Shown: piece after piece, positions 1 to 64,000 of the stretch | How positions within the stretch are numbered: position 1 is the stretch's first letter | Layout of the letters: each line of letters opens with the position of its first letter | NCBI GenBank assembly: GCA_028289605.1 | Contig: JANQON010000011.1 | Location: forward strand, 62,001-126,000 | Source of the DNA: Hyphococcus sp. | Lineage (GTDB): Bacteria > Pseudomonadota > Alphaproteobacteria > Caulobacterales > Parvularculaceae | Length of the DNA: 64,000 bases | Direction of reading: 5' to 3' | Program-made: the position numbers and the translations under genes | Notes under the pieces: generated by a model | Database searches by the model: none | Told to the model about the DNA's origin: nothing | What the model saw: the letters and a program-made list of their open reading frames with translations, nothing else

Positions 1-420
1 TCCAAGCGCAGTGCCCTGCCGCTCCTTTTCGTACCACTTGGATGTGTATGCGATGCCCACCGCAAAGGAACCGCCTGCGAGTCCGACGCCGAGAGCGGCG
101 AGCAAGAACATTGGATATGTTGAAACCGTCGAAAGCAGGAAGACAGCGATAGATGTCAACAACATCACGACGGTAAACACCCGTCGTCCGCCGAACTGAT
201 CTGTCCAGATACCGAGGAAAATTCGACTCAGCGACCCGGTGAGCACCGGCGTCGCAACGAGAATGCCGAACTGCGTGTCGGAAAGACCCAGATCCTGTTT
301 GATCTTGACGCCAATGATCGAAAAAATCGTCCAGACCGCGAAGCAAACCGTAAATGCGAGGGTGCTTGCGCCAAGCGCTTTGGTTTGTTGACCCGGTGTT
401 ACGCCGTCAAGTGTATGCAT
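1..420 (-). CDS. narK: NarK-type nitrate/nitrite MFS transporter, N-terminal part (gene runs off the left edge)
   Basis: The minus strand from the ATG at 420 reads 140 codons without a stop and continues past position 1, so only the N-terminal part is present. The reading begins MHTLDGVTPGQQTKALG and contains hydrophobic helices, with the stretch GILVATPVLTGSLSRIFLG followed by a GGRR loop. This pattern is typical of the nitrate/nitrite porter branch of the major facilitator superfamily in the inner membrane. A good ribosome site (GAGGTGG) lies 4-10 bases before the ATG. It is divergent from a Crp/Fnr-type regulator, and an FNR-like box lies between the two genes, which fits control by low oxygen or nitrogen oxides. 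Nitrate or nitrite as substrate is inferred from family resemblance only, and the C-terminal half cannot be assessed. Confidence 0.75.
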   Translation of the reverse strand, partial: MHTLDGVTPGQQTKALGASTLAFTVCFAVWTIFSIIGVKIKQDLGLSDTQFGILVATPVLTGSLSRIFLGIWTDQFGGRRVFTVVMLLTSIAVFLLSTVSTYPMFLLAALGVGLAGGSFAVGIAYTSKWYEKERQGTALG

Positions 421-595
421 CGTTCCACCTCATGCGCTGACTGAGTTGGCGCATGTGTGGGATAGAACGCGCGAGTGTTAAATCCGGCGTCTCGTCACGG
501 ATAACCGAGTTGGCGTTTCGATTTCCGCAATATGCCGAAACGCATCCGGCAATTGAGAATAACCCTAAAGACTGTGCAGATTTTCAGTTCAAGCC

Positions 596-609
596 TTGAC
601 ATATATCAA
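596..609. promoter_or_regulatory. FNR/Dnr-like operator box
   Basis: The sequence TTGACATATATCAA is a 14-base near-perfect dyad matching the FNR/Anr/Dnr consensus TTGAT-N4-ATCAA with one difference. It lies 57 bases before the TTG start of the Crp/Fnr regulator and about 175 bases upstream of the divergent narK-like gene, so it could serve either. The neighbouring regulator carries the E-x-x-S-R recognition-helix pattern that reads TTGA half-sites, which makes autoregulation likely. Confidence 0.6.
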
Positions 610-666
610 GACGTGAAGGCAAAAATATCAACAACATTGCTTATCCTATTCTTTTAGGGGGCATCA

Positions 667-1377
667 TTGCGCGACGAAGACCGGCAGATTGTTCGCGACC
701 TCGATCTCTTTCGCGACATGGACGAAATGCGGTTCGACGGCCTTCTGAACGCCGCGTTTCTCCAGCAATTCCCCGAGCGGGTCACGCTGATTGAGGAGGG
801 CGGGCGAGCCGATTTCCTTCACGTCGTCATCGATGGTTTTGTTGAACTTTTTGCGTGTCTGGATGGGCGCGAAAGCACCATGACTGTGCTTGCGCCTGTT
901 TCGACATTTATATTGGCCGCGGTGCTCAAAGACGCCGTCTATCTCATGTCGGCAAGGACAAAGGCTCCTGCCAGGATTTTGATGATACCGGCGCAGAACG
1001 TTCGCGGCGCTATGGAAGATGATGACGCGTTCGCGCGGTCCATCGTGCAAGAGCTTGCGTCATGCTACCGCGGCGTTGTTCGTAATCAGAAAAACATCAA
1101 ACTCAGGACGGGTGTGGAGAGGCTGGCGAGTTACTTGGCGCACCAGCACGTCCGTCAAGGCGCGAACGGCAAACTGGCGTTGCCAATCGACAAGAAAACG
1201 CTGGCCTCGATGTTAGGTATGACGCCGGAAAATCTGTCTCGCGCGTTTTCAATGCTGCGTCGCAATGGTGTTGCCGTGAAGGGACCAGAGATAACGATCG
1301 AATCTGCGGACGAGTTGATCGAAGTAGCGCGCCACGCGCCTTTGATCGACAATCTTGAAGCGCGCGTCCAAAAGTAG
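667..1377 (+). CDS. Crp/Fnr family transcriptional regulator (Dnr/NnrR-like, no Fe-S cysteines)
   Basis: A 236-residue protein with an N-terminal cyclic-nucleotide-binding-type sensory domain (about 1-125), a dimer helix (about 125-155) and a C-terminal winged helix. The recognition helix reads TPENLSRAFSML, with the E-x-x-S-R arrangement that in Fnr contacts TTGA half-sites. There is no N-terminal cluster of four cysteines, so it is unlikely to be an iron-sulfur oxygen sensor. The nitric-oxide or haem-sensing Dnr/NnrR branch is a better guess. The start is a TTG, chosen because AGGGGG lies 6 bases before it. It sits beside a narK-like gene and a hemerythrin gene, both fitting a nitrogen-oxide or oxygen response. 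The ligand is not determinable from sequence. Confidence 0.8.
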   Translation: MRDEDRQIVRDLDLFRDMDEMRFDGLLNAAFLQQFPERVTLIEEGGRADFLHVVIDGFVELFACLDGRESTMTVLAPVSTFILAAVLKDAVYLMSARTKAPARILMIPAQNVRGAMEDDDAFARSIVQELASCYRGVVRNQKNIKLRTGVERLASYLAHQHVRQGANGKLALPIDKKTLASMLGMTPENLSRAFSMLRRNGVAVKGPEITIESADELIEVARHAPLIDNLEARVQK

Positions 1378-1445
1378 CGCTTCATGGCTAAGCGAGCGAA
1401 ACGAGCGGCAAGCCATTCATTGGCGAACAAGTTTTGCGGATTGAA

Positions 1446-2015
1446 TCAGGAAATCTGCCTGAGTATGTCTTTCTCGATTTCTAAAATCTCACGGGTTTTT
1501 TCATAATCAACCTTATCAGCCGACAAGTCAGAGATGCGAGCACTGATGACGCCCCAGTCTTCGTCGCTAATGGAAGCAAGTGCGCGCGGAAAGAAAGAAG
1601 TCTCCTCACCCTGCATGTGCCGGCGCAAGCTAAGGACGTAATCGGTTCCGAAATGCGATAACTGGTCGCGCGGCAACTGCTCTCCCGCGAGCACTTGCTT
1701 GACACCTTCACGAAAAGTACTTGCGTCGCGGGAAATCGTATCGTGTTCGGATTTCAGGTCAAAAAGACGCTCATTTCCTTGAGAGGGACTGGAAGCGCGT
1801 TCATCATCCGAGGCGATTAGAAACTCATAGATGATGTCTTCTTTTTTATGGTGCAGTTCGTCGGGGAACTGAGAAAAGTACTCGGCGAGGTCGTTCAACA
1901 ACCCATAATCCGGCTCGCCGCCAGTGCGCAACGCGTCAAGTTCGCGTTCGTAATGTGTCAGGAATTTTCGGAACCGCTGATGATCTGCGATCAGGTCGTC
2001 AATTATGGCGTTCAT
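1446..2015 (-). CDS. Hemerythrin HHE-domain protein
   Basis: A 189-residue, all-helical cytoplasmic protein with the histidine/acidic ligand pattern of hemerythrin-like domains: DH near residue 12, LHHKKED near 55, EHD near 91, and RRHMQGEE near 132, where H and E supply ligands. Such proteins carry a di-iron site and bind oxygen or nitric oxide, or take part in iron-sulfur repair. The ATG at 2015 has GGAGGCGG just upstream. It converges with the Crp/Fnr regulator gene and is probably part of the same redox or nitrosative-stress neighbourhood. No FNR-like box was seen directly upstream of it, so co-regulation is an inference from position. Confidence 0.85.
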   Translation of the reverse strand: MNAIIDDLIADHQRFRKFLTHYERELDALRTGGEPDYGLLNDLAEYFSQFPDELHHKKEDIIYEFLIASDDERASSPSQGNERLFDLKSEHDTISRDASTFREGVKQVLAGEQLPRDQLSHFGTDYVLSLRRHMQGEETSFFPRALASISDEDWGVISARISDLSADKVDYEKTREILEIEKDILRQIS

Positions 2016-2533
2016 TGCCGCCTCCGGCGCAATATTAGCCGGTCAGGCAAACCGGACGCAAGGGCTCATCGGGAATGATGAGGTCGCGTGAGTTCTGTAG
2101 TTCGGAACTATCGCCGTAAGCGCGCATCGAAATGTTAAGACCGACCCAAGGCGGCCGACTCACAGTTATTGGCGAAGGACACCCATTCCATCAGCCTTCG
2201 AGCCAGCGTTTATCGAACATACGGCGCAACCGGCATGCGGCCGCACAAAAACGCTCAAATGGGCGCCGCCGATTGGGTCAATCTTTCGAAAATCGCCTGG
2301 GAACAAGTATCCCATAGTGCGGTCCGCTGCTGCTTCGCGCGGCCATGGAACGCCCCTCATTTCACGGTTTTTCGGACGGGCCGTGGCTCAAACTCGGCGA
2401 AGCGCGGCGACCATTAAAGCCTTTCGACCGCCCGACATGTTACAGTTGTAAAATCAGTAGGAACAATGGGCGGCGCGGTCTTTCGTTTCACGAGATATGG
2501 TTGCGCCAAAAGTCCCATGAAAGGTATCGAGCT
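2016..2533. other. Intergenic region upstream of the RND efflux operon
   Basis: This 518-base stretch separates the divergent hemerythrin gene and the efflux adaptor gene. An open frame continues upstream of the adaptor start, but its translation has no recognisable domain and lacks the adaptor's expected N-terminal membrane segment position, so I treat it as non-coding. The one regulatory-looking element is a dyad at 2440-2451. No gene or repeat was recognised in the rest. Confidence 0.5.
2440..2451. promoter_or_regulatory. Palindrome, possible TetR-type operator of the efflux operon
   Basis: TTACAGTTGTAA is a dyad with perfect 5-base arms around GT, 82 bases before the adaptor start. TetR-family repressors of efflux pumps often bind inverted repeats of this GTTACA/TGTAAC style. 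No TetR gene lies next to the operon, so the protein that would bind is unknown. Confidence 0.3.
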
Positions 2534-3799
2534 ATGGGCGACGGGCTCCCATTTAGGAAAAATCGAGCGCGCGATATTGGGCTTTTAGTGCGTCGGCTTG
2601 TCGTATTCGCGCTGCCCGCGATCGTAATTGTTGGCGCGGTCGGCGGAAACCTGGTCCTGGGCGCTCTTAAGGAAAAGCCGGAAACGAAAGAAGATGTCGT
2701 CAAGGCAACGCCCGTTGTCGTCGTCGAGGCGCAAAATGACGACGTGCGTTTAAGCGTGACGACGCAAGGGGAAGCCAATCCAAGAACGCAGATCAATCTG
2801 GCGCCCTATGTCGGCGGCCAAATCGAGTTTGTTTCTCCGGATTTTATCGAAGGCGGCGCATTCGCCGAAGGCGACGTATTAATCCGTATCAAGGACGATG
2901 AATACAAATATCGCGTCACACAGGCGCGCTCGGCCGTCGCGCAGGCGAAGAGTCGATACGCGACGGAAAAAGCAGAGGCAGAGGCGGCGCAACGTGACTT
3001 CGACGAATTAAAAATTGGCGAAGGATCGGATCTCGCCCTGCGCAAACCCCAGCTGGCTGAGGCCGCCGCCATGCTGGCGTCCGCAAAGGCGTCTCTAGGC
3101 GAAGCCGAGCTGCAGCTTTCGCGGACAAAAATCGTGGCGCCGTTCAATGGACGGGTTTCCCGAAAACTTGCAGATCTGGGTGAATTTGTATCGCCCGGCG
3201 CGGCACTCGGCGACATATTTTCGACCGACGTCATGGAGATCGAACTGCCGCTCACCGATGAAGAGCTCGGGCAATTGGGGCTCTCTATTGGCTTTCGCGA
3301 AGACGCGGACAATCTCGGGCCGAACGTGACGCTGAACGCAATTGTGGCGGGCGCCCCACGGGTCTGGTCCGGTCGGGTCGTCAGAACCGACAACAGTTTC
3401 GACAAAACAACCCGGACCCTGTCGGTCTATGCGGAAGTTGAGGATCCCTATGGCGAGGGTTCAGATGCGGGGACGCCGCTTGCGGCCGGGCTTTTCGTGA
3501 CGGCGACGATAGATGGCCGCGCGATTGACGACGCCGTCACGGTTCCGCGTTCAGCTATGCGCGGGGACGGTCAGGTATTCGTGGTCCGTGACGACAACAC
3601 GTTGGAAATCCGGGATGTCGTTGTCGCGAAATCCGACAGGAACCACGTCATTGTCACTGCCGGTTTGGAACCTTCCGAGCGTGTCATCACATCACCGGTG
3701 CGCGGCGCCGCGACCGGCATGAAAGTCGCCGTTGCGGGCGGCGACGGCGACGACGATGACAAAACGAAGGTCGCCGACCGAACCGCCACGCAGAACTAG
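2534..3799 (+). CDS. RND efflux periplasmic adaptor (membrane fusion protein)
   Basis: A 421-residue adaptor of the HlyD/AcrA type. An N-terminal membrane anchor covers about residues 15-38. Then come the first half of the lipoyl-like domain, a helical hairpin rich in Ala/Glu/Lys (about 125-205), the second half of the lipoyl domain (TKIVAPFNGRVS), and a beta-barrel and membrane-proximal region ending near residue 400. The C-terminus is strikingly acidic (GGDGDDDDK). The frame is open further upstream, but the ATG at 2534 was preferred because it puts the anchor at the N-terminus and has AAAGG nearby. It lies 9 bases before the pump gene, so they form an operon. No outer-membrane channel gene is present in the window. 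Confidence 0.85.
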   Translation: MGDGLPFRKNRARDIGLLVRRLVVFALPAIVIVGAVGGNLVLGALKEKPETKEDVVKATPVVVVEAQNDDVRLSVTTQGEANPRTQINLAPYVGGQIEFVSPDFIEGGAFAEGDVLIRIKDDEYKYRVTQARSAVAQAKSRYATEKAEAEAAQRDFDELKIGEGSDLALRKPQLAEAAAMLASAKASLGEAELQLSRTKIVAPFNGRVSRKLADLGEFVSPGAALGDIFSTDVMEIELPLTDEELGQLGLSIGFREDADNLGPNVTLNAIVAGAPRVWSGRVVRTDNSFDKTTRTLSVYAEVEDPYGEGSDAGTPLAAGLFVTATIDGRAIDDAVTVPRSAMRGDGQVFVVRDDNTLEIRDVVVAKSDRNHVIVTAGLEPSERVITSPVRGAATGMKVAVAGGDGDDDDKTKVADRTATQN

Positions 3800-3808
3800 G
3801 AGACCGTC

Positions 3809-6800
3809 ATGAGCAGCACAACGCCGGACGGATTCGAGTCAAAAGGGATCGTTGCGTGGTGGGCCAGCAATAAAGTCGCCGCCAATCTCCTCATGATCGG
3901 CATTTTGATCGCCGGCGCTTTATCGTTGACGCAAATCAATCGCGAGTTGGAGCCCTCGGTAGAATTTCCCGGGGCGCAAATCTCCGTGTCGTGGCCGGGC
4001 GCTTCGCCGCAAGATATCGAAGAACAAATCGTCGTTCGCCTGGAAGAGGCCGTCAGCCGCGTGCGCGGCATAAAATCTCTATGGTCCGCGGCCAACGAAG
4101 GCGCCGGCTTTGTATGGGTTGAGGGCGACGAAGACCTCGATGAGGCGAAATTCCTGCAAGACCTGAAACGGGAAATCGACTCGATCAGCACGTTCCCCAA
4201 CGCCGCGGAACCGGCGCAATTGAGCCTGTTTAGAAGTCAGAGCGAAATTATGCGCGTCGCTGTCCGCGGCGACGTCGATGAGCGCATCCTCAAACGCTAC
4301 GCGGAAAAAGTTCGCCGTGATCTCGCTTTGTATAATAGCGTCCCGTCGGTCGAACTATTTGGCGTTCGCAACGAGGAAGTTTCAATTGAAGTGTCCGAAG
4401 AGGCGTTACGCCGCTTTGGCCTTACCCTGGGCGAGGTCGCAACGGCGGTTCGAGGATCGTCGGTCAACATTTCCGCCGGGAACGTGCGCACGGAAATCGG
4501 CAATGTTCAGTTGCGCACGCGAAACCTGGCGGACTCAAAGAGTGAATTTGAAAACATCGTCATCCGTCAAGAAGCAAACGGCGCCGTCGTCCGCGTCCGT
4601 GACGTTGCGACTGTTAAGGACGGATTTGAAGAGGTCGACATTCTGGCGACCGTCAACGGCGAACATACGATCCTTGTTCAAGTCATGAGCGGTCCGGAAA
4701 TGGACATCGTGAAACTTTCAAACGACGTAAAGTCGTACCTGGAAGAAGCAAGGGATGAGGCCCCGCCGGGCATAACGCTAACGCTTTGGGACGATCAGTC
4801 GGAAACCTTTTCCGGCCGGATGAATACGATCTACTCCAACTTCCTGGTCGGGCTTGTTTTGGTGTTGATCACCCTGTTTTTGTTTCTTAGACCAACGGTT
4901 GCATTTTGGGTCGCCGTCGGTATCGCCGTTGCGTTCGCGGGCGGGTTAGCCTTCCTTCCGATCTTCGGCGTTTCGCTGAATATGATTTCAACTTTTGCGT
5001 TTTTGCTGGTGATCGGCGTCATAGTCGACGATGCGATAATTGTCGGCGAAGCCATTCACGCAAAAACAGAGGAAGGCGAGACCGACTTGCAAGCGGCCGT
5101 GGGCGGCGCGCGCATGGTCATTATGCCGGTAGTGTTTGCGGTATTCACAACCATGATATTCTTCGCGCCCTGGATGTTCCTCTCAGGGGGAACGTCTGAG
5201 TTCACGCGAGCGATTTCGCTGGTTGTGATCCTGGCGCTGTTCTTTTCGCTGGTTGAATCGCTATTGATTCTGCCGGCGCACCTTTCGCAATTGAAGCCTG
5301 CCAATCCCAAAAACCGCCTCATCCGGCTGCAAAAGAAAATCGCTGATTCGATCGTCTGGATCGCGCGAAAAATCTATCGCCCGATTATGACGGCGTCAGT
5401 GCGTCGGCGCTATTTAACAGCATCGTTGTTTCTTGCCGCCATGATCTTGTCCATCGGGCTATTGTCCAATGGCTATGTCAAAGTTGCATTCATGCCGGAG
5501 ATCGAATCCGATCAGATCGTTATTGACGTCGACCTGCCGGAAGGCACGCCTTACTCGCGTACGCTCGAAGTTCTGAAACAGATTCAGGTGGCCGAAAAAG
5601 CACTCGTGGAGGAAGTCAATCAATCTACAGCCGGCGAAGGCGCCCTTATCGAAAACTGGTACACGCGCTCACGGGACAATGAAGTACTCGCGCTGGTGAA
5701 ACTGGTGCCGCCGGAGACGCGCACGCTGACTGCAAAAGAAGCCGCGGAACGGCTTCGGGCCTTAATCGGCGAAGTGCCCGACGCGGAATCCATCCGCGTT
5801 GACTATCAAGCCAATAATCAAGGCCCGCCCATTCAATACGTTCTGAACTCGACCAGCCTTGAAGATCTGAACCTCGCCGCGGAAGACCTCATGGATCAGC
5901 TAAGAAGCTATGAGGGCGTTTACAATGTCGTCAACGACTCCCAATCTTCCGCCGATGAAGTTCGCTTCGATCTGAAACCCGGCGCGGAAGCGCTTGGCGT
6001 GACGGTCGAGGAAGTCGCCCGGCAAGTTCGTCAGGGGTTTTACGGCGAAGAGGTGCAACGCTTGCCGCGAGATGGGCAAGATGTCCGCGTATTCGTGCGG
6101 TATCCGCGTACAGACCGCGAGTCGCTCGATCACTTGAAAAATATGCGCATTCGCACAAATGACGGTCGCGAACTGCCGCTCTATGCCGTTGCCGATATCA
6201 AGTTCGAAAAAGGGATCAACCGAATACTTCGCCGCGAACGTCAACGCGCGATTGTCGTCAGCGCTGAGGTTATTTCTGAGCGGATCAATGAAATTCGAAC
6301 AGACTTAAAGGACAACTTTTTTGACGAGTTTGACGCGCGGCATCCAACGATTAGCCGCGGCAACATCGGCCGCGCGCAAGGAGAGCAGGAATTTGTATCG
6401 GAAATCGCCGTATTGGGATTAACGGCGATTCTTGTTGCGTACTTTCTCATCGCTGTCGCGTTTAAGTCTTACTTCGAGCCCATGCTCATATTGTTAGCGG
6501 CAATCCCGTTTTGCTTTACCGGCGCAATGATCGGGCATTTGATTATGGGGCTGTCGATTTCCATTTTTTCTTATCTCGGCATAATGGCGGCGGCTGGCGT
6601 GGCGGTAAACGACAACCTTGTATTGATCGACTACATCAACCGTCTGCGCCGCAATGGCATGGAGGGCGCTGAAGCACTCATTGAAGCGGGAACGAAAAGG
6701 TTCCGCCCAATTCTTCTAACATCTGTCACAACGTTTGTAGGATTGTTACCGTTGATGATGGAGCGCTCCATTCAGGCGAAATTTCTCGTGCCTGTCGGCG

Positions 6801-7003
6801 TCGGTCTCTCATTCGGCGTTTTGTTTGCGTTATTGGTGACACTGTTCTTCGTGCCGACGCTCTACGCGATCGGCGCCGATATTCGCAGGTTTTTCGTTTA
6901 CATGTTCACCGGACGGAAACAACCGAACTTCTCGGATACTCTTGACGACGAGCATAGCGCTGACGGGCCGCCAATGACTTCCATTTCTACGAGCGGGGCT
7001 TGA
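3809..7003 (+). CDS. RND efflux transporter permease (AcrB/HAE1-like)
   Basis: A 1064-residue inner-membrane proton-driven exporter with the usual plan of 12 membrane helices and two large periplasmic loops. Helix 4 keeps the paired aspartates (GVIVDDAII) of the proton relay. In helix 10 the position of the usual lysine is occupied by an Asn-Asp pair (GVAVNDNLVLI), which differs from classical AcrB. The start ATG at 3809 has AGGAG immediately upstream. It is co-transcribed with the preceding adaptor. Substrate cannot be predicted; this branch includes drug, solvent and lipid exporters. The gene ends in a Ser/Thr-rich tail. Confidence 0.9.
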   Translation: MSSTTPDGFESKGIVAWWASNKVAANLLMIGILIAGALSLTQINRELEPSVEFPGAQISVSWPGASPQDIEEQIVVRLEEAVSRVRGIKSLWSAANEGAGFVWVEGDEDLDEAKFLQDLKREIDSISTFPNAAEPAQLSLFRSQSEIMRVAVRGDVDERILKRYAEKVRRDLALYNSVPSVELFGVRNEEVSIEVSEEALRRFGLTLGEVATAVRGSSVNISAGNVRTEIGNVQLRTRNLADSKSEFENIVIRQEANGAVVRVRDVATVKDGFEEVDILATVNGEHTILVQVMSGPEMDIVKLSNDVKSYLEEARDEAPPGITLTLWDDQSETFSGRMNTIYSNFLVGLVLVLITLFLFLRPTVAFWVAVGIAVAFAGGLAFLPIFGVSLNMISTFAFLLVIGVIVDDAIIVGEAIHAKTEEGETDLQAAVGGARMVIMPVVFAVFTTMIFFAPWMFLSGGTSEFTRAISLVVILALFFSLVESLLILPAHLSQLKPANPKNRLIRLQKKIADSIVWIARKIYRPIMTASVRRRYLTASLFLAAMILSIGLLSNGYVKVAFMPEIESDQIVIDVDLPEGTPYSRTLEVLKQIQVAEKALVEEVNQSTAGEGALIENWYTRSRDNEVLALVKLVPPETRTLTAKEAAERLRALIGEVPDAESIRVDYQANNQGPPIQYVLNSTSLEDLNLAAEDLMDQLRSYEGVYNVVNDSQSSADEVRFDLKPGAEALGVTVEEVARQVRQGFYGEEVQRLPRDGQDVRVFVRYPRTDRESLDHLKNMRIRTNDGRELPLYAVADIKFEKGINRILRRERQRAIVVSAEVISERINEIRTDLKDNFFDEFDARHPTISRGNIGRAQGEQEFVSEIAVLGLTAILVAYFLIAVAFKSYFEPMLILLAAIPFCFTGAMIGHLIMGLSISIFSYLGIMAAAGVAVNDNLVLIDYINRLRRNGMEGAEALIEAGTKRFRPILLTSVTTFVGLLPLMMERSIQAKFLVPVGVGLSFGVLFALLVTLFFVPTLYAIGADIRRFFVYMFTGRKQPNFSDTLDDEHSADGPPMTSISTSGA

Positions 7004-7035
7004 CTGAGAGAAGAACACCCCTCGATGTTTTTTTA

Positions 7036-7065
7036 AACGTCCGCTTCTCGGCGAAAGCGGACGTT
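7036..7065. terminator. Stem-loop between convergent efflux and GMC genes
   Basis: Perfect 11-base arms AACGTCCGCTT / AAGCGGACGTT enclose an 8-base loop, between the end of the efflux permease gene (7003) and the end of the convergent GMC gene (7196). Neither side has a proper U-tract: a T-run lies before the stem on the plus strand, which is the wrong orientation. It may be a U-less terminator or an mRNA-stabilising hairpin. Confidence 0.45.
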
Positions 7066-7195
7066 CAATAGCAAAACACTTTGCTAGTGCGTTTTTCGAG
7101 CGAGCATTCATTATGGCTGTTCCGTCGCGGACTAGCATTCTTCTCGCAAACCCCGGCGGAAATGACCGCGCCCGGTCTGATGACGGCAGTCCGCC

Positions 7196-8830
7196 CTACT
7201 CCGCTGCTTGCGCCAAAATATCCGACGCCGACTGACCAGAAGACAGGAGCATGCGCGCCGCCTTTTCGGCGATCATCATCGTCGGAATCGCGGTGTTGCC
7301 GCCAACAATGGCGGGCATGATCGACGCGTCAATCACTTTGAGATTGTCGACGCCGCGAACGTTGAGCTCGCCGTCAAGCACGGCGTTTTCATCAGCGCCC
7401 ATGCGGCAAGTCCCAACAGGATGAAAAATAGTGTTCGCCGTCTCGCGCACCCAAGCGTCAATTTCATCATCCTTCACAGCATCTGCGCCCGGCGCAATTT
7501 CATCGCCGCGATACCGGTCGAGCGGTGCCTGCGCGACCAGGCGGCGCGCCAGCATAACGCCGTCGCGGAGGCAGGCGCGGTCGGTTTCCGTCGCGAGGTA
7601 GTTCGGGTCGATGAGCGGCTTTTCACGGGAATCTGCACTCCGTATACGAATGGAGCCGCGGCTTTCCGGACGCAGCTGATAGAAGTTGGTCGTAAATCCA
7701 TGCTCCATCTGGCCGAGTTGCGTTGTCGCCAGCGACAGGCCGGGCACCATCGTGATATGGATATCCGGAATCTCCAATTCATCGCGCGTTTTAAGAAATC
7801 CGCCGGCTTCTAGCGGCACGGAAGCCCCCGGGCCCTTGCCGAACAGGTAAGCGCGCGCGCCCGCCCAGACCGCGCGGTCGGGCCGCATCAGGCTGTAAAG
7901 GGTGATTGGGTCCTTGCACTTGTTCTGCACATAAACGCCGAGATGGTCTTGCAGATTGCGGCCGACATCGGGACGGTCGACAACAACCTCGACGCCGAGA
8001 CTTTGCAGGAGCGCGCCGTCGCCGACGCCGGAAACCTGAAGCAACTGCGCGGAGTTGATGGCGCCGGCGGAAAGAATGACGGCGCGGGAGGCCGTAAACG
8101 TCTCCGTCACGCCACCATGGGCGACGTCGACGCCCGTGCAGCGCCTGCCCTCAAACATCAACCGCATCGCCTGATGACCAGTACGGATGCGGAGATTTCG
8201 GCGATGCCGGACAGGTTCGAGAAATGCTGACGCCGCCGTAACACGCCGGCCGTCCTTGATATTGAAATCGTATAGACCCAACCCTTCTTGTTTTGCGCCG
8301 TTAAAATCGTCGTTCTTCGGAAAACCGGCGGCGGCGCCGGCTTCGAGCCAGGCGCGATAAAGCGGGTGATCGCCTTTTGCCTTTTCTGTGTGCAGCTCGC
8401 CGTTTCGACCATGATACTGATCGCCGTCTCCGTGGCTCACATTGCGTTCGAACGCCCGGAAAAGCGGCAAGACGTCGTCATATGACCACCCCGAAAGTCC
8501 AAATTGCGCCCACTGGTCGTAATCAGCGCGATGCCCGCGCATATACATCATGCCATTTATGGCGGTCGATCCGCCGAGCACTTTGCCGCGCGGCCATACA
8601 ATGGCGCGGTCGTCCATGTGATTCTGCGGAGTCGTTTCGTAGCCCCAGTTGAGGCCCGGCCAGTGATATAAAAGACCGGCGACAAGCGGAATCTTGATCA
8701 GCGGATTGACGGGACGTCCTCCCGCCTCCAAGAGGAGCACATTGTTCTCTGCCGCCGCCGACAGACGATTAGCGAGAAGCGCGCCGGCGGCCCCGCCGCC
8801 TATGATGATGTAGTCCGCATCAATCGACAT
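7196..8830 (-). CDS. GMC-family FAD-dependent alcohol dehydrogenase
   Basis: A 544-residue flavoprotein of the glucose-methanol-choline oxidoreductase family, which oxidises primary alcohols to aldehydes. The N-terminal FAD-binding motif is IIGGGAAGALLANRL ending in LLLEAGG. The first GMC signature is PRGKVLGGSTAINGMMYMRG. The C-terminal catalytic pair is seen in FHPVGTCRMG (His) and GGNTAIPTMM (Asn). The ATG at 8830 was chosen because it gives the canonical N-terminus next to the FAD motif and has GGAAG upstream; the open frame extends further but overlaps the ATPase gene. It overlaps that gene by 11 bases and closes an operon for a peptide-type ABC importer. This suggests that the imported substrate, or a product of it, is an alcohol. 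Choline dehydrogenase and polyethylene-glycol dehydrogenase are the nearest functional comparisons. Confidence 0.88.
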   Translation of the reverse strand: MSIDADYIIIGGGAAGALLANRLSAAAENNVLLLEAGGRPVNPLIKIPLVAGLLYHWPGLNWGYETTPQNHMDDRAIVWPRGKVLGGSTAINGMMYMRGHRADYDQWAQFGLSGWSYDDVLPLFRAFERNVSHGDGDQYHGRNGELHTEKAKGDHPLYRAWLEAGAAAGFPKNDDFNGAKQEGLGLYDFNIKDGRRVTAASAFLEPVRHRRNLRIRTGHQAMRLMFEGRRCTGVDVAHGGVTETFTASRAVILSAGAINSAQLLQVSGVGDGALLQSLGVEVVVDRPDVGRNLQDHLGVYVQNKCKDPITLYSLMRPDRAVWAGARAYLFGKGPGASVPLEAGGFLKTRDELEIPDIHITMVPGLSLATTQLGQMEHGFTTNFYQLRPESRGSIRIRSADSREKPLIDPNYLATETDRACLRDGVMLARRLVAQAPLDRYRGDEIAPGADAVKDDEIDAWVRETANTIFHPVGTCRMGADENAVLDGELNVRGVDNLKVIDASIMPAIVGGNTAIPTMMIAEKAARMLLSSGQSASDILAQAAE

Positions 8831-10625
8831 GTGGCTGTGCTTCCGTTGCGTTTGAAGGTGTCGGTATCGTTTCATGTTGCGCATTGATGTCTTCGGCGCG
8901 CAGGCAACGCACGCGCCTTCCGTCGGCGAATGCATCCAGCTGCGGATGCTCCTTGGCACACCGGTTCTCCGCGTAAGGACAACGCGATGCGAGAACACAT
9001 CCCGGCGGCAGGTCAATAGGACTTGGAATCTCGCCTTCAAGCCGCAGCCGCGCGGCGTGTCGTTCGCGCTCGCCGGGATCGTCCGAGAGATGCGCGGCAA
9101 TCAGCGCTTTAGTATATGGGTGCGCCGGGGTCTCGAAGATCTGTTCGCGCGTTCCGAACTCTACGATTTCGCCGAGATACATAACCGCTATGCGGTGACA
9201 CGCGGCGGCGATGGTCGTCAGGTCGTGAGAGATAAAAAGAAACGCGGTCCCGCGGGTTTGCTGTAATCGCGCGAGAAGCGCGATAATATCGCCCCGCGCC
9301 GACGGCGCCAGCGCCGAGGTCGGCTCGTCCAGTACGACAAATTCCGGCGCCGTCGCCATGGCGCGGGCGATGTTGGCGCGCTGCAATACGCCGGCGCTGA
9401 GCGCTCGCGGCCGCGCATCTGCAGAGTCCGCGTCGCAACCGACCTCTTTCAACAAGTCTCGCGCTTTCGCCGCCGCCTCCTCGCCGCCGGAGCCCAAATG
9501 TATCCTGAAGGGTTCCGCAAGCGAGCGGCCGATGGTCCAACGCGGATTAAAACTATCGAAGGGATCTTGCCGGACAAATTGCACCTTTGCGCGCAATCGG
9601 CGCAGGTCCGGCGCTTTCAATGCGCTCAATGGTTCGCCCGCAAATGAAACCTCGCCGGATGTCGGCGTTTCGAGGGCGACAATACAGCGTCCGACTGTCG
9701 TTTTTCCCGAACCCGACTCGCCGACAAGGCCAAGCGTTTCACCGGCGCGAATGGCGAGGCTAACATCATTGACAGCCGTCAACGTCGCACCGCGAGTGAC
9801 GAACTGTTTCCGTAACCCGTCGACGCGAACAAGGATTTCCGCATCTTCGGCGGCCGGCGGCGGTTTTCGGCGCGGACGCGACGCGCCTTGTTTGAAATAC
9901 GTCGTCGTTTCCTGCAACGGTCCAACGCGCCCATCCGCCATTTCCGCAACAAAGTCGCAATAGGTCGCGAGAACGCCGGCTTCCTGCGTCACAAGCAACA
10001 TTGAGACGCCGCGATCCTTCACCGTCGCCGCCATCATGTCGAGAAACTGCGCGGCGACGGTAACGTCAAGACCGCTTGTCGGTTCATCAGCAATTAGGAT
10101 TTCCGGCTTGGCGGCGAGCGCCATGGCGATCAGCGCACGCTGCGCCATCCCGCCGGACAGCTCATGCGCGAAAGCGTCGGCGCGGCGCGCGGCGTCGTTG
10201 ACGCCGACAAGTTCGAGAAGGTCTACAGCTTGTCGACGCAAGGCGTCGGCGTTTTTCGGCGCCGCTCTTTCATGCGCCGACGAGACAGCGCCGATCTGAC
10301 GTGCGATGGTGCGCATCGGATGCAGCGCGGCGCGCGGGTTTTGCACGATAAGCGATATTTTCGACCCGCGAATTTCCCTGAGCCGGCTTCCGGTCAGCGC
10401 CAACAAGTCTTCGTCGCCAAGCATGACCTTGCCGCCGGTGATACGGCCCGGCGGTCTTACAAGTCCCAGCATGGCCGCAGCGAATGTCGACTTTCCCGAA
10501 CCGGAAGCGCCGGTGAGGCCGACAACGGCGCCCCTCGGCATTGCGAGGCTGGCGCCGCGCAAGACCTCCGCTCGTGGAAAAGCAACATGGATGTTGTCAG
10601 CGGCGATGGCGGGCCTAGCGTCCAT
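8820..10625 (-). CDS. Fused DppD-DppF-type ABC transporter ATPase (two nucleotide-binding domains)
   Basis: A 601-residue protein containing both ATPase halves of a dipeptide/oligopeptide-type importer. Domain 1 has Walker A GASGSGKST (39-47), signature LSGGMAQR and Walker B ILIADEPTSGLD. Domain 2 has Walker A GESGSGKTT, a variant signature LSAGVLQR and Walker B FVVLDEPTSALAP, in which the D-loop aspartate is replaced by Ala. A C-terminal oligopeptide-transporter tail carries cysteines (PPGCVLASRCPYAENRC), as in Dpp/Opp ATPases. The ATG at 10625 overlaps the end of the preceding permease gene by 11 bases, the same overlap as at its other end. It would power the two permeases encoded upstream. 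Confidence 0.9.
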   Translation of the reverse strand: MDARPAIAADNIHVAFPRAEVLRGASLAMPRGAVVGLTGASGSGKSTFAAAMLGLVRPPGRITGGKVMLGDEDLLALTGSRLREIRGSKISLIVQNPRAALHPMRTIARQIGAVSSAHERAAPKNADALRRQAVDLLELVGVNDAARRADAFAHELSGGMAQRALIAMALAAKPEILIADEPTSGLDVTVAAQFLDMMAATVKDRGVSMLLVTQEAGVLATYCDFVAEMADGRVGPLQETTTYFKQGASRPRRKPPPAAEDAEILVRVDGLRKQFVTRGATLTAVNDVSLAIRAGETLGLVGESGSGKTTVGRCIVALETPTSGEVSFAGEPLSALKAPDLRRLRAKVQFVRQDPFDSFNPRWTIGRSLAEPFRIHLGSGGEEAAAKARDLLKEVGCDADSADARPRALSAGVLQRANIARAMATAPEFVVLDEPTSALAPSARGDIIALLARLQQTRGTAFLFISHDLTTIAAACHRIAVMYLGEIVEFGTREQIFETPAHPYTKALIAAHLSDDPGERERHAARLRLEGEIPSPIDLPPGCVLASRCPYAENRCAKEHPQLDAFADGRRVRCLRAEDINAQHETIPTPSNATEAQPHVD

Positions 10626-11493
10626 AGCGCCGCTCCAGTGCATGGCCGAGCGAGGCAAATCCGAACACGGTAATCGAAATAGCCGCGCCCGGGAAAAGGC
10701 TCGGCCACCAGTCACCGAGCACAATCTGCGACGCGCCATTGGCGATCATCAGTCCCCACTCCGGCGTTGGCGGACGCACGCCGGCGCCGACGAACGAAAG
10801 TCCCGCCGTCAACAATATCGCAAATCCAATCGTCACCGACGCCTGCGCCGCGGCGGGGCCCAGCGCGTTTGGCAGAACGTATCGAAACACAATGTTGCGC
10901 TCGCTGACGCCCGTCGCTCGCGCTGCTTCGACGAACCCTCGATTGCGCAACGACATCACTTCGGCGCGGGTCAGGCGAATGAAGATCGGGCTGTACAGCA
11001 ATGTCATGGCGAGCACGATATTGACACCGCTGCGTCCGGCGAGGGCCACCAGGATCATCGCGGAAATGAAGACCGGAAAGGACTGCAATATGTCGGAGGC
11101 GCGCATCAGCAGTTCAGTCGACCAGTGACGGAAGAAACCGGCAAGCGCGCCTAGGGTCACACCGATGACAAAACTAAAAGCAGTCGCCGTCAGCGCGATA
11201 AGCAGATCGGTGCGGGGCGCGGAAATGGTGCGGCTGAAAACGTCGAGGCCCGCGGCGTCCACCCCGAACCAGTGCGGCGCCGGGATTTCGGGATCGAATT
11301 GCGCGATGAAAAGCCGGGGCCAGTCTATCAATGGCGGCGGCGGCGTCGATACCGTGTCTGTCGCCGCCGTCGGATCATATGGCGCGATAACGGGGCCAAA
11401 AATCGCAAGAAATGTCATGAGACCGACAATAATCGCGCCGATCTTCAGCAGACCGTCGCCAGCGGCGGGCGCGTCGTGAACCGCGACACTCAT
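10615..11493 (-). CDS. Peptide-type ABC importer permease, DppC-like
   Basis: A 292-residue inner-membrane permease. One N-terminal helix (about 16-38) is followed by a periplasmic segment with the DppC/OppC pattern HWFGVDAAGLDVFSRTI, then a five-helix binding-protein-dependent transport domain. The coupling-loop motif EAARATGVSERNIVFRYVLPNA (EAA motif) contacts the ATPase. The start ATG overlaps the stop of the DppB-like gene by 4 bases (ATGA type), showing translational coupling within the importer operon. It pairs with the DppB-like subunit to form the channel. Confidence 0.9.
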   Translation of the reverse strand: MSVAVHDAPAAGDGLLKIGAIIVGLMTFLAIFGPVIAPYDPTAATDTVSTPPPPLIDWPRLFIAQFDPEIPAPHWFGVDAAGLDVFSRTISAPRTDLLIALTATAFSFVIGVTLGALAGFFRHWSTELLMRASDILQSFPVFISAMILVALAGRSGVNIVLAMTLLYSPIFIRLTRAEVMSLRNRGFVEAARATGVSERNIVFRYVLPNALGPAAAQASVTIGFAILLTAGLSFVGAGVRPPTPEWGLMIANGASQIVLGDWWPSLFPGAAISITVFGFASLGHALERRYGR

Positions 11494-12512
11494 AGCGCCG
11501 CTCGCGGATCGAGCGCTGCATGCAGAATGTCGATCAAGAGATAGACGATCAGCGAAATCGCCGAAATGATGAGAACGACGCCCTGGATCGCCGGATAATC
11601 GAAGGCGAGAATTGAACGGATCGCATACTGACCAATACCGCCTAGAGAAAAGACGGACTCAATCAACACAGCGCCGCCGAGCATGAACCCGTAAAGCACG
11701 CCGATGAGAGTCATCGATGGCGCAAAAGCCGCGTGGAGGGCGGAGAGCGCAACCTGGCGTTCGGGCAGACCCGCGGCGCGCGCATAAAGAACAAAATCCG
11801 CCTGGAGCGCTTCGGCCATGTTCTGGCGCACCATCTTGATGATCGGACCTGAAAGTATGAACGCCTGCGTCAGCACCGGCAGGGAGAGATACCGGACCGC
11901 CTCCGCCGTCACACCGGGGCGTCCCGCAAGGAGGCCGTCGATGGTCATGAAACCGGTAATGGCTGTGGGCGGGTCGGTGAGCGGCGACAGCCGCCCGAGC
12001 GGGCCGGGCGCGATCCCCAGCACAACAAAGAAGACGAAAATGAACATGATCGCCCATGAAAATTCCGGTTGAGATCCAGCAAAGAGGCCGAAGACGAGCG
12101 TGCCCTTGTCCGCAGCGCCCCCTGGGCGGACGGCGCCCAGAACGCCGAGCGGCACACCGATGATGCAGGCGAGCAGAAAGGAGTACGTTAAAAGCTCTAG
12201 CGTCACCGGCAAGGCGCGCGCGACTTCGGCCGCGACGGCGTCACCTGTGACCCACGAACGCCCGAGCGACCCCTGAAGTAAGCCGTCGCCGCCCGTTACA
12301 CCCAGAAAATCGCCAAGCTGTTTCGGGATTGACTGATCGAGGCCGAGATTAGATTTCGCCGCGGCATAAGCTTCAGGGCTTGCATTGAGGCCGACGAAAC
12401 GCGCAACCGGATCGGCGGGCAACAGGCGAATCAGCAGAAAAACTGCGATAATCAGTACAAAAAGCTGAATGCCTCCTACAGCCAGTCGCCTGATAATGAA
12501 CCGGCCCATCAT
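11490..12512 (-). CDS. Peptide-type ABC importer permease, DppB-like
   Basis: A 340-residue inner-membrane permease of the DppB/OppB type. It has an N-terminal helix (IIRRLAVGGIQLFVLIIAVF), a periplasmic loop with LGLDQSIPKQ and GSLGRSW, and a C-terminal transport domain with the EAA-like loop YARAAGLPERQVALSALHAAF and the final SVFSLGGIGQYAIRSI helix motif. It starts at an ATGATG that overlaps the stop of the substrate-binding protein gene by 4 bases. Its neighbours supply the second permease and the fused ATPase. Confidence 0.9.
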   Translation of the reverse strand: MMGRFIIRRLAVGGIQLFVLIIAVFLLIRLLPADPVARFVGLNASPEAYAAAKSNLGLDQSIPKQLGDFLGVTGGDGLLQGSLGRSWVTGDAVAAEVARALPVTLELLTYSFLLACIIGVPLGVLGAVRPGGAADKGTLVFGLFAGSQPEFSWAIMFIFVFFVVLGIAPGPLGRLSPLTDPPTAITGFMTIDGLLAGRPGVTAEAVRYLSLPVLTQAFILSGPIIKMVRQNMAEALQADFVLYARAAGLPERQVALSALHAAFAPSMTLIGVLYGFMLGGAVLIESVFSLGGIGQYAIRSILAFDYPAIQGVVLIISAISLIVYLLIDILHAALDPRAAL

Positions 12513-14206
12513 CGCGCAATCTCAAGATCCGCGAAGCGCACGGCGTTGTCCGGATGCCAGGTGAGACCGGAAACATGATCGCGCACGGCCCATTGCGTTC
12601 GGTATTCAACGACCGGCGCCCAGGCGACGATCTCTGCAAGGCGGCGCTGCCCATCGGCGATCCTGGCTGCGCGTTCCTCTCCCGCCGGCAGGCTTGCAGC
12701 CGCCAGCGCAGCGGCGTCAACCGACGGGTCCGCGACGTTGACCATATTGTTGATCCCCCCGGCGTCCGGCGAGGCGAAAAAGAGAGACAGCGCATAACCT
12801 GCGTCGACAACGACAGGCTTTTCCTGGTCGTTCAGCGCGAACGGTAAATCCTTTTTGACAAGCTGACGGTCGCCATACTGCGTCAATGGAATGGGATCGA
12901 GTTCAACCGGTACGCCGATTTCGCGCAAGGCGGTCTGCAGCATTGTGGCGATCGGACCGAGAGTTGCCTCCTTTTCCGCCACATAGGCAAGACGAAGGCT
13001 CTCCTGGAAGCCTCTCAGCCCTTCACCCTCAGGAAAGCCGGCTTCCGCAAGAAGACGGCGCGCTGCGTCGGGATCGTAGTAGTCTTCGTCGAGCGCGTCG
13101 ACAAAACCGGGATATGTCGACGGCGTGACGCCGCGCCAGGCCCGCGCCTCTCCGAAATATCCGTTGCGGATTATTTTTTCTGTCGGCAGCGCGCGCGCAA
13201 TGGCTTCGCGGAATTTCAGATTGTCGAAAGGCGGCGTTTTGAAATTCATGTGCAGGAACAGCGTTTCATTGCCGACGACGCCGGCGACCCGCGCGCCGTC
13301 GACGTCTGCGAGTGCTGAAAATTCGCGCGGCGTTAGGCGCTCGGCCATATCCGCCTCGCCGCTTTTGACCAGAATGAACCTGTTCGAACTTTGCGGAATG
13401 CGTTTGATGACGACGCGCTTCAGCGCCGGCGCGCCGCGATAGTAGTTTTCGTTGGCGCGCATCACGAACATGTCGTTTTTGGCCCAACGCTCCAGGCAGT
13501 AAGGCCCGAAACCCGGCGCTGTGACGTTATTGACATAATCATGCGCCCAGGGGTCGTCGTCCGTTGCGTGTTTCTGTGTTTCCTTGCTGTCGAATATGAG
13601 CATGCCGTAGGTGGTCATGATTGGTAAGAACAGTGCGTTGCGACCACTCACCCTGATTTCAACCGTGTAGCGATCAACGCGTCTGACCGCATCGCCAATT
13701 ACGCGCGCCGCTTCATCTTCGAACACAGAAGCGTCGAAACCGGAAACGCCGGCGGTTGAAGCCAGAAACCAGCCCACCGGAATCGCGCCGGAGACCGACT
13801 TTCCCCGTGCAAACGTATAGACGACATCGTCGGCGGTAAGCTCGTTGCCGGCGCAGCTGAAAACGCCCTCGCGCAGCTTAAAGACCCATGACCGCCGAGC
13901 CTCGTTATAGCGCCAACTCTCCGACAGACGCGGCGCGAATGTCTCAAAGTCGGGCAACGCCACGCCATCTTCATTCTCGTCGCCATAAGCGTAACCGATC
14001 AGCGGTTCCATCAGATTGACCATGCCAGTCTGACTTGTCGGCAAAGCCGCTGCAGGTCCGTCATAGTCAAGACCAGCCGGTACGTCTTCGGCGAGATAGA
14101 TCAGCGTAGCTTCACTTGGCCGGTCGGGAGCAATAGGGCCGCACGCAACGGAAATGGCAATCCACGGCACTGTAACCAACAAACGTGAGACGTAATGGAA
14201 CTGCAT
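12509..14206 (-). CDS. ABC importer substrate-binding lipoprotein (SBP family 5)
   Basis: A protein of about 565 residues of the extracellular solute-binding family 5 (DppA/OppA type). It has a lipoprotein-like N-terminus (MQFHYVSRLL, then ISVACG with a lipobox-like cysteine near residue 21), so it would be anchored in the periplasm. Typical family features include WVFKLREGVFSCAGNELTADDVVYTF and, later, ARALPTEKIIRNGYFGEARAW. The frame is open to 14305, where a TTG start is possible; the ATG at 14206 was chosen because it places the signal segment at the N-terminus, although no strong ribosome site is visible. The ligand is unknown. The operon context (TonB receptor upstream, GMC dehydrogenase downstream) argues against an ordinary dipeptide system. 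Confidence 0.85.
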   Translation of the reverse strand: MQFHYVSRLLVTVPWIAISVACGPIAPDRPSEATLIYLAEDVPAGLDYDGPAAALPTSQTGMVNLMEPLIGYAYGDENEDGVALPDFETFAPRLSESWRYNEARRSWVFKLREGVFSCAGNELTADDVVYTFARGKSVSGAIPVGWFLASTAGVSGFDASVFEDEAARVIGDAVRRVDRYTVEIRVSGRNALFLPIMTTYGMLIFDSKETQKHATDDDPWAHDYVNNVTAPGFGPYCLERWAKNDMFVMRANENYYRGAPALKRVVIKRIPQSSNRFILVKSGEADMAERLTPREFSALADVDGARVAGVVGNETLFLHMNFKTPPFDNLKFREAIARALPTEKIIRNGYFGEARAWRGVTPSTYPGFVDALDEDYYDPDAARRLLAEAGFPEGEGLRGFQESLRLAYVAEKEATLGPIATMLQTALREIGVPVELDPIPLTQYGDRQLVKKDLPFALNDQEKPVVVDAGYALSLFFASPDAGGINNMVNVADPSVDAAALAAASLPAGEERAARIADGQRRLAEIVAWAPVVEYRTQWAVRDHVSGLTWHPDNAVRFADLEIAR

Positions 14207-14310
14207 TTGCAAAAACGGCTTGCTCCAGCTGCGCAATGTGTTCGTTCGCTCTAAACTCAAAACGGCGGGCGCGTTCCAAACTACAGCGTTTTTCGTCGTA
14301 CACAAATAAG

Positions 14311-14323
14311 CGCCGCGTCGGCG
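14311..14323 (-). terminator. Short stem-loop after the TonB receptor gene
   Basis: On the minus strand CGCCG-ACG-CGGCG is followed by CTTATTTGTG, a small GC-rich hairpin with a T-rich tail between the TonB receptor stop (14380) and the binding-protein start (14206). It is short and would be at best a leaky terminator or attenuator. Confidence 0.3.
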
Positions 14324-14379
14324 GGCTCACGCTAAAATGAAACTCTGTCGCGCAACGAGAGCGAGCCTAGTCGACGACG

Positions 14380-16608
14380 CTAGAATCGAACCGAAACCTC
14401 GGCGCCCCATGTCCGCGGCTGTGCGCGGAACGTGACATGCGTCGTACCGGGAAAGCCAGGATCAATCATTGTTATTGGGTCTAAGTCATCGGTATCGACG
14501 GTGACGACATCCTCAGCGTAGAGTTGGTTGGTGATGTTCTTGGCCCAGAACGCCAGCCCCCAACGTTCCGTCTCAAAAGAAACGCGGCCATTCACCAAGT
14601 TCAACGCCTCGCGCTGCGTGGGCGCGAAATTCGCGGAGTTAAACTCGGTTTCTCCGCGATACTCGTAACCGATGTTGGATACCATTTGCAGGCCGTCGAT
14701 CGAAGATGCGCCGCTGAGATCGGCAATATGCGTTACGGAAATGTTGCCGGTGAAATCCGGCGTAAACGGCGCTGTATTGCCGACTTGTTCAGGCTTTGCC
14801 GCGAATTCCGTGATCTCCGCGTCAATGTAACCAATGCCCGCCGCAATGGTTAGGTTGTCGCCCAGTTCCGCATTGGCTTCGAGTTCGAAGCCGATAAGTC
14901 GGACCTCGTCAATCGTTTCAACGGCGTTCAATGTTCCCGCCGGAACAAAGATGAACTGCTGTGCATTGGATTTCGTATTGTGGAATGCAGCGCCGCTAAG
15001 AAAAAACGCGCCATCCGCCAACGTCGTTTTGAAGCCAAGCTCAAAACTATCCGCCGTCGATTCACCAAACTCATTCGGGACGGCGCCGCCGGTGCGCGTA
15101 AATGTCTGCGCGCCGTTAAAGCCGCCCGCCTGGAAGCCGCGCGCATAACCGCCAAAGATGGTGAGATTGTCGAGCGCTTGGTATGTTAGCGTCGCTTTTG
15201 GCTGAAACTGATCGAAAGACAGCTCGCGTTCTTCACCAAATGTCGGCGATAGTGAAGAGGCGTCGACAGATCGCTTGTCCTCATTGTCGTACCGTCCGGC
15301 CAGCAGGATTGTCAGATCGCTCGTTAAATCATATTCCAGACTTGCGAACAAAGCCCAGGCTTCTGTGAACACATTATCCGATATGAGCCCGGTCGTTTCG
15401 TTCAATTCGCCCGCCGGTCGCGGCGTGAAGGCCGGAAGCACGAAACCGGGAACATCGTCCACGCCGATGGCCGCATGGATATTCGGCGTATTGTCGATGT
15501 CAGTGTAATAGCCGCCGACCATATACCGGAATGGCTGATCGGAGCGTGACGTAAACCTCAACTCCTGCGCAAACGCTTCATGCGAAACTACGTTGAATTG
15601 CGTGCCGCTGGGAAAGGGGAAATACGGAAAATCGTCGCTGCCGAAAACGTCCAGGATATCGTCGTAAGTCGACACGCTGGTCAGCGTTCCAAGATCCGTT
15701 TCATAGTCAACCTTGAGCGCATATCCCTGTTTGTCTTGATCATTAAAGCCCAGAACATTCCGCACAAAGGGAATTTCATGGACGCGATTGATGTTCAAGA
15801 TCGCTGTCTCGGGAGTCGTCTGCAGCACAGGCCACGACGTTTGAGGAGAAAACTGCGTCGCGCCCCCGTTTACGGTGGCGAGATTAACGCGGGCGTCGAC
15901 GCTTAGGGCTTCTGTCGGCGTCCAGAGCAACCGAATGCGGCCGACCTTTTCATTGAAGCGGTCCTCGTAAACGCCGTTGGTAATGTTCTGAAAAAAACCC
16001 CGTCGATCAGTTAGCGCGCCCGAAACCCGCAAGAATAAGGTATCTTCAACCAGAGGAATGTTGACACCCAGAGTCGCGCGCATGGATTCGCCATTGCCAT
16101 ATCCGGCGGTGGCGAACGCTTCGAATTCATTTGTCGGCGTCTTCGTATTGATGACGATTGCGCCAGCGATCGCGTTTCGACCGTAAAGGTAGCCTTGCGG
16201 GCCTTTGAGCACCTCAATTTGTTCGATGTCGAACAATTCTCCGGTGAAACCGTTGCGGCCGGTCATGACGACGCCGTCGATCACGATAGCGACGGGCGCT
16301 TCTGTGTTTCGCGTCTGTACGTCGCCGCGAATGGTGATCAGGCTTTCACCGGCGTTGTTGCTGTCAATCAGCTGAACATTCGGCGTGAACTGAAGAAAGT
16401 CGTTTGGACGCCGAATATTCATCTGTTCGATCGTTTCGGCGTCATAGACGGTGATGGCCGCCGGCACGTCCTGCAGCGACTGATCGCGCTTCGTGCCTGT
16501 GACGATTATCTGATCTTGTTGCGCCGCCGCCGCCGTCGTCAACGCGACGGCCGCCGCCCCAGACAGAAGCGAAAACTTGCTGAAACGCATGATGAAATCT
16601 TGGTGCAT
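14380..16608 (-). CDS. TonB-dependent outer-membrane receptor
   Basis: A 742-residue receptor with a signal peptide (RFSKFSLLSGAAAVALTTAAAA), then a TonB-box-like IIVTGTKRDQSLQDVP and a plug domain (about 40-160) with VEVLKGPQGYLYGRNAIAGAI-type plug sequence. A 22-strand beta-barrel follows, ending in the outer-membrane signature VSVRF with terminal Phe. The ATG at 16608 follows GGGAGGGAACA, an excellent ribosome site, so the longer open frame upstream is rejected. It precedes an ABC importer and GMC dehydrogenase on the same strand and is divergent from a MarR regulator. Plug style and length are those of the FecA/IroN-like Alpha- and Gammaproteobacterial receptors used for diverse organics. 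Substrate unknown. Confidence 0.92.
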   Translation of the reverse strand: MHQDFIMRFSKFSLLSGAAAVALTTAAAAQQDQIIVTGTKRDQSLQDVPAAITVYDAETIEQMNIRRPNDFLQFTPNVQLIDSNNAGESLITIRGDVQTRNTEAPVAIVIDGVVMTGRNGFTGELFDIEQIEVLKGPQGYLYGRNAIAGAIVINTKTPTNEFEAFATAGYGNGESMRATLGVNIPLVEDTLFLRVSGALTDRRGFFQNITNGVYEDRFNEKVGRIRLLWTPTEALSVDARVNLATVNGGATQFSPQTSWPVLQTTPETAILNINRVHEIPFVRNVLGFNDQDKQGYALKVDYETDLGTLTSVSTYDDILDVFGSDDFPYFPFPSGTQFNVVSHEAFAQELRFTSRSDQPFRYMVGGYYTDIDNTPNIHAAIGVDDVPGFVLPAFTPRPAGELNETTGLISDNVFTEAWALFASLEYDLTSDLTILLAGRYDNEDKRSVDASSLSPTFGEERELSFDQFQPKATLTYQALDNLTIFGGYARGFQAGGFNGAQTFTRTGGAVPNEFGESTADSFELGFKTTLADGAFFLSGAAFHNTKSNAQQFIFVPAGTLNAVETIDEVRLIGFELEANAELGDNLTIAAGIGYIDAEITEFAAKPEQVGNTAPFTPDFTGNISVTHIADLSGASSIDGLQMVSNIGYEYRGETEFNSANFAPTQREALNLVNGRVSFETERWGLAFWAKNITNQLYAEDVVTVDTDDLDPITMIDPGFPGTTHVTFRAQPRTWGAEVSVRF

Positions 16609-16663
16609 TGTTCCCTCCCGGCGGGCCTTGCTGGACCAGAGGACCATAAGCTGAGGCATTTTT

Positions 16664-16681
16664 TACCTTTTTGTCAAGGTA
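16664..16681. promoter_or_regulatory. Palindromic operator candidate overlapping a -35 box
   Basis: TACCTTTTTGTCAAGGTA has perfect 6-base arms (TACCTT/AAGGTA) and lies between the divergent TonB receptor and MarR genes. Read on the minus strand it contains TTGACA, a consensus -35 element, 64 bases before the receptor start. No clear -10 follows at standard spacing. A repressor bound here would block receptor transcription, and the adjacent MarR protein is the obvious candidate. Confidence 0.45.
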
Positions 16682-16762
16682 TTTTAGGATTATTGATAAG
16701 CAATCGGGCCCGCCCTGGGCTAAAATGGCGAAAGCGCTGATTCTGATGTGGAGACGCAAGCG

Positions 16763-17275
16763 ATGCCGACTAAAGACCGTCTTGATTTCCTGACCGAGAA
16801 CTGGACTGAAGTCCGGCCTGATCTCGACATTTCTCCATGGGGCGTATGGGGCAGGACAACCCGCATCACCGAGATCTTTCGCGGAGAAATCGGCAAGCTG
16901 CTGCGCACGTTCGACCTAACCTACTCAGAATTTCAAACACTTGGCGCGCTTTTGCTGAATGGGCCGCCATTTGAGGGCAGCCCCAGCCAAATCGCGCGCT
17001 TCAATCTTCTGACGTCCGGCGGCATGGCGAATTTGCTGTCTCGCATGGAGCGAGAGGAGTTGATTGTGAGGCGCGGCGACCCCGAAGACGGCCGCGGCGT
17101 CCTCGTCAGCATTACGGACTATGGTCGAGAGCGCTTCAACACAGCCGTCACCGAAGAGAATTCGGCCGAACACAGGATGCTTCGCGGCCTGACGCCCGAG
17201 GAACAAGAGCTTTTAAAAATACTTTTGAGAAAGCTACTTTTGAGCATTGATCCCGACGAGCCTGGCAAGAATTGA
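16763..17275 (+). CDS. MarR-family transcriptional regulator
   Basis: A 170-residue winged-helix protein. An N-terminal dimer helix is followed by the DNA-binding region containing PSQIARFNLLTSGGMANLLSRMEREELIVRRG and the wing DPEDGRGVLVSITDYG, where the D-x-R-G pattern is characteristic of MarR proteins. A C-terminal helix completes the dimer interface. The ATG at 16763 was chosen because GGAG lies 9 bases upstream; a GTG at 16748 in frame is an alternative. It is divergent from the TonB receptor of the ABC/GMC operon and a palindrome lies between them, so it probably controls that operon. MarR proteins usually respond to small aromatic or phenolic ligands, but the ligand here is unknown. 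Confidence 0.88.
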   Translation: MPTKDRLDFLTENWTEVRPDLDISPWGVWGRTTRITEIFRGEIGKLLRTFDLTYSEFQTLGALLLNGPPFEGSPSQIARFNLLTSGGMANLLSRMEREELIVRRGDPEDGRGVLVSITDYGRERFNTAVTEENSAEHRMLRGLTPEEQELLKILLRKLLLSIDPDEPGKN

Positions 17276-17863
17276 TGTTGAGCCGACAAGACCCCGGCGA
17301 AAAACGCCAGGCGCCTTCAGCTGCACTTGGCGGCCGCGAAGACCGCACACAGCCAGCGGCCGGTCGCAGACCCATTGTCCGCGCCCTGTAAGCGAAGGCC
17401 GGACAGGGCGCGCAACCGCCATATCGCCAATGGACCGCGCAGGCGCATTTGGACCGGCGACGGGCAAAAATTTGTCGCTCAGTCCGTCAGCGATTGGCCG
17501 GATATACTGGATTTGCAGACGCTCGCTATTGTGCCCGGCGGGTACAACGCGGCGTAGGCACACAATCCTGCATGTCATTGACCGACGCCAATCGAGCAAC
17601 TGAAAGAGAGCGAGACTTATGCTGGTCCGCCCAGCGCCGCCACATGACGCGGCGCCTTTACAGCGTCCACCGTATCCAGCGCGTCGTCCCCTAAAAACGC
17701 ATTCATGTCCTTGATTCCCGCCAAAACGCTTGTGATTCCCGTTGCAGCCGAACGAATTCGCTTCGCACAGGATTTTGGACCAGATCCAACTGCCGCGGTA
17801 ATTGGCAGGTTACGATTCTACGTAATGGTATTATTATGTCGCTTTGATGCCTAGGCGATCGAA
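17276..17863. other. Intergenic region with no convincing gene
   Basis: This 588-base stretch lies between the MarR gene and the ROK regulator. Open frames on both strands overlap one another (17247-17603 plus, 17234-17599 minus), but their translations are rich in Arg and Pro, resemble no family I know, and lack ribosome sites. The part just before 17864 is more AT-rich and probably holds the ROK gene promoter. No repeat or RNA gene was recognised. Confidence 0.5.
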
Positions 17864-19036
17864 ATGAAGAGCCCAAAGACCAAAAAGAATCGCACCCCGA
17901 AACGGGCAAAAAAAACGTCTACGTCGTTTTTTGAGCCGTCTGACAGCGAAAAGAAAATCCTGAGCGCCGTATTGCGCGGAAGCGGGCTTACACAGCCGGA
18001 GATTTCTCGTCAGACCGCTCTCGCACAACAAAGCGTATCCCGCCTCGTCAACGGGCTGATCGAAAACGGAGCGCTGTGCGAAGGAGAACGAAAATCTGAC
18101 GGGCGCCGGGGCCAGCCCTCAATGGCTGTCGAGATCGCGCCGGATTTCGCCTACACCTTTGGCGTCGCTATCATGACCGACGCACTGTCGATCGCGCTCA
18201 TGGACTTTTCCGGAGTCGTGCTTGAACAGGCGGAAAACGACATGCCGGCCATGACTCGCGCCGCCGTCATCGAAACACTGAACAACACATTCGACAAATT
18301 CATCAGAAAACGACGCCTATCTCGAGCAAAGATCCTCGGCGTCGGCGTCGGTATATCGGGATACAGTCTTGGAGGCCATGGCCGCTACAACACACCGCGT
18401 ACGCTTGATGACTGGGCGCTCGTCGATATCGAGGAATTGTTGCAGGAGCAACTTGGTCTCCCTGTTTGGGTTGAAAATGACGGTAACGCAGCGGCAATCG
18501 GCGAAAGCCTTGTCGGGGCCGGACGAACATATGACAACTTCGCCTATCTGTTCTTTTCCACCGGCATCGGCGGAGGGATTATCATCGATCACGAGTTGAT
18601 GCGCGGCGTGAACGGCAATGGCGGCGAGATAGGCCTTTTGTTGCCGCGCGCCGTTTATCCGCATCCAAATCTTGAGCTCTTGCGTCAGATGGTTGCGCAG
18701 CAAGGAGTCCAAGTAACCGGCATTTCCGATATGCTTGCGAAGTTTGACCCGGATTGGCCGGCGGTCGACGAATGGATCGCGCGCACCCGCGATTCACTGT
18801 CTTTGATCGCGTCTTCTCTGGCGGCGATTCTTGATCCCGAGGCGATCGTATTCGGCGGAAGAATACCTAAGTCCCTCGCCCGCAAGACGATTCCGCATAT
18901 CGAGATATTCGACGACGCGAGGCGGGCGGAGCCGCGGCAGGTGCCGCGCCTGATGGTTTCCGAAACGAACGGCGACGCCTGCGCAATTGGTGCGGCCGCG
19001 CTTTCCTTCAACAAGCGATACTTCAAGGCGCTGTAG
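17864..19036 (+). CDS. ROK-family transcriptional regulator (NagC/XylR-like)
   Basis: A 390-residue repressor-type protein. A very basic N-terminal tail (residues 1-20, rich in Lys/Arg) is followed by a winged helix (about 25-85: LTQPEISRQTALAQQSVSRLVNGLIENGAL) and a ROK sugar-kinase-like domain. The ROK part keeps VWVENDGNAAAIGE and STGIGGGIIID, but the zinc-site GH...C.C motif is absent or altered (GNGGEIGLLLPRAV). It probably senses a sugar or sugar phosphate. It faces a convergent ROK kinase gene at the end of a TonB/symporter/hydrolase operon, so regulation of that operon is the simplest reading, though no operator could be defined. Confidence 0.88.
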   Translation: MKSPKTKKNRTPKRAKKTSTSFFEPSDSEKKILSAVLRGSGLTQPEISRQTALAQQSVSRLVNGLIENGALCEGERKSDGRRGQPSMAVEIAPDFAYTFGVAIMTDALSIALMDFSGVVLEQAENDMPAMTRAAVIETLNNTFDKFIRKRRLSRAKILGVGVGISGYSLGGHGRYNTPRTLDDWALVDIEELLQEQLGLPVWVENDGNAAAIGESLVGAGRTYDNFAYLFFSTGIGGGIIIDHELMRGVNGNGGEIGLLLPRAVYPHPNLELLRQMVAQQGVQVTGISDMLAKFDPDWPAVDEWIARTRDSLSLIASSLAAILDPEAIVFGGRIPKSLARKTIPHIEIFDDARRAEPRQVPRLMVSETNGDACAIGAAALSFNKRYFKAL

Positions 19037-19142
19037 AGCCTGGGCTAGAATTGCAGGGACTTTCAGCGCTTCGGATTTAGGCGCCCATTGACCCTGCTGA
19101 CACATGCGCTGGGCAGAACTTGTCGCGTTCGAACACCGGGCG

Positions 19143-20048
19143 TTACAACGACGTCCGCTCCGCCGCCATTGTCATTGCGCCGACGACGCCGGCGTTTCCG
19201 CCCAATCGCGCCGGAACAATGAACTCATCCAATGAGCGAAAGGAGCGCGCGCCGTAGTAATCATTGAGACTTTCGGCAAAAGCGTGGCGGATCATGTCGA
19301 ATAGATGGCTGCGTTGCATAACGCCGCCGCCAAGAATGATCTTGGCCGGAGAAACACACAGGAAGACGTTCATACACAAAATGGAAATGTAATAGGCGAC
19401 CGCCCTCCAAACGGGGTCTTCCTCCGGGATTTCATCGGCTTTGACGCCGTGTCGGGCCATGATCGCTGGACCCGACGCCAATCCTTCGACGCACCGATCC
19501 CGGTGATAGTCACATACGCCCGCAAAATCCGCATCGATCGGATGTTTCGGGACGAACATGTGCCCTAACTCCGGATGCGACTCACCATGGACAATATCGC
19601 CGTTAATCATCAGGCCGGCTCCGACGCCAGTTCCGATAGTGACGTAGGCGATATTCTTTTCGCCCTCGCCTGCGCCGTACCGCGCCTCGCCGAGTAAGGC
19701 GCAGTTGACGTCAGTGTCCAGCGACAACGAGCCGCCCATGCGTAACCGTAACGGCGTGAGGATGTCCGCGTTACGCCATTTGGCCTTCGGCGTAGATAGG
19801 ATCTGTCCGTATGTCTTGGATCTCTGAGACAAATCGACGGGCCCAAACGCGCCAACGCCGATCGCCTTCAATGGTCCATGAGTTTCAGACATGCTGCTGA
19901 AAAAATCGCAAACAGCGCCTAGCGTCTCGTCCGGAGTCGTTGTCGCGATACTGGCTCTTTCGATGATTTCGGCGGGATGCTTGCCCACAGCGCAAATAAA
20001 CTTTGTGCCGCCCGCCTCAACGCCGCCAAGTAGCATTGCGTCCGTCAT
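19143..20048 (-). CDS. ROK-family hexose kinase (fructokinase/mannokinase type)
   Basis: A 301-residue cytoplasmic kinase. The N-terminal phosphate motif GGVEAGGTK is at 8-16, the catalytic-aspartate motif is SLDTDVNCALLGE, and the ROK zinc region reads HPELGHMFVPKHPIDADFAGVCDYHRDRCVEGLASGPA. The GVC-x-x-H-x-x-x-C-x-EGLASGPA pattern is that of bacterial fructokinases, which commonly phosphorylate mannose as well. The ATG at 20048 was chosen from GGCGAGG upstream and the canonical N-terminus. It starts 18 bases after the hydrolase stop and is the last gene of the operon. In the proposed hexosyl-glycerate pathway it would phosphorylate the released mannose or glucose at carbon 6. Confidence 0.88.
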   Translation of the reverse strand: MTDAMLLGGVEAGGTKFICAVGKHPAEIIERASIATTTPDETLGAVCDFFSSMSETHGPLKAIGVGAFGPVDLSQRSKTYGQILSTPKAKWRNADILTPLRLRMGGSLSLDTDVNCALLGEARYGAGEGEKNIAYVTIGTGVGAGLMINGDIVHGESHPELGHMFVPKHPIDADFAGVCDYHRDRCVEGLASGPAIMARHGVKADEIPEEDPVWRAVAYYISILCMNVFLCVSPAKIILGGGVMQRSHLFDMIRHAFAESLNDYYGARSFRSLDEFIVPARLGGNAGVVGAMTMAAERTSL

Positions 20049-20065
20049 TATCGCCTCGCCAAACT

Positions 20066-21355
20066 TCAGGCGGCGCCTTTCATTGACTGTGGCTGGCCGC
20101 CCGCCTTCGCGAGATGAAGCCACATCGCGGCGGTCCAGGAAAAGTCGGCGCCGCCCGTACCTTCCCCCGTGATGGGACAGTAAGCTTCATAGAAGCCGGT
20201 TTTCTCGATCAGTTTCCGCGTGTCACCGTAAATCCTCGCCGCCGCTTTTTCTAAGCCCGCTTCAGCCAGACCGAGGGCAACCATCGTGTTGACGATTGCC
20301 CAAACCGGCCCGCGCCAATACAAAATGGAATTGAATTTGTCGTGGTCCGGATCGTGACTCGGAAGCATGTAGCGAACGCGCTTCGAGATCCGATCAAAGT
20401 TTTCGAGGAGATGCTCTTTTTGCGACGGTGTTCCCACACCGGCATAGAATGACAAAAACGAGGCGCTGGTAACCATGGATGACGACTTGCCTGTTATCGC
20501 GTCCCGAGAGCAAAACGCCCTTGATTCCTCATCCCATAAATAATCGACGCTCTCTTCGGTGAGTTTTATGCGACTTGAAAGCTCGTCACACTCATCACTG
20601 GTTCCGAAGAATTCTGCAAGTCGCAAGAGGTCGCGGTTGGCGCGTAGCAAAATCATTGTCATGCCGATATCGAAGACACGAAACGGTCCGTTTTTGGCGA
20701 TCGCCGCGTGCTCCCAATCGTTATCGCGACCGCTTTGAAGAATCGCGATGTAGCGATCATAGTCGTCCGTACTTGGACGCATGTCGTGATCAATGAGCGC
20801 CAGGTCGCGCCGCTGGTAGGGTTCAACCTTTGTGGTGTCGACGGCGTTCGCGGGCTCGTCCCACTCCGGAGAATTGTCGCGACCGCTCTCCCATGGATGC
20901 GTGCAAAGAACCAATCCCTTGTTCAATGGGTCGCGATATCTGTGGAACCATCGGTGCCATGCAAGTAATTTGGGGTATAGCGCGGCGACGCGCGCCTCAT
21001 CATGGTCTGCGCTTTCCCACATCCAACGCGTGATGCTCGCGGCGACGGGGGGTTGCGTTATCCCGGATGTCTCCGGCGACTTACCGGTGCGCCAGACAGA
21101 CGGGCCCGGAAAGTAGCTAGGGTCATCTACTCGAAACACAATGTGCGGCAAAAACCCATCTGTCCATTGCGCATCAAAAAGCGTTTCGATTTCTCGCCAT
21201 GCCCGATCCCGATCGAATGTCGCAAATCCCAGAGCCACAAATGCGGAATCCCAATTCCACTGATAGGGGTAAAGACCGGCGGTTGGCACTGTATAGCCGC
21301 CACGGTCATTGTCTTTTAGAATCTCTATCGCTTTTTCATCGAGCGCATCAGGCAT
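20066..21355 (-). CDS. GH63-like glycoside hydrolase, candidate mannosyl/glucosylglycerate hydrolase
   Basis: A 429-residue (alpha/alpha)6-barrel hydrolase without a signal peptide, so cytoplasmic. Key motifs are YPYQWNWDSAF (Asp36), HPWESGRDNSP (Asp160, likely general acid) and PITGEGTGGADFSWTAA (Glu398, likely general base). The spacing Asp36-Asp160-Glu398 is almost identical to that I remember for Thermus mannosylglycerate hydrolase (43-167-404), and the length is close to that enzyme and to mycobacterial glucosylglycerate hydrolase. It overlaps the glycerate 2-kinase gene by 8 bases, and glycerate is exactly what such a hydrolase releases. Alternatives within GH63 are alpha-glucosidase or trehalase-like activity on another alpha-glucoside. 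Confidence 0.8.
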   Translation of the reverse strand: MPDALDEKAIEILKDNDRGGYTVPTAGLYPYQWNWDSAFVALGFATFDRDRAWREIETLFDAQWTDGFLPHIVFRVDDPSYFPGPSVWRTGKSPETSGITQPPVAASITRWMWESADHDEARVAALYPKLLAWHRWFHRYRDPLNKGLVLCTHPWESGRDNSPEWDEPANAVDTTKVEPYQRRDLALIDHDMRPSTDDYDRYIAILQSGRDNDWEHAAIAKNGPFRVFDIGMTMILLRANRDLLRLAEFFGTSDECDELSSRIKLTEESVDYLWDEESRAFCSRDAITGKSSSMVTSASFLSFYAGVGTPSQKEHLLENFDRISKRVRYMLPSHDPDHDKFNSILYWRGPVWAIVNTMVALGLAEAGLEKAAARIYGDTRKLIEKTGFYEAYCPITGEGTGGADFSWTAAMWLHLAKAGGQPQSMKGAA

Positions 21356-22601
21356 GGCCGTTCACCAGTGTGATTCGTATATCGTTGACGTTGGTTCGCG
21401 TTGGCCCCGTGACGATAAGGTCTCCGGCGGCTTCAAATAATCGATAAGTCTGATTGGCGGCGCGTAACCGATCGATGCTGACGCCGGCGGCGGTGAAACG
21501 CCCGACCGATCCGCCGTCGACATAGGCGCCGGCACTATCCTCCGTGCCGTCAACGCCGTCGCTATCGCAGGCCACAGCGGCGATTGGGGCGCCTTCGGGA
21601 AGGTGCTCGGCAAACGCCGCCAGATACTCGAGATTTGGACCGCCGCAGCCTTCGGCGTGTTGCACTTGAACCGTCAGTTCCCCTCCAGAGACAAATGCGG
21701 TCGGCAATTTTTCCCATGAAGCTTCCGTCGCCAGCTCAGCATGTCGCAAGCCGATCGCGCCGGCGTCTCCGGTAATGTCAGCGCCGAGATTGTTGACGCG
21801 CCAACCATCATCTTTTAGGCGAGCGGAAACTTCGTTGAGTGCATCAGCGTTAGTTGCGAGAATATGCGTTTCGTGCGACGGCGGCGGTGCTAAAGAGGCT
21901 GTCCTTATGGCTCGTTCAAGGGCATTCGAGACAACACATCCGTAGTGGCGCAATAACCTTATTGCCCTCTCCGGGTCCCTCTTTGAAAAGACCGTTGGGC
22001 CTGACGCCACATCGGCGGGATTATCTCCCACGACATCTGAAATAATGTAGGTGATCTGCTCTGCGGGCGCCGCCATTGCAGAAAGTCCGCCGCCCTTTAC
22101 GCGCGAAAGGTGCTTGCGGATGAAGTTAATGTCCTCGATTGGCGCGCCGGAGAGGATAAGCGATTTTGAAATCGCTCGTTTTTCTTCAAAGTCCAATCCT
22201 TCGATCGGGCACGCGAGCAAGGCGGAGCCGCCGCCGGAAATAAAAAACAGCACACGATCATCTGGGCCGGCGGCCGCGACGGCCGCCATGATTTTTCTTG
22301 TCGCCGCAATACCGTTTTGATCGGGCGTCGGATGACCGGCTTCGAAAACCTCAACGGACCCCGTTTTAGTTTTCGCTCCGTGACCGTACCGCGTAACGAC
22401 GCAACCCGACACCTCTCCTTCCAAGTGCTCGAACGCTACAGCAGCCATTTCCGCCGCCGCCTTCCCGGCCCCGAGAATGATAGTCCGGCCGGACGGCGCC
22501 TCAGCCGGCAAATAGGGCGGGAGCACGTTTTTCGGCGAGCATCTCGCAACGCCCGCCAGGAACAAGGACGTTAGAAAGTCTTTTTGGCTAGGCGCGCTCA
22601 T
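21348..22601 (-). CDS. Glycerate 2-kinase (MOFRL family)
   Basis: A 417-residue cytoplasmic kinase of the GckA/TtuD (MOFRL) family that makes 2-phosphoglycerate from D-glycerate. Features are IILGAGKAAAEMA near residue 40, FISGGGSALLACP near 120, the lysine-bearing stretch INFIRKHLSRVKGGGLS, DVVGDNPADVASGPT, and the C-terminal MOFRL region with VACDSDGVDGTEDSAGAYVD and VTGPTRTNVNDI. The ATG at 22601 overlaps the symporter stop by 4 bases (ATGA). The longer open frame upstream runs inside the symporter gene and is rejected. Between a symporter and a candidate hexosyl-glycerate hydrolase, it links the locus to lower glycolysis. Confidence 0.92.
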   Translation of the reverse strand: MSAPSQKDFLTSLFLAGVARCSPKNVLPPYLPAEAPSGRTIILGAGKAAAEMAAVAFEHLEGEVSGCVVTRYGHGAKTKTGSVEVFEAGHPTPDQNGIAATRKIMAAVAAAGPDDRVLFFISGGGSALLACPIEGLDFEEKRAISKSLILSGAPIEDINFIRKHLSRVKGGGLSAMAAPAEQITYIISDVVGDNPADVASGPTVFSKRDPERAIRLLRHYGCVVSNALERAIRTASLAPPPSHETHILATNADALNEVSARLKDDGWRVNNLGADITGDAGAIGLRHAELATEASWEKLPTAFVSGGELTVQVQHAEGCGGPNLEYLAAFAEHLPEGAPIAAVACDSDGVDGTEDSAGAYVDGGSVGRFTAAGVSIDRLRAANQTYRLFEAAGDLIVTGPTRTNVNDIRITLVNGHA

Positions 22602-24190
22602 GAGGCCAATCCACTGCCGATGACTCCCATCCAAACGCTGAAAGCGACCATAAAGACGAAAAATCCGACCAGAAGGACAATCATCAAACGGCGCGTTGAA
22701 TGAGAGGGCGCGCCCTCCAAGACCACGCCATCGCTCGACGGCGCCGGTTGTTCTTTTGCCCCCACGGAAACGGCCGAGGCCACGCCGACAGTGATGAGGA
22801 GACCAATCAAATTCCACCACATCCAGAAAATTTGGGGTTGATATCGCCAGAGATAGAGGTTGACCGCCAGTCCCAAAAGCAAACCGGCATTCGCCCCGAC
22901 GGCGCTGACGCGCTTCGACAGCATACCGATCAAGAACACACCCAAAATTGGTCCGTACAGCGCAGAACCGACTTTGTTGATCGCCTCGATGACTGTCGGT
23001 GCGATTGATCCTGCGAATGCGGACAAAACAAGAATCACAATCCCCCAGAAAATCGAAACGCCGCGCGCCCAAGCCACCTCGTTTTTTCCGTCTTTTGTTT
23101 TGACGCCTAACACCGACAGATCTTCAAGCGTCACCGCCGCAAGCGAGTTGACCGCTGAACTTAGCGATGACATGGCCGCAGCCATAATGGCCACCAGCAA
23201 CAATCCGATCAGACCGTGAGGGAGATTTTCCAGGATGAACACCGGCATCATGTAGTCGGGCTTGTCTGCGGGAATCTGCGCCATGAGCGATGCATCGTTG
23301 GCGACGGAAACGCCAATGATCAGCCCCGCAAAACAGTAGAGCACCACAAGCGGGAACCGAAGGAGACCGTTCGCCAGCAACAAGCGCCGCGCGTCCGGCA
23401 AGCCTTTCGCTGAGAGAATCCGTTGGGCTTGGGTTTGATCACAACCGTAATATGAGGCGTAAAGAACAAATCCGCCAAAAACCATCGGAAGGAAGCCGAA
23501 CTCATCGCCCGAAAGCCCAAGGGAGCTGAAATCAACCGCTGTCAGTCTTGTCGGATCGACCTCCCGCCAGAAATTCCCGAATCCGCCAATGTCAACGAGG
23601 GCGTACCACGCAACAAGGAGTAGCCCTCCGAAGATCAACACCATTTGAACAGCGTCGCCATAGACGACCGCTTTCATGCCCCCCGATGTCGAATAAATCA
23701 GCGTTATGAGTCCTACAACGGCGATCGATTGCCAGAATGGAATGCCGAGCGCTGCATCGAGAATGAGGCCAACAGCATACACCATGATTCCAGTGGCGAA
23801 TGAGCGAACAATTTGAAATGAAAAACTAATGAGAATGCGCGTCGAACGGCCGAACTTTTGGTCGAGATATTCATAGATGCTGACAATCCCAGCGCGATAG
23901 AGCGCCGGCGCGATGACGAACATCACGAGTATCATCGCCAGCGGAACCGAAAACTCGTACGTCAGCCATTTGAGTCCGCCGCCTTCGCGCAATCCGACAA
24001 AAGCAGGCGCTGAGATGAAACTAATCGCCGACAACTGCGTCGCCATCGTAGACAGCGTGAGCGGAAACCATCCTAGACTTCGTCCGCCGAGAAAATAATC
24101 GCCCTCGTCTGATTGGTTGCGAAGCAAGTACCCAAAAAAGAGCAACGCGCCCAGATAGCCTGCAATAACGGTGTAATCTAGCGCGTTCAT
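22598..24190 (-). CDS. Sodium/solute symporter (SSS family)
   Basis: A 530-residue inner-membrane transporter with about 13-14 helices. SSS/SGLT features are the N-terminal DYFLGGRSLGWFPLTLSTMATQLSAISFISAPAF, the signature-like STSGGMKAVVYGDAVQM, and YGCDQTQAQRILSAKGLPDAR. These point to sodium-coupled uptake of a sugar, glycoside or carboxylate. The ATG at 24190 heads a run of four tightly linked genes (symporter, glycerate kinase, hydrolase, hexose kinase). It is preceded by a TonB receptor gene on the same strand, separated by 230 bases with two stem-loops. Proposed to carry the intact glycoside across the inner membrane, since the hydrolase lacks a signal peptide. Confidence 0.92.
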   Translation of the reverse strand: MNALDYTVIAGYLGALLFFGYLLRNQSDEGDYFLGGRSLGWFPLTLSTMATQLSAISFISAPAFVGLREGGGLKWLTYEFSVPLAMILVMFVIAPALYRAGIVSIYEYLDQKFGRSTRILISFSFQIVRSFATGIMVYAVGLILDAALGIPFWQSIAVVGLITLIYSTSGGMKAVVYGDAVQMVLIFGGLLLVAWYALVDIGGFGNFWREVDPTRLTAVDFSSLGLSGDEFGFLPMVFGGFVLYASYYGCDQTQAQRILSAKGLPDARRLLLANGLLRFPLVVLYCFAGLIIGVSVANDASLMAQIPADKPDYMMPVFILENLPHGLIGLLLVAIMAAAMSSLSSAVNSLAAVTLEDLSVLGVKTKDGKNEVAWARGVSIFWGIVILVLSAFAGSIAPTVIEAINKVGSALYGPILGVFLIGMLSKRVSAVGANAGLLLGLAVNLYLWRYQPQIFWMWWNLIGLLITVGVASAVSVGAKEQPAPSSDGVVLEGAPSHSTRRLMIVLLVGFFVFMVAFSVWMGVIGSGLAS

Positions 24191-24260
24191 GTTCGCTGCT
24201 TCTCCGTCGTGTATCGCCGCCGATTCGAGGCCTTCATATTACATGGATCAGATTGTGAAA

Positions 24261-24310
24261 GGCGCAGCGTCGGGGTTTCCTCGGGAGGGAGAGAAGTCCG
24301 GCGCTGCGCC
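24261..24310 (-). terminator. Long stem-loop between TonB receptor and symporter genes
   Basis: Arms of 13 bases (24261-24273 and 24298-24310, GGCGCAGCG... / ...CGCTGCGCC, one G-U pair) enclose a 24-base loop. On the minus strand the stem is followed by TTTCACAATC. It lies after the TonB receptor stop and before the symporter start, fitting a partial terminator or attenuator that lowers expression of the cytoplasmic genes. Confidence 0.5.
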
Positions 24311-24379
24311 CATGCCCCCGCGCTAACAAGACGAGGAATGCACTTAACCCCACTCGAACAGCAAGCCGCCCGGCGCGAG

Positions 24380-24405
24380 CTTGGACGAAATAAATCTCGT
24401 CCAAG
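24380..24405 (-). terminator. Stem-loop directly after the TonB receptor stop
   Basis: Perfect 9-base arms CTTGGACGA / TCGTCCAAG with an 8-base AT-rich loop start about 15 bases after the receptor stop codon. There is no U-tract, so mRNA 3'-end protection or Rho-assisted termination is as likely as intrinsic termination. Confidence 0.45.
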
Positions 24406-24420
24406 ACTCGGCGACGCCAG

Positions 24421-26922
24421 TTAGAAGTCGTAGGTCGCCCTCACCGTGATTCGTCGGGGCAGGATCGGCCGCCCGACAAAGAAGGCCTGTCCGCCGGTCT
24501 GAGCATCGCCCTGCCGCGGAGAACCTTCTGTCGCGGTGTCGGCGTCGAACAGATTGAAGACATTGACGCTCAGCCGAACAGCTTGATTGTCGCCAACCTC
24601 ATGGGTGTAGCCGCCCTCAATCCGGACGAGGTTGTAGGAGTCCAGCATAACCGTATTGCCGTCATTGGCGAAGTTTTCGCCATGATAATTATGGAAAATG
24701 CTGAAATCGAAACGCCCGTCATCATAAGTGGCGCCCGTATTGAAGGTTAGGTTGGGCTGGCGACGAAGTTCGTTACCCTGATTAACCTGATTGCCCAGAT
24801 TATCTGTAAAGTCGGTGAACTCATGGTCGCGCCAAGTCAGGTTACCGTTGAACGTCAGAAAATCGGTTGCGCGAAAAACTGCGCCCGCCTCAACGCCGAT
24901 CGCGCGCGTTGACTGCACGGCAACCTGATTGATGATGCCGCCCATGCCGTCATTGACAAAATCGACAGACTGCCGGCCATCGAGTGTTGTCCAGAAACCG
25001 GTGACATAACCGGACACTCGGTCCGTATCAAACTTGACACCCGCTTCGGCGGTCTTGATGATCTCGCCTTCATAGGGACCGGTTTGACTGGTGTCGAAAA
25101 TGAATTGCGCGCTGCGCACTTCCGGGAAGAAGAATCCTCTCGAGAAGTTGCCGAACAGGTTAATGTTATCCGACACGTTATAGAGGATGCTGCCGGACGC
25201 CGCCCATTCGGTATCTGAAACTTCGCCAATGCGCGAGTCGCCGTTTTGGAAGCCGACATTCTCAATCGAGTTATTGACCTGAGGGTCATCGGAGACCTGG
25301 AACTGCGACAATTCCCGTTGAAGGACTTCGCCTTCGATCCTTTCGATGCGGAAACCAACATCGATCGAAAGCCTGCCAGCCTCGATCTGGTCCGCAAGAT
25401 ATACTGCGTAGCGCTGGGCTTCACGATCACGATCGCCGACCACGCCATTGGCGTTCAATAACCCGTTTTGCGTAACCTGGAACACCGTCCCCGGCGCCGC
25501 AGCAACCAGCGTGCCGTCCGGCGCTTCCGTCGCGCCGTCAATGACAATGTCGACCAGACGCGGTTCGCTTCTGAAATCGGTGACATAGGTCGTGATGAAG
25601 TTCAGATCCTTGGCTTCCGTATTTGCAAAGAAGCCGCCAAGCGTAAAGGTGTGTTCTGCGCCGCCCCAGTCCACAGACTTGGAGATGTTCACTTCGCCGG
25701 AGAAATCGGTTGCGTCGCGCACGCGATCCAGGGTGCGGTTGCCGAACAGGAGAAAATTATCGGGAACGGCGCTTCCGTCGTCGAGGAAAACAGCGCTTGC
25801 GGCGCCGACGCCGCCAAAGCCAAGTTCGTCGACATAGTCCGACGTTGTAAACGGTAGGTTGGTGACGCCGTCGCCATCCAGGAACAAATTGAACTGATGG
25901 TCGTATTCGGCATATTTGCCTTTGGCGTTTATGTTCCAGCCGTCCCCGAATTCCTTGTCGAAAACAAAAGCGAGCGAGCCGCCTTCGGTGACGACGCCGT
26001 CTTCAATCGGCGTCTCAAAGCGGCCATCGGGCGTCAGATAAGACAGTTGGCCCGCCTGCGCCGTGTTGAGCGTAAAGACCTCGCGGCCGTCATTGCCGAT
26101 GGCCCGTTCGCGAGTCGCTCCATCGAGCGGTAATGGCAGGAAGAATTGAACCTGGTCATCAATATACTGACCATAAACCGTAAACGCGCCGGAGCCGTCG
26201 TCGAACTCGTGTTTGATGTTGCCTCTCAGCTGGAACCCTTCCGTGTCGAGACCGGAAACGAGTGTTCCCTCGTCATGACGGTAGTATGCGGAAATCGCGT
26301 AAAACGTGTCGCTATCTGCGCCGCCGATTGGACCGCTGTGATAGATGTCGCCTCGGAAGCGACCGCGATTAGCCCATTCAATCTGCGCCGTTCCTTCGCT
26401 TTCCGGGCCGCCGGTCTTTGAGATGTAGTTGATGATACCGGCCACTGAACCAGGACCGAAAAGGTTCGAGACACCGCCGGTCACATATTCAAGACGCTCG
26501 ATGCCAAGATCATTCCTGTAATAAACGTCGAACGCGGATGAATTCAGCCCGAATGTCGAGAAGGCGGGAATGCCGTCATAGAGAAGCGGCGTGAACTGAA
26601 ATTGACCGCCTGAGGGAAGGCCGCGGACGAAAAAGTTTGTCGCCACTTCGCCGCCGCCGCCTTCTGCGCTGACGCCTGGAAGCTGAGTCAGAATGTCCGC
26701 CTGGTTCGCCGCGGTGAACTTGCGCAAGTCTTCTTCGGGAAACGCGTTCACTGATTGCGGCGTATCAAAACCGGTCCGTCCTTTCGCCGTACCGGTGACG
26801 ATGATGAGATCGTTCGTTTCGATATTTGCATCCTCATCGTCGCCTTGGGCCGCAGCGCCGACCGGAATCGCCATCGACGCCGTCGTAGCGAATAACAAAA
26901 GCTTCCATTTTTTGACTGTCAT
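24421..26922 (-). CDS. TonB-dependent outer-membrane receptor of the proposed hexosyl-glycerate locus
   Basis: An 833-residue receptor with a signal peptide (KKWKLLLFATTASMAIPVGAAA), an acidic linker, a TonB-box-like DLIIVTGTAKG and a plug domain with GSVAGIINYISKTGG. A long beta-barrel ends in VRATYDF with terminal Phe. The plug and barrel resemble receptors for carbohydrates or small glycosides rather than classical siderophore receptors, but this cannot be settled by eye. It is the first gene upstream of the symporter, glycerate kinase, GH63-like hydrolase and hexose kinase, all on the same strand. The start ATG at 26922 has a purine-rich AGGGAGGC upstream. Confidence 0.9.
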   Translation of the reverse strand: MTVKKWKLLLFATTASMAIPVGAAAQGDDEDANIETNDLIIVTGTAKGRTGFDTPQSVNAFPEEDLRKFTAANQADILTQLPGVSAEGGGGEVATNFFVRGLPSGGQFQFTPLLYDGIPAFSTFGLNSSAFDVYYRNDLGIERLEYVTGGVSNLFGPGSVAGIINYISKTGGPESEGTAQIEWANRGRFRGDIYHSGPIGGADSDTFYAISAYYRHDEGTLVSGLDTEGFQLRGNIKHEFDDGSGAFTVYGQYIDDQVQFFLPLPLDGATRERAIGNDGREVFTLNTAQAGQLSYLTPDGRFETPIEDGVVTEGGSLAFVFDKEFGDGWNINAKGKYAEYDHQFNLFLDGDGVTNLPFTTSDYVDELGFGGVGAASAVFLDDGSAVPDNFLLFGNRTLDRVRDATDFSGEVNISKSVDWGGAEHTFTLGGFFANTEAKDLNFITTYVTDFRSEPRLVDIVIDGATEAPDGTLVAAAPGTVFQVTQNGLLNANGVVGDRDREAQRYAVYLADQIEAGRLSIDVGFRIERIEGEVLQRELSQFQVSDDPQVNNSIENVGFQNGDSRIGEVSDTEWAASGSILYNVSDNINLFGNFSRGFFFPEVRSAQFIFDTSQTGPYEGEIIKTAEAGVKFDTDRVSGYVTGFWTTLDGRQSVDFVNDGMGGIINQVAVQSTRAIGVEAGAVFRATDFLTFNGNLTWRDHEFTDFTDNLGNQVNQGNELRRQPNLTFNTGATYDDGRFDFSIFHNYHGENFANDGNTVMLDSYNLVRIEGGYTHEVGDNQAVRLSVNVFNLFDADTATEGSPRQGDAQTGGQAFFVGRPILPRRITVRATYDF

Positions 26923-27186
26923 TTATGCCTCCCTATATCACCGCATTGTCGGCGTTTGCGCGCGCGTGTGAGCGCGCACCGTCAGTGGTAAATGATTTTC
27001 ACCCACAATACAACTTATGTTAGGTTTTATTTAAACGCTTATATAGATTGGGAAAATTATGATATTGCCTTCGCAGCTGCAGCAAATACGGCGCCCTACG
27101 AGGAGCAGCCGAGGGACGCATGTTCATGGTTCGGGTTGCCGCTGGGGAGCCGATACGAAGACCGCTCAGCTACGGGCGAAACGCCG

Positions 27187-27615
27187 ATGAGCGCCAAATT
27201 TGAAATTGTTACGGGCGACAGCTCTGACGCCGGATCCATCAAAGACAATCTGCTCTTGTCGCTGCAGTCGAAAAATCCGCAGGCGACCAACACGTCGTTT
27301 TGCTATTCTGCAAAGCACAAAAACGGAGAGCTCGCAGGAGGCGTAAACGCCTCCACCGCTTACGGGTGGCTGCTCATCAATTCCATATGGGTCAGCGAAA
27401 ATGTACGCGGCTGCGGCCTCGGCCGAAAATTGATTGAACACGCCGAGGAAAAAGCCCGGCGCCTTGGCTGTCATGCGGCATGGCTGGACACATCCGATAG
27501 CGACGCCCGAAATTTTTATGAGCATCTTGGCTATAGCGTATTCGCCAAGATCAAAAATGATGCGGGGCACGTCCCGCCGCAGCATTGTAGGTGGTTCTTA
27601 AAGCGCGCGCTTTGA
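27187..27615 (+). CDS. GNAT-family N-acetyltransferase
   Basis: A protein of about 142 residues. The acetyl-CoA binding motif is SIWVSENVRGCGLGRKLIEHAEEKARRLGCHAAWLDT (the R-G-x-G-x-G/L loop), followed by DARNFYEHLGYSVFAKI, the usual fourth GNAT segment. The open frame reaches back to 26992, but that part translates to a low-complexity sequence with no domain, so the ATG at 27187 is preferred even though its ribosome site is weak. It is divergent from the TonB receptor gene, and nothing connects it functionally to either neighbour. The acceptor substrate is unknown. Confidence 0.75.
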   Translation: MSAKFEIVTGDSSDAGSIKDNLLLSLQSKNPQATNTSFCYSAKHKNGELAGGVNASTAYGWLLINSIWVSENVRGCGLGRKLIEHAEEKARRLGCHAAWLDTSDSDARNFYEHLGYSVFAKIKNDAGHVPPQHCRWFLKRAL

Positions 27616-28024
27616 GCAGTTCTGCTGCATCCCGCAAATTGCAAATTTCCGCTTTCGGTGACTCGGCGACACTTGCTCTGTCTCCAGTTTCAACACACAT
27701 CGGAAATGCGCGGCGGCGAAAGTATGACGAGCACTAGGCCCTCAAATGAACCGTTAGCGTCGCCATACGCAATTGCTCTTCCGGCAAAAAACGCCGCCTG
27801 CGGCCCGTGGAGTGCTTTTGCAGGCATCGACGCAACGCCCACGGCTAAACGTCATGGCGGTGCAAGCGACCCTGATCGAACAGGTCTCTAGAAAGATTTT
27901 CCCGATAAGAAAATGTTATGGGGAATTTGGCGTTTCGGGCATTCCGGTCACGCCCAGTCAATCAGGCGAACTCTTCAATCTTGGGATTTATCTGAAGGGC
28001 GCACCAGAATGCGCGATTGCGCGC
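27616..28024. other. Intergenic region between GNAT and KDG kinase genes
   Basis: About 409 bases where two genes converge. Short overlapping frames exist; the one from 27854 begins MAVQATLIEQV, has no known domain, and runs into the antisense of the kinase. I do not call it. A weak AT-rich hairpin at 27896-27914 (ATTTTC/GAAAAT) could help end kinase transcription. No repeat or RNA gene seen. Confidence 0.4.
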
Positions 28025-28933
28025 TCAAAGCCTCGGCAGGATCGCCCCCGGCGTCATCAATACTTTCGCCGACAAAGCGTGGGCGTCGCCGACGGCTTGT
28101 TCCGGCGCCAGTCCCTTTAAGCGCGCAGCGAGATACGCGCCGTTGAAGCTGTCGCCGGCGCCGGTTGTGTCGAGCGGACGCACTACGCTTGGCGGCGAGA
28201 TCCATCCGGCGCCCGGGACAAATGCCCCTTTCGGCCCGGCTTTCACGACAATTTCATCTGCGCCTGCTTCCGTCCAAAAATTTGCACAGTCGATTTCAGA
28301 GCGATGACCAAACAGCGCCATTTCATCTTCAAGCGTGGGCATGGCGATTGATACATAAGGCATGACGCTTTCTATGGCCGTGCGCGCCGCATTGGGCGAC
28401 GCCCAACCATGCGGCCGGTAATTGGTGTCGAACGCCACAACCCCGCCATTGTCGCGTATGGCTTTGAGCAAGGCGATGATTTTTAAGCGGTCTGTAGGAC
28501 TGAAGATCGAGACCGTTATCCCTGAAAAATAAAACAGCTGCGCCGTCGACATTTCCGCAAGCGCAGCGTCGATGTCCGAGGCGTTGAAAAAATATCGCGC
28601 CGAACTGTCGGAGCGCCAGTAGGAAAAGGATCTTTCACCCGTGTTGTCGGTTTCAATCGCATACAGACCGGGGATTTTTCTTGGAATGGTCAACGCCAGA
28701 TTCGTATCAATTCGTTCTTTTTTCAGAAACTTGGTGATCCGTTCGCTGAAGCTGTCAGAGCCGAGCGCAGTCGCATAGCTGACGTTTTCTCCAGACCGAG
28801 CGAGGTAGACCGCCGTATTCAAAGTGTCTCCCGCAACGCCCAAGGTCGCTTGACGATCGGACACATCGGAAAGTTCAATCATTGCTTCACCGAAGACGAT
28901 GATCCGTCCTGTTTTGCTGAATTCAACGACCAT
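28025..28933 (-). CDS. kdgK: 2-keto-3-deoxygluconate kinase (PfkB family)
   Basis: A 302-residue sugar kinase of the ribokinase/PfkB family. The N-terminal region is RIIVFGEAMIELSD and GVAGDTLNTAVYLARSG, and the C-terminal PfkB signature is DTTGAGDSFNGAYLA with the catalytic Asp. The start at 28933 is preceded by GGAAG; the longer open frame overlaps the dehydrogenase gene and is rejected. It is the last gene of the alginate operon. It would phosphorylate 2-keto-3-deoxygluconate, produced by reduction of the alginate monomer DEH, to KDPG. The aldolase that splits KDPG is not encoded in this window. Confidence 0.9.
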   Translation of the reverse strand: MVVEFSKTGRIIVFGEAMIELSDVSDRQATLGVAGDTLNTAVYLARSGENVSYATALGSDSFSERITKFLKKERIDTNLALTIPRKIPGLYAIETDNTGERSFSYWRSDSSARYFFNASDIDAALAEMSTAQLFYFSGITVSIFSPTDRLKIIALLKAIRDNGGVVAFDTNYRPHGWASPNAARTAIESVMPYVSIAMPTLEDEMALFGHRSEIDCANFWTEAGADEIVVKAGPKGAFVPGAGWISPPSVVRPLDTTGAGDSFNGAYLAARLKGLAPEQAVGDAHALSAKVLMTPGAILPRL

Positions 28934-28982
28934 TTCTTTGCTTCCAGTCCTGATCAAGCAAGAACCGGGAATTCGCCGAGGC

Positions 28983-29861
28983 TCACTTCTCGAGCTTCCG
29001 GAAATAATCGAAGATTTCCGGAACATTGCCGGCGCCCATGCCGGCGTCGAACGCGGCCTGGAGATTGGACGACGTACCCTCGGCAATTTGGGAGCGCGTC
29101 CCCAGATCTTCGACCATTTTGACAAAATAGCCCAAGTCCTTGTTGGCGTTGGCGATGGAAAACCCAAGGTCGCTGACGCCGTCCACCGCGTAATTCTTGC
29201 AGAACTGCATGAACGGTGAATTCGATGGCCCGCTCGACATAATGTCGAACAGCTGCTGGCGGTCAACGCCGGCGCGATCCGCGACGGCGAAGGCCTGCGA
29301 CATTGTGCAGACGGTGGTCATGCCCATGAAGTTGTTGATCAGCTTCGTCGTGTGGCCTGCGCCGAGCGCGCCAAGATAAAAGACGTTCTCACCGAGCACG
29401 TCGAGAACCGGCTTCACGCGATTGAAGGTCTCCTCTTCGCCGGCGGCCATAATGTTGAGCAGGCCGTCTTTGGCGTGCGCCGGCGTGCGCCCGAGCGGCG
29501 CGTCGATCATGCCTGCGCCTTTCTTTGCAAGGTCTGCGCCGATCTTGCGCGTCGACGCGGGGATCGACGTTCCGAAATCGATCAATACGGCGCCTTCTTT
29601 GATGCCGGCGAGAATACCCTCATCGGCGTAGACAAGCTTCTCAACGACGGCGGAGGTTGTGAGCGCCAACATCACGATGTCGCTCGCCGCAGCAAGTTCC
29701 TTGGCGGACTTCGCCTCCCTGGCGCCCCGTGCAACGACGGTAGCAACTGCGTCCTTGTTGAGGTCCATCACGATCGGCTCAAAGCCGTTCTTTTGTAAAC
29801 ACTCGACCATGTTGCCGCCCATAAGGCCGAGGCCGATGAAACCGATGACAGGTTTTGTCAT
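28983..29861 (-). CDS. Beta-hydroxyacid dehydrogenase family reductase, likely DEH reductase
   Basis: A 292-residue NAD(P)-dependent enzyme of the 3-hydroxyisobutyrate dehydrogenase/tartronate semialdehyde reductase family. The N-terminal dinucleotide fold is GFIGLGLMGGNMVE, the substrate loop is DAPLGRTPAHAKDG, and the catalytic lysine lies in GAGHTTKLINNFMGM. In alginate-degrading marine bacteria a member of this family reduces DEH (4-deoxy-5-keto-uronate) to 2-keto-3-deoxygluconate. Its place between the MFS transporter and KDG kinase supports that role. The alternative, tartronate semialdehyde reductase making glycerate, cannot be excluded by sequence alone. Start ATG at 29861 follows AAGGATG. 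Confidence 0.85.
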   Translation of the reverse strand: MTKPVIGFIGLGLMGGNMVECLQKNGFEPIVMDLNKDAVATVVARGAREAKSAKELAAASDIVMLALTTSAVVEKLVYADEGILAGIKEGAVLIDFGTSIPASTRKIGADLAKKGAGMIDAPLGRTPAHAKDGLLNIMAAGEEETFNRVKPVLDVLGENVFYLGALGAGHTTKLINNFMGMTTVCTMSQAFAVADRAGVDRQQLFDIMSSGPSNSPFMQFCKNYAVDGVSDLGFSIANANKDLGYFVKMVEDLGTRSQIAEGTSSNLQAAFDAGMGAGNVPEIFDYFRKLEK

Positions 29862-29883
29862 AATGTCATCCTTGTCTGATGCG

Positions 29884-31200
29884 CTACGCAGAAGCTGCGG
29901 TGCGTGGTTTGAGTGGTCGGATATGGCCGCATAAGACCCAGACGCTGAAAATCGCGGTTAGCGCGAGCGCGGCGCCGACGATGAACACGGGCGTGTAATT
30001 GGCCCCCGTCGTCAGCCAGGGAACAAGATACGTAAGCCCCGCCGCAGTAAGTTTCGCCGCCATGCCGGCGAACCCGGATAACGTTCCGACGGTCTTGCCG
30101 CCGTAAAAGTCGCTAGGCAAGGTTTGAACGTTGCCGATAGCGGTCTGAAAGCCGAACAAAATGATAAACATTAGCGCCAGCGCCAAAGCCGGCGTTGCGG
30201 CGACCGCCATCGCCAGCAATGCGGGAAGCATGATCAAACAACCCAATGTGATTGTGACCTTGCGTGTCCTGTCGACGCTCCATCCGGCTCTCAAACGGTT
30301 CTGGGCGAGCAATCCCCCGAACCAGGCCCCGAACATGGCGCCCACAAAGGGAAGCCAGCCTGACGCCGCAAGCTCTTTGATGTTGAATCCGTGAACCTCA
30401 AATAAATACGTCGGTATCCAGATTATGAACAACCACCAGATTGGATCGATGGCGGCGGAAGCGATAATGACGCCCCAGCTCTCCTTGCGGCTCAGAAGTT
30501 CGCCGGTCGGCGGATTGTATCCTCCGTCCGGACTTCCGTCCTCATTCAGGTCCTCATTCGCCTGACCGCTCAGGATGTAGTCGCGCTCTTCGTCTGACAG
30601 CCAGGAATGATATTTGGGAGGCGCTTTGACGATGATCCACCACGGAATCAGCCACACCAGCCCCACAACGCCCACCAAAATGAAGATGAGTTTCCAATCC
30701 AGAAAAATCGCCAAATAGCTGATCAGCGGAATGGAAATGATCCCGCCGATTGCGGCGCCGGAATTGAAAATACCCTGCGCTAAGGCGCGCTCTTTGATCG
30801 GAAACCACTCGGCATTGGCTTTCGTCGCGCCCGGCCAGTTTCCCGCTTCAGCGACGCCCAGAATCGATCGGAAAATGCTGAAGCTCAACACGCCCTGCGC
30901 GAAAGCGTGCGCCGCCGTTGCAAGCGACCAAACGCCGATCGACAACACAAACCCTAGCCGGGTGCCGATCCAGTCGAATATCTTCCCGAAGATCGCCTGC
31001 CCGAAGGCGTAAGAGAAGATAAAGGCGACCGAGATAACGCCCAAAATCTGTTTGTGGCCGTCCGCCCCCAGATCAGGGAACAACTCCGGCGCGATGTGCT
31101 GCGGCCACAACACATTGATTGTCTGCCGATCAATGTAGTTGATGATGGTCGCCAGCGCGACGAGGCTGACGACAACCCATCTCAGACGACCTTTCATCAT
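29884..31200 (-). CDS. MFS transporter of the hexuronate (ExuT-like) type in the alginate operon
   Basis: A 438-residue, 12-helix transporter of the anion:cation symporter branch of MFS. It opens with RWVVVSLVALATIINYIDRQTINVLWP, a stretch typical of ExuT/GudP relatives, and contains GVAEAGNWPGATKANAEWFPIKERALAQGIFNSG, the hallmark loop of this branch. The start codon overlaps the kdgF stop (ATGATG/TGA). Predicted to bring unsaturated uronate monomers or DEH made in the periplasm into the cytoplasm for the reductase and kinase encoded downstream. Confidence 0.9.
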   Translation of the reverse strand: MMKGRLRWVVVSLVALATIINYIDRQTINVLWPQHIAPELFPDLGADGHKQILGVISVAFIFSYAFGQAIFGKIFDWIGTRLGFVLSIGVWSLATAAHAFAQGVLSFSIFRSILGVAEAGNWPGATKANAEWFPIKERALAQGIFNSGAAIGGIISIPLISYLAIFLDWKLIFILVGVVGLVWLIPWWIIVKAPPKYHSWLSDEERDYILSGQANEDLNEDGSPDGGYNPPTGELLSRKESWGVIIASAAIDPIWWLFIIWIPTYLFEVHGFNIKELAASGWLPFVGAMFGAWFGGLLAQNRLRAGWSVDRTRKVTITLGCLIMLPALLAMAVAATPALALALMFIILFGFQTAIGNVQTLPSDFYGGKTVGTLSGFAGMAAKLTAAGLTYLVPWLTTGANYTPVFIVGAALALTAIFSVWVLCGHIRPLKPRTAASA

Positions 31201-31589
31201 GACGGATCGCCTTTGGGGAGAAAATCTTCCCGGACCGGCGAGAACATGTCGATAAGCACGCCCGCCTCCTTGCAAACGGCGCCGTGCATCGTTTCCGGCG
31301 CAACATAAAAGCTGTCGCCAGGAACGAGTGTTTTTGTCTCGGTTCCGACGGTGACTTCAAACCGTCCAGATTCAACATACGCAACTTGGCTGTGCGGGTG
31401 TTTGTGAAGCTCACCGACGGCGCCTTCTTCAAACCAGACGCGAACCGCCATCAGCCCGTCATTGTATCCAAGCAGCTGACGCTTAAGCCCGGGCCCAATG
31501 TCTTCCACTGGCGTTTGCGCTTTCAGCACAAAAGCAGGGCTTTCTCGAACGGCTTCGCATTCCATTTTTGTCGTTTTTGCGTTTTGCAC
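31197..31589 (-). CDS. kdgF: KdgF-type cupin, unsaturated uronate to ketouronate conversion
   Basis: A 130-residue single-domain cupin. Metal-ligand positions are visible as HKHPHSQ (His62, His64 or His66, Gln68) and His102 in APETMHG. KdgF proteins speed the opening of 4,5-unsaturated uronate monomers from alginate and pectin lyases into linear ketouronates. The start is a GTG at 31589 with AGGGGAG 5 bases upstream, chosen over an internal ATG. The gene lies between the PL17 lyase gene, whose product releases the unsaturated monomer, and the MFS transporter gene, as expected for this step. No signal peptide is seen, so it acts in the cytoplasm. Confidence 0.88.
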   Translation of the reverse strand: MQNAKTTKMECEAVRESPAFVLKAQTPVEDIGPGLKRQLLGYNDGLMAVRVWFEEGAVGELHKHPHSQVAYVESGRFEVTVGTETKTLVPGDSFYVAPETMHGAVCKEAGVLIDMFSPVREDFLPKGDPS

Positions 31590-31591
31590 CG

Positions 31592-33784
31592 TTACTCCCC
31601 TTCATCAATGTGTTTCTGAGAGTGGAAAAGTTCATAGGGACCAGTCCAAGAGAACTCTTGGCCGTCTACTGAGACGCTATGGACTGCGTCTTCTTCGCTT
31701 TCGCCGGCGATGCCGAGGCCGACGCGCTCGCCGTCTTTGGTTTCAATGAGAACAAGACCAGCGGCCCCCGCGGCATATGGAGTGACGGATTTTACAATGG
31801 AATGACTGTCCAACGTGTATTCCGCCGTCGGGTTGTACTCGCCGTGCGGCTCGATGACGGAAACGAATGATACGCCGTCCGCCGCTCGGGCCCTGAAAAT
31901 GAAGGCGGGTTCGCGGCGCAAGTTGAAAGTCGGATCGTTCGCGCCGATTTCCGCGACAACCACTTTCGTATTGTCGGGCACCGACGACGTAACGGAATAA
32001 AAGCGCCGATCAAGCAACCAGGTAATTTGCGTGACCCCGTCCAAGAAATCACTCTCACCGACGCGCCATAGATACTGATATCCATTGCGGGACCCCAAAG
32101 GGCTTCTGGTCAGCGGATCGGCGGCGATTTCAAAGTTCGTCTCGACCAATTGGCCGTTGTAGTAGAACGGAAGATCGTACTGGCGTGGATCTTCCGCGTG
32201 CGCTTTAACCACATCAATAATAATGGGGTGTGGAAATGCCGCGTCCTTTATCATCGCCACCGTGCGACCAAGACGCACGTTTTCATAAGCAGTGTCGATC
32301 TCAGCGCTTGTCGCCTGCAGTTTCTCCGAAACAAAAAACGGCCCGGCTTCCGGCGCGAATGTGTTGCCGGTCTCGGTGCTTCCGTTGAAATGGCTTGTTT
32401 CATCCACCACCAACGCATTGTGGGCGATTGTCTGCTTGGCGAAACTGTTGTTCTCGGGAAGATAGTGCCCGCCGAACTTCGCTTCGATATTGAGAAATCG
32501 CGCTGCGCCGTAGTCGCGAATGATCTCGTGGCCAGAGTCGAAAACAAGCAGTCCGAGCTTGTCGAAATGCCCGTGCCCCAAACCTTGCGACGTATTCTTG
32601 ACGACAACCGCCAAATCATCGGGATCCCTTGACGCACGGAGGATATCAAGCGCGCCTTCATCGCCGTTCGCGCCGTCGCGCAGCCGCATTGACGCATAGT
32701 CGAAAGGTTTCGCCCCACCACGCGCAATTGCGTCAGCGAGTTTCTTTCCGCCTTCGGTGGGGACGACTTGGCCCTGCGCTTGAGCAATGGACAATAGGCC
32801 CGGATCGCCGGTGAGTTCGTAGGCGATAGCGACCCCGTATTGCAATTCCGTGGTTGCAATATCTTTGTCTTTGATCGCATCGTTGATCGGGAAAAATAGG
32901 CCGCCGTAGTTTTGCTGGATCGTCGCGTAGATCGCTTTTTTTAGAATTCCGTCTCGATGTTCGAAAATTTTTCGATCCGGCTCGTTCTTTTCAATCGCTT
33001 GGCCGAAAAGAACGAACGGCATCAACGCATAACGCTGGTAATAGGGACCTTCATTGTAGTAGCCGTCAGGCGAAAACAATTCATCGAGCTGTTTCAGAAA
33101 GCCGTAGTCGCCGGACTTGTCCAATCCCAGCAACGCCTTCTCCACGAGATCCTGGTCGCCGATCACATACCCCGTCATTCCGACGGCCGCTGTCGCCCAG
33201 GTTCCGTGATTGTGGATCTTGTTGAATGTCTCCGGCGAGCCTTCTGAGAGAAAAGTCGTCATCTCTGTCAGGAGACTAGTTTCGATTGCTTCAAGAGATT
33301 CGGACGACAGCCCGCCCCTTATGCTGGCGTAACCCTGAATGGCGTAGACGAGCCACCAGCTTTCGTTGAGGTTCTGCCAGAACAGGCGGCCAGGCGACTG
33401 CTCCTTTTGCTCCGGATGCAGAGGGAGATCCGGATACATGTCCGCGTAGGCGAGCAAGAGCTTCTCGGCAAAGTCCGCGTAACGTTCATCGCCGGTAAAC
33501 GCATAAAGCTGTCCGGCCTCATAAATTGTCTTGGCGTTTCGTTTGTGTTGTTCGTGTGTGTAACCGCCGCCGGCGTCTTTTGGCGCAGGGACGACAATCG
33601 GCTCATTGAATTGCGCGTCGATCTTTGCCGCCAATGCGCTTAGCGTATCCGCAAACTCGATCGCTTCACCCGCCGCAGCATGCCTAGCGACGGCGTCTCC
33701 GCTGGAGGCCGATTGTTCCGTTCGGTCGCATGACGCCGCCGCCATGGCCAATCCGCAAAGTGATATCAAGGCGGTGCGAATCAC
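31592..33784 (-). CDS. PL17 oligoalginate lyase, lipoprotein
   Basis: A 730-residue exolytic lyase releasing unsaturated uronate monomers from alginate oligomers. A lipoprotein signal with lipobox AAASC (Cys19) places it in the periplasm or on the outer membrane. The N-terminal alginate-lyase helical toroid holds NHGTW (Asn192, His193) and GYYNEGPYYQRY, whose tyrosines belong to the active site. The central/C-terminal heparinase II/III-like beta domain holds GLGHGHFDKLGLLVFDSG. The arrangement matches Saccharophagus Alg17C. The start overlaps the PL6 gene stop by 4 bases, and the kdgF start follows 2 bases after its stop. Confidence 0.92.
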   Translation of the reverse strand: MIRTALISLCGLAMAAASCDRTEQSASSGDAVARHAAAGEAIEFADTLSALAAKIDAQFNEPIVVPAPKDAGGGYTHEQHKRNAKTIYEAGQLYAFTGDERYADFAEKLLLAYADMYPDLPLHPEQKEQSPGRLFWQNLNESWWLVYAIQGYASIRGGLSSESLEAIETSLLTEMTTFLSEGSPETFNKIHNHGTWATAAVGMTGYVIGDQDLVEKALLGLDKSGDYGFLKQLDELFSPDGYYNEGPYYQRYALMPFVLFGQAIEKNEPDRKIFEHRDGILKKAIYATIQQNYGGLFFPINDAIKDKDIATTELQYGVAIAYELTGDPGLLSIAQAQGQVVPTEGGKKLADAIARGGAKPFDYASMRLRDGANGDEGALDILRASRDPDDLAVVVKNTSQGLGHGHFDKLGLLVFDSGHEIIRDYGAARFLNIEAKFGGHYLPENNSFAKQTIAHNALVVDETSHFNGSTETGNTFAPEAGPFFVSEKLQATSAEIDTAYENVRLGRTVAMIKDAAFPHPIIIDVVKAHAEDPRQYDLPFYYNGQLVETNFEIAADPLTRSPLGSRNGYQYLWRVGESDFLDGVTQITWLLDRRFYSVTSSVPDNTKVVVAEIGANDPTFNLRREPAFIFRARAADGVSFVSVIEPHGEYNPTAEYTLDSHSIVKSVTPYAAGAAGLVLIETKDGERVGLGIAGESEEDAVHSVSVDGQEFSWTGPYELFHSQKHIDEGE

Positions 33785-36057
33785 CGGGTCTTGACCTCAT
33801 TGTTTTCGATCACCGCTGTGGGTTCGAGACCGCTGTTAAGCTCGAAATTGTTCGGAAGCGGCGTATTGATGAATGTGTTGTTCACGATGCGGGATTTGGG
33901 CTCGCCCACGGTATGATTGATGAGGATTGGTTCGCTGTTTTTAATCACGTTACCGGAGATATTCGTGACTTGAACGCCGTGAAGATGAATGGCGGCCTTA
34001 GACTTATTGCGCTTCCCGCCGCCAACATTCGTTAGGGTCGAACCCGTGAGTTTGAAATGCGGCCCGAAGGTGCTCTCATCCGTCCCGCCGCGATAGAAAT
34101 CGACCAATGCGCCCTGAACGTTTTCAAATATCGAGTCGGAAATTGTCAGATATTCGGCGTTGTAGATGCCGTAGTCGTCGCTTTCCTTATCGAGTTTCAA
34201 AACAGCGCCGGTCACATCTCGAAAGCTTGAGTCTTTGATCAGAATGCTGTCCGCAAACGTACCTTTGGCGGCGGATATGACGTTGAAGGAATGGTTGACG
34301 TCCATATCGCTGAAGTGAACGTCGACAATTTCCAGCCGGTAGTTTTCCAGCATCGAATAAGGGCTGGTGCGGATAACAGCGTTGCCCGCATTATCCGGCG
34401 CGTCTCTTCCGGAGATGCTCACGCCTGTTAACCGAAGGCTGCCGCCGTCAAGAATTTCAAAAAGCGCCGAACGCTCGAAGGTAATGTTGACCTTGCCCTT
34501 CCCCTTTATGGTGAGCGGTTTTTTGATCTTGAGGAATTTGCTGACGACGTAGTCGCCTGACTTAAGGACAAGCGTATCGCCAGCGTTCGCTTGGCCAACC
34601 GCATCGAAAAGCGCGTTCGGCTCCGCTGACACTTTGATTGTTTCGCCGGAACCGAAGGCAATGATCGGTTCTAGCTTTGGATACCACGCTACGCCCGTTT
34701 CCTCTTTCGTCGTGACGTCAAGATCGCGGAGCGCGCCGGCGCCGACATCGCTTTCCGGGTAGAGCAAGCCGTTTTGCGCGCGCTCAAGGGCGATCGCTTC
34801 ACTGCGAAAGCCTTCGGCGAAATCCGGCGGAGCCATTGGCGAAATCAGGTTTTTAGCGAAGGCGACGCCCGAAACGTCATCATAGACGGTGAAGACGTCA
34901 CGCCCGTCATCATGGAAAATCAGGTTCTGAGAAAATTCGCTGTCGATAGGAACAGCGCTTCGCTCTGCGTCGCTTCCTGCAGCCAGTTGAATGTTGTCGC
35001 TGTTGATCAGGCTGTTGTTCGTAATCTTCGCATCTTTGACCTGGTGATACCGGTTGATCGGCGAGTTTGGCACGCCGTTCATCACCACGAGCGCGCCGCC
35101 AAACCGCGTGCCTTTTAAACCCTCCATGTAGTTGTTACGGATTGTCTGGCCCGCATTGATAACGCGAATGCCGCCGGTGTGATCGGCCCCATTGCCGAAG
35201 AAAACATTTCCTTCAACCAGATTGTTGTTCCCATGACGCATCGTCAGGGTGCCGCGGGATTGGTAGAACGTGTTGTTTCGGAACACATTGTTTCCGGACT
35301 TGTTGGAAATGATCTCGAGTTCGCCGTCAGCGCGATCAAAGTAGTTATTTTCAACAACGGTGAAGGAATCGGTCAGCGAGTAGTGACTTGTGCCGATCCG
35401 CAGCGTTTCCCCGCCATTCGATCCTAAGATTTGACGCGGACCAAAGTAATTGTGGTCGATGCGGTGATAGTTCTCCTGACTTTGTTCGGTGTTCAACCGA
35501 ACCGCCATGGTCACGCCCTTGTTGCGCTTCCCGGCAATATGGTTGTGATCAAAACGATTGTTTTTCCCGTACATCATGACCCAGAAATCGACTTCCTGTC
35601 GTTCGGGTTGATTGTAGTTGTCAATCACAACCTGCGTGACGCGGGAGTTGTTTGCGACGTTGTCCGCGTCAACACGAAAGGAAATGACTTCGCTTGTCGG
35701 GGTGAAACCATCTTTGAAGACAAGCCCAGAAACTTTGAGAAACTCGCCGGCGAGCCGCAAATTGGATTGTCCACTGATGATTACTTTTCCGGGCGTTTCC
35801 GCAGTCAGGGAAATCGGGGCGCCTTCTTCGCCCGTTCCCTGAAAGACGATTTCAAAGTCGCGCCAGGCGCCGTCAGCGAGGACCACGGTATCGCCGGGCT
35901 CCAGCTGTTTGAGCGCATCGCGATATTCGGTCTGATCTTTGACGAAAAAGGTTTCCGCAAGCGCCGGGCTCGCGCCAAAGAGCGCGGCGGCGGCGAGCAA
36001 CCCGGAAAGCGACATCGGGCAACGCGCATATGGTTCTGAAATTCCGCCGCCCATCAT
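33781..36057 (-). CDS. PL6 alginate lyase, two-domain (AlyGC-like)
   Basis: A 758-residue secreted lyase with a signal peptide ending in ASPALA (about residue 34) and two right-handed beta-helix domains. Domain 1 (about 35-440) carries Lys253 (SNKSGNN) and Arg274 (TMRHGN), spaced 21 residues apart exactly as the catalytic Lys/Arg pair of AlyGC. Domain 2 (about 480-758) is the second helix found in the longer PL6 members. It begins alginate breakdown, with the PL17 enzyme finishing it. Start is at ATGATG; the second ATG (36054) has better spacing from GGGAG. It is the first gene after the GntR regulator gene and heads the lyase operon. Confidence 0.92.
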   Translation of the reverse strand: MMGGGISEPYARCPMSLSGLLAAAALFGASPALAETFFVKDQTEYRDALKQLEPGDTVVLADGAWRDFEIVFQGTGEEGAPISLTAETPGKVIISGQSNLRLAGEFLKVSGLVFKDGFTPTSEVISFRVDADNVANNSRVTQVVIDNYNQPERQEVDFWVMMYGKNNRFDHNHIAGKRNKGVTMAVRLNTEQSQENYHRIDHNYFGPRQILGSNGGETLRIGTSHYSLTDSFTVVENNYFDRADGELEIISNKSGNNVFRNNTFYQSRGTLTMRHGNNNLVEGNVFFGNGADHTGGIRVINAGQTIRNNYMEGLKGTRFGGALVVMNGVPNSPINRYHQVKDAKITNNSLINSDNIQLAAGSDAERSAVPIDSEFSQNLIFHDDGRDVFTVYDDVSGVAFAKNLISPMAPPDFAEGFRSEAIALERAQNGLLYPESDVGAGALRDLDVTTKEETGVAWYPKLEPIIAFGSGETIKVSAEPNALFDAVGQANAGDTLVLKSGDYVVSKFLKIKKPLTIKGKGKVNITFERSALFEILDGGSLRLTGVSISGRDAPDNAGNAVIRTSPYSMLENYRLEIVDVHFSDMDVNHSFNVISAAKGTFADSILIKDSSFRDVTGAVLKLDKESDDYGIYNAEYLTISDSIFENVQGALVDFYRGGTDESTFGPHFKLTGSTLTNVGGGKRNKSKAAIHLHGVQVTNISGNVIKNSEPILINHTVGEPKSRIVNNTFINTPLPNNFELNSGLEPTAVIENNEVKTR

Positions 36058-36123
36058 CGCTCCCTTATGATTTTCGCCGCCGCTTTAGCGGCTGTTACCG
36101 AGAACCTTACGGGAAAAATTTGG

Positions 36124-36150
36124 ATTGGACAATAATTATTACAGTCCAAT
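36124..36150. promoter_or_regulatory. Inverted repeat in the PL6 promoter region
   Basis: Perfect 7-base arms ATTGGAC and GTCCAAT are separated by 13 bases that contain the self-complementary AATAATTATT. It lies 67 bases upstream of the PL6 lyase start in a markedly AT-rich 146-base gap. A regulator site for the lyase operon is likely; the neighbouring FadR-type protein is the candidate. Confidence 0.45.
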
Positions 36151-36172
36151 TATTCAAAATAGGTCAAATTAT

Positions 36173-36179
36173 TTGGTAT
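36173..36179 (+). promoter_or_regulatory. TTGGTAT half-site near the PL6 promoter
   Basis: A single TTGGTAT copy identical to the half-site that occurs as a pair upstream of the GntR gene and upstream of the alginate TonB receptor gene. Here a second copy at 13-base spacing is not clear. Confidence 0.3.
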
Positions 36180-36203
36180 GCACAGGAGGCTCAAGGAACA
36201 GCC

Positions 36204-36956
36204 TCACGACAGTGCGGGCGCCCCATTGAGAAACCGCTCACGGCTTTCCTGGGTCCGACGGCGCGCCTCCTCGATCGCCTGCGCCTCTGTCGCGCTCAGC
36301 ATCGCCTCAATAATGCACTTAAAATGCGTGCGCATGGCTTTCCGCGCCTGTTCCGGGTCTCGTTTGCGCAGCGCAACGGCAATGTCCTTATGCTCTTTAA
36401 GGCGGTTCTTCGGATTCACTTCGCAGATTGAATCATAGGCCTCTTTGACGTCGGGCTTTTCATTCCGGATCCGCCAGAGGCGCTCGATGGTTTCGAGCAT
36501 GGCGTTGTTTTTCGTCGCGCGCGCGATCGTAAGATGGAACTCACGATCCGCATCCGCCTCCAGCGGACTGTTGGGATCTGAAGCCGAAGCCATCCGCTCG
36601 ACAATGGCATCAAGCCGATCGAGCTCCTCGTCTGTTATCGTCGCGGCGGCGAGCGCCGCCGCTTCTGATTCGATCGCCGAGCGCGCCTCGGTGAGTTCGA
36701 ACGCGCCCACATCGGGCATGGCGTCCGCAAGTTCGCTCGATTTCCGCAATACATAAACGCCGGAGCCGACGCGGATATCCAGCATGCCGATCGCTTCAAG
36801 CGCGATTTGCGCCTCTCGCACCGTGACGCGGCTGACGCCCAGCTCTTCTGCAAGATCGCGCTCTCCCGGCAAGCGACTGCCCGGCGGATAAGCGCCTTGC
36901 CGGACAAGTTCTTTAATGCGCTCCGCTACGGAATGATAAAGTCGCTTTTCAGCCAT
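36204..36956 (-). CDS. GntR-family regulator, FadR subfamily, of the alginate locus
   Basis: A 250-residue repressor-type protein. The N-terminal winged helix has GSRLPGERDLAEELGVSRVTVREAQIALEAIGML. The C-terminal all-helical FCD ligand domain has metal-ligand-type positions in DREFHLTIARATKNNAM and EHKDIAVALRKRDPEQARKAMRTHF. FadR-subfamily proteins in alginate loci generally respond to pathway intermediates such as KDPG or DEH. The ATG at 36956 was chosen over the longer frame because the N-terminus is then standard and GAGG precedes it. It is placed between the alginate TonB receptor gene and the lyase genes, with shared TTGGTAT motifs in the flanking promoters. Confidence 0.9.
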   Translation of the reverse strand: MAEKRLYHSVAERIKELVRQGAYPPGSRLPGERDLAEELGVSRVTVREAQIALEAIGMLDIRVGSGVYVLRKSSELADAMPDVGAFELTEARSAIESEAAALAAATITDEELDRLDAIVERMASASDPNSPLEADADREFHLTIARATKNNAMLETIERLWRIRNEKPDVKEAYDSICEVNPKNRLKEHKDIAVALRKRDPEQARKAMRTHFKCIIEAMLSATEAQAIEEARRRTQESRERFLNGAPALS

Positions 36957-37004
36957 CGTCGCAAAACCTCTATCGCGGCTATCGCCGCATGATCTCAAAA
37001 AACC

Positions 37005-37024
37005 ATATCAATTTCGCATACCAA
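37005..37024 (-). promoter_or_regulatory. Direct-repeat operator candidate upstream of the GntR gene
   Basis: Read on the minus strand this is TTGGTAT-GCGAAA-TTGATAT, two near-identical 7-mers 13 bases apart, 49 bases before the GntR start. The same arrangement (TTGGTAT-ATTTAA-TTGGCAT) lies upstream of the alginate TonB receptor gene, although there it is read on the opposite strand relative to its gene. Confidence 0.5.
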
Positions 37025-37074
37025 TTTCCAGTTGAATTGGATCAATCTTGCGCCGCGTTTCCGCAAACAATAAA

Positions 37075-37112
37075 CGGCCCGCCTGCTCTCGGGAGGAACA
37101 GCTGGCGGGCCG
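37075..37112 (-). terminator. Rho-independent terminator of the alginate TonB receptor gene
   Basis: Perfect 9-base GC arms CGGCCCGCC / GGCGGGCCG with a 20-base loop. On the minus strand the stem is followed by TTTATTGTTTG. It lies 60 bases beyond the receptor stop (37171) and before the GntR gene, a classic intrinsic terminator layout. Confidence 0.75.
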
Positions 37113-37170
37113 CAAAGATGGTCAATCCCAGATCTCTTACGCAAGGGCTGACCTGTCTACTCAACGCACT

Positions 37171-40161
37171 TTAGAAGTTGTAGCTGGCGCCGAACGTCAG
37201 CCTTCGATCAGTAAGGCCTTGGAAGCAAACCAGGGCCCCGCCATTGACGCAGAACTGCGTGACGTCAGACTTGGTGAGATTAACGCCCTCGACGCCGACG
37301 CTTAAATTATCGGTCACCGCATACTGAACGCTGGCGTTGAGCTGCCCCCGGGCGTCTTGCACGACAGGGAAACCCCATGGGAAGCTGGACGTGCTGCCGA
37401 AATCGGTCGAACGGTAGGCGCTACGCCACGTATACCGCGCTCTCGCTGAAAGGCCGTATTTCTCGTAGTACAGAGTGACGTTGTATGCGTCTTCAGAGAG
37501 ATCGATTAACGGCTGCTGGAACGTAACAGGCGTAACGTTTCCAAGAGCGTCAAATACCTGGTTTGCGCGGCTCGTGGCGGTGTTCACCGTATCGCCGCCG
37601 GAAAACTCCTGGTGGGTGTAGTTGGCGAGAACGCCAAAGCCCGATGCAAATCCAATCGAATCCTCGAACTCCGAAAGATCATACTGGAACGCAACCTCGA
37701 AGCCTTTCTGCACGGTCTCACCGGGGTCGTTAATCGTTGTCGACACCGGCACGCATATGCCTGGCGGCGTACCCGTCGGCGCGAAGACGTTGGGATCCGC
37801 AATCGGGTTGAAAATGCCGCCGGCTTCGCAAGGATCGGTGAGGTCGCGGAAACCCGTGACCGGATCTTCGAACGGATCTTCCTGCTGAGTCACAAACAAG
37901 TCCGTGCGTTTCTTGCGGAAATACCCAACACTGACGACGGCTCTCGGCGCAAAGTACCATTCAACCGATACGTCAAGCGAGTTAACCTGTTCCGGCTCCA
38001 GTCCGGGATTGCCTAACCTGACAGGGGGATTCGGGCTTGTGCTAAACGTAAACGACGTTGACAGATCATCGAAGTCCGGGCGGCGGATGTCTTTGCCCCA
38101 ACTAAAACGCACTTGAATATCTTCAAGAGGGCTGGCCACCAGATTGAAGCGCGGCAGCAAAAAATCATAGCTGCCTTCAGTCGTAGAAGGTGTTGCTACG
38201 CCATTGATGATCGTATTGCCGGTCGAAGCAACATCAGTTGTGATGTAGCGTACGCCCGCATTGCCGCGGAAAATCCCATGATCAAAATTGACCTGCCCAT
38301 AAATCGCGTGAGATTTTTCTTCAATGTCGAAAAACCCGCTTTGGGTCGACGTCGGATCGTCGATCGATCGAGAGCCGCCGTGAGCTGCGATGGCGTCATT
38401 CAGCGCCGCCAACACCGCATCTGGGTCAGAAGCCGCGAGCTCCGGGTCAATGAGCAGAAAATCACTCACAAAAAGCGCTCTTCCATCCGCGTCGCCAAAG
38501 TTATCCGGACCCGGCACAAGGAGATCCGCAAACAGATCGCCCGATGGGCTGTCTGACAGCTGCCTTAACCCGACATTTGAACGAATTTGGTCTCTGAGAG
38601 CGCTACTCTTGTTGTACCGATACCCGGCGTCAACGGACGGAATGAAGTCGCCGATAGCGCTGTCGACCAGATCGTAAGTGAAATCGGCGCGAAACGCGAT
38701 TTCTTCGTTTTCGGCGATGTCTTGGCCGATGTTTACGTCGCGCAACACCACATTCGCAGGATCCAGCAATTGCTGAGTGGTCGGCCCAAACGGTTCATTT
38801 TGCGCGACGGCGAACGTCAAGCTTCCGCCGGTCAAATCATAAATGAACGGCACGCTGTTGTCGTTGGCGCCGCCCGGATCCAACGGGGCGTTGGGGTTGA
38901 TGAAGTTAAGCGTGGTATTGAAACTCGGAGTCGTAGAGTCTGACGTCGATATTGACCCCTCTACGCGCCCTGACAAGTTCCCGAAATTGAATTCAGTTCC
39001 CAGACTGAATATTCTGCTGTCCGTGATTCGCGAGTTCGTGTCGCTCGAGAATCGCAGGTTCGGGTCGTCATCATCATCCGCCAGATCCACAGGAATGACG
39101 CCCGTGAGCGCCGCTTCGATGGAGCCAAGGTCCTGTGGTCCGTTTTCACCCTGCAGAATACCAAAGTCGATGGTTTCGAATGACGTCGGGACAGAAATGT
39201 CTCTTAGGTTGCTGACGCCCGACGCCTGGACCCTTGAGCTTTCCTGCCTGCGCTCTTGATCATTGATGATCGTGTCGAAGTAGAGCTTCAGGTTTTCGTT
39301 CGGCGCCCACTCCAACGTGCCTGAAATGTTCAGCGTTTCATATTCAAAGTTGTCGTAGTCCTGGTTGAGAAACTGGATAGGCAGAAAATCGAACGATTGG
39401 GCGCTGGCGAATCCGCTGTCTGATGCAACAAGGTTGTCGCGATCAGCGCGCGGACGGAAAGCGGTAACATCCTGTCGCGACCAGCTTGCGCTGACCACCG
39501 CCCCGAACTCGCCCGCGCCGGTGTCCCAACTATGGCCGAGGGCGCCGGACACTCTGGGCTTAATGCCGTCGGTCGAAAGGCTGCTGTCTTCTCCTTGAAG
39601 ACGCACATTCGCCAGAAGACCATTCAGATCAAGCGGACGTATGGTTCGGAGGTTGACGGTGCCGCCCACCGACCCTTCGATTGTCTTTGCTTCAGACGCT
39701 TTCGTCACCTCGACAGCGGAGATGATCGCCGCGGAAACGTCCTCAAAGCTGATGCCGGAACGGCCCGACCCGGATCCCACGGTGGAAACGCCGTTGATTT
39801 CGGTGCGGTTTGCATTGGTGCCGCGGATTTGCACCCCAGTGCCCACGCCGGCCGTACGGGTAATTTGAATGCCGGTGATGTTCTCCAGAACTTCAGCCAG
39901 GTTCTGGTCCGGCAGTTTGCCAATGTCTTCGGCTTGAATGACCTCAACCAGGTTCGGCGCCTGGCGCTTTTCATCGAGCGCGCTTGCAAGCGAAGCCCGG
40001 ATGCCCTGAACGACAATGACATCATCGTCTTGGTCATCCTGCGCCGCTGCGCCGGTCAGCGCCGCCGTCGGCGCGATGACGGATGAAAGAAGCAGTGCTT
40101 TGAGATTTCGTTTGCCGCATCGAGCAAAACCCGTATTGGCGTTGGTTCGCGACAGTTTCAT
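37171..40161 (-). CDS. TonB-dependent receptor of the alginate locus (Caulobacter-type)
   Basis: A 996-residue receptor of the long Caulobacter-type TonB family. It has a long signal peptide (about 1-40, ending TGAAAQ), then DDVIVVQGIRASLASALDEKR (TonB-box region), a plug with IGKLPDQNLAEVLENITGIQITR and EGSVGGTVNLRT, and a large barrel ending in LTFGASYNF with terminal Phe. Acidic insertions (DLADDDDDPNL) may form external loops. Two cysteine-bearing loops occur near the C-terminus. The ATG at 40161 follows GGGAGGGG, so the upstream extension is rejected. Position at the head of the lyase locus suggests uptake of alginate oligosaccharides. Confidence 0.93.
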   Translation of the reverse strand: MKLSRTNANTGFARCGKRNLKALLLSSVIAPTAALTGAAAQDDQDDDVIVVQGIRASLASALDEKRQAPNLVEVIQAEDIGKLPDQNLAEVLENITGIQITRTAGVGTGVQIRGTNANRTEINGVSTVGSGSGRSGISFEDVSAAIISAVEVTKASEAKTIEGSVGGTVNLRTIRPLDLNGLLANVRLQGEDSSLSTDGIKPRVSGALGHSWDTGAGEFGAVVSASWSRQDVTAFRPRADRDNLVASDSGFASAQSFDFLPIQFLNQDYDNFEYETLNISGTLEWAPNENLKLYFDTIINDQERRQESSRVQASGVSNLRDISVPTSFETIDFGILQGENGPQDLGSIEAALTGVIPVDLADDDDDPNLRFSSDTNSRITDSRIFSLGTEFNFGNLSGRVEGSISTSDSTTPSFNTTLNFINPNAPLDPGGANDNSVPFIYDLTGGSLTFAVAQNEPFGPTTQQLLDPANVVLRDVNIGQDIAENEEIAFRADFTYDLVDSAIGDFIPSVDAGYRYNKSSALRDQIRSNVGLRQLSDSPSGDLFADLLVPGPDNFGDADGRALFVSDFLLIDPELAASDPDAVLAALNDAIAAHGGSRSIDDPTSTQSGFFDIEEKSHAIYGQVNFDHGIFRGNAGVRYITTDVASTGNTIINGVATPSTTEGSYDFLLPRFNLVASPLEDIQVRFSWGKDIRRPDFDDLSTSFTFSTSPNPPVRLGNPGLEPEQVNSLDVSVEWYFAPRAVVSVGYFRKKRTDLFVTQQEDPFEDPVTGFRDLTDPCEAGGIFNPIADPNVFAPTGTPPGICVPVSTTINDPGETVQKGFEVAFQYDLSEFEDSIGFASGFGVLANYTHQEFSGGDTVNTATSRANQVFDALGNVTPVTFQQPLIDLSEDAYNVTLYYEKYGLSARARYTWRSAYRSTDFGSTSSFPWGFPVVQDARGQLNASVQYAVTDNLSVGVEGVNLTKSDVTQFCVNGGALVCFQGLTDRRLTFGASYNF

Positions 40162-40257
40162 GTGACCCCTCCCATGGCGTCGGCTGTTGTTATTGCCGAT
40201 ACCATCGACCAATCAGAGACAATCTGTCAACATGATAATTATTCCATTTTCTACATA

Positions 40258-40277
40258 TTGGTATATTTAATTGGCAT
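40258..40277 (+). promoter_or_regulatory. Direct-repeat operator candidate upstream of the alginate TonB receptor
   Basis: TTGGTAT-ATTTAA-TTGGCAT, two 7-mers 13 bases apart, lies 97 bases upstream of the receptor start. It matches the pair found upstream of the GntR gene in half-site sequence and spacing. An AT-rich stretch with ATAATTATT, also present in the PL6 promoter gap, lies beside it. Confidence 0.5.
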
Positions 40278-40450
40278 GTGCGTGATATGGGGTGATGGCG
40301 GCAGGCGAAAAAGAGCGCTTCATCAACCGGCTAGCCAATCTCAAATGCGGCGGAAGCGACCACGGTCGAACGAGCCTCCGGGGGCGCATTATCGATTCGA
40401 GCGCGTTTTTGAGGGTTTGGCGCGCCGCTTGATCGCCCGGGCAATCTACA

Positions 40451-41788
40451 TCAAGTCGATCTCGCCATCGCGTCAGACTGATATCTGGTCAAAGCGCGTC
40501 GGCCAACGAACAGAATGATGAAAGAGGTGGGCAACAGCACCGCCGCGGTTACCGACACGGCCTCATTGATGCCGGAAACTCCGAAAAGCCCCGCATCATT
40601 TATGAAACCGACAATAATCGGCGTAACGCCCAACCCGATAATATTGGCGATAAAGAAATAAAGCGCTGTCACGCGCGCGCGCATGGCGTTCGGCGCGATT
40701 AGCTGCGGCAACAAAGGAGCGAGCGCGCTCGCTGCAGAGAGGCAGAGCATCACGACCGCCATCGCCGCCAACGACAACGATACGTTCGGCGCAATCGGCG
40801 CCCAGGTTGTCGCCGGCGCCGCGATGCCGACAGCGAAAAGCCCGACGATCAAAATGGCGTCGCGGCGTCCGCGCCGCTCAAGCTGACCCGCGAAGAACGG
40901 CCCCAATATCGCGCCGGCCGTTCCAAAAATTAGTCCGACCGTTCCGAACGAAAAACCCGCCGACGATATGCTGAGACCATAGTTGCGGATCAGCACGGAA
41001 GCATACCAGCTTGCCACAGCGTAGACCATCATCTGCACAAAGAGCATACCGCCAAAGATCGGCAAGTACTCGCCTCGCCGCTCTTTGAGGTGGGCAACGA
41101 CCTGCGCCGTCGCCGCTGCGCCGGGCCCATCAGCCTGCTCGTCAATCCGGCGCGCTGGTTCGCGGACGCTGGCCAGCATGACAAATCCAAGCAATATGCC
41201 GGGCAGCCCCATGCAAAGGAAAACGAGCCTCCACGGCGAGAGGTCTCCTATGATCGGAATCGCGACATTCGACATTTGCGAGACGAAAAGAACGGCGGCG
41301 CCGCCAATGATGAACGCGCCCGTGCCGCCGATCACGCCAGCTGACAGAAATACGCTGACCGGCGTGTGTCTGCGCTGCTTCTCAAACAAATCGGCGATAA
41401 TCGACAGCGCGGCAGGACCAAGCGCCGCCTCGCCCAGACCGACCCCGAGACGACAGAATGCAAGCTGCCAAAAACCACTTGAGAACGCTGAAGCAGACGT
41501 CATGACGCTCCATATCAAGACGCCTGCAACGATGAGATTGCGCCGGTTATGGCGGTCCGCAACATTTGCCAGAAACAACGCAAGCGTTGCATAGACGAAA
41601 GAAAACGACAGGCCCAGCAAAAAGCCCATCTGGGTGTCATTGACGTCGAGTTCCGCCTTAACGGGATCAACGAGAATCCCCAAGATTAGTCGATCCGCAT
41701 AGGAAATTATCGATAACAATGCGAGAAGAAAAACGACGTACCAACTATAGAGTTTTCTGGACTTCAGCTGCGAAGATCGACTGTCCAT
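40451..41788 (-). CDS. MFS transporter (spinster-like), last gene of the BVMO operon
   Basis: A 445-residue, 12-helix major facilitator. It opens WYVVFLLALLSIISYADRLILGILVDPVKAELDVNDTQMGFLLG and has GVGLGEAALGPAALSIIADLF, both typical of the spinster-like branch found in alphaproteobacterial catabolic clusters. The ATG at 41788 has AAAGGACACCT directly upstream. It is 35 bases from the preceding lipase gene and on the same strand, so it is most likely the end of the monooxygenase operon rather than part of the alginate locus, whose receptor gene promoter begins just beyond it. Substrate or direction of transport is unknown. Confidence 0.85.
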   Translation of the reverse strand: MDSRSSQLKSRKLYSWYVVFLLALLSIISYADRLILGILVDPVKAELDVNDTQMGFLLGLSFSFVYATLALFLANVADRHNRRNLIVAGVLIWSVMTSASAFSSGFWQLAFCRLGVGLGEAALGPAALSIIADLFEKQRRHTPVSVFLSAGVIGGTGAFIIGGAAVLFVSQMSNVAIPIIGDLSPWRLVFLCMGLPGILLGFVMLASVREPARRIDEQADGPGAAATAQVVAHLKERRGEYLPIFGGMLFVQMMVYAVASWYASVLIRNYGLSISSAGFSFGTVGLIFGTAGAILGPFFAGQLERRGRRDAILIVGLFAVGIAAPATTWAPIAPNVSLSLAAMAVVMLCLSAASALAPLLPQLIAPNAMRARVTALYFFIANIIGLGVTPIIVGFINDAGLFGVSGINEAVSVTAAVLLPTSFIILFVGRRALTRYQSDAMARST

Positions 41789-41823
41789 AGGTGTCCTTTC
41801 CGGCCTCAGGTTCGCCGACGTCG

Positions 41824-42717
41824 TTATCTTTCCCAGGATGAATTCAGATAGTCTCCAGCTCGCTGCAACGCTTCGTTGGCCTGCGGCAGAAAACTGGTGA
41901 ACGCATGCCAGACATGGATCATGTCCGGCCAGACATCGAGCGTTGCGTGGACGCCGGAATCAACAGCTTTGCGCGCAATCTCTTTTGAATCATTCAGCAA
42001 GACTTCGCACGCTCCAACCTGAATCAAAATAGGTGGAAGGTCGTGAAATTCTCCGAATATGGGAGACGCGCGCTTGTCGCGCGGATCTCCGCCTGAAAGG
42101 TACAGACCCGCCGTTTTCTGCAGCAATTCGCGGCTGATAATGGGATCGGAATCACGAAGATCTTGGTAGCTCGCCGCGCCGCACCTTAAATCCGCCCACG
42201 GACTGATAAGATACGCAGCATCTGCCTGTCGCATCCCGCGATTGCGGGCATCCATCATTGTCGATAGAGCAAGACCGCCGCCGGCGGAATCGCCTGCGAC
42301 GGCGAGCTTCTTGATCTCCGACCTATTGATCACCGAGCGGTAAGCGGTAATGCAATCCTCCAGCGGCGCCGGAAACGGCGCTTCCGGCGCAAGGCGATAC
42401 TCGACAGAAAATACCCGCGCTCTTGCATGCCTCGCCAGTTCCCCTGCGATCGACTGATGCGATCGAATCGACCCGGCGACAAACGCGCCGCCGTGAATAT
42501 AGAATATGACGTGTCGCCGCCGCGACTGCGGCGTTTCAATCCATGCCCCTTTGACACCGCCGACCTCGGCTTCATGCACAACGATATCAGGCGCCGGCGG
42601 ATTGGTGACGGTAAGCTGATCCGTCGCCGCCCGATGCTGCTCAACGGTCAATGACGCCGGATTTGGTGCGCGGGCGAGCGCTGCCTTAAGCCGTTCAATT
42701 GGCGCTGCGTCTTTCAT
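41824..42717 (-). CDS. Alpha/beta hydrolase, hormone-sensitive-lipase family (LipR-like)
   Basis: A 297-residue cytoplasmic esterase. The oxyanion motif is YIHGGAF, the nucleophile elbow is GDSAGGG, and the catalytic His is in DMIHVWHAF, with the Asp in a preceding strand (ACEVLLNDS). This is the HSL (bacterial family IV) pattern. In a Baeyer-Villiger operon such an enzyme would cleave the ester or lactone that the monooxygenase creates. It also matches LipR of the mycobacterial mymA operon. It starts 17 bases after the stop of the other hydrolase gene. Confidence 0.9.
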   Translation of the reverse strand: MKDAAPIERLKAALARAPNPASLTVEQHRAATDQLTVTNPPAPDIVVHEAEVGGVKGAWIETPQSRRRHVIFYIHGGAFVAGSIRSHQSIAGELARHARARVFSVEYRLAPEAPFPAPLEDCITAYRSVINRSEIKKLAVAGDSAGGGLALSTMMDARNRGMRQADAAYLISPWADLRCGAASYQDLRDSDPIISRELLQKTAGLYLSGGDPRDKRASPIFGEFHDLPPILIQVGACEVLLNDSKEIARKAVDSGVHATLDVWPDMIHVWHAFTSFLPQANEALQRAGDYLNSSWER

Positions 42718-42733
42718 GCCGCCCGTTTCCAGC

Positions 42734-43543
42734 CTAGGTCCGCCCGCCAGGCGGCGCGCCGCGATAGAAGAGCCGCCTGGCTCCTTTGATGTCGAATGGA
42801 CGCCACGCCCCTTCTCGTTGTTTTAGTCGATCCGCGAGGACATAGATGGCCAACGGGTTAAATCCGAATCCAGAATGGCTGGCGGGAATCTGAACGTTTT
42901 CAGTTTCACGGTTCTCGTGATGATCGTGCTGAACAGCGCCGCGCCAGCCGACCACGCCATCAGTTCGGGAAAAAATTGCCGTGGTTGGCACCGGCGGAGG
43001 CGTATTGATCTGCTTCATGCGCGCCGAATGAACATCCGCGGCGGGCCCGGTCACTTGGTCGGAGACGGAACGGGTGAGCCAACTCATGTTCCGTCGGTCA
43101 GGCGAAATCGGGCTGCCCATTGTGATAACGCAGCGCACTTTTTCCGGCGCCGCCTTAGCGATCTCCCGGGCGAACGTTCCACCAAGGCTCCAGCCGACAA
43201 TGGACACTTTCCGGGCATGTTCGGCATATGTCTTGTCCAACAACCCAAGCATGGCGCGTTCCAGCGCATCGGTAAAATTCATATTCCGCCCGAGCCCCCA
43301 GCCGTAAGGCGCGTACCCCAAACTTCGCAGCACGGAGCGCAACGGGCGCGTGGATGCGTCGGTGGCGAGCAAACCGGGAAACACCAAGACCGGATGGCCG
43401 TCGCCGCCGCGCAACAAGGGCAATGCCGGCAGCGTCGCGAGCAACGCGCCCAGCTCGAAAACCGATCGACCCTCGGAAAAAGTCCAAAAGGGGTGCGGCG
43501 GCGTTGGTCGATTGTCAGCTGCGTCCATGTCAACCACCGTCAT
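42734..43543 (-). CDS. Alpha/beta hydrolase of the WS/DGAT neighbourhood
   Basis: A 269-residue alpha/beta hydrolase with nucleophile elbow VGWSLGG, strand HPVLVFPGLLATDASTRPLRSVLRSLGY, a likely acid in FSRTDGVVGW and a likely catalytic His in PASHSGFGFNP. It overlaps the acyltransferase stop by 4 bases (ATGA), so the longer open frame, which runs inside that gene, is rejected. Hydrolases of this type commonly accompany WS/DGAT genes. An acyl-ester or lipid substrate is a reasonable guess, but the reaction is unknown. Confidence 0.82.
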   Translation of the reverse strand: MTVVDMDAADNRPTPPHPFWTFSEGRSVFELGALLATLPALPLLRGGDGHPVLVFPGLLATDASTRPLRSVLRSLGYAPYGWGLGRNMNFTDALERAMLGLLDKTYAEHARKVSIVGWSLGGTFAREIAKAAPEKVRCVITMGSPISPDRRNMSWLTRSVSDQVTGPAADVHSARMKQINTPPPVPTTAIFSRTDGVVGWRGAVQHDHHENRETENVQIPASHSGFGFNPLAIYVLADRLKQREGAWRPFDIKGARRLFYRGAPPGGRT

Positions 43544-45006
43544 GTTGCGCTCTTTTTCTTTTTTCGCAGTGGACGAACATTGTCGTCGCAAGGACCCAGG
43601 AGCGACTCGTGCGCCGCATAAGCCTCGCGAAGACAATCGACGTAAAACGCCGGATCAGGCATTGACTCCCGGCAGGCCGTCACGCCGATGGTGATGTCAT
43701 CCACATAGCTATGAACCACATGGCCGACGCTGACGCCGTCCAGCACCGGCAAAGCGCCATACATCGCTACAAGTTTCGCCCCGGCTGAATAGAGGGGCAC
43801 CGGCGGGCCCGGCACATTTGTGACGACGGTGTTGAAGACGGGGCGCACGCGATTGGCGAGCCCCCAACGGCTGTAGGCGCGCGCGCCAAGACCGATAAGT
43901 AGGGCTGGCGAGTGCTTTGACATTTCCGTCATTTGGCGCGCGCCCATGGCCTTGGTCATTGCTTTCGATTTTTGAACTTCGTCATGGACGAACTGCAGGC
44001 GCTCAAGCGGATCTTCAATCTGCGTGCCGAGAAGGACACGCATGGCCGACACCTGGTTGCCCATCGTGTTCTTTTCTTCTTCGCTACGCACGGATATCGG
44101 CGCCATGGCGGACATGCTGTCTTCGGGCAATTCGTCCTTGTCCATAAGATACGCGCGCATGGCGCCGCCCACGATTGAGAGAACCACGTCATTGACAGTG
44201 GCGCCGTCGATCACTTTGCGCAGCTTTTTGATGTCAGACAGCGACATCGTAATCGCATCGATCACGCGATGCGGCGACACCGTTCCATTGAAACGCGTGC
44301 GAGGCGTCTTTAATGCGCCAAGAATATCGAAATCACCATCTAGAACACCTTTCGCTGTTTTCACCACGCCGGGCGCTGAACGCAACGTCGCCGCGAATTG
44401 GTCCAAGGGTTTCCTGAACGCGTTCACATAGCCGCGCGCAAACATGCCGACCTGCCCAGGTATTCGTTCCGGTTTCCATGGATCGGCGTTCGGCGTTTCC
44501 TCGACAGTTGGATCAAGTTTGTGCAACGCATGCATGATGTCGACGCCTGAGGCGCCGTCTATCGCCGCGTGATGAATTTTTGTGAGAATGGCGTAAGACC
44601 CTTTCGGCGCCCCTTCGACATTGTTCAACCCTTCAACAATGAGAAATTCCCATAGGGGGCGGTTCAGATCGAGCGGTCGTGAAAAGTTCCGCGCGGCGAG
44701 AATACAAAGTTGTCGCCAGTCATGGGGATGCGGCAACGCCACATGACGTACATGGTACTCGAGGTCGAACTTGGGATCGTTGATCCAGTAGGGATAATCG
44801 ATGTTGAACGGCGCCTTGACCATCCGTTGTCGCATGATCGGCGCGAGATAAAGGCGCCGTTCAATGAACTCTAATATATCCCTATGCCGGACAAATTTTC
44901 CCGGCGCCGTTGATGGGTCGTAAATGAGAATACTTCCCACATGAACAGGCGTATGATCTTGTTCCAGCGCAACGAACGCGGCGTCCAGGCCTTGCATCTG
45001 TTTCAT
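43540..45006 (-). CDS. WS/DGAT-type O-acyltransferase (wax ester synthase/diacylglycerol acyltransferase)
   Basis: A 488-residue acyltransferase with the catalytic motif HHAAIDG, the PLW motif (NRPLWE), the ND-region GATVNDVVLSIVGGA and the C-terminal VVTNVPGPP. These are the marks of the bacterial WS/DGAT family that esterifies fatty acyl-CoA to long alcohols or diacylglycerol. The last residues are basic (KKKKS). The ATG at 45006 has AGGGGCG upstream. In this operon it could esterify an alcohol freed by ester cleavage, or act as in the mymA operon, where two such genes occur. Confidence 0.92.
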   Translation of the reverse strand: MKQMQGLDAAFVALEQDHTPVHVGSILIYDPSTAPGKFVRHRDILEFIERRLYLAPIMRQRMVKAPFNIDYPYWINDPKFDLEYHVRHVALPHPHDWRQLCILAARNFSRPLDLNRPLWEFLIVEGLNNVEGAPKGSYAILTKIHHAAIDGASGVDIMHALHKLDPTVEETPNADPWKPERIPGQVGMFARGYVNAFRKPLDQFAATLRSAPGVVKTAKGVLDGDFDILGALKTPRTRFNGTVSPHRVIDAITMSLSDIKKLRKVIDGATVNDVVLSIVGGAMRAYLMDKDELPEDSMSAMAPISVRSEEEKNTMGNQVSAMRVLLGTQIEDPLERLQFVHDEVQKSKAMTKAMGARQMTEMSKHSPALLIGLGARAYSRWGLANRVRPVFNTVVTNVPGPPVPLYSAGAKLVAMYGALPVLDGVSVGHVVHSYVDDITIGVTACRESMPDPAFYVDCLREAYAAHESLLGPCDDNVRPLRKKKKSAT

Positions 45007-45024
45007 AAGCGCGCCCCTTAAATC

Positions 45025-46185
45025 TCAGGCCAATCGAGCTTTTGGAAGCGTCTCTTGGCCTGGTTGCACGCCAAGAGCGTTTTGCATCCACGAAATCATC
45101 AACTGGGTCGCGACAGCGAACACGACATCCATGAGCTCTTCGTCGGAAAAATGGTTGCGCATTCGCGCCCATAAGTCGTCGCCGACGACTTTTTCATCAA
45201 CAAGTTCGTCAACAGCCTCAATGAGAAGCGCATGTCGATCAGATCCACTAAGCTGAGGCGACGCTTTCGAGAGACCGTCAATGTCAACATCGGACAGGCC
45301 GCGTTCACGCGCGACACGTGCGCGGTCTGTAAACTCCGCTTCCGAATGACACTGCACCGCCGTCCGCAAGCTAATGATCAGGCGCTCTTTCGGATCCAGC
45401 GTGTTGTGATGGTCAATGTAACTCACTACCGGCATCCAATTTTTCACGATACTTGGATATCGAGCGAGAGTCTCAAGGAGGGCGGCGCGATCGTCCCCGC
45501 CCCGATACGCAGCCACTTGCGCCGCCGCCTTATCTTTTAGATCGGCCAAGTTCCCTCGAGAAATGCGAGCTGCACGCGGCGCTGCAATTGAATAGTCCGG
45601 CTCCGCAAATCGAAAGGCCGGCCCGTTCTGGCTAGGCGATAACCCGTCCTCTCGTTTCATCGTATCTTCAATGTCAACGCCGAAGCTGCTTGTCGCCATC
45701 GAATTGAGCGTGTATCCGCCGGCGGTCGCGACGATGTCCATCAATTGTTTGTCGTCAAAATGTCGTGCGAGAATTGTCCATGTCCCATCACTGATCCCGT
45801 GACTGGCGACAAGTTCGTCCGAAGCGCTGATCAGCGCGCGCTCATGTTCCGGCCAGCTCTGTTGCGGCGTCTTATTTGTTAGGTCGCGCATTTCCTCGTC
45901 GTTGAGCAAACGCCCTTCGCGGGCGATTCTAACATGTTGAATAAACTCGTAGTCGGATGCGCACTGCCAGCTCGTCCGCAACACCACAATTTCACGTTGA
46001 CGATCTGACATGCTGTTCTTCCAGAACAGGTGCGTCGCCATGTATGACCAATTGCGATTGAGTTCGATATTGCGAAAATAGATCAGTACAATATTGAGCG
46101 GCTTGCCTCCGGGGCTCCATTGCTCGAAAATTTGCCGCGGCTCCCCAGTCAACGTATCGGGATCGATTTTTTCAATTCTCTTCAT
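45025..46185 (-). CDS. Tandem carboxymuconolactone-decarboxylase/AhpD-fold protein
   Basis: A 386-residue protein made of two repeats of a CMD-like helical domain (about 1-190 and 205-380). Repeat 1 has RTSWQCASDYEFIQHVRIAREGRL with the Cys/Glu/His set seen in active CMD-like proteins. Repeat 2 has RTAVQCHSEAEFTDRARVARERGL, in which the His is Arg, so it may be structural. Each repeat ends with a matching helix (DDKQLMDIVATAGGYTLNSM / SDEELMDVVFAVATQLMISW). Function in the operon is unknown. Roles in peroxide defence or in lactone/ester handling are both possible. It lies between the acyl-CoA synthetase and the WS/DGAT genes. Confidence 0.8.
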   Translation of the reverse strand: MKRIEKIDPDTLTGEPRQIFEQWSPGGKPLNIVLIYFRNIELNRNWSYMATHLFWKNSMSDRQREIVVLRTSWQCASDYEFIQHVRIAREGRLLNDEEMRDLTNKTPQQSWPEHERALISASDELVASHGISDGTWTILARHFDDKQLMDIVATAGGYTLNSMATSSFGVDIEDTMKREDGLSPSQNGPAFRFAEPDYSIAAPRAARISRGNLADLKDKAAAQVAAYRGGDDRAALLETLARYPSIVKNWMPVVSYIDHHNTLDPKERLIISLRTAVQCHSEAEFTDRARVARERGLSDVDIDGLSKASPQLSGSDRHALLIEAVDELVDEKVVGDDLWARMRNHFSDEELMDVVFAVATQLMISWMQNALGVQPGQETLPKARLA

Positions 46186-46241
46186 AACCTGGCGCCTTGT
46201 GATTGGGCTCGACTTTTTTATTCGTATACAAATTGGTGCGC

Positions 46242-47807
46242 TTAAGAGTAACGCTCCAGCAGCTTCTTCTTATAGAGTTTTCCGTTATCTTCCCGCGGCA
46301 GCGATTCGAGAAAATCAACTGACCGCGGGCATTTCAGCGACGCCAGCGCCGCCTTGCAGTAATCGATCAGTTCCGCCTCAAGCGTATCGTCGGGCGTGAC
46401 GCCCGGCGCCGGCTGCACCACCGCCTTCACCTCTTCGCCAAAGTCCTTATTCGGAATGCCGAATACGGCAACGTCGGCAACCTTCGGGTGGGTGATCAGG
46501 CGATTTTCCGATTCCTGCGGATAAACGTTCACGCCGCCGGAAATGATCATGTTCGACTTGCGGTCTGTCAGATAAATATATCCGTCTTCGTCTATCCGGC
46601 CGATATCGCCGAGCGTCCGCCAGCCTTGCGGCGACAGCATCGACTTCGTTTTCTCATCATCGCCGTGATAGGCGAAGTCTTCGCCGCTCTCGAAATAGAT
46701 GACGCCGATCTCGTCAGGCGGAAGTTCTTCCCAGGTCGTCTCGTCAACAACATGCGCCGCGCCCTTGGGCGCCTTGCCGATGGAACCGGGATGTGCGAGC
46801 CATTCTTCACAGCGTATCAACGACCCGCCTACACGCTCGGTCCCGCTGTAGACTTCCAATATTATCGGCCCGAACCAGTCGATCATTTGATGCTTAACGT
46901 CTACCGGACACGGCGCCGCCGTATGCACAATCCATTGAACCGATGAAACGTCGTACTTTCTCTTCACCTCGTCCGGCAGCTTTAACAGGCGAACAAAATG
47001 TGTCGGGACGCAGGCAATATGAGTTACGCGATACTTCTCAATGTATTGAAGCATTTCCTCCGCATCGAACTTATCGATGACGAGAACTGTCGCGCCGAAA
47101 CGATGCGCCGCAAGAGTCGCGAGCAGCGGCGATGCATGATAGGAAGGCCCCGGCGCCAATACGACAGCGCCTAGGCCATAACCTTCAGCTTTGTAGAAAA
47201 GATCGCCGGCTTGCGCATTTTCGATCGGCTCGCCGGTCAGCGGAAACTTGACGCCTTTCGGCCGGCCCGTCGTGCCGGACGTATACAGCATCTCGCGTCC
47301 TGACGTTTCATCGTCGAGCGGCGTTTTCGGCAATCCTGCGCGCGCTTTTTCGTAAGGCGCAAATCCCTCAATATCGCCAAAAACTGAAAACGCAGCGAGA
47401 CCATCGCCGACAAGACGCAGCGCCTCTTTCGCCGTATCGGCAAATCGCGTCGAGGCGATAAACGCCTTCGCGCCGGCGTTTTCAATAGTGTATTGGATTT
47501 CTTCCGGCGTGGAATGCCAGCTCACCGGCGTATAATAAAGCCCTGCCCGATGCGCTCCCCAAACGATCTCGTAATAGCGCGGATCATTCTGACAGAAGAC
47601 GACAACACTGTCTCCGACTGCGAGCCCGCTTTTGCGAAAGAGATGCGCTGTCTGGTTGCTCGCAGCCTCAAGCTCCGCATAGGTGAGAATGTCGGCCGAC
47701 GCCGCAGCAATACAGGCGGCCTGGACCGGGGTCTTCGCGGCGTGGATAGAAGGATGATGTCCGCGGCGAATGTCGAATTCTGTTTTCGCTGGTGACATTC
47801 CGGCCAT
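46242..47807 (-). CDS. Acyl-CoA synthetase, AMP-forming (FadD13-like)
   Basis: A 521-residue adenylate-forming ligase. The P-loop is EMLYTSGTTGRPKGVKFP, the A5-type motif is EVYSGTERVGG, A7/A8 is GDIGRIDEDGYIYLTDRKSNMIISGGVNVYPQE, and the C-terminal catalytic lysine is in PREDNGKLYKKKLLERY. It activates a carboxylic acid with ATP and CoA. Length and position in a monooxygenase/lipase/WS-DGAT operon match FadD13 of the mymA operon. It starts 1 base after the monooxygenase stop; an ATG at 47798 with better spacing from AGGTAGG is an alternative. Confidence 0.92.
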   Translation of the reverse strand: MAGMSPAKTEFDIRRGHHPSIHAAKTPVQAACIAAASADILTYAELEAASNQTAHLFRKSGLAVGDSVVVFCQNDPRYYEIVWGAHRAGLYYTPVSWHSTPEEIQYTIENAGAKAFIASTRFADTAKEALRLVGDGLAAFSVFGDIEGFAPYEKARAGLPKTPLDDETSGREMLYTSGTTGRPKGVKFPLTGEPIENAQAGDLFYKAEGYGLGAVVLAPGPSYHASPLLATLAAHRFGATVLVIDKFDAEEMLQYIEKYRVTHIACVPTHFVRLLKLPDEVKRKYDVSSVQWIVHTAAPCPVDVKHQMIDWFGPIILEVYSGTERVGGSLIRCEEWLAHPGSIGKAPKGAAHVVDETTWEELPPDEIGVIYFESGEDFAYHGDDEKTKSMLSPQGWRTLGDIGRIDEDGYIYLTDRKSNMIISGGVNVYPQESENRLITHPKVADVAVFGIPNKDFGEEVKAVVQPAPGVTPDDTLEAELIDYCKAALASLKCPRSVDFLESLPREDNGKLYKKKLLERYS

Positions 47808-47808
47808 C

Positions 47809-49731
47809 CTACCTGATGATTTCGTAGTGATTTGGGTCGATGTCTTTGATCATCGAATAGAATTCGTGAACAGACCAAGGCATGTTGACCCCGGAACGAC
47901 CATGTTTGTTGACATAGTACCCGTTGCCGGTTTCCGTTTCCCAGAGCAAACCCTTCATCGCTTCGTCCATCGCCGCATTGTAGTCATCATACGCCTTGCG
48001 CGAGACAACGATGGCCTCGCCCCCCTCCTCCAACGCGTAAGCCAGCAGCCCTGCAATATAGCGCGAAAAATTCTCCGCCCAGGAATGAAACGAGCCAATG
48101 CGCGCCTGCCCATTCGGTCCGTACATCATAAAAAAGTTCGGAAACCCCGGCAGCGCCATTCCCTTGAAGGCGCGGGCGCCGTCTTTGTCCCACAAATCGC
48201 CGAGTGTTACGCCATCGACGCCCGTGTAATCCGCGGGCAACAGATAGCGCGACACATCAAAGCCCGCGCTCAGCACGATGAGATCATACTCGTGTTCTAC
48301 GCCGTCTTTGGTGCGAATGCCTTTTTCCGTAATTTCCTCAATGCCGCCGGTTTCCAGGGTGACATTGTCGCGCAAAACGGTCTCATACCAGTCATTATCA
48401 ATGACGAGCCGGCGCGCCATCGGAACGACGCTTGGCGCCAGCTTCTCATAGAGATCGTCGCGGTCGCCGACTTTCTGACGGATCAGCTTCTTGAGCGCTT
48501 CTGCAAATATCGCATTCTTTTTGCTGACGCGTCCGCCCTTCGCCACCCAGTCAGGATCGATGTCCTGAAAATCCTGCATCTGCAGTTCCGCGTAGTAGTT
48601 GAGATAGACAAACCAACTGTTGTAGCCAGGCATATTATCGAGCAACCAGCGTTTGCCTGGCGAAATCTTTGAGCGATATCCTTTTACAGGCGTTACCCAA
48701 CTCGCGGTGCGTTGGAAGACTGTGAGGTGGCTCGCTTTCTCCGCAACGCCGCGGGCAAGTTGCAGGCCGGTTGACCCTGTTCCAATCAGTGCGACCCGCT
48801 TTCCTGAATAATCAAAGCTGTGGTCCCACGCTGTTGTGTGAAACATCTTGCCGCGATAGGAGTCGATGCCGGGAATATCCGGTAGTTTCGGCGTGTTGAA
48901 GAGGCCGCTCGCGCTGATAATCGCGTTGCTTGTCAGGCGTTCTTCTCCGCCTTCCGCATTCTCAACGATGATCTCCCAGCGCCGGTCGGTCTCGTCCCAC
49001 TTGGCCGCGGTCAGTTTCGTGTTGAATCGCATACGGTCGCGCAAACCGTATTTGTCGACGATATAGTTGGCGTATTTCTGCAGCTCATCGCGCGGCGCGT
49101 AGAAACTTTCCCATGGATAATTCTTTTCGAATTTGTACTGATAAAGGAAGGTCGAAACGTCGACGCGCGCTTCCGGATAGTTGTTTATGTGCCACGTGCC
49201 GCCGAGATCCGGATGCCGCTCAATGATCCTCCACTTGATTCCGAGGCGATCGAGTTGGATCGCCGCGGCGATAGCGCTGAAACCGGCGCCGACAATGGTC
49301 ACGTTGAAAGCGTCGAGCACAGATTGATCGGGCTTTTTTCGCCATTGGACATCGCGGGGAATATCCTCATAGGCGAGCTCTTCGTAGCCATAGTCGATCG
49401 CGGCGGGAGACTGCTCTTTGCCCGTGAACATTTTCATCAGGCCCGCCGCTTCCTCCTTAGTCGGCGGCGGCGCGGGCGGCTGTCCGCTTAAGAGATATTC
49501 CACGGCGCGTTCGCGCACAAAGTCATGGTCTTCCTTTGGAATGCTAAACGCCATGAGCGCGCCGCCGCGGATCGGCCATTCGATGGACGGGATAGCGGCG
49601 AGCCGTGGATCTTTGGTTTCGTGATAGAGCGCCACGCGCAATACGCCCACATTGGCTTCTTGCACCGCATTGCGAATGACCTCTTCGTCAGTTTTTCCGC
49701 TTTCATCTCTAAGCGCTTCAAGAGTTGTCAT
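47809..49731 (-). CDS. Baeyer-Villiger-type flavin monooxygenase
   Basis: A 640-residue FAD/NADPH monooxygenase. After an N-terminal extension of about 140 residues comes the FAD fold VTIVGAGFSAIAAAIQLDRLG, then GGTWHINNYPEARVD. The Baeyer-Villiger fingerprint appears as YRGKMFHTTAWD (F-x-G-x3-H-T-x2-W-D with Tyr for Phe), followed by the NADP fold VALIGTGSTGLQLA. The N-terminal extension is like that of the longer BVMOs acting on cyclic or larger ketones. It would insert oxygen into a ketone to make an ester or lactone. The ATG at 49731 has GGCGGAAA upstream and heads a seven-gene operon, divergent from a SnoaL-like lipoprotein gene. Confidence 0.92.
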   Translation of the reverse strand: MTTLEALRDESGKTDEEVIRNAVQEANVGVLRVALYHETKDPRLAAIPSIEWPIRGGALMAFSIPKEDHDFVRERAVEYLLSGQPPAPPPTKEEAAGLMKMFTGKEQSPAAIDYGYEELAYEDIPRDVQWRKKPDQSVLDAFNVTIVGAGFSAIAAAIQLDRLGIKWRIIERHPDLGGTWHINNYPEARVDVSTFLYQYKFEKNYPWESFYAPRDELQKYANYIVDKYGLRDRMRFNTKLTAAKWDETDRRWEIIVENAEGGEERLTSNAIISASGLFNTPKLPDIPGIDSYRGKMFHTTAWDHSFDYSGKRVALIGTGSTGLQLARGVAEKASHLTVFQRTASWVTPVKGYRSKISPGKRWLLDNMPGYNSWFVYLNYYAELQMQDFQDIDPDWVAKGGRVSKKNAIFAEALKKLIRQKVGDRDDLYEKLAPSVVPMARRLVIDNDWYETVLRDNVTLETGGIEEITEKGIRTKDGVEHEYDLIVLSAGFDVSRYLLPADYTGVDGVTLGDLWDKDGARAFKGMALPGFPNFFMMYGPNGQARIGSFHSWAENFSRYIAGLLAYALEEGGEAIVVSRKAYDDYNAAMDEAMKGLLWETETGNGYYVNKHGRSGVNMPWSVHEFYSMIKDIDPNHYEIIR

Positions 49732-49885
49732 CAGTTTCCGCCTTCATTCTTGGCCGCGCGCCGGTCCATAGCGCCATCTGGAATTTTAACTTTTTCATCC
49801 GTATACGTTTTACTTCTTGTCAATGCGCACCCTCCGCTATAGGCTGCCGCAACAAGGCTATATTCAATCCCAAGGGAGAGTCTTT

Positions 49886-50881
49886 ATGCTTTTCGGGCGC
49901 CGCAAAACGAAATCCGCATTGCATCGTCATGGATCGACCAAGTATTTGGCGGTCGCCGCAATTGCCATCATCGCGGGCTGCAGCGCGCCTGAAAACCAAA
50001 CCAGTTCCGCGGACCAAGGCATCAGCGAGGCCAGTCCTTCGAAAACGTTTGAAAGCAGCGATGCGAACCTTGTGGAGTCGCTGTTGTATCAATGGTGGGG
50101 ACTGTTTGAAGGACCAGACCGCAGCGCCGTCTTGCCATTCTTTGAAAATATTTTTGCTGACGACGTCATCTTGCGGATGGAAGAGGTTAAACTTGACGGA
50201 CGCGACGCGATTAGAACGACCTTCGCCTCGTTGCCGCAAAATCCGCATGCGCACCACCTGAAAGAGGTAAGCGTAACCCCTCTCAGCGGCGGGCGTTATC
50301 AGCTTGACGCGGCATTTATCTACCAAATTCTGCAGCCCGATGGGGCGGTAATCACGGGAAACTCGGCGTATTCCTTCGAGGCGGCCAAGCAAGCGGATGG
50401 AACATTTCGCCTTGTCAAGATGACGTCTAACCTTGGCGAACAGATTGCCGATGCCGCGTTCGAACCCAGCTACGCCCGCAATCGCGCGCGGGGTACGATT
50501 GTCCAGTATCTTGGGGTCACCGACCTCCTGAAGAGCGACTATGCGCGACTCGACGACGTGTTGGCTGACCATGCGACAATTCACGGTATGATTGCCCCCG
50601 ATGACAACGCGTATAGCGACCGCGGCGACGGCGTTTTGGCGGGCCGCGCGGAAATCGCCCGGTGGCTTGCCGATCGGCAAGACCGAATGCAGTGGGTCGG
50701 GCACCAGTTGACGTCCATCGAATTAACTTCCCTTGGCGACAATCGCTACGAAGCCGCGACGATTATCGATGTTGAGGCGCAGCCCATTGAGGGCGACCGC
50801 ATTTCCGTAACGCTTCCGATCAAACTCACTCTCGAAGACAATGGCGGGCGGTTCATGCACGTCACGCGAATTGATCGGTAG
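49886..50881 (+). CDS. Lipoprotein with two SnoaL/NTF2-like domains
   Basis: A 331-residue predicted lipoprotein (signal AVAAIAIIAGC, lipobox Cys near residue 32). A Ser-rich linker is followed by two halves that each look like a SnoaL/NTF2-like cone: VESLLYQWWGLFEGPDRSAVLPFFENIFADDVILRM and LLKSDYARLDDVLADHATIHGMI, both with a following G-R-x-x-I motif. Such domains bind small hydrophobic molecules or act as isomerases and cyclases. The ATG at 49886 follows AAGGGAGAG. It is divergent from the monooxygenase and sits beside the PQQ dehydrogenase, so a periplasmic binding or processing role for the same substrate is an inference. Confidence 0.72.
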   Translation: MLFGRRKTKSALHRHGSTKYLAVAAIAIIAGCSAPENQTSSADQGISEASPSKTFESSDANLVESLLYQWWGLFEGPDRSAVLPFFENIFADDVILRMEEVKLDGRDAIRTTFASLPQNPHAHHLKEVSVTPLSGGRYQLDAAFIYQILQPDGAVITGNSAYSFEAAKQADGTFRLVKMTSNLGEQIADAAFEPSYARNRARGTIVQYLGVTDLLKSDYARLDDVLADHATIHGMIAPDDNAYSDRGDGVLAGRAEIARWLADRQDRMQWVGHQLTSIELTSLGDNRYEAATIIDVEAQPIEGDRISVTLPIKLTLEDNGGRFMHVTRIDR

Positions 50882-50893
50882 AGGGCGACCTTT

Positions 50894-53167
50894 TCAGTGT
50901 TGACTTAGTCCTCCTATTTCGTCTTCCGGATTTGTTGCTGACCCCGAACCAGCTTCATACTCGGTCCAGGCCGCATCGATGAGATAGGCGTGGATCGCCT
51001 CGACGTCGTCGTGCGTTAAAACGTCATCAAACCTCGGCATGCCGTTTCCGACCAGAAGCCCTTCAAGCACGATCTCGCCGAATACATCGTGGATGTACGG
51101 CTGCATGCGCTTCAGGTTTGGAATGGCGCCGACGCCTGAATTGACGTGACATACGGAACAATTCCAAGCGAAGCGACGCTTGCCTTTTTCAATCATCGCA
51201 GCGTCGCCGATCCGCGCCGGCGGTTCAGGTTGTACAGGCCATTCAACAGGATCGGGCTTCGGCGTTTCGCCGCCGCCGAGTTTGAACGCCATCATGCGTC
51301 CGCCATTGCCGTATTTGTACGCGGCGGAATATGGCGGATAGCTGAAGAAGCCGCCGCCCCCAAGCCCCGCCATGACGACGACATATTGCTCGCCATCGAT
51401 CATATAGGTCGCCGGCGCCGCCATCATGCCGCTGCCGGTGTCGATGGCTTTTAGCAGCGCGCCGGTTTCATCATCATACACATTGAGATTGCCGTCCGGT
51501 TTCGTGTGGAACAAAAGCCCGCCGGCGGTCGATAACACGGACCCGCTATTGCCGAACTCGTCGATTTCAATATCCCACGCAATCTCCTCTTTCACCGGAT
51601 TCCACGCGCGCAAAATTGTGCGGTTGGGCGGCGCAAATTCTTTGTAATCGCGGATCGTCTGTTTCAGGGCGTCTTTATCAACGGATCCGTCTTCGGGATA
51701 AAATCCGTCGACCGCGTCAACGGCCGCCTCAATCAAAGGCAGCGGCAAAACCCCAGCCGTCCAGTGATGCGGCACATATTCATATCCGCTTGGAAAGAGG
51801 TTGACCTTTAAATCCACCGCTTCATAGGCGGGTATGTAAACGAGCCCGGTGTCCTCGCTGTAAGACATCGGCCGCCAGTTATGCGCGCCGCGGGTGCTGG
51901 GCCAAATCACTGACGGCTTTGAAACAAAATCGGCCGCGTCTGTCAGCACCGGCTTGCCGGTTTCCATATCCACATGGCTGGCCCAATTAACCGGCGCGAA
52001 GTTTTCAGCGGAAAGAAGCTCGCCGGTGGCCCGGTCAAGAATATAAAAGAAACCGTTCTTCGGCGCCTGCATAAGGACGTCCCGGCGCTCACCTTTCCAT
52101 TCGAGTTCGGTCAGGATCATGTTCTGCGTGGCCGTGTAGTCCCATTGATCACCGGGCGTCGTCTGGTAGTGCCAGACAAGGCGCCCCGTATCCGGATTGA
52201 TCGCAAGAATAGATGACACAAAGAGATTGTCGCCGCCTGCGGGGCTTCGAAAATCCTGTGCGTATACGGCCGAATTCCCGGTTCCGACGTAAAGAAGGTT
52301 CAGAACAGGGTCATAGACCATATTGTCCCAGACTGTGCCGCCGAGCCCTGCTTTCCAGAGACTGTCCGGATCCCACGTGTCGGCGGCCCATGCGAGCTCT
52401 TCGTGCTCGTAAGGTTTTTCGGGCGAGCCCGGCACGGTGTAAAACCGCCAGGCCCGTTCCCCTGTTTCGAGATCATAGGCGGTGACGTACCCGCGCGCGT
52501 CCATCTCCGCGCCGCCGAAACCAATGACAACGACATTACCGGCGACGCGAGGCGCGCCGGTCGAGGTTTTCCGTCCCGGCTCGCTGGCGAAAGTATCGGC
52601 GCGCCAGATTTCCTCTCCGGTCTCCTTGTCGAGCGCGTAGAGAACGCCGTCCAGGGCGGCGACGTATAACAATCCTTCCCACACAGCGACGCCGCGATTG
52701 ACGATGTCGCAGCATGCGTCTTTGGCGACCTGTCCCTCGACTTCGGGCTGAAAGCGCCAAACCTCCTCGCCGGATTTTCCATCAACGGCGTAAACGGCGC
52801 CCCACGTTCCGGTTCCGTAGACAACCCCGTCGACAATGACGGGAGTCGATTCGATGCCGCGACGCGTAAAGAGGTCGTAGTCCCAAGCAAAGCCTAGAGC
52901 GCCAACCGTTTCTTTGTTGATTTGATCAAGCGTCGAGTAGTGTTTTTCACCGAACTGTCCGCCTGTCGTAAACCACGCTTCGGCGTTCCTGTCCGCTTCA
53001 ATCATCGCAGCGCGGCGCCGATCAATCGGCGCGCTCGCCTCTGACGAAGACGGCGTTGAAGTCGATAGCTCTTGGGACTGATCAGCGCCCTCGTCTCCCC
53101 CGCCGCAAGCCGACGTCAGAAAGCACAAGCTGACGATGAGGACAGACGCGGCGACTTTCTCGAACAT
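50894..53167 (-). CDS. PQQ-dependent alcohol dehydrogenase with C-terminal cytochrome c (quinohaemoprotein), lipoprotein
   Basis: A 757-residue periplasmic enzyme. The lipobox LTSAC (Cys21) suggests membrane anchoring. The eight-bladed PQQ propeller carries the adjacent-cysteine ring KDACCDIVNRG (Cys152-Cys153) and the WDYTATQNM segment expected at the catalytic aspartate. A C-terminal cytochrome c domain has CSVCH (670-674) and a likely axial Met710 (GNGMPRF). It oxidises an alcohol to an aldehyde or acid and passes electrons through haem to the respiratory chain. The start is chosen from GGAG 5 bases before the ATG. It follows a TonB receptor gene on the same strand. PQQ biosynthesis genes are absent from the window. 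Confidence 0.93.
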   Translation of the reverse strand: MFEKVAASVLIVSLCFLTSACGGGDEGADQSQELSTSTPSSSEASAPIDRRRAAMIEADRNAEAWFTTGGQFGEKHYSTLDQINKETVGALGFAWDYDLFTRRGIESTPVIVDGVVYGTGTWGAVYAVDGKSGEEVWRFQPEVEGQVAKDACCDIVNRGVAVWEGLLYVAALDGVLYALDKETGEEIWRADTFASEPGRKTSTGAPRVAGNVVVIGFGGAEMDARGYVTAYDLETGERAWRFYTVPGSPEKPYEHEELAWAADTWDPDSLWKAGLGGTVWDNMVYDPVLNLLYVGTGNSAVYAQDFRSPAGGDNLFVSSILAINPDTGRLVWHYQTTPGDQWDYTATQNMILTELEWKGERRDVLMQAPKNGFFYILDRATGELLSAENFAPVNWASHVDMETGKPVLTDAADFVSKPSVIWPSTRGAHNWRPMSYSEDTGLVYIPAYEAVDLKVNLFPSGYEYVPHHWTAGVLPLPLIEAAVDAVDGFYPEDGSVDKDALKQTIRDYKEFAPPNRTILRAWNPVKEEIAWDIEIDEFGNSGSVLSTAGGLLFHTKPDGNLNVYDDETGALLKAIDTGSGMMAAPATYMIDGEQYVVVMAGLGGGGFFSYPPYSAAYKYGNGGRMMAFKLGGGETPKPDPVEWPVQPEPPARIGDAAMIEKGKRRFAWNCSVCHVNSGVGAIPNLKRMQPYIHDVFGEIVLEGLLVGNGMPRFDDVLTHDDVEAIHAYLIDAAWTEYEAGSGSATNPEDEIGGLSQH

Positions 53168-53189
53168 GCCTTCTCCACACAAATGAGAT

Positions 53190-53235
53190 GGAAAGCGAAA
53201 ATGGCCTCAGGGAGGCGCGGCCATTTTCGCTTTCC
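53190..53235 (-). terminator. Strong 17-base stem-loop between TonB receptor and PQQ dehydrogenase genes
   Basis: Arms 53190-53206 and 53219-53235 are perfect complements over 17 bases (GGAAAGCGAAAATGGCC / GGCCATTTTCGCTTTCC) with a 12-base loop. It lies 20 bases past the receptor stop and ends 22 bases before the dehydrogenase start. No U-tract follows, so it may partly end or process the transcript. Confidence 0.6.
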
Positions 53236-53255
53236 GCAATGGCCTCTTTCGAGGA

Positions 53256-55568
53256 TTATTCTCCACCGAGATTTACGGTAAGCGTCGCTCCATAAGTCCG
53301 CGGAAAACCGGTGTATCGAATGAAGGTGTCGTTAGTTTTGCTGGCGAAGGTCCAGTAATACTGGTCGCCGACATTGCGAACCCAGCCGCTTAGGCGCCAG
53401 CGGCCGTCGCCGCCTTCAACGCCTGCGCGCAAATCGACAAGGGCGTATTCGTCAATCGCAAGCTCAGGCGACTCGCCGAATTCGGAGTTGGTTTCGCTCT
53501 GGTAATTGGCGCTAACGCCGACAAATGCGTCAAGCCCTTGTGATACAGGCCATTGATAGCTTGCATCGCCGGCCAATTGCCACTTCGGCGCATTCGGAAA
53601 CGGTTCTCCACGGAAGTTGGCGTCGACGCCGAAGGCGTTCTGGCTCAGAAAATCGCTGGTGACTTCGGAGTCGACATAGCTCGCCGCGCCATTGAAATTC
53701 AGCCCTTCTACCGGCGACCATTGAACCTGTAGCTCCGCACCAATGACTTCACTCTCAGGAACATTGTTCAACCGAAGCAAAGGACCGAAGACAGGGTCGA
53801 CCGTGAACCCAAGAACCTGCTTATCGATGTAATCGTAGAAATAGACCGCGCCATTGATCTGCAATTGATCCATCGGGCTCGCTTTGAAGCCGACTTCATA
53901 GGCTGTCAGCTGTTCTTGTACCGTTGGATCATATTGAACCGCCGCGGTCGCTGCGAGTGTCGGGAAACCGCCCGCTTTGAAGCCGCGGCTGACATTGCCG
54001 TAGAGCTTCAGCGAATCGGTCGCGTCCCAATCAAGGCCGAACCTCCACGACACGTTGTCTTCTTCCAACGTGGTCATGATGAGCGGGAAGCTGAACGTCG
54101 CCAAGTCGAATGAAAAGCAATTGCCGGCGCCCGGCGGCGGGAGCATGAGAACGTTGACGAAGAACGACGACGCCGTGCCGTCGCCTGAGTCGCGCGAACA
54201 TCCGGTAAATTCGTTATCGGAGTTGGTGTATCGCACGCCGCCATGAACAGACAGCGAGTCCGTCAAATCATATTCGAGATTAGCAAATCCCGCGAGCGTC
54301 GTAATGTCCTGATCATTCTGAAGATTGAAGGTCAACAGCCCGGTGCCGACGCCAAGCGTGCTCTGGCTGATATCATCGAAGTTGAACTCGCGCGTTTCGT
54401 CATACGCGTAGTTGAAACCAAGCGTCAGATAAGCGCGCTCTAAGATGGTCCCCCCGAGGCGAACCTCCTGGAAGAATGACTCGATACTGCCGATCGTGCG
54501 CTGTTGCAGACCAATGATGGACTGCGCGTCGACATCAACGGTCTGATCCTGATCATAAGCGCTGTAGGAGGTCAGCGACGTCAGCGTAAGATTGTCGCTT
54601 AAATCATAATCAAGCCGAAGATTGATCTGACCGAATTCGTTGTTGCGATTGTAGTCGTCCGGCGTCCACTCCGCCAGGCGATTATCTTCTTCGGGCAGCG
54701 GAACGCCCAGCAAGCCGGGAATGAACGGCGCCGCCGGAGGAATGCCGGGAAAGATCCCCGACAGCTGCGGCGCCTGGCTTTGCGATCGATCTATGTATCC
54801 GTTTGCGTTCAAACCAACGGTCAACCGATCCGTCGGCGTCCATTCAAGCAGCAGCCTGCCGGTGGTCAAATTCTGATCGCCGTTTTCCCGGTCCGTCAGA
54901 TAACCACGCTGCCAAGCGTCGCTGTTTTCGTGTTCGACCGCAATCCGAAATCGCAGGGTTTCCGAAAGCGGGCCGCTCACATAACCGCCCGCAGTGATCG
55001 CGTCGAAACGACCATATTCAAGCTTAATGCCCGCCGCATAAACGTCCGTCGGCTTTGCCGCGATCAGGTTGATGGCGCCGCCGGTTGCATTTTGACCGAA
55101 CAGTGTTCCTTGCGGCCCCTTTAATATCTCGGCGCGCTCCAGATCAAGAAATCCGCCGCGCGTTTCGATTGCGAACGGGATCGGCACTTCGTCGACATAG
55201 ACGCTCACCGTAGGCCGACCGCCGAGCGCAATGTCGTTAAAACCTACGCCGCGCAGCGTATAAATCGGCGTACCGACGCGTGATTCGGAATATGTAAACG
55301 CAGGAACGGTGCGCGCAAAGTCGGCGACTTGCGTCACGCCGCGCTCTAAGAGGTCGTCACCGCTTAGCGCCGTAATCGACATCGGCACTTCGTTGATGGA
55401 CTGTTCCCGCTTCTGTGCGGTAACGACGATAACGTCTTGCGCCAGGGCGGCGGCGCACGGAACAACGGCCAGCGCTATCGCTGAGGCGCCGCCCAAAGCA
55501 CATTTTCTGGCGCATGAGCGAGTCCCGAGGTGTCGTCTGTTCGATCGGTGTTCTGACGCGAGTGTCAT
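53256..55568 (-). CDS. TonB-dependent outer-membrane receptor upstream of the PQQ dehydrogenase
   Basis: A 770-residue receptor. The signal region (ASAIALAVVPCAAALAQ) is followed by a TonB-box-like VIVVTAQKREQSINEVPMSIT, a plug domain with LERAEILKGPQGTLFGQNATGGAIN and a beta-barrel. The N-terminal QKREQS/LKGPQGTLFGQNATGGAIN style is the large sphingomonad-like receptor group used for hydrophobic or aromatic compounds. The C-terminus is TLTVNLGGE, so the last Phe is missing. The ATG at 55568 follows GGGAGGGG. It heads the PQQ dehydrogenase unit and is divergent from a double TetR regulator. Confidence 0.93.
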   Translation of the reverse strand: MTLASEHRSNRRHLGTRSCARKCALGGASAIALAVVPCAAALAQDVIVVTAQKREQSINEVPMSITALSGDDLLERGVTQVADFARTVPAFTYSESRVGTPIYTLRGVGFNDIALGGRPTVSVYVDEVPIPFAIETRGGFLDLERAEILKGPQGTLFGQNATGGAINLIAAKPTDVYAAGIKLEYGRFDAITAGGYVSGPLSETLRFRIAVEHENSDAWQRGYLTDRENGDQNLTTGRLLLEWTPTDRLTVGLNANGYIDRSQSQAPQLSGIFPGIPPAAPFIPGLLGVPLPEEDNRLAEWTPDDYNRNNEFGQINLRLDYDLSDNLTLTSLTSYSAYDQDQTVDVDAQSIIGLQQRTIGSIESFFQEVRLGGTILERAYLTLGFNYAYDETREFNFDDISQSTLGVGTGLLTFNLQNDQDITTLAGFANLEYDLTDSLSVHGGVRYTNSDNEFTGCSRDSGDGTASSFFVNVLMLPPPGAGNCFSFDLATFSFPLIMTTLEEDNVSWRFGLDWDATDSLKLYGNVSRGFKAGGFPTLAATAAVQYDPTVQEQLTAYEVGFKASPMDQLQINGAVYFYDYIDKQVLGFTVDPVFGPLLRLNNVPESEVIGAELQVQWSPVEGLNFNGAASYVDSEVTSDFLSQNAFGVDANFRGEPFPNAPKWQLAGDASYQWPVSQGLDAFVGVSANYQSETNSEFGESPELAIDEYALVDLRAGVEGGDGRWRLSGWVRNVGDQYYWTFASKTNDTFIRYTGFPRTYGATLTVNLGGE

Positions 55569-55642
55569 AACAATGCCCCTCCCTAGAGCGAAGTCGGCGG
55601 GAGAAATCCGAAAAAGCGCTTGAGCGGCCGGTTTCTCCTCAA

Positions 55643-55659
55643 ACGGACAGTGTTTCCGT
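55643..55659. promoter_or_regulatory. Imperfect inverted repeat in the TonB/TetR divergent promoter
   Basis: ACGGACAGTGTTTCCGT has 5-base perfect outer arms (ACGGA/TCCGT) and pairs at 6 of 8 positions. It lies 75 bases upstream of the TonB receptor start, downstream of a TTGACA (-35-like, minus strand, 55694-55699). This is a suitable place for repression by the adjacent tandem TetR protein. Weak evidence. Confidence 0.3.
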
Positions 55660-55839
55660 CATTTTTCCAACAAACTACGGCCTTTGATCATTCTGTCAAT
55701 AATTTTTCGACACTCTCGTATATTTTTTGTTTTTATTGTTGATTTTTTACCCTGAGACCGGCGATAGTCCAGCGAACGCCCGTTCATTCCGGTCTGACAG
55801 CGCGGAAATTGCCGCCGCCGGTGAATTTGGCTAAGCGAT

Positions 55840-57126
55840 ATGGCTATGAGCGCTAGTGCGAAATCGACCGCTGCGCGCCCGGCGAAGCGGCCGCGCGGAC
55901 GCCCCTCGACGCGATTGCGAAAACGCGATCAGCTGATTGAGGGCGCGACAGTGCTGTTTAACTCGCGCGGGATTTCCGCGATCAGCGTCGGCGAGGTCGC
56001 AAGCGAGCTGCAGCTCGCCCGCGCTTCGGTCTATCACTATGTCCGGGATCGCGCCGATCTTGTTTACCAGTGCTACATGCGATCCTGCGAGCAAACTGCG
56101 GACGACCTGTTGGAAGCTGCAACGGCGCCGAACGGATTTGAGCGCCTGACACGTTTTATTTCTCTTGCGCTCACGCCCGATCGCACACCGGTTGCGGTTT
56201 TGAGTGAAATCAACTCGCTCGATTCAAGCATTGCGGAAGTTGTCAGTCAGGCGCATGAGCGAAATCTGAGAGCGCTGCGTCGCTTTATTGACACGGGCAT
56301 CGACGACGGCTCCATTCGGCCCTGCGATCAAGAGGTTGTCGCCCAAGCGGTTGTCGGCACGATTTCCTGGTCGCAGCTGTTGTCGCAATGGTCCAGCAAA
56401 ACAAAAGACGCTGATCTGCGGGCACGCACCGCGCACGCCTTGATCGATTTGTTATCCAACGGTCTCGCCCGGGAAAAGCCTACAGAATTCTCTTTCAAGA
56501 CGTCCGTCGACATTTTTCAACCGACATTGAGCGATGTCTTCGACCGAGCAAAATCTTCGGAAATCAAGGTCGACCGCGTGTTGGCGACAGCGTCCTATTT
56601 GTTCAATCGCAACGGCGTTGAAGCGACATCGTTGGACGAGATTGCGCTCGCCATGGGCGTGACCAAGGGCGTTCTTTATCATTACCTCGATGACAAGGAT
56701 GACCTCATCATCCGTTGTTACGAGCGAGCGTTCGCACTGCAGGAAAAGTTCATCGAGTACGCGCACGACCATGGCAAAAATGGCCTGGAGGCCGCGCTAT
56801 TAAACGCACATCTCAATATCCAGGCGAAGGCCGGGCGCGTTTCTCCCTTGATGCCGCAACCGGGATTTGGCTCACTGCCCGAAGCCGATCAAATCCGGTT
56901 CCGACGTATCGCGGGGCGTCAGAACAAAACCATTGCTCAGTTTCTGCAACAAGGCGTGCAAGAGGGCGTCGGACGAGAATGTGAGGCGGCGCTGGTCACC
57001 CACATTTGCGCCGGCGCCTTCGGATGGATTCCGAAATGGTTGGAGCCGGAAGATTCGCGTACGGCAATCAGCATCGCCGATGAAATCTGCAACTTTCTAT
57101 TCAACGGAATCGCAACGAGCGGCTGA
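55840..57126 (+). CDS. Tandem (fused double) TetR-family regulator
   Basis: A 428-residue protein containing two complete TetR units in one chain. Unit 1 (about 25-215) has the helix-turn-helix ISVGEVASELQLARASVYHYVRDRADLVY after a basic AT-hook-like tail (AKRPRGRPSTRLRKRD). Unit 2 (about 240-428) has TSLDEIALAMGVTKGVLYHYLDDKDDLII. The two recognition helices differ (RASVYHYV versus KGVLYHYL). Normal TetR proteins are about 200 residues and dimerise; here a single chain could act as a dimer on an asymmetric site, or two chains could bind four half-sites. It is divergent from the TonB/PQQ dehydrogenase unit and convergent with a serine hydrolase gene. Ligand unknown. Confidence 0.9.
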   Translation: MAMSASAKSTAARPAKRPRGRPSTRLRKRDQLIEGATVLFNSRGISAISVGEVASELQLARASVYHYVRDRADLVYQCYMRSCEQTADDLLEAATAPNGFERLTRFISLALTPDRTPVAVLSEINSLDSSIAEVVSQAHERNLRALRRFIDTGIDDGSIRPCDQEVVAQAVVGTISWSQLLSQWSSKTKDADLRARTAHALIDLLSNGLAREKPTEFSFKTSVDIFQPTLSDVFDRAKSSEIKVDRVLATASYLFNRNGVEATSLDEIALAMGVTKGVLYHYLDDKDDLIIRCYERAFALQEKFIEYAHDHGKNGLEAALLNAHLNIQAKAGRVSPLMPQPGFGSLPEADQIRFRRIAGRQNKTIAQFLQQGVQEGVGRECEAALVTHICAGAFGWIPKWLEPEDSRTAISIADEICNFLFNGIATSG

Positions 57127-57143
57127 GACGCGGCGCTGGCAAG

Positions 57144-58532
57144 TTATTTGTCGAGCGCCGCATATACGATATCCGCCGTTTCGCGACGAAAATCCGCAAC
57201 CGGACCTGCTGCCGGGTAGACCTGAACCATGCCGATAAAGAAGAGATCGTATTCCGGATCGATCCAGAACCACGTCGATGCGAGCCCGCCCCAGAAATAG
57301 GTCCCTTGGCCAAACGGCGTGGGAGAAGTTTCCGCGTTGTAGACGACGCCGAAATTCAAACCAAATCCAGTGCCTGGCTTGCCGCTGTCGCCCATCAATC
57401 CGGGCGTCTCCAACGGCTGATCTTCCGGAAGAATGTTGGTCCGCATCAGATCGATGGATTCTTTCTTCAGGTACCTTGCGCCGCCCAATTCACCGCCATT
57501 CGCCAGCATCTGACAAAAGCGCGCATAGTCGATTAGCGTCGACGCCAATCCATATCCGCCAGCTTCGAATAGCGGCGCTCCTTCACGATAGACGACGCCA
57601 AACCCGTTGATCTGTTCTTCGGAGAGTTTCACGAGGGCGCCGGTTTCCGGGTCAACCATGAAACCGTCCGCCAGCCGTGAAAAATCGTTGTCGGGAATTC
57701 GAAAACCCGTGTCCTCCATGCCGAGCGGATCAAACAACGCTTCTTGAAGATACTCGCCAAGGCTTTTGCCCGTAATTCGTTCGATGATTGCGCCCTGAAC
57801 ATCGACGGCGACGCTGTAGTTCCATTGGGCGCCGGGCTGATGCAGCAACGGCGCGTCCGCAAGCCGTTCGACAAAGGCATCGAGATCTGGAGAGGCGAGG
57901 ACTTGTTTTTCCCGATAAATCGGCGCCAGCGGATCTGTGTCGAGAAATCCGTAAGAGAACCCCGCCGTATGCGACAGCAGATCGCGCATGGTTGGCGCGC
58001 GCTCAAGAGGAACGCGGCTGCGAGACCCGTCGGTCAATTCAGGACCGACGACTTCAAGATCGGCGAATTCAGGGACGAATTTTGAGATTGGGTCGTCGAG
58101 CGAAAAGGCGCCTTCCTCATACAACATCATAATCGCGGCGCCGATAATCGGCTTGGTCATGGAGTAAATGCGGAATATTGTGTCCTGGGCGATGGGCGCG
58201 CCTGTATCGACGTTTTGCAGTCCAGCCTCAACGTGTTGAACGATCTTGCCGTCCTTTACGAGCAACGTCGAAACGCCGCCTGCTTCGCCGTTATCCACAA
58301 ATCCTTGAACGCGCGCCTCAAGGGCGGCCAGACCCGCCTCCGAGAATGAAGCGGTGTCCAGCGGCTCCAAGAACTCTTCCAACGCATCATTTCCTTCAGT
58401 GCGCTCAATCATCGGTTCAGAAGGCGCCGCCTCCTCTCCGTCAGCCTGCTGGTCGGCGCAAGATGCAACCAGCAACGCCAGCGACGCCGCCAGACACGAA
58501 ATTACTGTTGATCGGGAAATGTCCTGCAGCAA
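57144..58532 (-). CDS. Serine hydrolase of the beta-lactamase/esterase-B family, lipoprotein
   Basis: A 462-residue protein with a lipoprotein signal (SLALLVASC). The nucleophile motif is SMTK (S-x-x-K) within TIFRIYSMTKPIIGAAIMM, the second motif is NYSVAVD (Y-x-V, replacing Y-x-N), and the usual K-T-G/H-x-G site is replaced by YFWGGLAST. This is the class C-like esterase (EstB) pattern rather than a true beta-lactamase. The start is a TTG at 58532 with GGAGG 6 bases upstream, unusual but well supported. It is periplasmic, so it could cleave an ester before uptake. It converges with the tandem TetR gene. Confidence 0.88.
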   Translation of the reverse strand: MLQDISRSTVISCLAASLALLVASCADQQADGEEAAPSEPMIERTEGNDALEEFLEPLDTASFSEAGLAALEARVQGFVDNGEAGGVSTLLVKDGKIVQHVEAGLQNVDTGAPIAQDTIFRIYSMTKPIIGAAIMMLYEEGAFSLDDPISKFVPEFADLEVVGPELTDGSRSRVPLERAPTMRDLLSHTAGFSYGFLDTDPLAPIYREKQVLASPDLDAFVERLADAPLLHQPGAQWNYSVAVDVQGAIIERITGKSLGEYLQEALFDPLGMEDTGFRIPDNDFSRLADGFMVDPETGALVKLSEEQINGFGVVYREGAPLFEAGGYGLASTLIDYARFCQMLANGGELGGARYLKKESIDLMRTNILPEDQPLETPGLMGDSGKPGTGFGLNFGVVYNAETSPTPFGQGTYFWGGLASTWFWIDPEYDLFFIGMVQVYPAAGPVADFRRETADIVYAALDK

Positions 58533-58818
58533 GGCCGGCCTCCGTATATTTTTTCGACGTCTTGGTATGTATATCTACACAATTGCTTGTATTCGACGGA
58601 AATGCAATTGCAAATTTGCCGGTGAACAAGGTCAGAACGCCAATGGCGGAGATACTGGAAGAAGGGTCGGATTCGTTGGCTTGGCATGGGCGGATGTGCG
58701 TCGCCCGGTCAGGTCGCCACGATGGACTGCTATAACGCCAAACACAAAATGAACCTATCGGCCGCCATGATGTCGCTACGGCGTCTCACCCTTATGAAGA
58801 CTTCGCCGCACAGAATTC

Positions 58819-59526
58819 TTATTCAATCCGCCATGTGACGGCGCCCAAATCGCCAAATTCGGCGGTATATTCGCCAATTTCTGCTGGAATGACGTTTCCG
58901 CAGGCGCCTGTTAAAAACATTACGCCCGCCGACGGGGCAAAGCCTCTCCTATTTGCTTCGTCCCAAATCCAGTTCGTTGATTTGATTGGCCCGCCTAGAG
59001 GCTCGTCGATTGTCGCTTCATTGAGAACACTTCCATCGCGATGCAGCGTGATTTGCGTGTCGCTAAATCTTTCGTTCCAAGGCTGAAAATCGCCAACGAT
59101 ATAAAGATCTGCACCAAGATTACAGGTGATCAAGCTCGCTGCGGACATATCTGATTGACGGCTGTACCTGACGTAAACCATCTCGATCGCTGGCGCGACA
59201 TGAGAGGGGTTGCCGTCATCGTCGGCGAGAACCGCAACTTCACACTCAATCGACCGGCGTTCCAGAAACGGAATCGAACAACCCGACTTGTGTTGCGCGT
59301 CGGCATACAGGGCGCCAATGAGCGCATGATCGAGCTTGAAAAGCGTCTGAGCGATTTTTGACGTAACGCCGGCTTTTATTCCACCGGCGCCAGCTGGCGA
59401 GACGGCCGCCGTGACGGCGCGCTGAATCTCGTATGCCTCCTCCAGGCTTAGGTCTTCGTTGAACTCCGGCAACGGCGTATTCGCCTTAATCGCCTCCGCA
59501 AGACTGTCTACAAGTGACGAATTCAC
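58819..59526 (-). CDS. 2-keto-4-pentenoate hydratase-like protein (FAH superfamily)
   Basis: A 235-residue enzyme of the MhpD/2-oxopent-4-enoate hydratase and 4-oxalocrotonate decarboxylase family. Visible features are GGIKAGVTSKIAQ (substrate lysine region), SIECEVAVLADDD (the Glu-x-Glu metal ligands), FQPWNERFSDTQITLHRDG and the tail SAGVMFLTGACG. It adds water to unsaturated keto acids in aromatic meta-cleavage or related routes. The GTG at 59526 is preferred to the ATG at 59547 because AAAGGGAG lies 7 bases upstream of it. No ring-cleavage genes are nearby, so its pathway is unclear. Confidence 0.82.
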   Translation of the reverse strand: MNSSLVDSLAEAIKANTPLPEFNEDLSLEEAYEIQRAVTAAVSPAGAGGIKAGVTSKIAQTLFKLDHALIGALYADAQHKSGCSIPFLERRSIECEVAVLADDDGNPSHVAPAIEMVYVRYSRQSDMSAASLITCNLGADLYIVGDFQPWNERFSDTQITLHRDGSVLNEATIDEPLGGPIKSTNWIWDEANRRGFAPSAGVMFLTGACGNVIPAEIGEYTAEFGDLGAVTWRIE

Positions 59527-59872
59527 CAGAATTCTCCCTTTGAACATTTCGGGACTTTTCGAGGATACTGCAACAACAACCTATGCATCAATTGCGGCGC
59601 CTGCGCATCTTCGAGCTTCACGGTCAAAAACCAATACCCGGCGCGCCAATCGCTCCGTCGACGTTCGAACTTCTCAAAATGAGGTTCACGAGTTTTGTTC
59701 ACAAACGTCAGGCACTTTAAACATTTCTCCCGGTTTGCTCCGTCTGGGACGCATGGTCGTCGTGCGTCCCGATACCTACATACATGCGTCTTTCTGATTG
59801 AATTCGCCCTAGGCGTCGAAAAGCGCGAGCGCTATCATGCGTTCGCATACTGCTACCGAGGGAGGGAGAGTA
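59527..59872. other. Divergent intergenic region between hydratase and dioxygenase genes
   Basis: About 346 bases between the divergent starts. It presumably holds two promoters, but no confident -35/-10 pair was found. A small palindrome AGCGC-GA-GCGCT lies at 59822-59833, about 40 bases before the dioxygenase start. No other gene or repeat recognised. Confidence 0.4.
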
Positions 59873-60721
59873 ATGGCTGGAATCGAGATTGAGGTCATTC
59901 CTTCGGGCGGCGCATGCGGCGCCGCTGTCCGAGGCGTCGACCTAAGTCGGCCGCTGGATACGGACGTTGTCGCCGCGATACGAGACGCCTGGCTCGAACA
60001 TTTAGTGCTGGCCTTTCCAGGTCAACGCATGAGCGCTGGAGACCTGGAACGATTTACCCTTGCCTTTGGACCCTTCGGAGATGATCCGTTTATCGGCCCG
60101 ATCGACGACCACCACAATATCATTGCCGTTGAGCGGCGCGCCGATGAAACGGGCCCGGTGTTTGCCGAGGGATGGCATACAGATTGGAGCTTTCAAGCGA
60201 CGCCGCCGGCGGGCACGTGTCTGTACTCCATTACAATACCCCCGCATGGCGGCGATACTTTGTTTGCAAACCAACATTTAGCGTTTGAAAAAATGCCTTC
60301 GGATCTAAAACAGCGCGTGGAGGGTTTGAACGCAATTCACTCTGCGCGCGGCGCTTACGCCAAAAACGGCGTTTTTGGCGAGCACGACGTCGCCACGCGC
60401 TCAATGGATATTCACCCGTCAGATGAGGCGTTAAACGAACAAACTCACCCTCTCATTCGTCCGCATCCGGAGACGAAGCATGAGGCTATCTTCGGCTGCG
60501 TTGGGTACATTATTGGCATTGAGGGAAAAACCAAGGAAGAGAGCTTGCCGCTGCTAAGCGAGCTTTACACTTGGCAAACGCGAGAAGAATTTCAGTATCG
60601 GCATCAATGGGAAGAGAACATGCTGCTTATGTGGGATAATCGCTCCGTCCTTCATATGGCCACCGGTGGGTATGACGGATTTGATCGACTGCTTCACCGA
60701 ACGACTATTGGCGGTCCGTAG
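59873..60721 (+). CDS. TauD/TfdA-family 2-oxoglutarate-dependent dioxygenase
   Basis: A 282-residue non-haem iron enzyme. The iron-binding H-x-D is in EGWHTDWSF (His102, Asp104), and the distal His and the 2-oxoglutarate Arg are in WDNRSVLHMATGGYDGFDRLLHRTT. The beginning GIEIEVIPSGGACGAAVRGVDLSRPL is the usual TauD start. It uses 2-oxoglutarate and oxygen to hydroxylate a small substrate, which can release sulfite from sulfonates or cleave ethers. Taurine is only one of many possibilities. The ATG at 59873 follows GGGAGGGAGAG, so the upstream frame is rejected. It precedes an MMPL exporter gene. Confidence 0.88.
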   Translation: MAGIEIEVIPSGGACGAAVRGVDLSRPLDTDVVAAIRDAWLEHLVLAFPGQRMSAGDLERFTLAFGPFGDDPFIGPIDDHHNIIAVERRADETGPVFAEGWHTDWSFQATPPAGTCLYSITIPPHGGDTLFANQHLAFEKMPSDLKQRVEGLNAIHSARGAYAKNGVFGEHDVATRSMDIHPSDEALNEQTHPLIRPHPETKHEAIFGCVGYIIGIEGKTKEESLPLLSELYTWQTREEFQYRHQWEENMLLMWDNRSVLHMATGGYDGFDRLLHRTTIGGP

Positions 60722-60826
60722 CGCTTCAAGATAACACCGCGCCAGGTGTCTGCCTTGCGAAATCCCCAACTGTTCGGCCTCGACAGTATCTCTATCTAAT
60801 TTGGTCGTGATATCCGTTTTTCGAAC

Positions 60827-63115
60827 ATGGAAAGCGCCAGTATTATGGAAACAGTGCAGAAATTTGTATTGTCTCTCATTGGCAGGCCGGCGGTAAGGTG
60901 GCCGCTTCTGTTTTTCCTCGTCGTTCCCGCTTCTATGGGACTCACACGGCTTGCAGTCTCTACAGACCAAAACATTTTCTTTGGTGAAAACAACCCTGAG
61001 TATCTTGAATATAAGTATCTCGAAGAAACATTCGGCTCAGATGAGTCAATAATCTTCGTCGTCATTGCGAAAAACGAACCAATACTTTCCGCTGAGAACC
61101 TCGCTGCTATTCGTGATTTGACACAACGCGCTTGGCAGATCCCGAATTCGCGCAAAGTGACTTCAATCGCGAACTTCCAACATAGCCATGCGACAGAAGA
61201 CGATATTTTTGTCGGCCCATTGATCGATGCCTCTGCGGCGATCAATGCCGACACGGCATCTGAGATCAGCGCAATTGCGTCGGCCGACCCAATGATAAAC
61301 GGCCTACTTTTGTCTCGCAATCAAAACGCAGCCGCAATCGTCGTGACATTAGACTACGCGCCGGACGACCCCGACGCCGTGCCGCAAATCATGCAGTATT
61401 CCAACCTGCTAAGGCAGGAAATCCTTGCACAAAACCCGGACATCGAAATTGTATTGACGGGCACGGCTCCTATTAGCAACGCCTTTCAGGAGGCAAGCGA
61501 GAAAGACGCGGCCGTGCTGTTTCCGATGACGATCATTATTATCATGGTCGGTTTCTATGTCACTTGGCGTTCCGCCGGCGCCGCTCTAGCGCCGATTTTA
61601 ATCGTTGTCGCCGCAAGCGCGTCGACAATGGGTTTCGCCGGATGGCTCGCGATACCTGTCACGCCGCTACTCGCAATTGTGCCCGTGCTCCTGCTTACGA
61701 TTGGCGTTGCGGATCTGGTCCACCTAAATAATGGTTTTGTCCGTTTTGCTGAATCGATGCCGCTCGAAGAAGCCGTTACGCGGTCCTACGAACACAACAT
61801 GCGGCCCATCCTCATCACGACGCTTTCCACAGCGCTCGGCTTCTTCTCATTTGTATTTGCGGACTCGCCGCCACTGCGGCAGTTCGGCGTCGTAGCAACA
61901 TTTGGCGTTTCAATGACAATGCTGATTGCGTTGCTCGGATACGCGCCTGTCTTGAAAGCATGTAAAACGTCGATCAGGCGAGGCATCCCCAATCTTCGTA
62001 TTTGGGGCAACTGGTGCGATTTCATTGAGCGCCGACCGCTCGTTATTTTGACCGCCGGGCTTTCAACAATCATTGCGATCGCGTCGATCGGGATACCCCA
62101 AATTACATTGGACGATCGTTTCGACAATTACTTCGATGCGTCTTTTGAAGCTCGGCGCGATATGGAGAAGGCTCGCGAAAACCTAATCGGCGTATACTCC
62201 GTGGATTTTTTGGTAAGCACAGGAGCAGAGAACGGCATATTCGAAATACCGAATCTTGAGGAAATCGACCGCTTCACAAACTGGCTCGTCAATCAGCCGA
62301 GAGTCGCACATGTATCCTCATATACGCATATCCTGAAGAAGTTGAACAAGAATTTTCACGCAGATGACCCTGCCCAATATCGTTTGCCGGCAACACAGGA
62401 AGAAGCCGCGCAGTACTTTCTTGCGTATAGCATGTCATTGCCGGACGGCGTTGACTTGAACGACACCGTAAATCTTGATCGATCAACTGTGAGAATTACG
62501 GCTACAACCCCGGAAGCCTCAGCTGTCGACATAAGACAGTTGAAAAATATGGCGGAGCGTTGGGCGACTGACGGGGCTCTCTCAATTGACGTTTCTGCAG
62601 TTGGCATCGGCGTCATGACAGCGTTTATGTCGCAACGGAACATTGAAAGCATGTTCGCTGGAACGCTTGCGATAGTCGTCATCATCGCCGTCATACTTTT
62701 CGCCTGTTTCCGAGATTTTCGCTTCTCGATGGCGGGCCTTGCGGCAAATGTGCTCCCAATCATCGTTGGATTCGCGCTATGGGGGTTGCTGATCGGCAAC
62801 ATTGGCATGGCCGCCGCGATCATAGCGGCGCTCAGTCTTGGGCTGATAGTCGATGACACGGTTCACTTTCTAACGCGATACACCGAAGGCCGCACAGCGC
62901 GTTCACCATTGTTGTACGTATTTGAAAACGCGGGCACGGCAATCATTCAAACGTCGATTATTCTGTTCATCGGCTTTTTTATTTTGGCGTTCTCAGGATT
63001 TTTGATCAATTTCACAATTGGCGTTCTGATGATGACGATTATTGCGTCAGCGCTCTTCATAGACTTGCTGGTGCTACCGGCCCTTTTGATCATAACCGAT
63101 CCGAAGCGAGCATGA
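60827..63115 (+). CDS. MMPL-type RND exporter
   Basis: A 762-residue inner-membrane protein with the MMPL/HpnN layout: one N-terminal helix, a periplasmic domain, five helices with LLLTIGVADLVHLNNGFVRFAE, a second periplasmic domain and five more helices with SLGLIVDDTVHFLTRYTEGR. These aspartate-containing helices resemble the proton relay of sterol-sensing-domain RND proteins. Substrates of this group are usually lipids or hydrophobic metabolites. The start is uncertain between 60827 and an in-frame ATG at 60845 with GGAAAG upstream. It lies 105 bases after the dioxygenase gene and may form a unit with it. Confidence 0.87.
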   Translation: MESASIMETVQKFVLSLIGRPAVRWPLLFFLVVPASMGLTRLAVSTDQNIFFGENNPEYLEYKYLEETFGSDESIIFVVIAKNEPILSAENLAAIRDLTQRAWQIPNSRKVTSIANFQHSHATEDDIFVGPLIDASAAINADTASEISAIASADPMINGLLLSRNQNAAAIVVTLDYAPDDPDAVPQIMQYSNLLRQEILAQNPDIEIVLTGTAPISNAFQEASEKDAAVLFPMTIIIIMVGFYVTWRSAGAALAPILIVVAASASTMGFAGWLAIPVTPLLAIVPVLLLTIGVADLVHLNNGFVRFAESMPLEEAVTRSYEHNMRPILITTLSTALGFFSFVFADSPPLRQFGVVATFGVSMTMLIALLGYAPVLKACKTSIRRGIPNLRIWGNWCDFIERRPLVILTAGLSTIIAIASIGIPQITLDDRFDNYFDASFEARRDMEKARENLIGVYSVDFLVSTGAENGIFEIPNLEEIDRFTNWLVNQPRVAHVSSYTHILKKLNKNFHADDPAQYRLPATQEEAAQYFLAYSMSLPDGVDLNDTVNLDRSTVRITATTPEASAVDIRQLKNMAERWATDGALSIDVSAVGIGVMTAFMSQRNIESMFAGTLAIVVIIAVILFACFRDFRFSMAGLAANVLPIIVGFALWGLLIGNIGMAAAIIAALSLGLIVDDTVHFLTRYTEGRTARSPLLYVFENAGTAIIQTSIILFIGFFILAFSGFLINFTIGVLMMTIIASALFIDLLVLPALLIITDPKRA

Positions 63116-63156
63116 ATGCTAACCACGTTGCGTGCTTGTTGGTGATGTCTGTGTTT

Positions 63157-63168
63157 TGCAAATTTGCA
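63157..63168. promoter_or_regulatory. Perfect 12-base palindrome in a convergent intergenic gap
   Basis: TGCAAATTTGCA is self-complementary and lies between the ends of the MMPL gene and the convergent lipoprotein gene. Similar AT-rich GCAA/TTGC palindromes occur at 58603-58612. Too short for a terminator; purpose unknown. Confidence 0.25.
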
Positions 63169-63189
63169 TTTAGCGCGGAACGGGCGACG

Positions 63190-63936
63190 TCACTTCGACT
63201 CTAGGCGCGCAAATTTATAAACCGGTTCAAACTCTTCATCGACATGCGAAACAAGCAACGTTCCGGGCTCGACGATTTCCAACCAATAGCCAGATCCTCG
63301 CAGACCAAATTCGACAAGAAACCACCGCCCGTTCCCGTCGGGATAAACGCTATGCTTGGCTGAGCTTTTCTCACCGTTGGCGTAACGCTTCTCAATGGTC
63401 ACAGCGTGTCCCTGGCGGATGGTCCAGGTTTCTTCGCCATTGCTCCAATCGCCTGCGAGAGACGGCGGATTGTTGTTAATCGCATCTCCGACGATGTTTA
63501 TATTCACGGCAACATCGTTCGTTGAAAAGAATGCCGCAGAACCGCCCAGCGCTCGACTGCCTTCGCCATAGGCCGACAATGAGAATTGAATTTCACCTTC
63601 GGCGTCATCCGGCACTTTGACGAGCAAATCTCCGGTGACATCACCGCTGCCGTGCAGCGCGATGCGCTCATGAACAATGCGCGCGCCTTGCGGCAACGGC
63701 CGAGGATCAATGCTCGATGTTGCAGGCACAAAACCCAGGGCGCGCTGGCGTTTGCCTTTCACCGGTTGATCAAACGGCACGAGAATGACGGCCCCCGGCC
63801 GCACGGAAAGCTCAATCGCGCTCGGCGCCGACTCGCCGTTGCAGGCGGCGATGGTGGTCATTGCAACAATAGCGAAGGCGACATTGAAAAGAGTTTGCCG
63901 TAACCTTTTGTTTTCCGCCGTAGCCGCGTACGTCAT
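63190..63936 (-). CDS. Lipoprotein of unknown function
   Basis: A 248-residue predicted lipoprotein: basic N-terminus, hydrophobic stretch (TLFNVAFAIVAMTTIAAC) and lipobox Cys near residue 32. The rest looks like a two-part beta-rich protein: an N-terminal portion (about 40-150) with repeated charged loops and a C-terminal portion (about 155-248) with GDWSNGEETWTIRQGHAVTIEKRY and GSGYWLEIVEPGTLLVSHVDEEFEPVYKF. The latter resembles small lipocalin-like or avidin-like extracellular domains only in general style. No function is claimed. The start ATG at 63936 has GGGGCG upstream. Confidence 0.6.
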   Translation of the reverse strand: MTYAATAENKRLRQTLFNVAFAIVAMTTIAACNGESAPSAIELSVRPGAVILVPFDQPVKGKRQRALGFVPATSSIDPRPLPQGARIVHERIALHGSGDVTGDLLVKVPDDAEGEIQFSLSAYGEGSRALGGSAAFFSTNDVAVNINIVGDAINNNPPSLAGDWSNGEETWTIRQGHAVTIEKRYANGEKSSAKHSVYPDGNGRWFLVEFGLRGSGYWLEIVEPGTLLVSHVDEEFEPVYKFARLESK

Positions 63937-64000
63937 GACGACGCCCCGAGACGGCCTAGCCCGTCTCTCGCTCGCTCCTGACCGCCTGCGAGCGCTTTGC

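Follow-up and report, generated by a model that had tools for sequence, protein, structure and literature searches.

Mannosylglycerate (digeneaside) is a salt-protecting compound of some red algae and microbes. In Thermus thermophilus, mannosylglycerate hydrolase (MgH) serves the turnover of the thermophile's own osmolyte, while the mngAB genes of E. coli catabolise external mannosylglycerate, which is imported with phosphorylation by a PTS and then processed as phosphorylated glycoside by a GH38 enzyme; mngAB is not known to include a TonB receptor, an SSS carrier or an MGH1-type hydrolase. TonB loci for small sugars (sucrose, maltose) in Xanthomonas and Caulobacter combine a TonB receptor, an inner-membrane carrier, a cytoplasmic enzyme and a regulator. 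The glucosylglycerate hydrolase (GgH) of Mycolicibacterium hassiacum is reported to mobilise an internal reserve (PMC6608630). Digeneaside degradation genes or PULs have moreover been predicted for Zobellia/Maribacter and for North Sea Flavobacteriia, partly linked to TonB/SusCD (PMC8072126, PMC6298971), which corrects the first-pass annotation, where no described TonB-linked locus of this kind was known.

The window considered here, a 64,000-nucleotide stretch of a Hyphococcus sp. contig (JANQON010000011.1), contains at 17864-26922 a cassette of six genes, each above the Pfam cut-offs for its family in profile searches, which are listed below with a predicted operator:

17864-19036, plus strand: ROK-family transcription regulator (MarR-like winged helix and ROK domain), proposed to respond to mannosylglycerate or mannose
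19143-20048, minus strand: ROK hexose kinase, ScrK-like, proposed mannokinase (NCBIfam and PDB comparison)
20066-21355, minus strand: MGH1-type (GH63-like) mannosylglycerate hydrolase, predicted cytoplasmic (PF22422, 2z07, residues, homologue context)
21348-22601, minus strand: glycerate 2-kinase, DUF4147 and MOFRL (Pfam and PDB 2b8n)
22598-24190, minus strand: SSS-family sodium:solute symporter, proposed inner-membrane importer of the anionic glycoside (TIGR00813)
24421-26922, minus strand: TonB-dependent outer-membrane receptor, proposed outer-membrane importer (Pfam Plug and barrel)
27007-27028, minus strand: predicted operator of the ROK regulator, an imperfect palindrome (EM motif and matrix score)

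Families, active-site residues, layout, conserved context and a conserved operator-like motif are established by the sequence. The cassette is best read as a ROK-regulated operon that takes up alpha-mannosyl-D-glycerate (digeneaside) from outside the cell and uses it as carbon source, with a probability of about 0.78. It would thus share with mngAB the catabolism of external mannosylglycerate, and its architecture resembles that of the Xanthomonas and Caulobacter sucrose/maltose loci, from which it differs in substrate, hydrolase family and regulator family. In contrast to Thermus MgH, its hydrolase belongs to a proposed uptake system, and the genome has no PF09488 synthase. The individual parts are already known, as is the predicted use of digeneaside in Flavobacteriia; those loci belong to Bacteroidota, and the present cassette is proteobacterial, carries a ROK regulator and goes with carriers of the SSS or MFS type.

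All six genes had been named in the first-pass annotation (receptor, symporter, glycerate 2-kinase, hydrolase, ROK kinase and convergent ROK regulator), and these assignments stand. The junctions of 4-18 bases also described there apply from the symporter through the ROK kinase, with overlaps of 4 nt (symporter/glycerate kinase) and 8 nt (glycerate kinase/hydrolase) and a 17-nt gap between hydrolase and ROK kinase, but leave out the receptor, which lies 230 bp from the symporter gene. The ROK kinase and regulator genes converge, 106 bp apart. A genome of the same genus carries all six genes, located elsewhere, in the same order and orientation and with 56-85% identity, which makes the arrangement more than chance.

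The hydrolase covers positions 1-356 of 356 of PF22422 (MGH1-like_GH) with 378 bits (cut-off 27), and matches Pfam Glyco_hydro_63 weakly. In the PDB it matches Thermus MgH best (2z07, 388 bits; also 4wva), along almost all of its length and with the same active-site residues, whereas mycobacterial GgH (5ohc), a member of the same family, scores about half as much (187-194 bits), a comparison involving one characterised MgH and one GgH. The catalytic acid/base and substrate residues are reported to be conserved across characterised enzymes, among them MhGgH (PMC6608630), and the window hydrolase retains them: the acid Asp160 corresponds to MhGgH Asp182, the base Glu390 to Glu419 and Asp36 to Asp43, and the conserved substrate residues Tyr29, Trp33, Trp35, Asp36, Tyr81, Gln101, Gly158, Arg193, Tyr199, Tyr346 and Trp347 are present. 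Asp36 and Asp160 had been correctly picked out beforehand, in contrast to Glu398, which has to give way to Glu390 as the base. Of the solved enzymes, MgH is the one that it most resembles, and the residues in contact with glycerate are retained. By analogy, its mechanism would be inverting. Inspection by eye shows no signal peptide, in line with the first-pass annotation, and the N-terminus starts level with that of the Thermus enzyme.

Is the glycoside mannosylated or glucosylated? Among the NCBIfam models, glucosylglycerate hydrolase (NF047898) is the sole hydrolase name that comes near, with 341 bits against an equivalog cut-off of 550, and the mycobacterial enzyme is reported to cut both mannosyl- and glucosylglycerate (PMC6608630), so the family may be broad. 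Both points speak for glucosylglycerate, for example from cyanobacteria, as the main substrate, with the ROK kinase acting on glucose, which we nevertheless consider unlikely. The second point also suits a single operon for both glycosides, in which a broad hydrolase would be combined with either the ROK kinase or a housekeeping glucokinase to take the hexose; this is possible if somewhat doubtful, and it overlaps the mannosylglycerate reading, which needs no strict specificity, so that the odds of the two are not exclusive. Gln434 of MhGgH, a reported glucose contact (PMC6608630), is replaced by Phe in Thermus MgH, in the window hydrolase and in 99 of 99 homologues, distant ones included. This argues weakly against glucosylglycerate, Phe being probably the family default and hence a weak marker of mannosyl versus glucosyl specificity. 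In a quick, midpoint-rooted tree, where several long branches meet and the deep branches are long and weak, the window hydrolase groups with loci L115 and L001, is not decisively placed with either characterised enzyme, and partner genes fall in separate clades.

The kinases bear on the same question. The ROK kinase scores best with ScrK among the NCBIfam families (NF045550, 267 bits; 125 for ROK glucokinase), and is named ScrK-like only, since it remains below the ScrK cut-off of 400. In the PDB, it matches putative fructokinases (3ohr and 1xc3, 269 and 268 bits) far better than glucokinase 3vgk (85). The whole genome contains two PF00480 matches, the ROK kinase and the ROK regulator, and a PF02685 glucokinase encoded elsewhere. 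That the operon has its own ScrK-like kinase although the genome already encodes a glucokinase points to a different hexose from glucose, which counts against both the glucosyl and the dual-substrate readings, even though the housekeeping glucokinase could serve the latter; nothing in the window operon indicates glucose in particular. The glycerate kinase is above the Pfam cut-offs for DUF4147 (237 bits) and MOFRL (99 bits) and matches PDB glycerate kinase 2b8n with 227 bits, with NCBIfam equivalogs below cut-off (190 of 550 and 160 of 670).

Dozens of other bacterial genomes carry related gene sets, and 99 hydrolase loci were compared. A glycerate kinase lies within 300 bp of the hydrolase in 29 of them and within 4 kb in 33, which bears out the expected co-occurrence of the two genes. 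It is found within 4 kb in 30/44 loci of the receptor type. Against the reading, it is missing at this distance from the 14 remaining receptor-type loci, though in three of them it follows at about 5.1 kb, and from all 41 loci of the ABC type. L001, which is the nearest relative with a name, likewise encodes neither kinase in the 21 kb examined, beside its receptor, symporter and hydrolase. The core of the first-pass reading (import of an intact hexosyl-glycerate, hydrolysis and two kinases) is supported at the level of sequence, having passed those tests against it that could be run, namely hydrolase affinity and kinase co-occurrence.

Several lineages include mannose-specific partner genes. 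An AGE-family mannose-isomerase-like protein is encoded within 3 kb in 10/99 loci and within 6 kb in two more; the three that were compared with NCBIfam models fit D-mannose isomerase best, though with scores under the cut-off. Two of the 99 loci have downstream an SDR, an SGL lactonase-like protein and a mannonate dehydratase that exceeds the TIGR00695 cut-off. Against mannose, the window operon itself lacks mannose isomerase and mannonate genes, and the solved relatives of the mannose-isomerase-like protein are deposited as N-acyl/acetylglucosamine 2-epimerases. Glucosylglycerate finds some support in GH13_18-like phosphorylases, a family including glucosylglycerate phosphorylases, located 1.6-5.9 kb from the hydrolase in 3/99 loci; no glucose-specific partner gene was seen among the selection of neighbours scanned. 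Gene context across related loci thus appears to favour mannose.

In five of the 99 loci, all from Opitutales, a hydrolase about 51-52% identical to that of the window adjoins genes for a mannosyl-3-phosphoglycerate phosphatase-family protein (TIGR01486 above cut-off, TIGR02461 equivalog below) and for a mannosyl-3-phosphoglycerate synthase, which reaches 473-481 bits with TIGR02460 (cut-off 351). This pairing also favours mannose as the hexose. Could the window hydrolase likewise turn over a self-made compatible solute, next to transporter genes of an unrelated uptake system? This seems very improbable. A profile search for the PF09488 family found no mannosyl-3-phosphoglycerate synthase in the Hyphococcus genome, making turnover by that route unlikely. 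Three genes of the cassette follow each other with short overlaps or almost no gap. Among 398 genomes of the order, moreover, a receptor of this type (E<=1e-80) was found in 11, and in all 11 the hydrolase is on the same contig, at most about 3.1 kb away. The symporter matches TIGR00813 with 223 bits (cut-off 184) and, among solved SSS proteins, iodide, monocarboxylate and multivitamin carriers (148-174 bits) better than SGLT (about 103).

Regulation of the proposed mannosylglycerate operon may involve the ROK regulator, which is above the Pfam cut-offs for ROK (101 bits) and MarR_2 (32 bits) and has a homologue more than 40% identical in 31/99 hydrolase loci. An EM search in 28 upstream regions, that of the window included, recovered a motif (60 restarts, with a null of four mononucleotide shuffles of 20 restarts each) present in 29 of the 31 regulator-linked loci versus 4 of the 68 others. 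In the window it corresponds to the 22-bp sequence AAAACCTAACATAAGTTGTATT (27007-27028), upstream of the receptor gene, which scores 29.1 with a matrix built from 18 other loci, compared with 9.6 for the next distinct site in the 64 kb and a maximum of 14.3 in 30 shuffles. This conserved palindrome, tracking the regulator gene, is the predicted ROK regulator operator. Simpler approaches were less informative: a plain palindrome search upstream of receptor genes gave nothing consistent, few of the other loci had a strong copy of a 15-mer common to L115 and the window, and sigma-70-like promoters were as frequent as in shuffles (5 versus 5.4). A genome-wide pattern fitted to the window site, and matching it by construction, found one other site with one mismatch (G000:C17:457371), within a long sensor-kinase reading frame and taken as chance; the backwards pattern gave three matches.

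We infer substrate, transport, kinase specificity, isomerase and repression as follows. The anionic glycoside would cross the outer membrane through the TonB receptor and, still intact, the inner membrane through the SSS symporter; in the cytoplasm, the hydrolase would release mannose and D-glycerate. The glycerate 2-kinase would convert D-glycerate into 2-phosphoglycerate, and the ScrK-like ROK kinase mannose into mannose-6-phosphate, which may enter central metabolism via an isomerase encoded elsewhere. A profile search of the genome found no mannose-6-phosphate isomerase of the PF20511 family; the candidate is an AGE-family protein next to manC, with weak scores to all AGE models. The regulator would repress from the 27007-27028 palindrome until released by the substrate or a product.

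Where the glycoside comes from is a separate matter. A red-algal source had been argued from the neighbouring locus for brown-algal alginate, where alginate-lyase-like and chondroitinase-B-like lyase genes lie at 31592-36057. Of six proteins of this neighbourhood compared with the 99 loci (tblastn, E 1e-20, 30% identity), the KDG kinase alone had a match, which was in L021, and none matched in L115 or L001; the neighbour-based argument is thus unsupported. Named carriers of the hydrolase include Candidatus Phycosocius, Sphingorhabdus and Erythrobacter, which are not known as seaweed bacteria. The link through the alginate neighbour was therefore set aside, and the red-algal link is unproven.

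With these data, the vague prediction that algal bacteria may use digeneaside would gain a concrete operon, for which a substrate can be named, the route set out step by step and a regulator site predicted. At roughly even odds, mannosylglycerate may be an overlooked and widely scavenged nutrient, with one hydrolase lineage combined with at least three importers (TonB and SSS, TonB and MFS, ABC) and with three ways of channelling mannose onwards (a ScrK-like ROK kinase, a mannose isomerase together with a fructokinase, and an oxidative mannonate route), and with a ROK operator conserved between Alpha- and Gammaproteobacteria. If true, hydrolases with other names, or none, could be re-annotated, and the hydrolase and TonB receptor would together provide marker genes for tracing an osmolyte of red algae and microbes in food webs.

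The genes at 17864-26922 most likely form an operon scavenging mannosylglycerate, or digeneaside (probability about 0.78). The six-gene series proposed there by the first-pass annotation is borne out, every family match lying above its Pfam cut-off. The features of the region are as follows:

7196-17275: second TonB receptor locus, with a family-5 solute-binding protein, an oligopeptide-type ABC ATPase, a GMC oxidoreductase and a MarR-type regulator, a possible uptake system for peptide-like compounds
17864-26922: cassette span, a ROK regulator and five further genes
Minus strand of the cassette: TonB receptor, SSS symporter, DUF4147/MOFRL glycerate kinase, MGH1-type hydrolase, ROK kinase
Plus strand of the cassette: ROK regulator, convergent with these five
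27007-27028: predicted operator-like site (22-bp matrix from 18 other loci, score 29.1)
31592-41788: alginate-type locus adjoining the cassette region

From symporter to ROK kinase the genes are tightly packed, with a 4-nt overlap between symporter and glycerate kinase, an 8-nt overlap between glycerate kinase and hydrolase, and a 17-nt gap between hydrolase and ROK kinase, the receptor gene preceding the symporter 230 bp upstream. The same six genes, in identical order and orientation and at 56-85% identity, occur in another genome of the genus (G686, locus L115): the cassette is one unit. Judged by eye from translations, chemotaxis-like genes lie on one side of L115; the opposite flank has transposase-like and aminotransferase-like genes. 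The transposase-like frame (L115 13668-14489), about 1.1 kb past the regulator of this cassette, is compatible with horizontal transfer.

The closest solved relative of the hydrolase is the Thermus mannosylglycerate hydrolase (388 bits, versus 187-194 for the mycobacterial glucosylglycerate hydrolase entries), and a curated glucosylglycerate-hydrolase model gives 341 bits, under its cut-off of 550. The catalytic and substrate residues conserved in characterised enzymes, as listed in PMC6608630, are complete in the protein and nearly invariant across 99 homologues. Among the active-site residues named at first pass, Asp36 and Asp160 hold; the general base, which had been placed at Glu398, corresponds to Glu390.

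These homologues define 99 distinct loci, made up of the 80 best of 566 relatives and 19 more from further genomes. Their neighbouring genes were identified by tblastn searches, with seed proteins that came in part from these very loci. They comprise 44 TonB-receptor, 41 ABC and 14 loci of neither type. The expected pairing with a glycerate 2-kinase was found in other genomes: 29 loci have the kinase no more than 300 bp from the hydrolase and 33 no more than 4 kb away, the latter including 30/44 TonB-type versus 0/41 ABC-type loci. By chance, two copies per 4.3-Mb genome would give about 0.4/99 within 4 kb, a hand estimate that serves as a guide only, related genomes not being independent. In eight Roseibium-group loci the distance is 6.7-8.3 kb, and the nearest named relative (L001) has neither kinase within its 21-kb stretch. 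The window's genome carries a second glycerate kinase at C17.

As to uptake, the TonB receptor has no close solved relative, the best PDB match being the colicin I receptor (50 bits). Of solved proteins, iodide, monocarboxylate and multivitamin carriers resemble the symporter more than glucose carriers do, a kinship that would suit an anionic glycoside and proves nothing. In 22/99 loci the hydrolase has an MFS carrier no more than 1 kb away.

Which hexose is released? Three contexts, occupying separate parts of the hydrolase tree, point to mannose. Mannosyl-3-phosphoglycerate synthase (473-481 bits, curated cut-off 351) adjoins the hydrolase in five Opitutales loci, together with a phosphatase of the matching family, in a test covering five of the seven Verrucomicrobia loci (all but L075 and L077). 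A mannose-isomerase-like AGE protein lies within 3 kb in 10/99 loci (59-84% identical to the L005 seed, or themselves the seeds L005, L011 and L039) and within 6 kb in two more (48-50% to a seed). Of the NCBIfam models, D-mannose isomerase fits the three tested proteins best (201-217 of 600 bits), and solved relatives are named as epimerases. A PfkB kinase is also present in seven of the ten, and both of those tested have fructokinase as best model. Finally, L021 and L026 encode an SDR, an SGL lactonase-like protein and a mannonate dehydratase that scores above cut-off; L021 additionally encodes a KDG-kinase-like protein. The Opitutales combination of synthesis genes with the hydrolase (L048, L054, L059, L063, L076) is a possible make-and-recycle osmolyte module.

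Glucosylglycerate is nevertheless compatible as a substrate, since the mycobacterial relative is reported to cut both glycosides (PMC6608630) and a GH13_18-like (sucrose-phosphorylase-like) gene lies 1.6-5.9 kb from the hydrolase in 3/99 loci (L014, L056, L064). In L064 this gene sits between symporter and glycerate kinase, a hint that one kinase may serve both glucosyl- and mannosylglycerate.

Within the window's genome, PF00480 matches only the two ROK genes of the cassette; its ROK kinase is ScrK-like, as are three others tested, with every score under the ScrK cut-off, and a separate glucokinase is encoded. Neither a PF20511 mannose-6-phosphate isomerase nor a PF09488 synthase was found in this genome, whose one AGE-family protein, adjoining a manC-like gene, could be the isomerase.

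Expectation maximisation on 28 upstream regions, the window's included, returned a 24-bp imperfect palindrome (log-likelihood 383, versus 73-77 in four shuffles), with good sites in all but L002, L004 and L055 (25/28). With the 22-bp matrix, no other distinct site in the 64 kb exceeds 9.6, and 30 shuffles reach at most 14.3. At a threshold of 15, at any position in the stretch around each locus, a site occurs in 29/31 loci with a regulator homologue (exceptions L003 and L055; L004 barely passes at 15.9) and in 4/68 without one (15.9-19.3). Among regulator loci outside the matrix, 11/13 have a site, five of the 11 being near copies of matrix loci. L022 carries one just upstream of its receptor (5936-5957) and no regulator homologue in the stretch examined; its regulator may lie elsewhere in the genome. 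If read from its first possible start, a divergent GNAT frame (26992-27615) would overlap the window's site near its beginning, so this gene probably starts further downstream.

The distribution of the hydrolase is patchy: counting the window's genome, 13/398 genomes of the order, 13/385 of a class sample and 2 of at least 22 of the genus. The receptor type (E ≤ 1e-80) occurs in 11/398 genomes, five of one genus, in a survey where weaker copies elsewhere could be missed because two candidates were scored per genome. All 11 also have the hydrolase, on the same contig and within about 3.1 kb (the receptor being split in two pieces in G428); G529 and G575, the remaining hydrolase genomes, are without the receptor type: in G529 the hydrolase piece sits on a contig of 3 kb, and the G575 locus is of ABC type.

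The alginate-type locus encodes an alginate lyase/heparinase-like protein with an Alg17C-type C-terminal domain, a chondroitinase-B-like lyase, a GntR/FCD regulator, a large TonB receptor and an MFS carrier. Its proteins have no match in the 19 kb of L115; across the 99 other loci, a KDG kinase in L021 is the only match close to the hydrolase.

The first-pass annotation knew of no described TonB-linked locus of this kind. A literature search covering few subscription papers and no supplements found none describing a mannosylglycerate locus of TonB/SSS/ROK type in proteobacteria. Digeneaside already figures among possible substrates of flavobacterial PULs in PMC6298971, and PMC8072126 (citing Barbeyron 2016) reports Maribacter homologues of Zobellia digeneaside-degradation genes. 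Both the components and the notion of digeneaside use are already known; what is new is the assembly, its spread, the mannose-leaning context and the conserved operator-like site.
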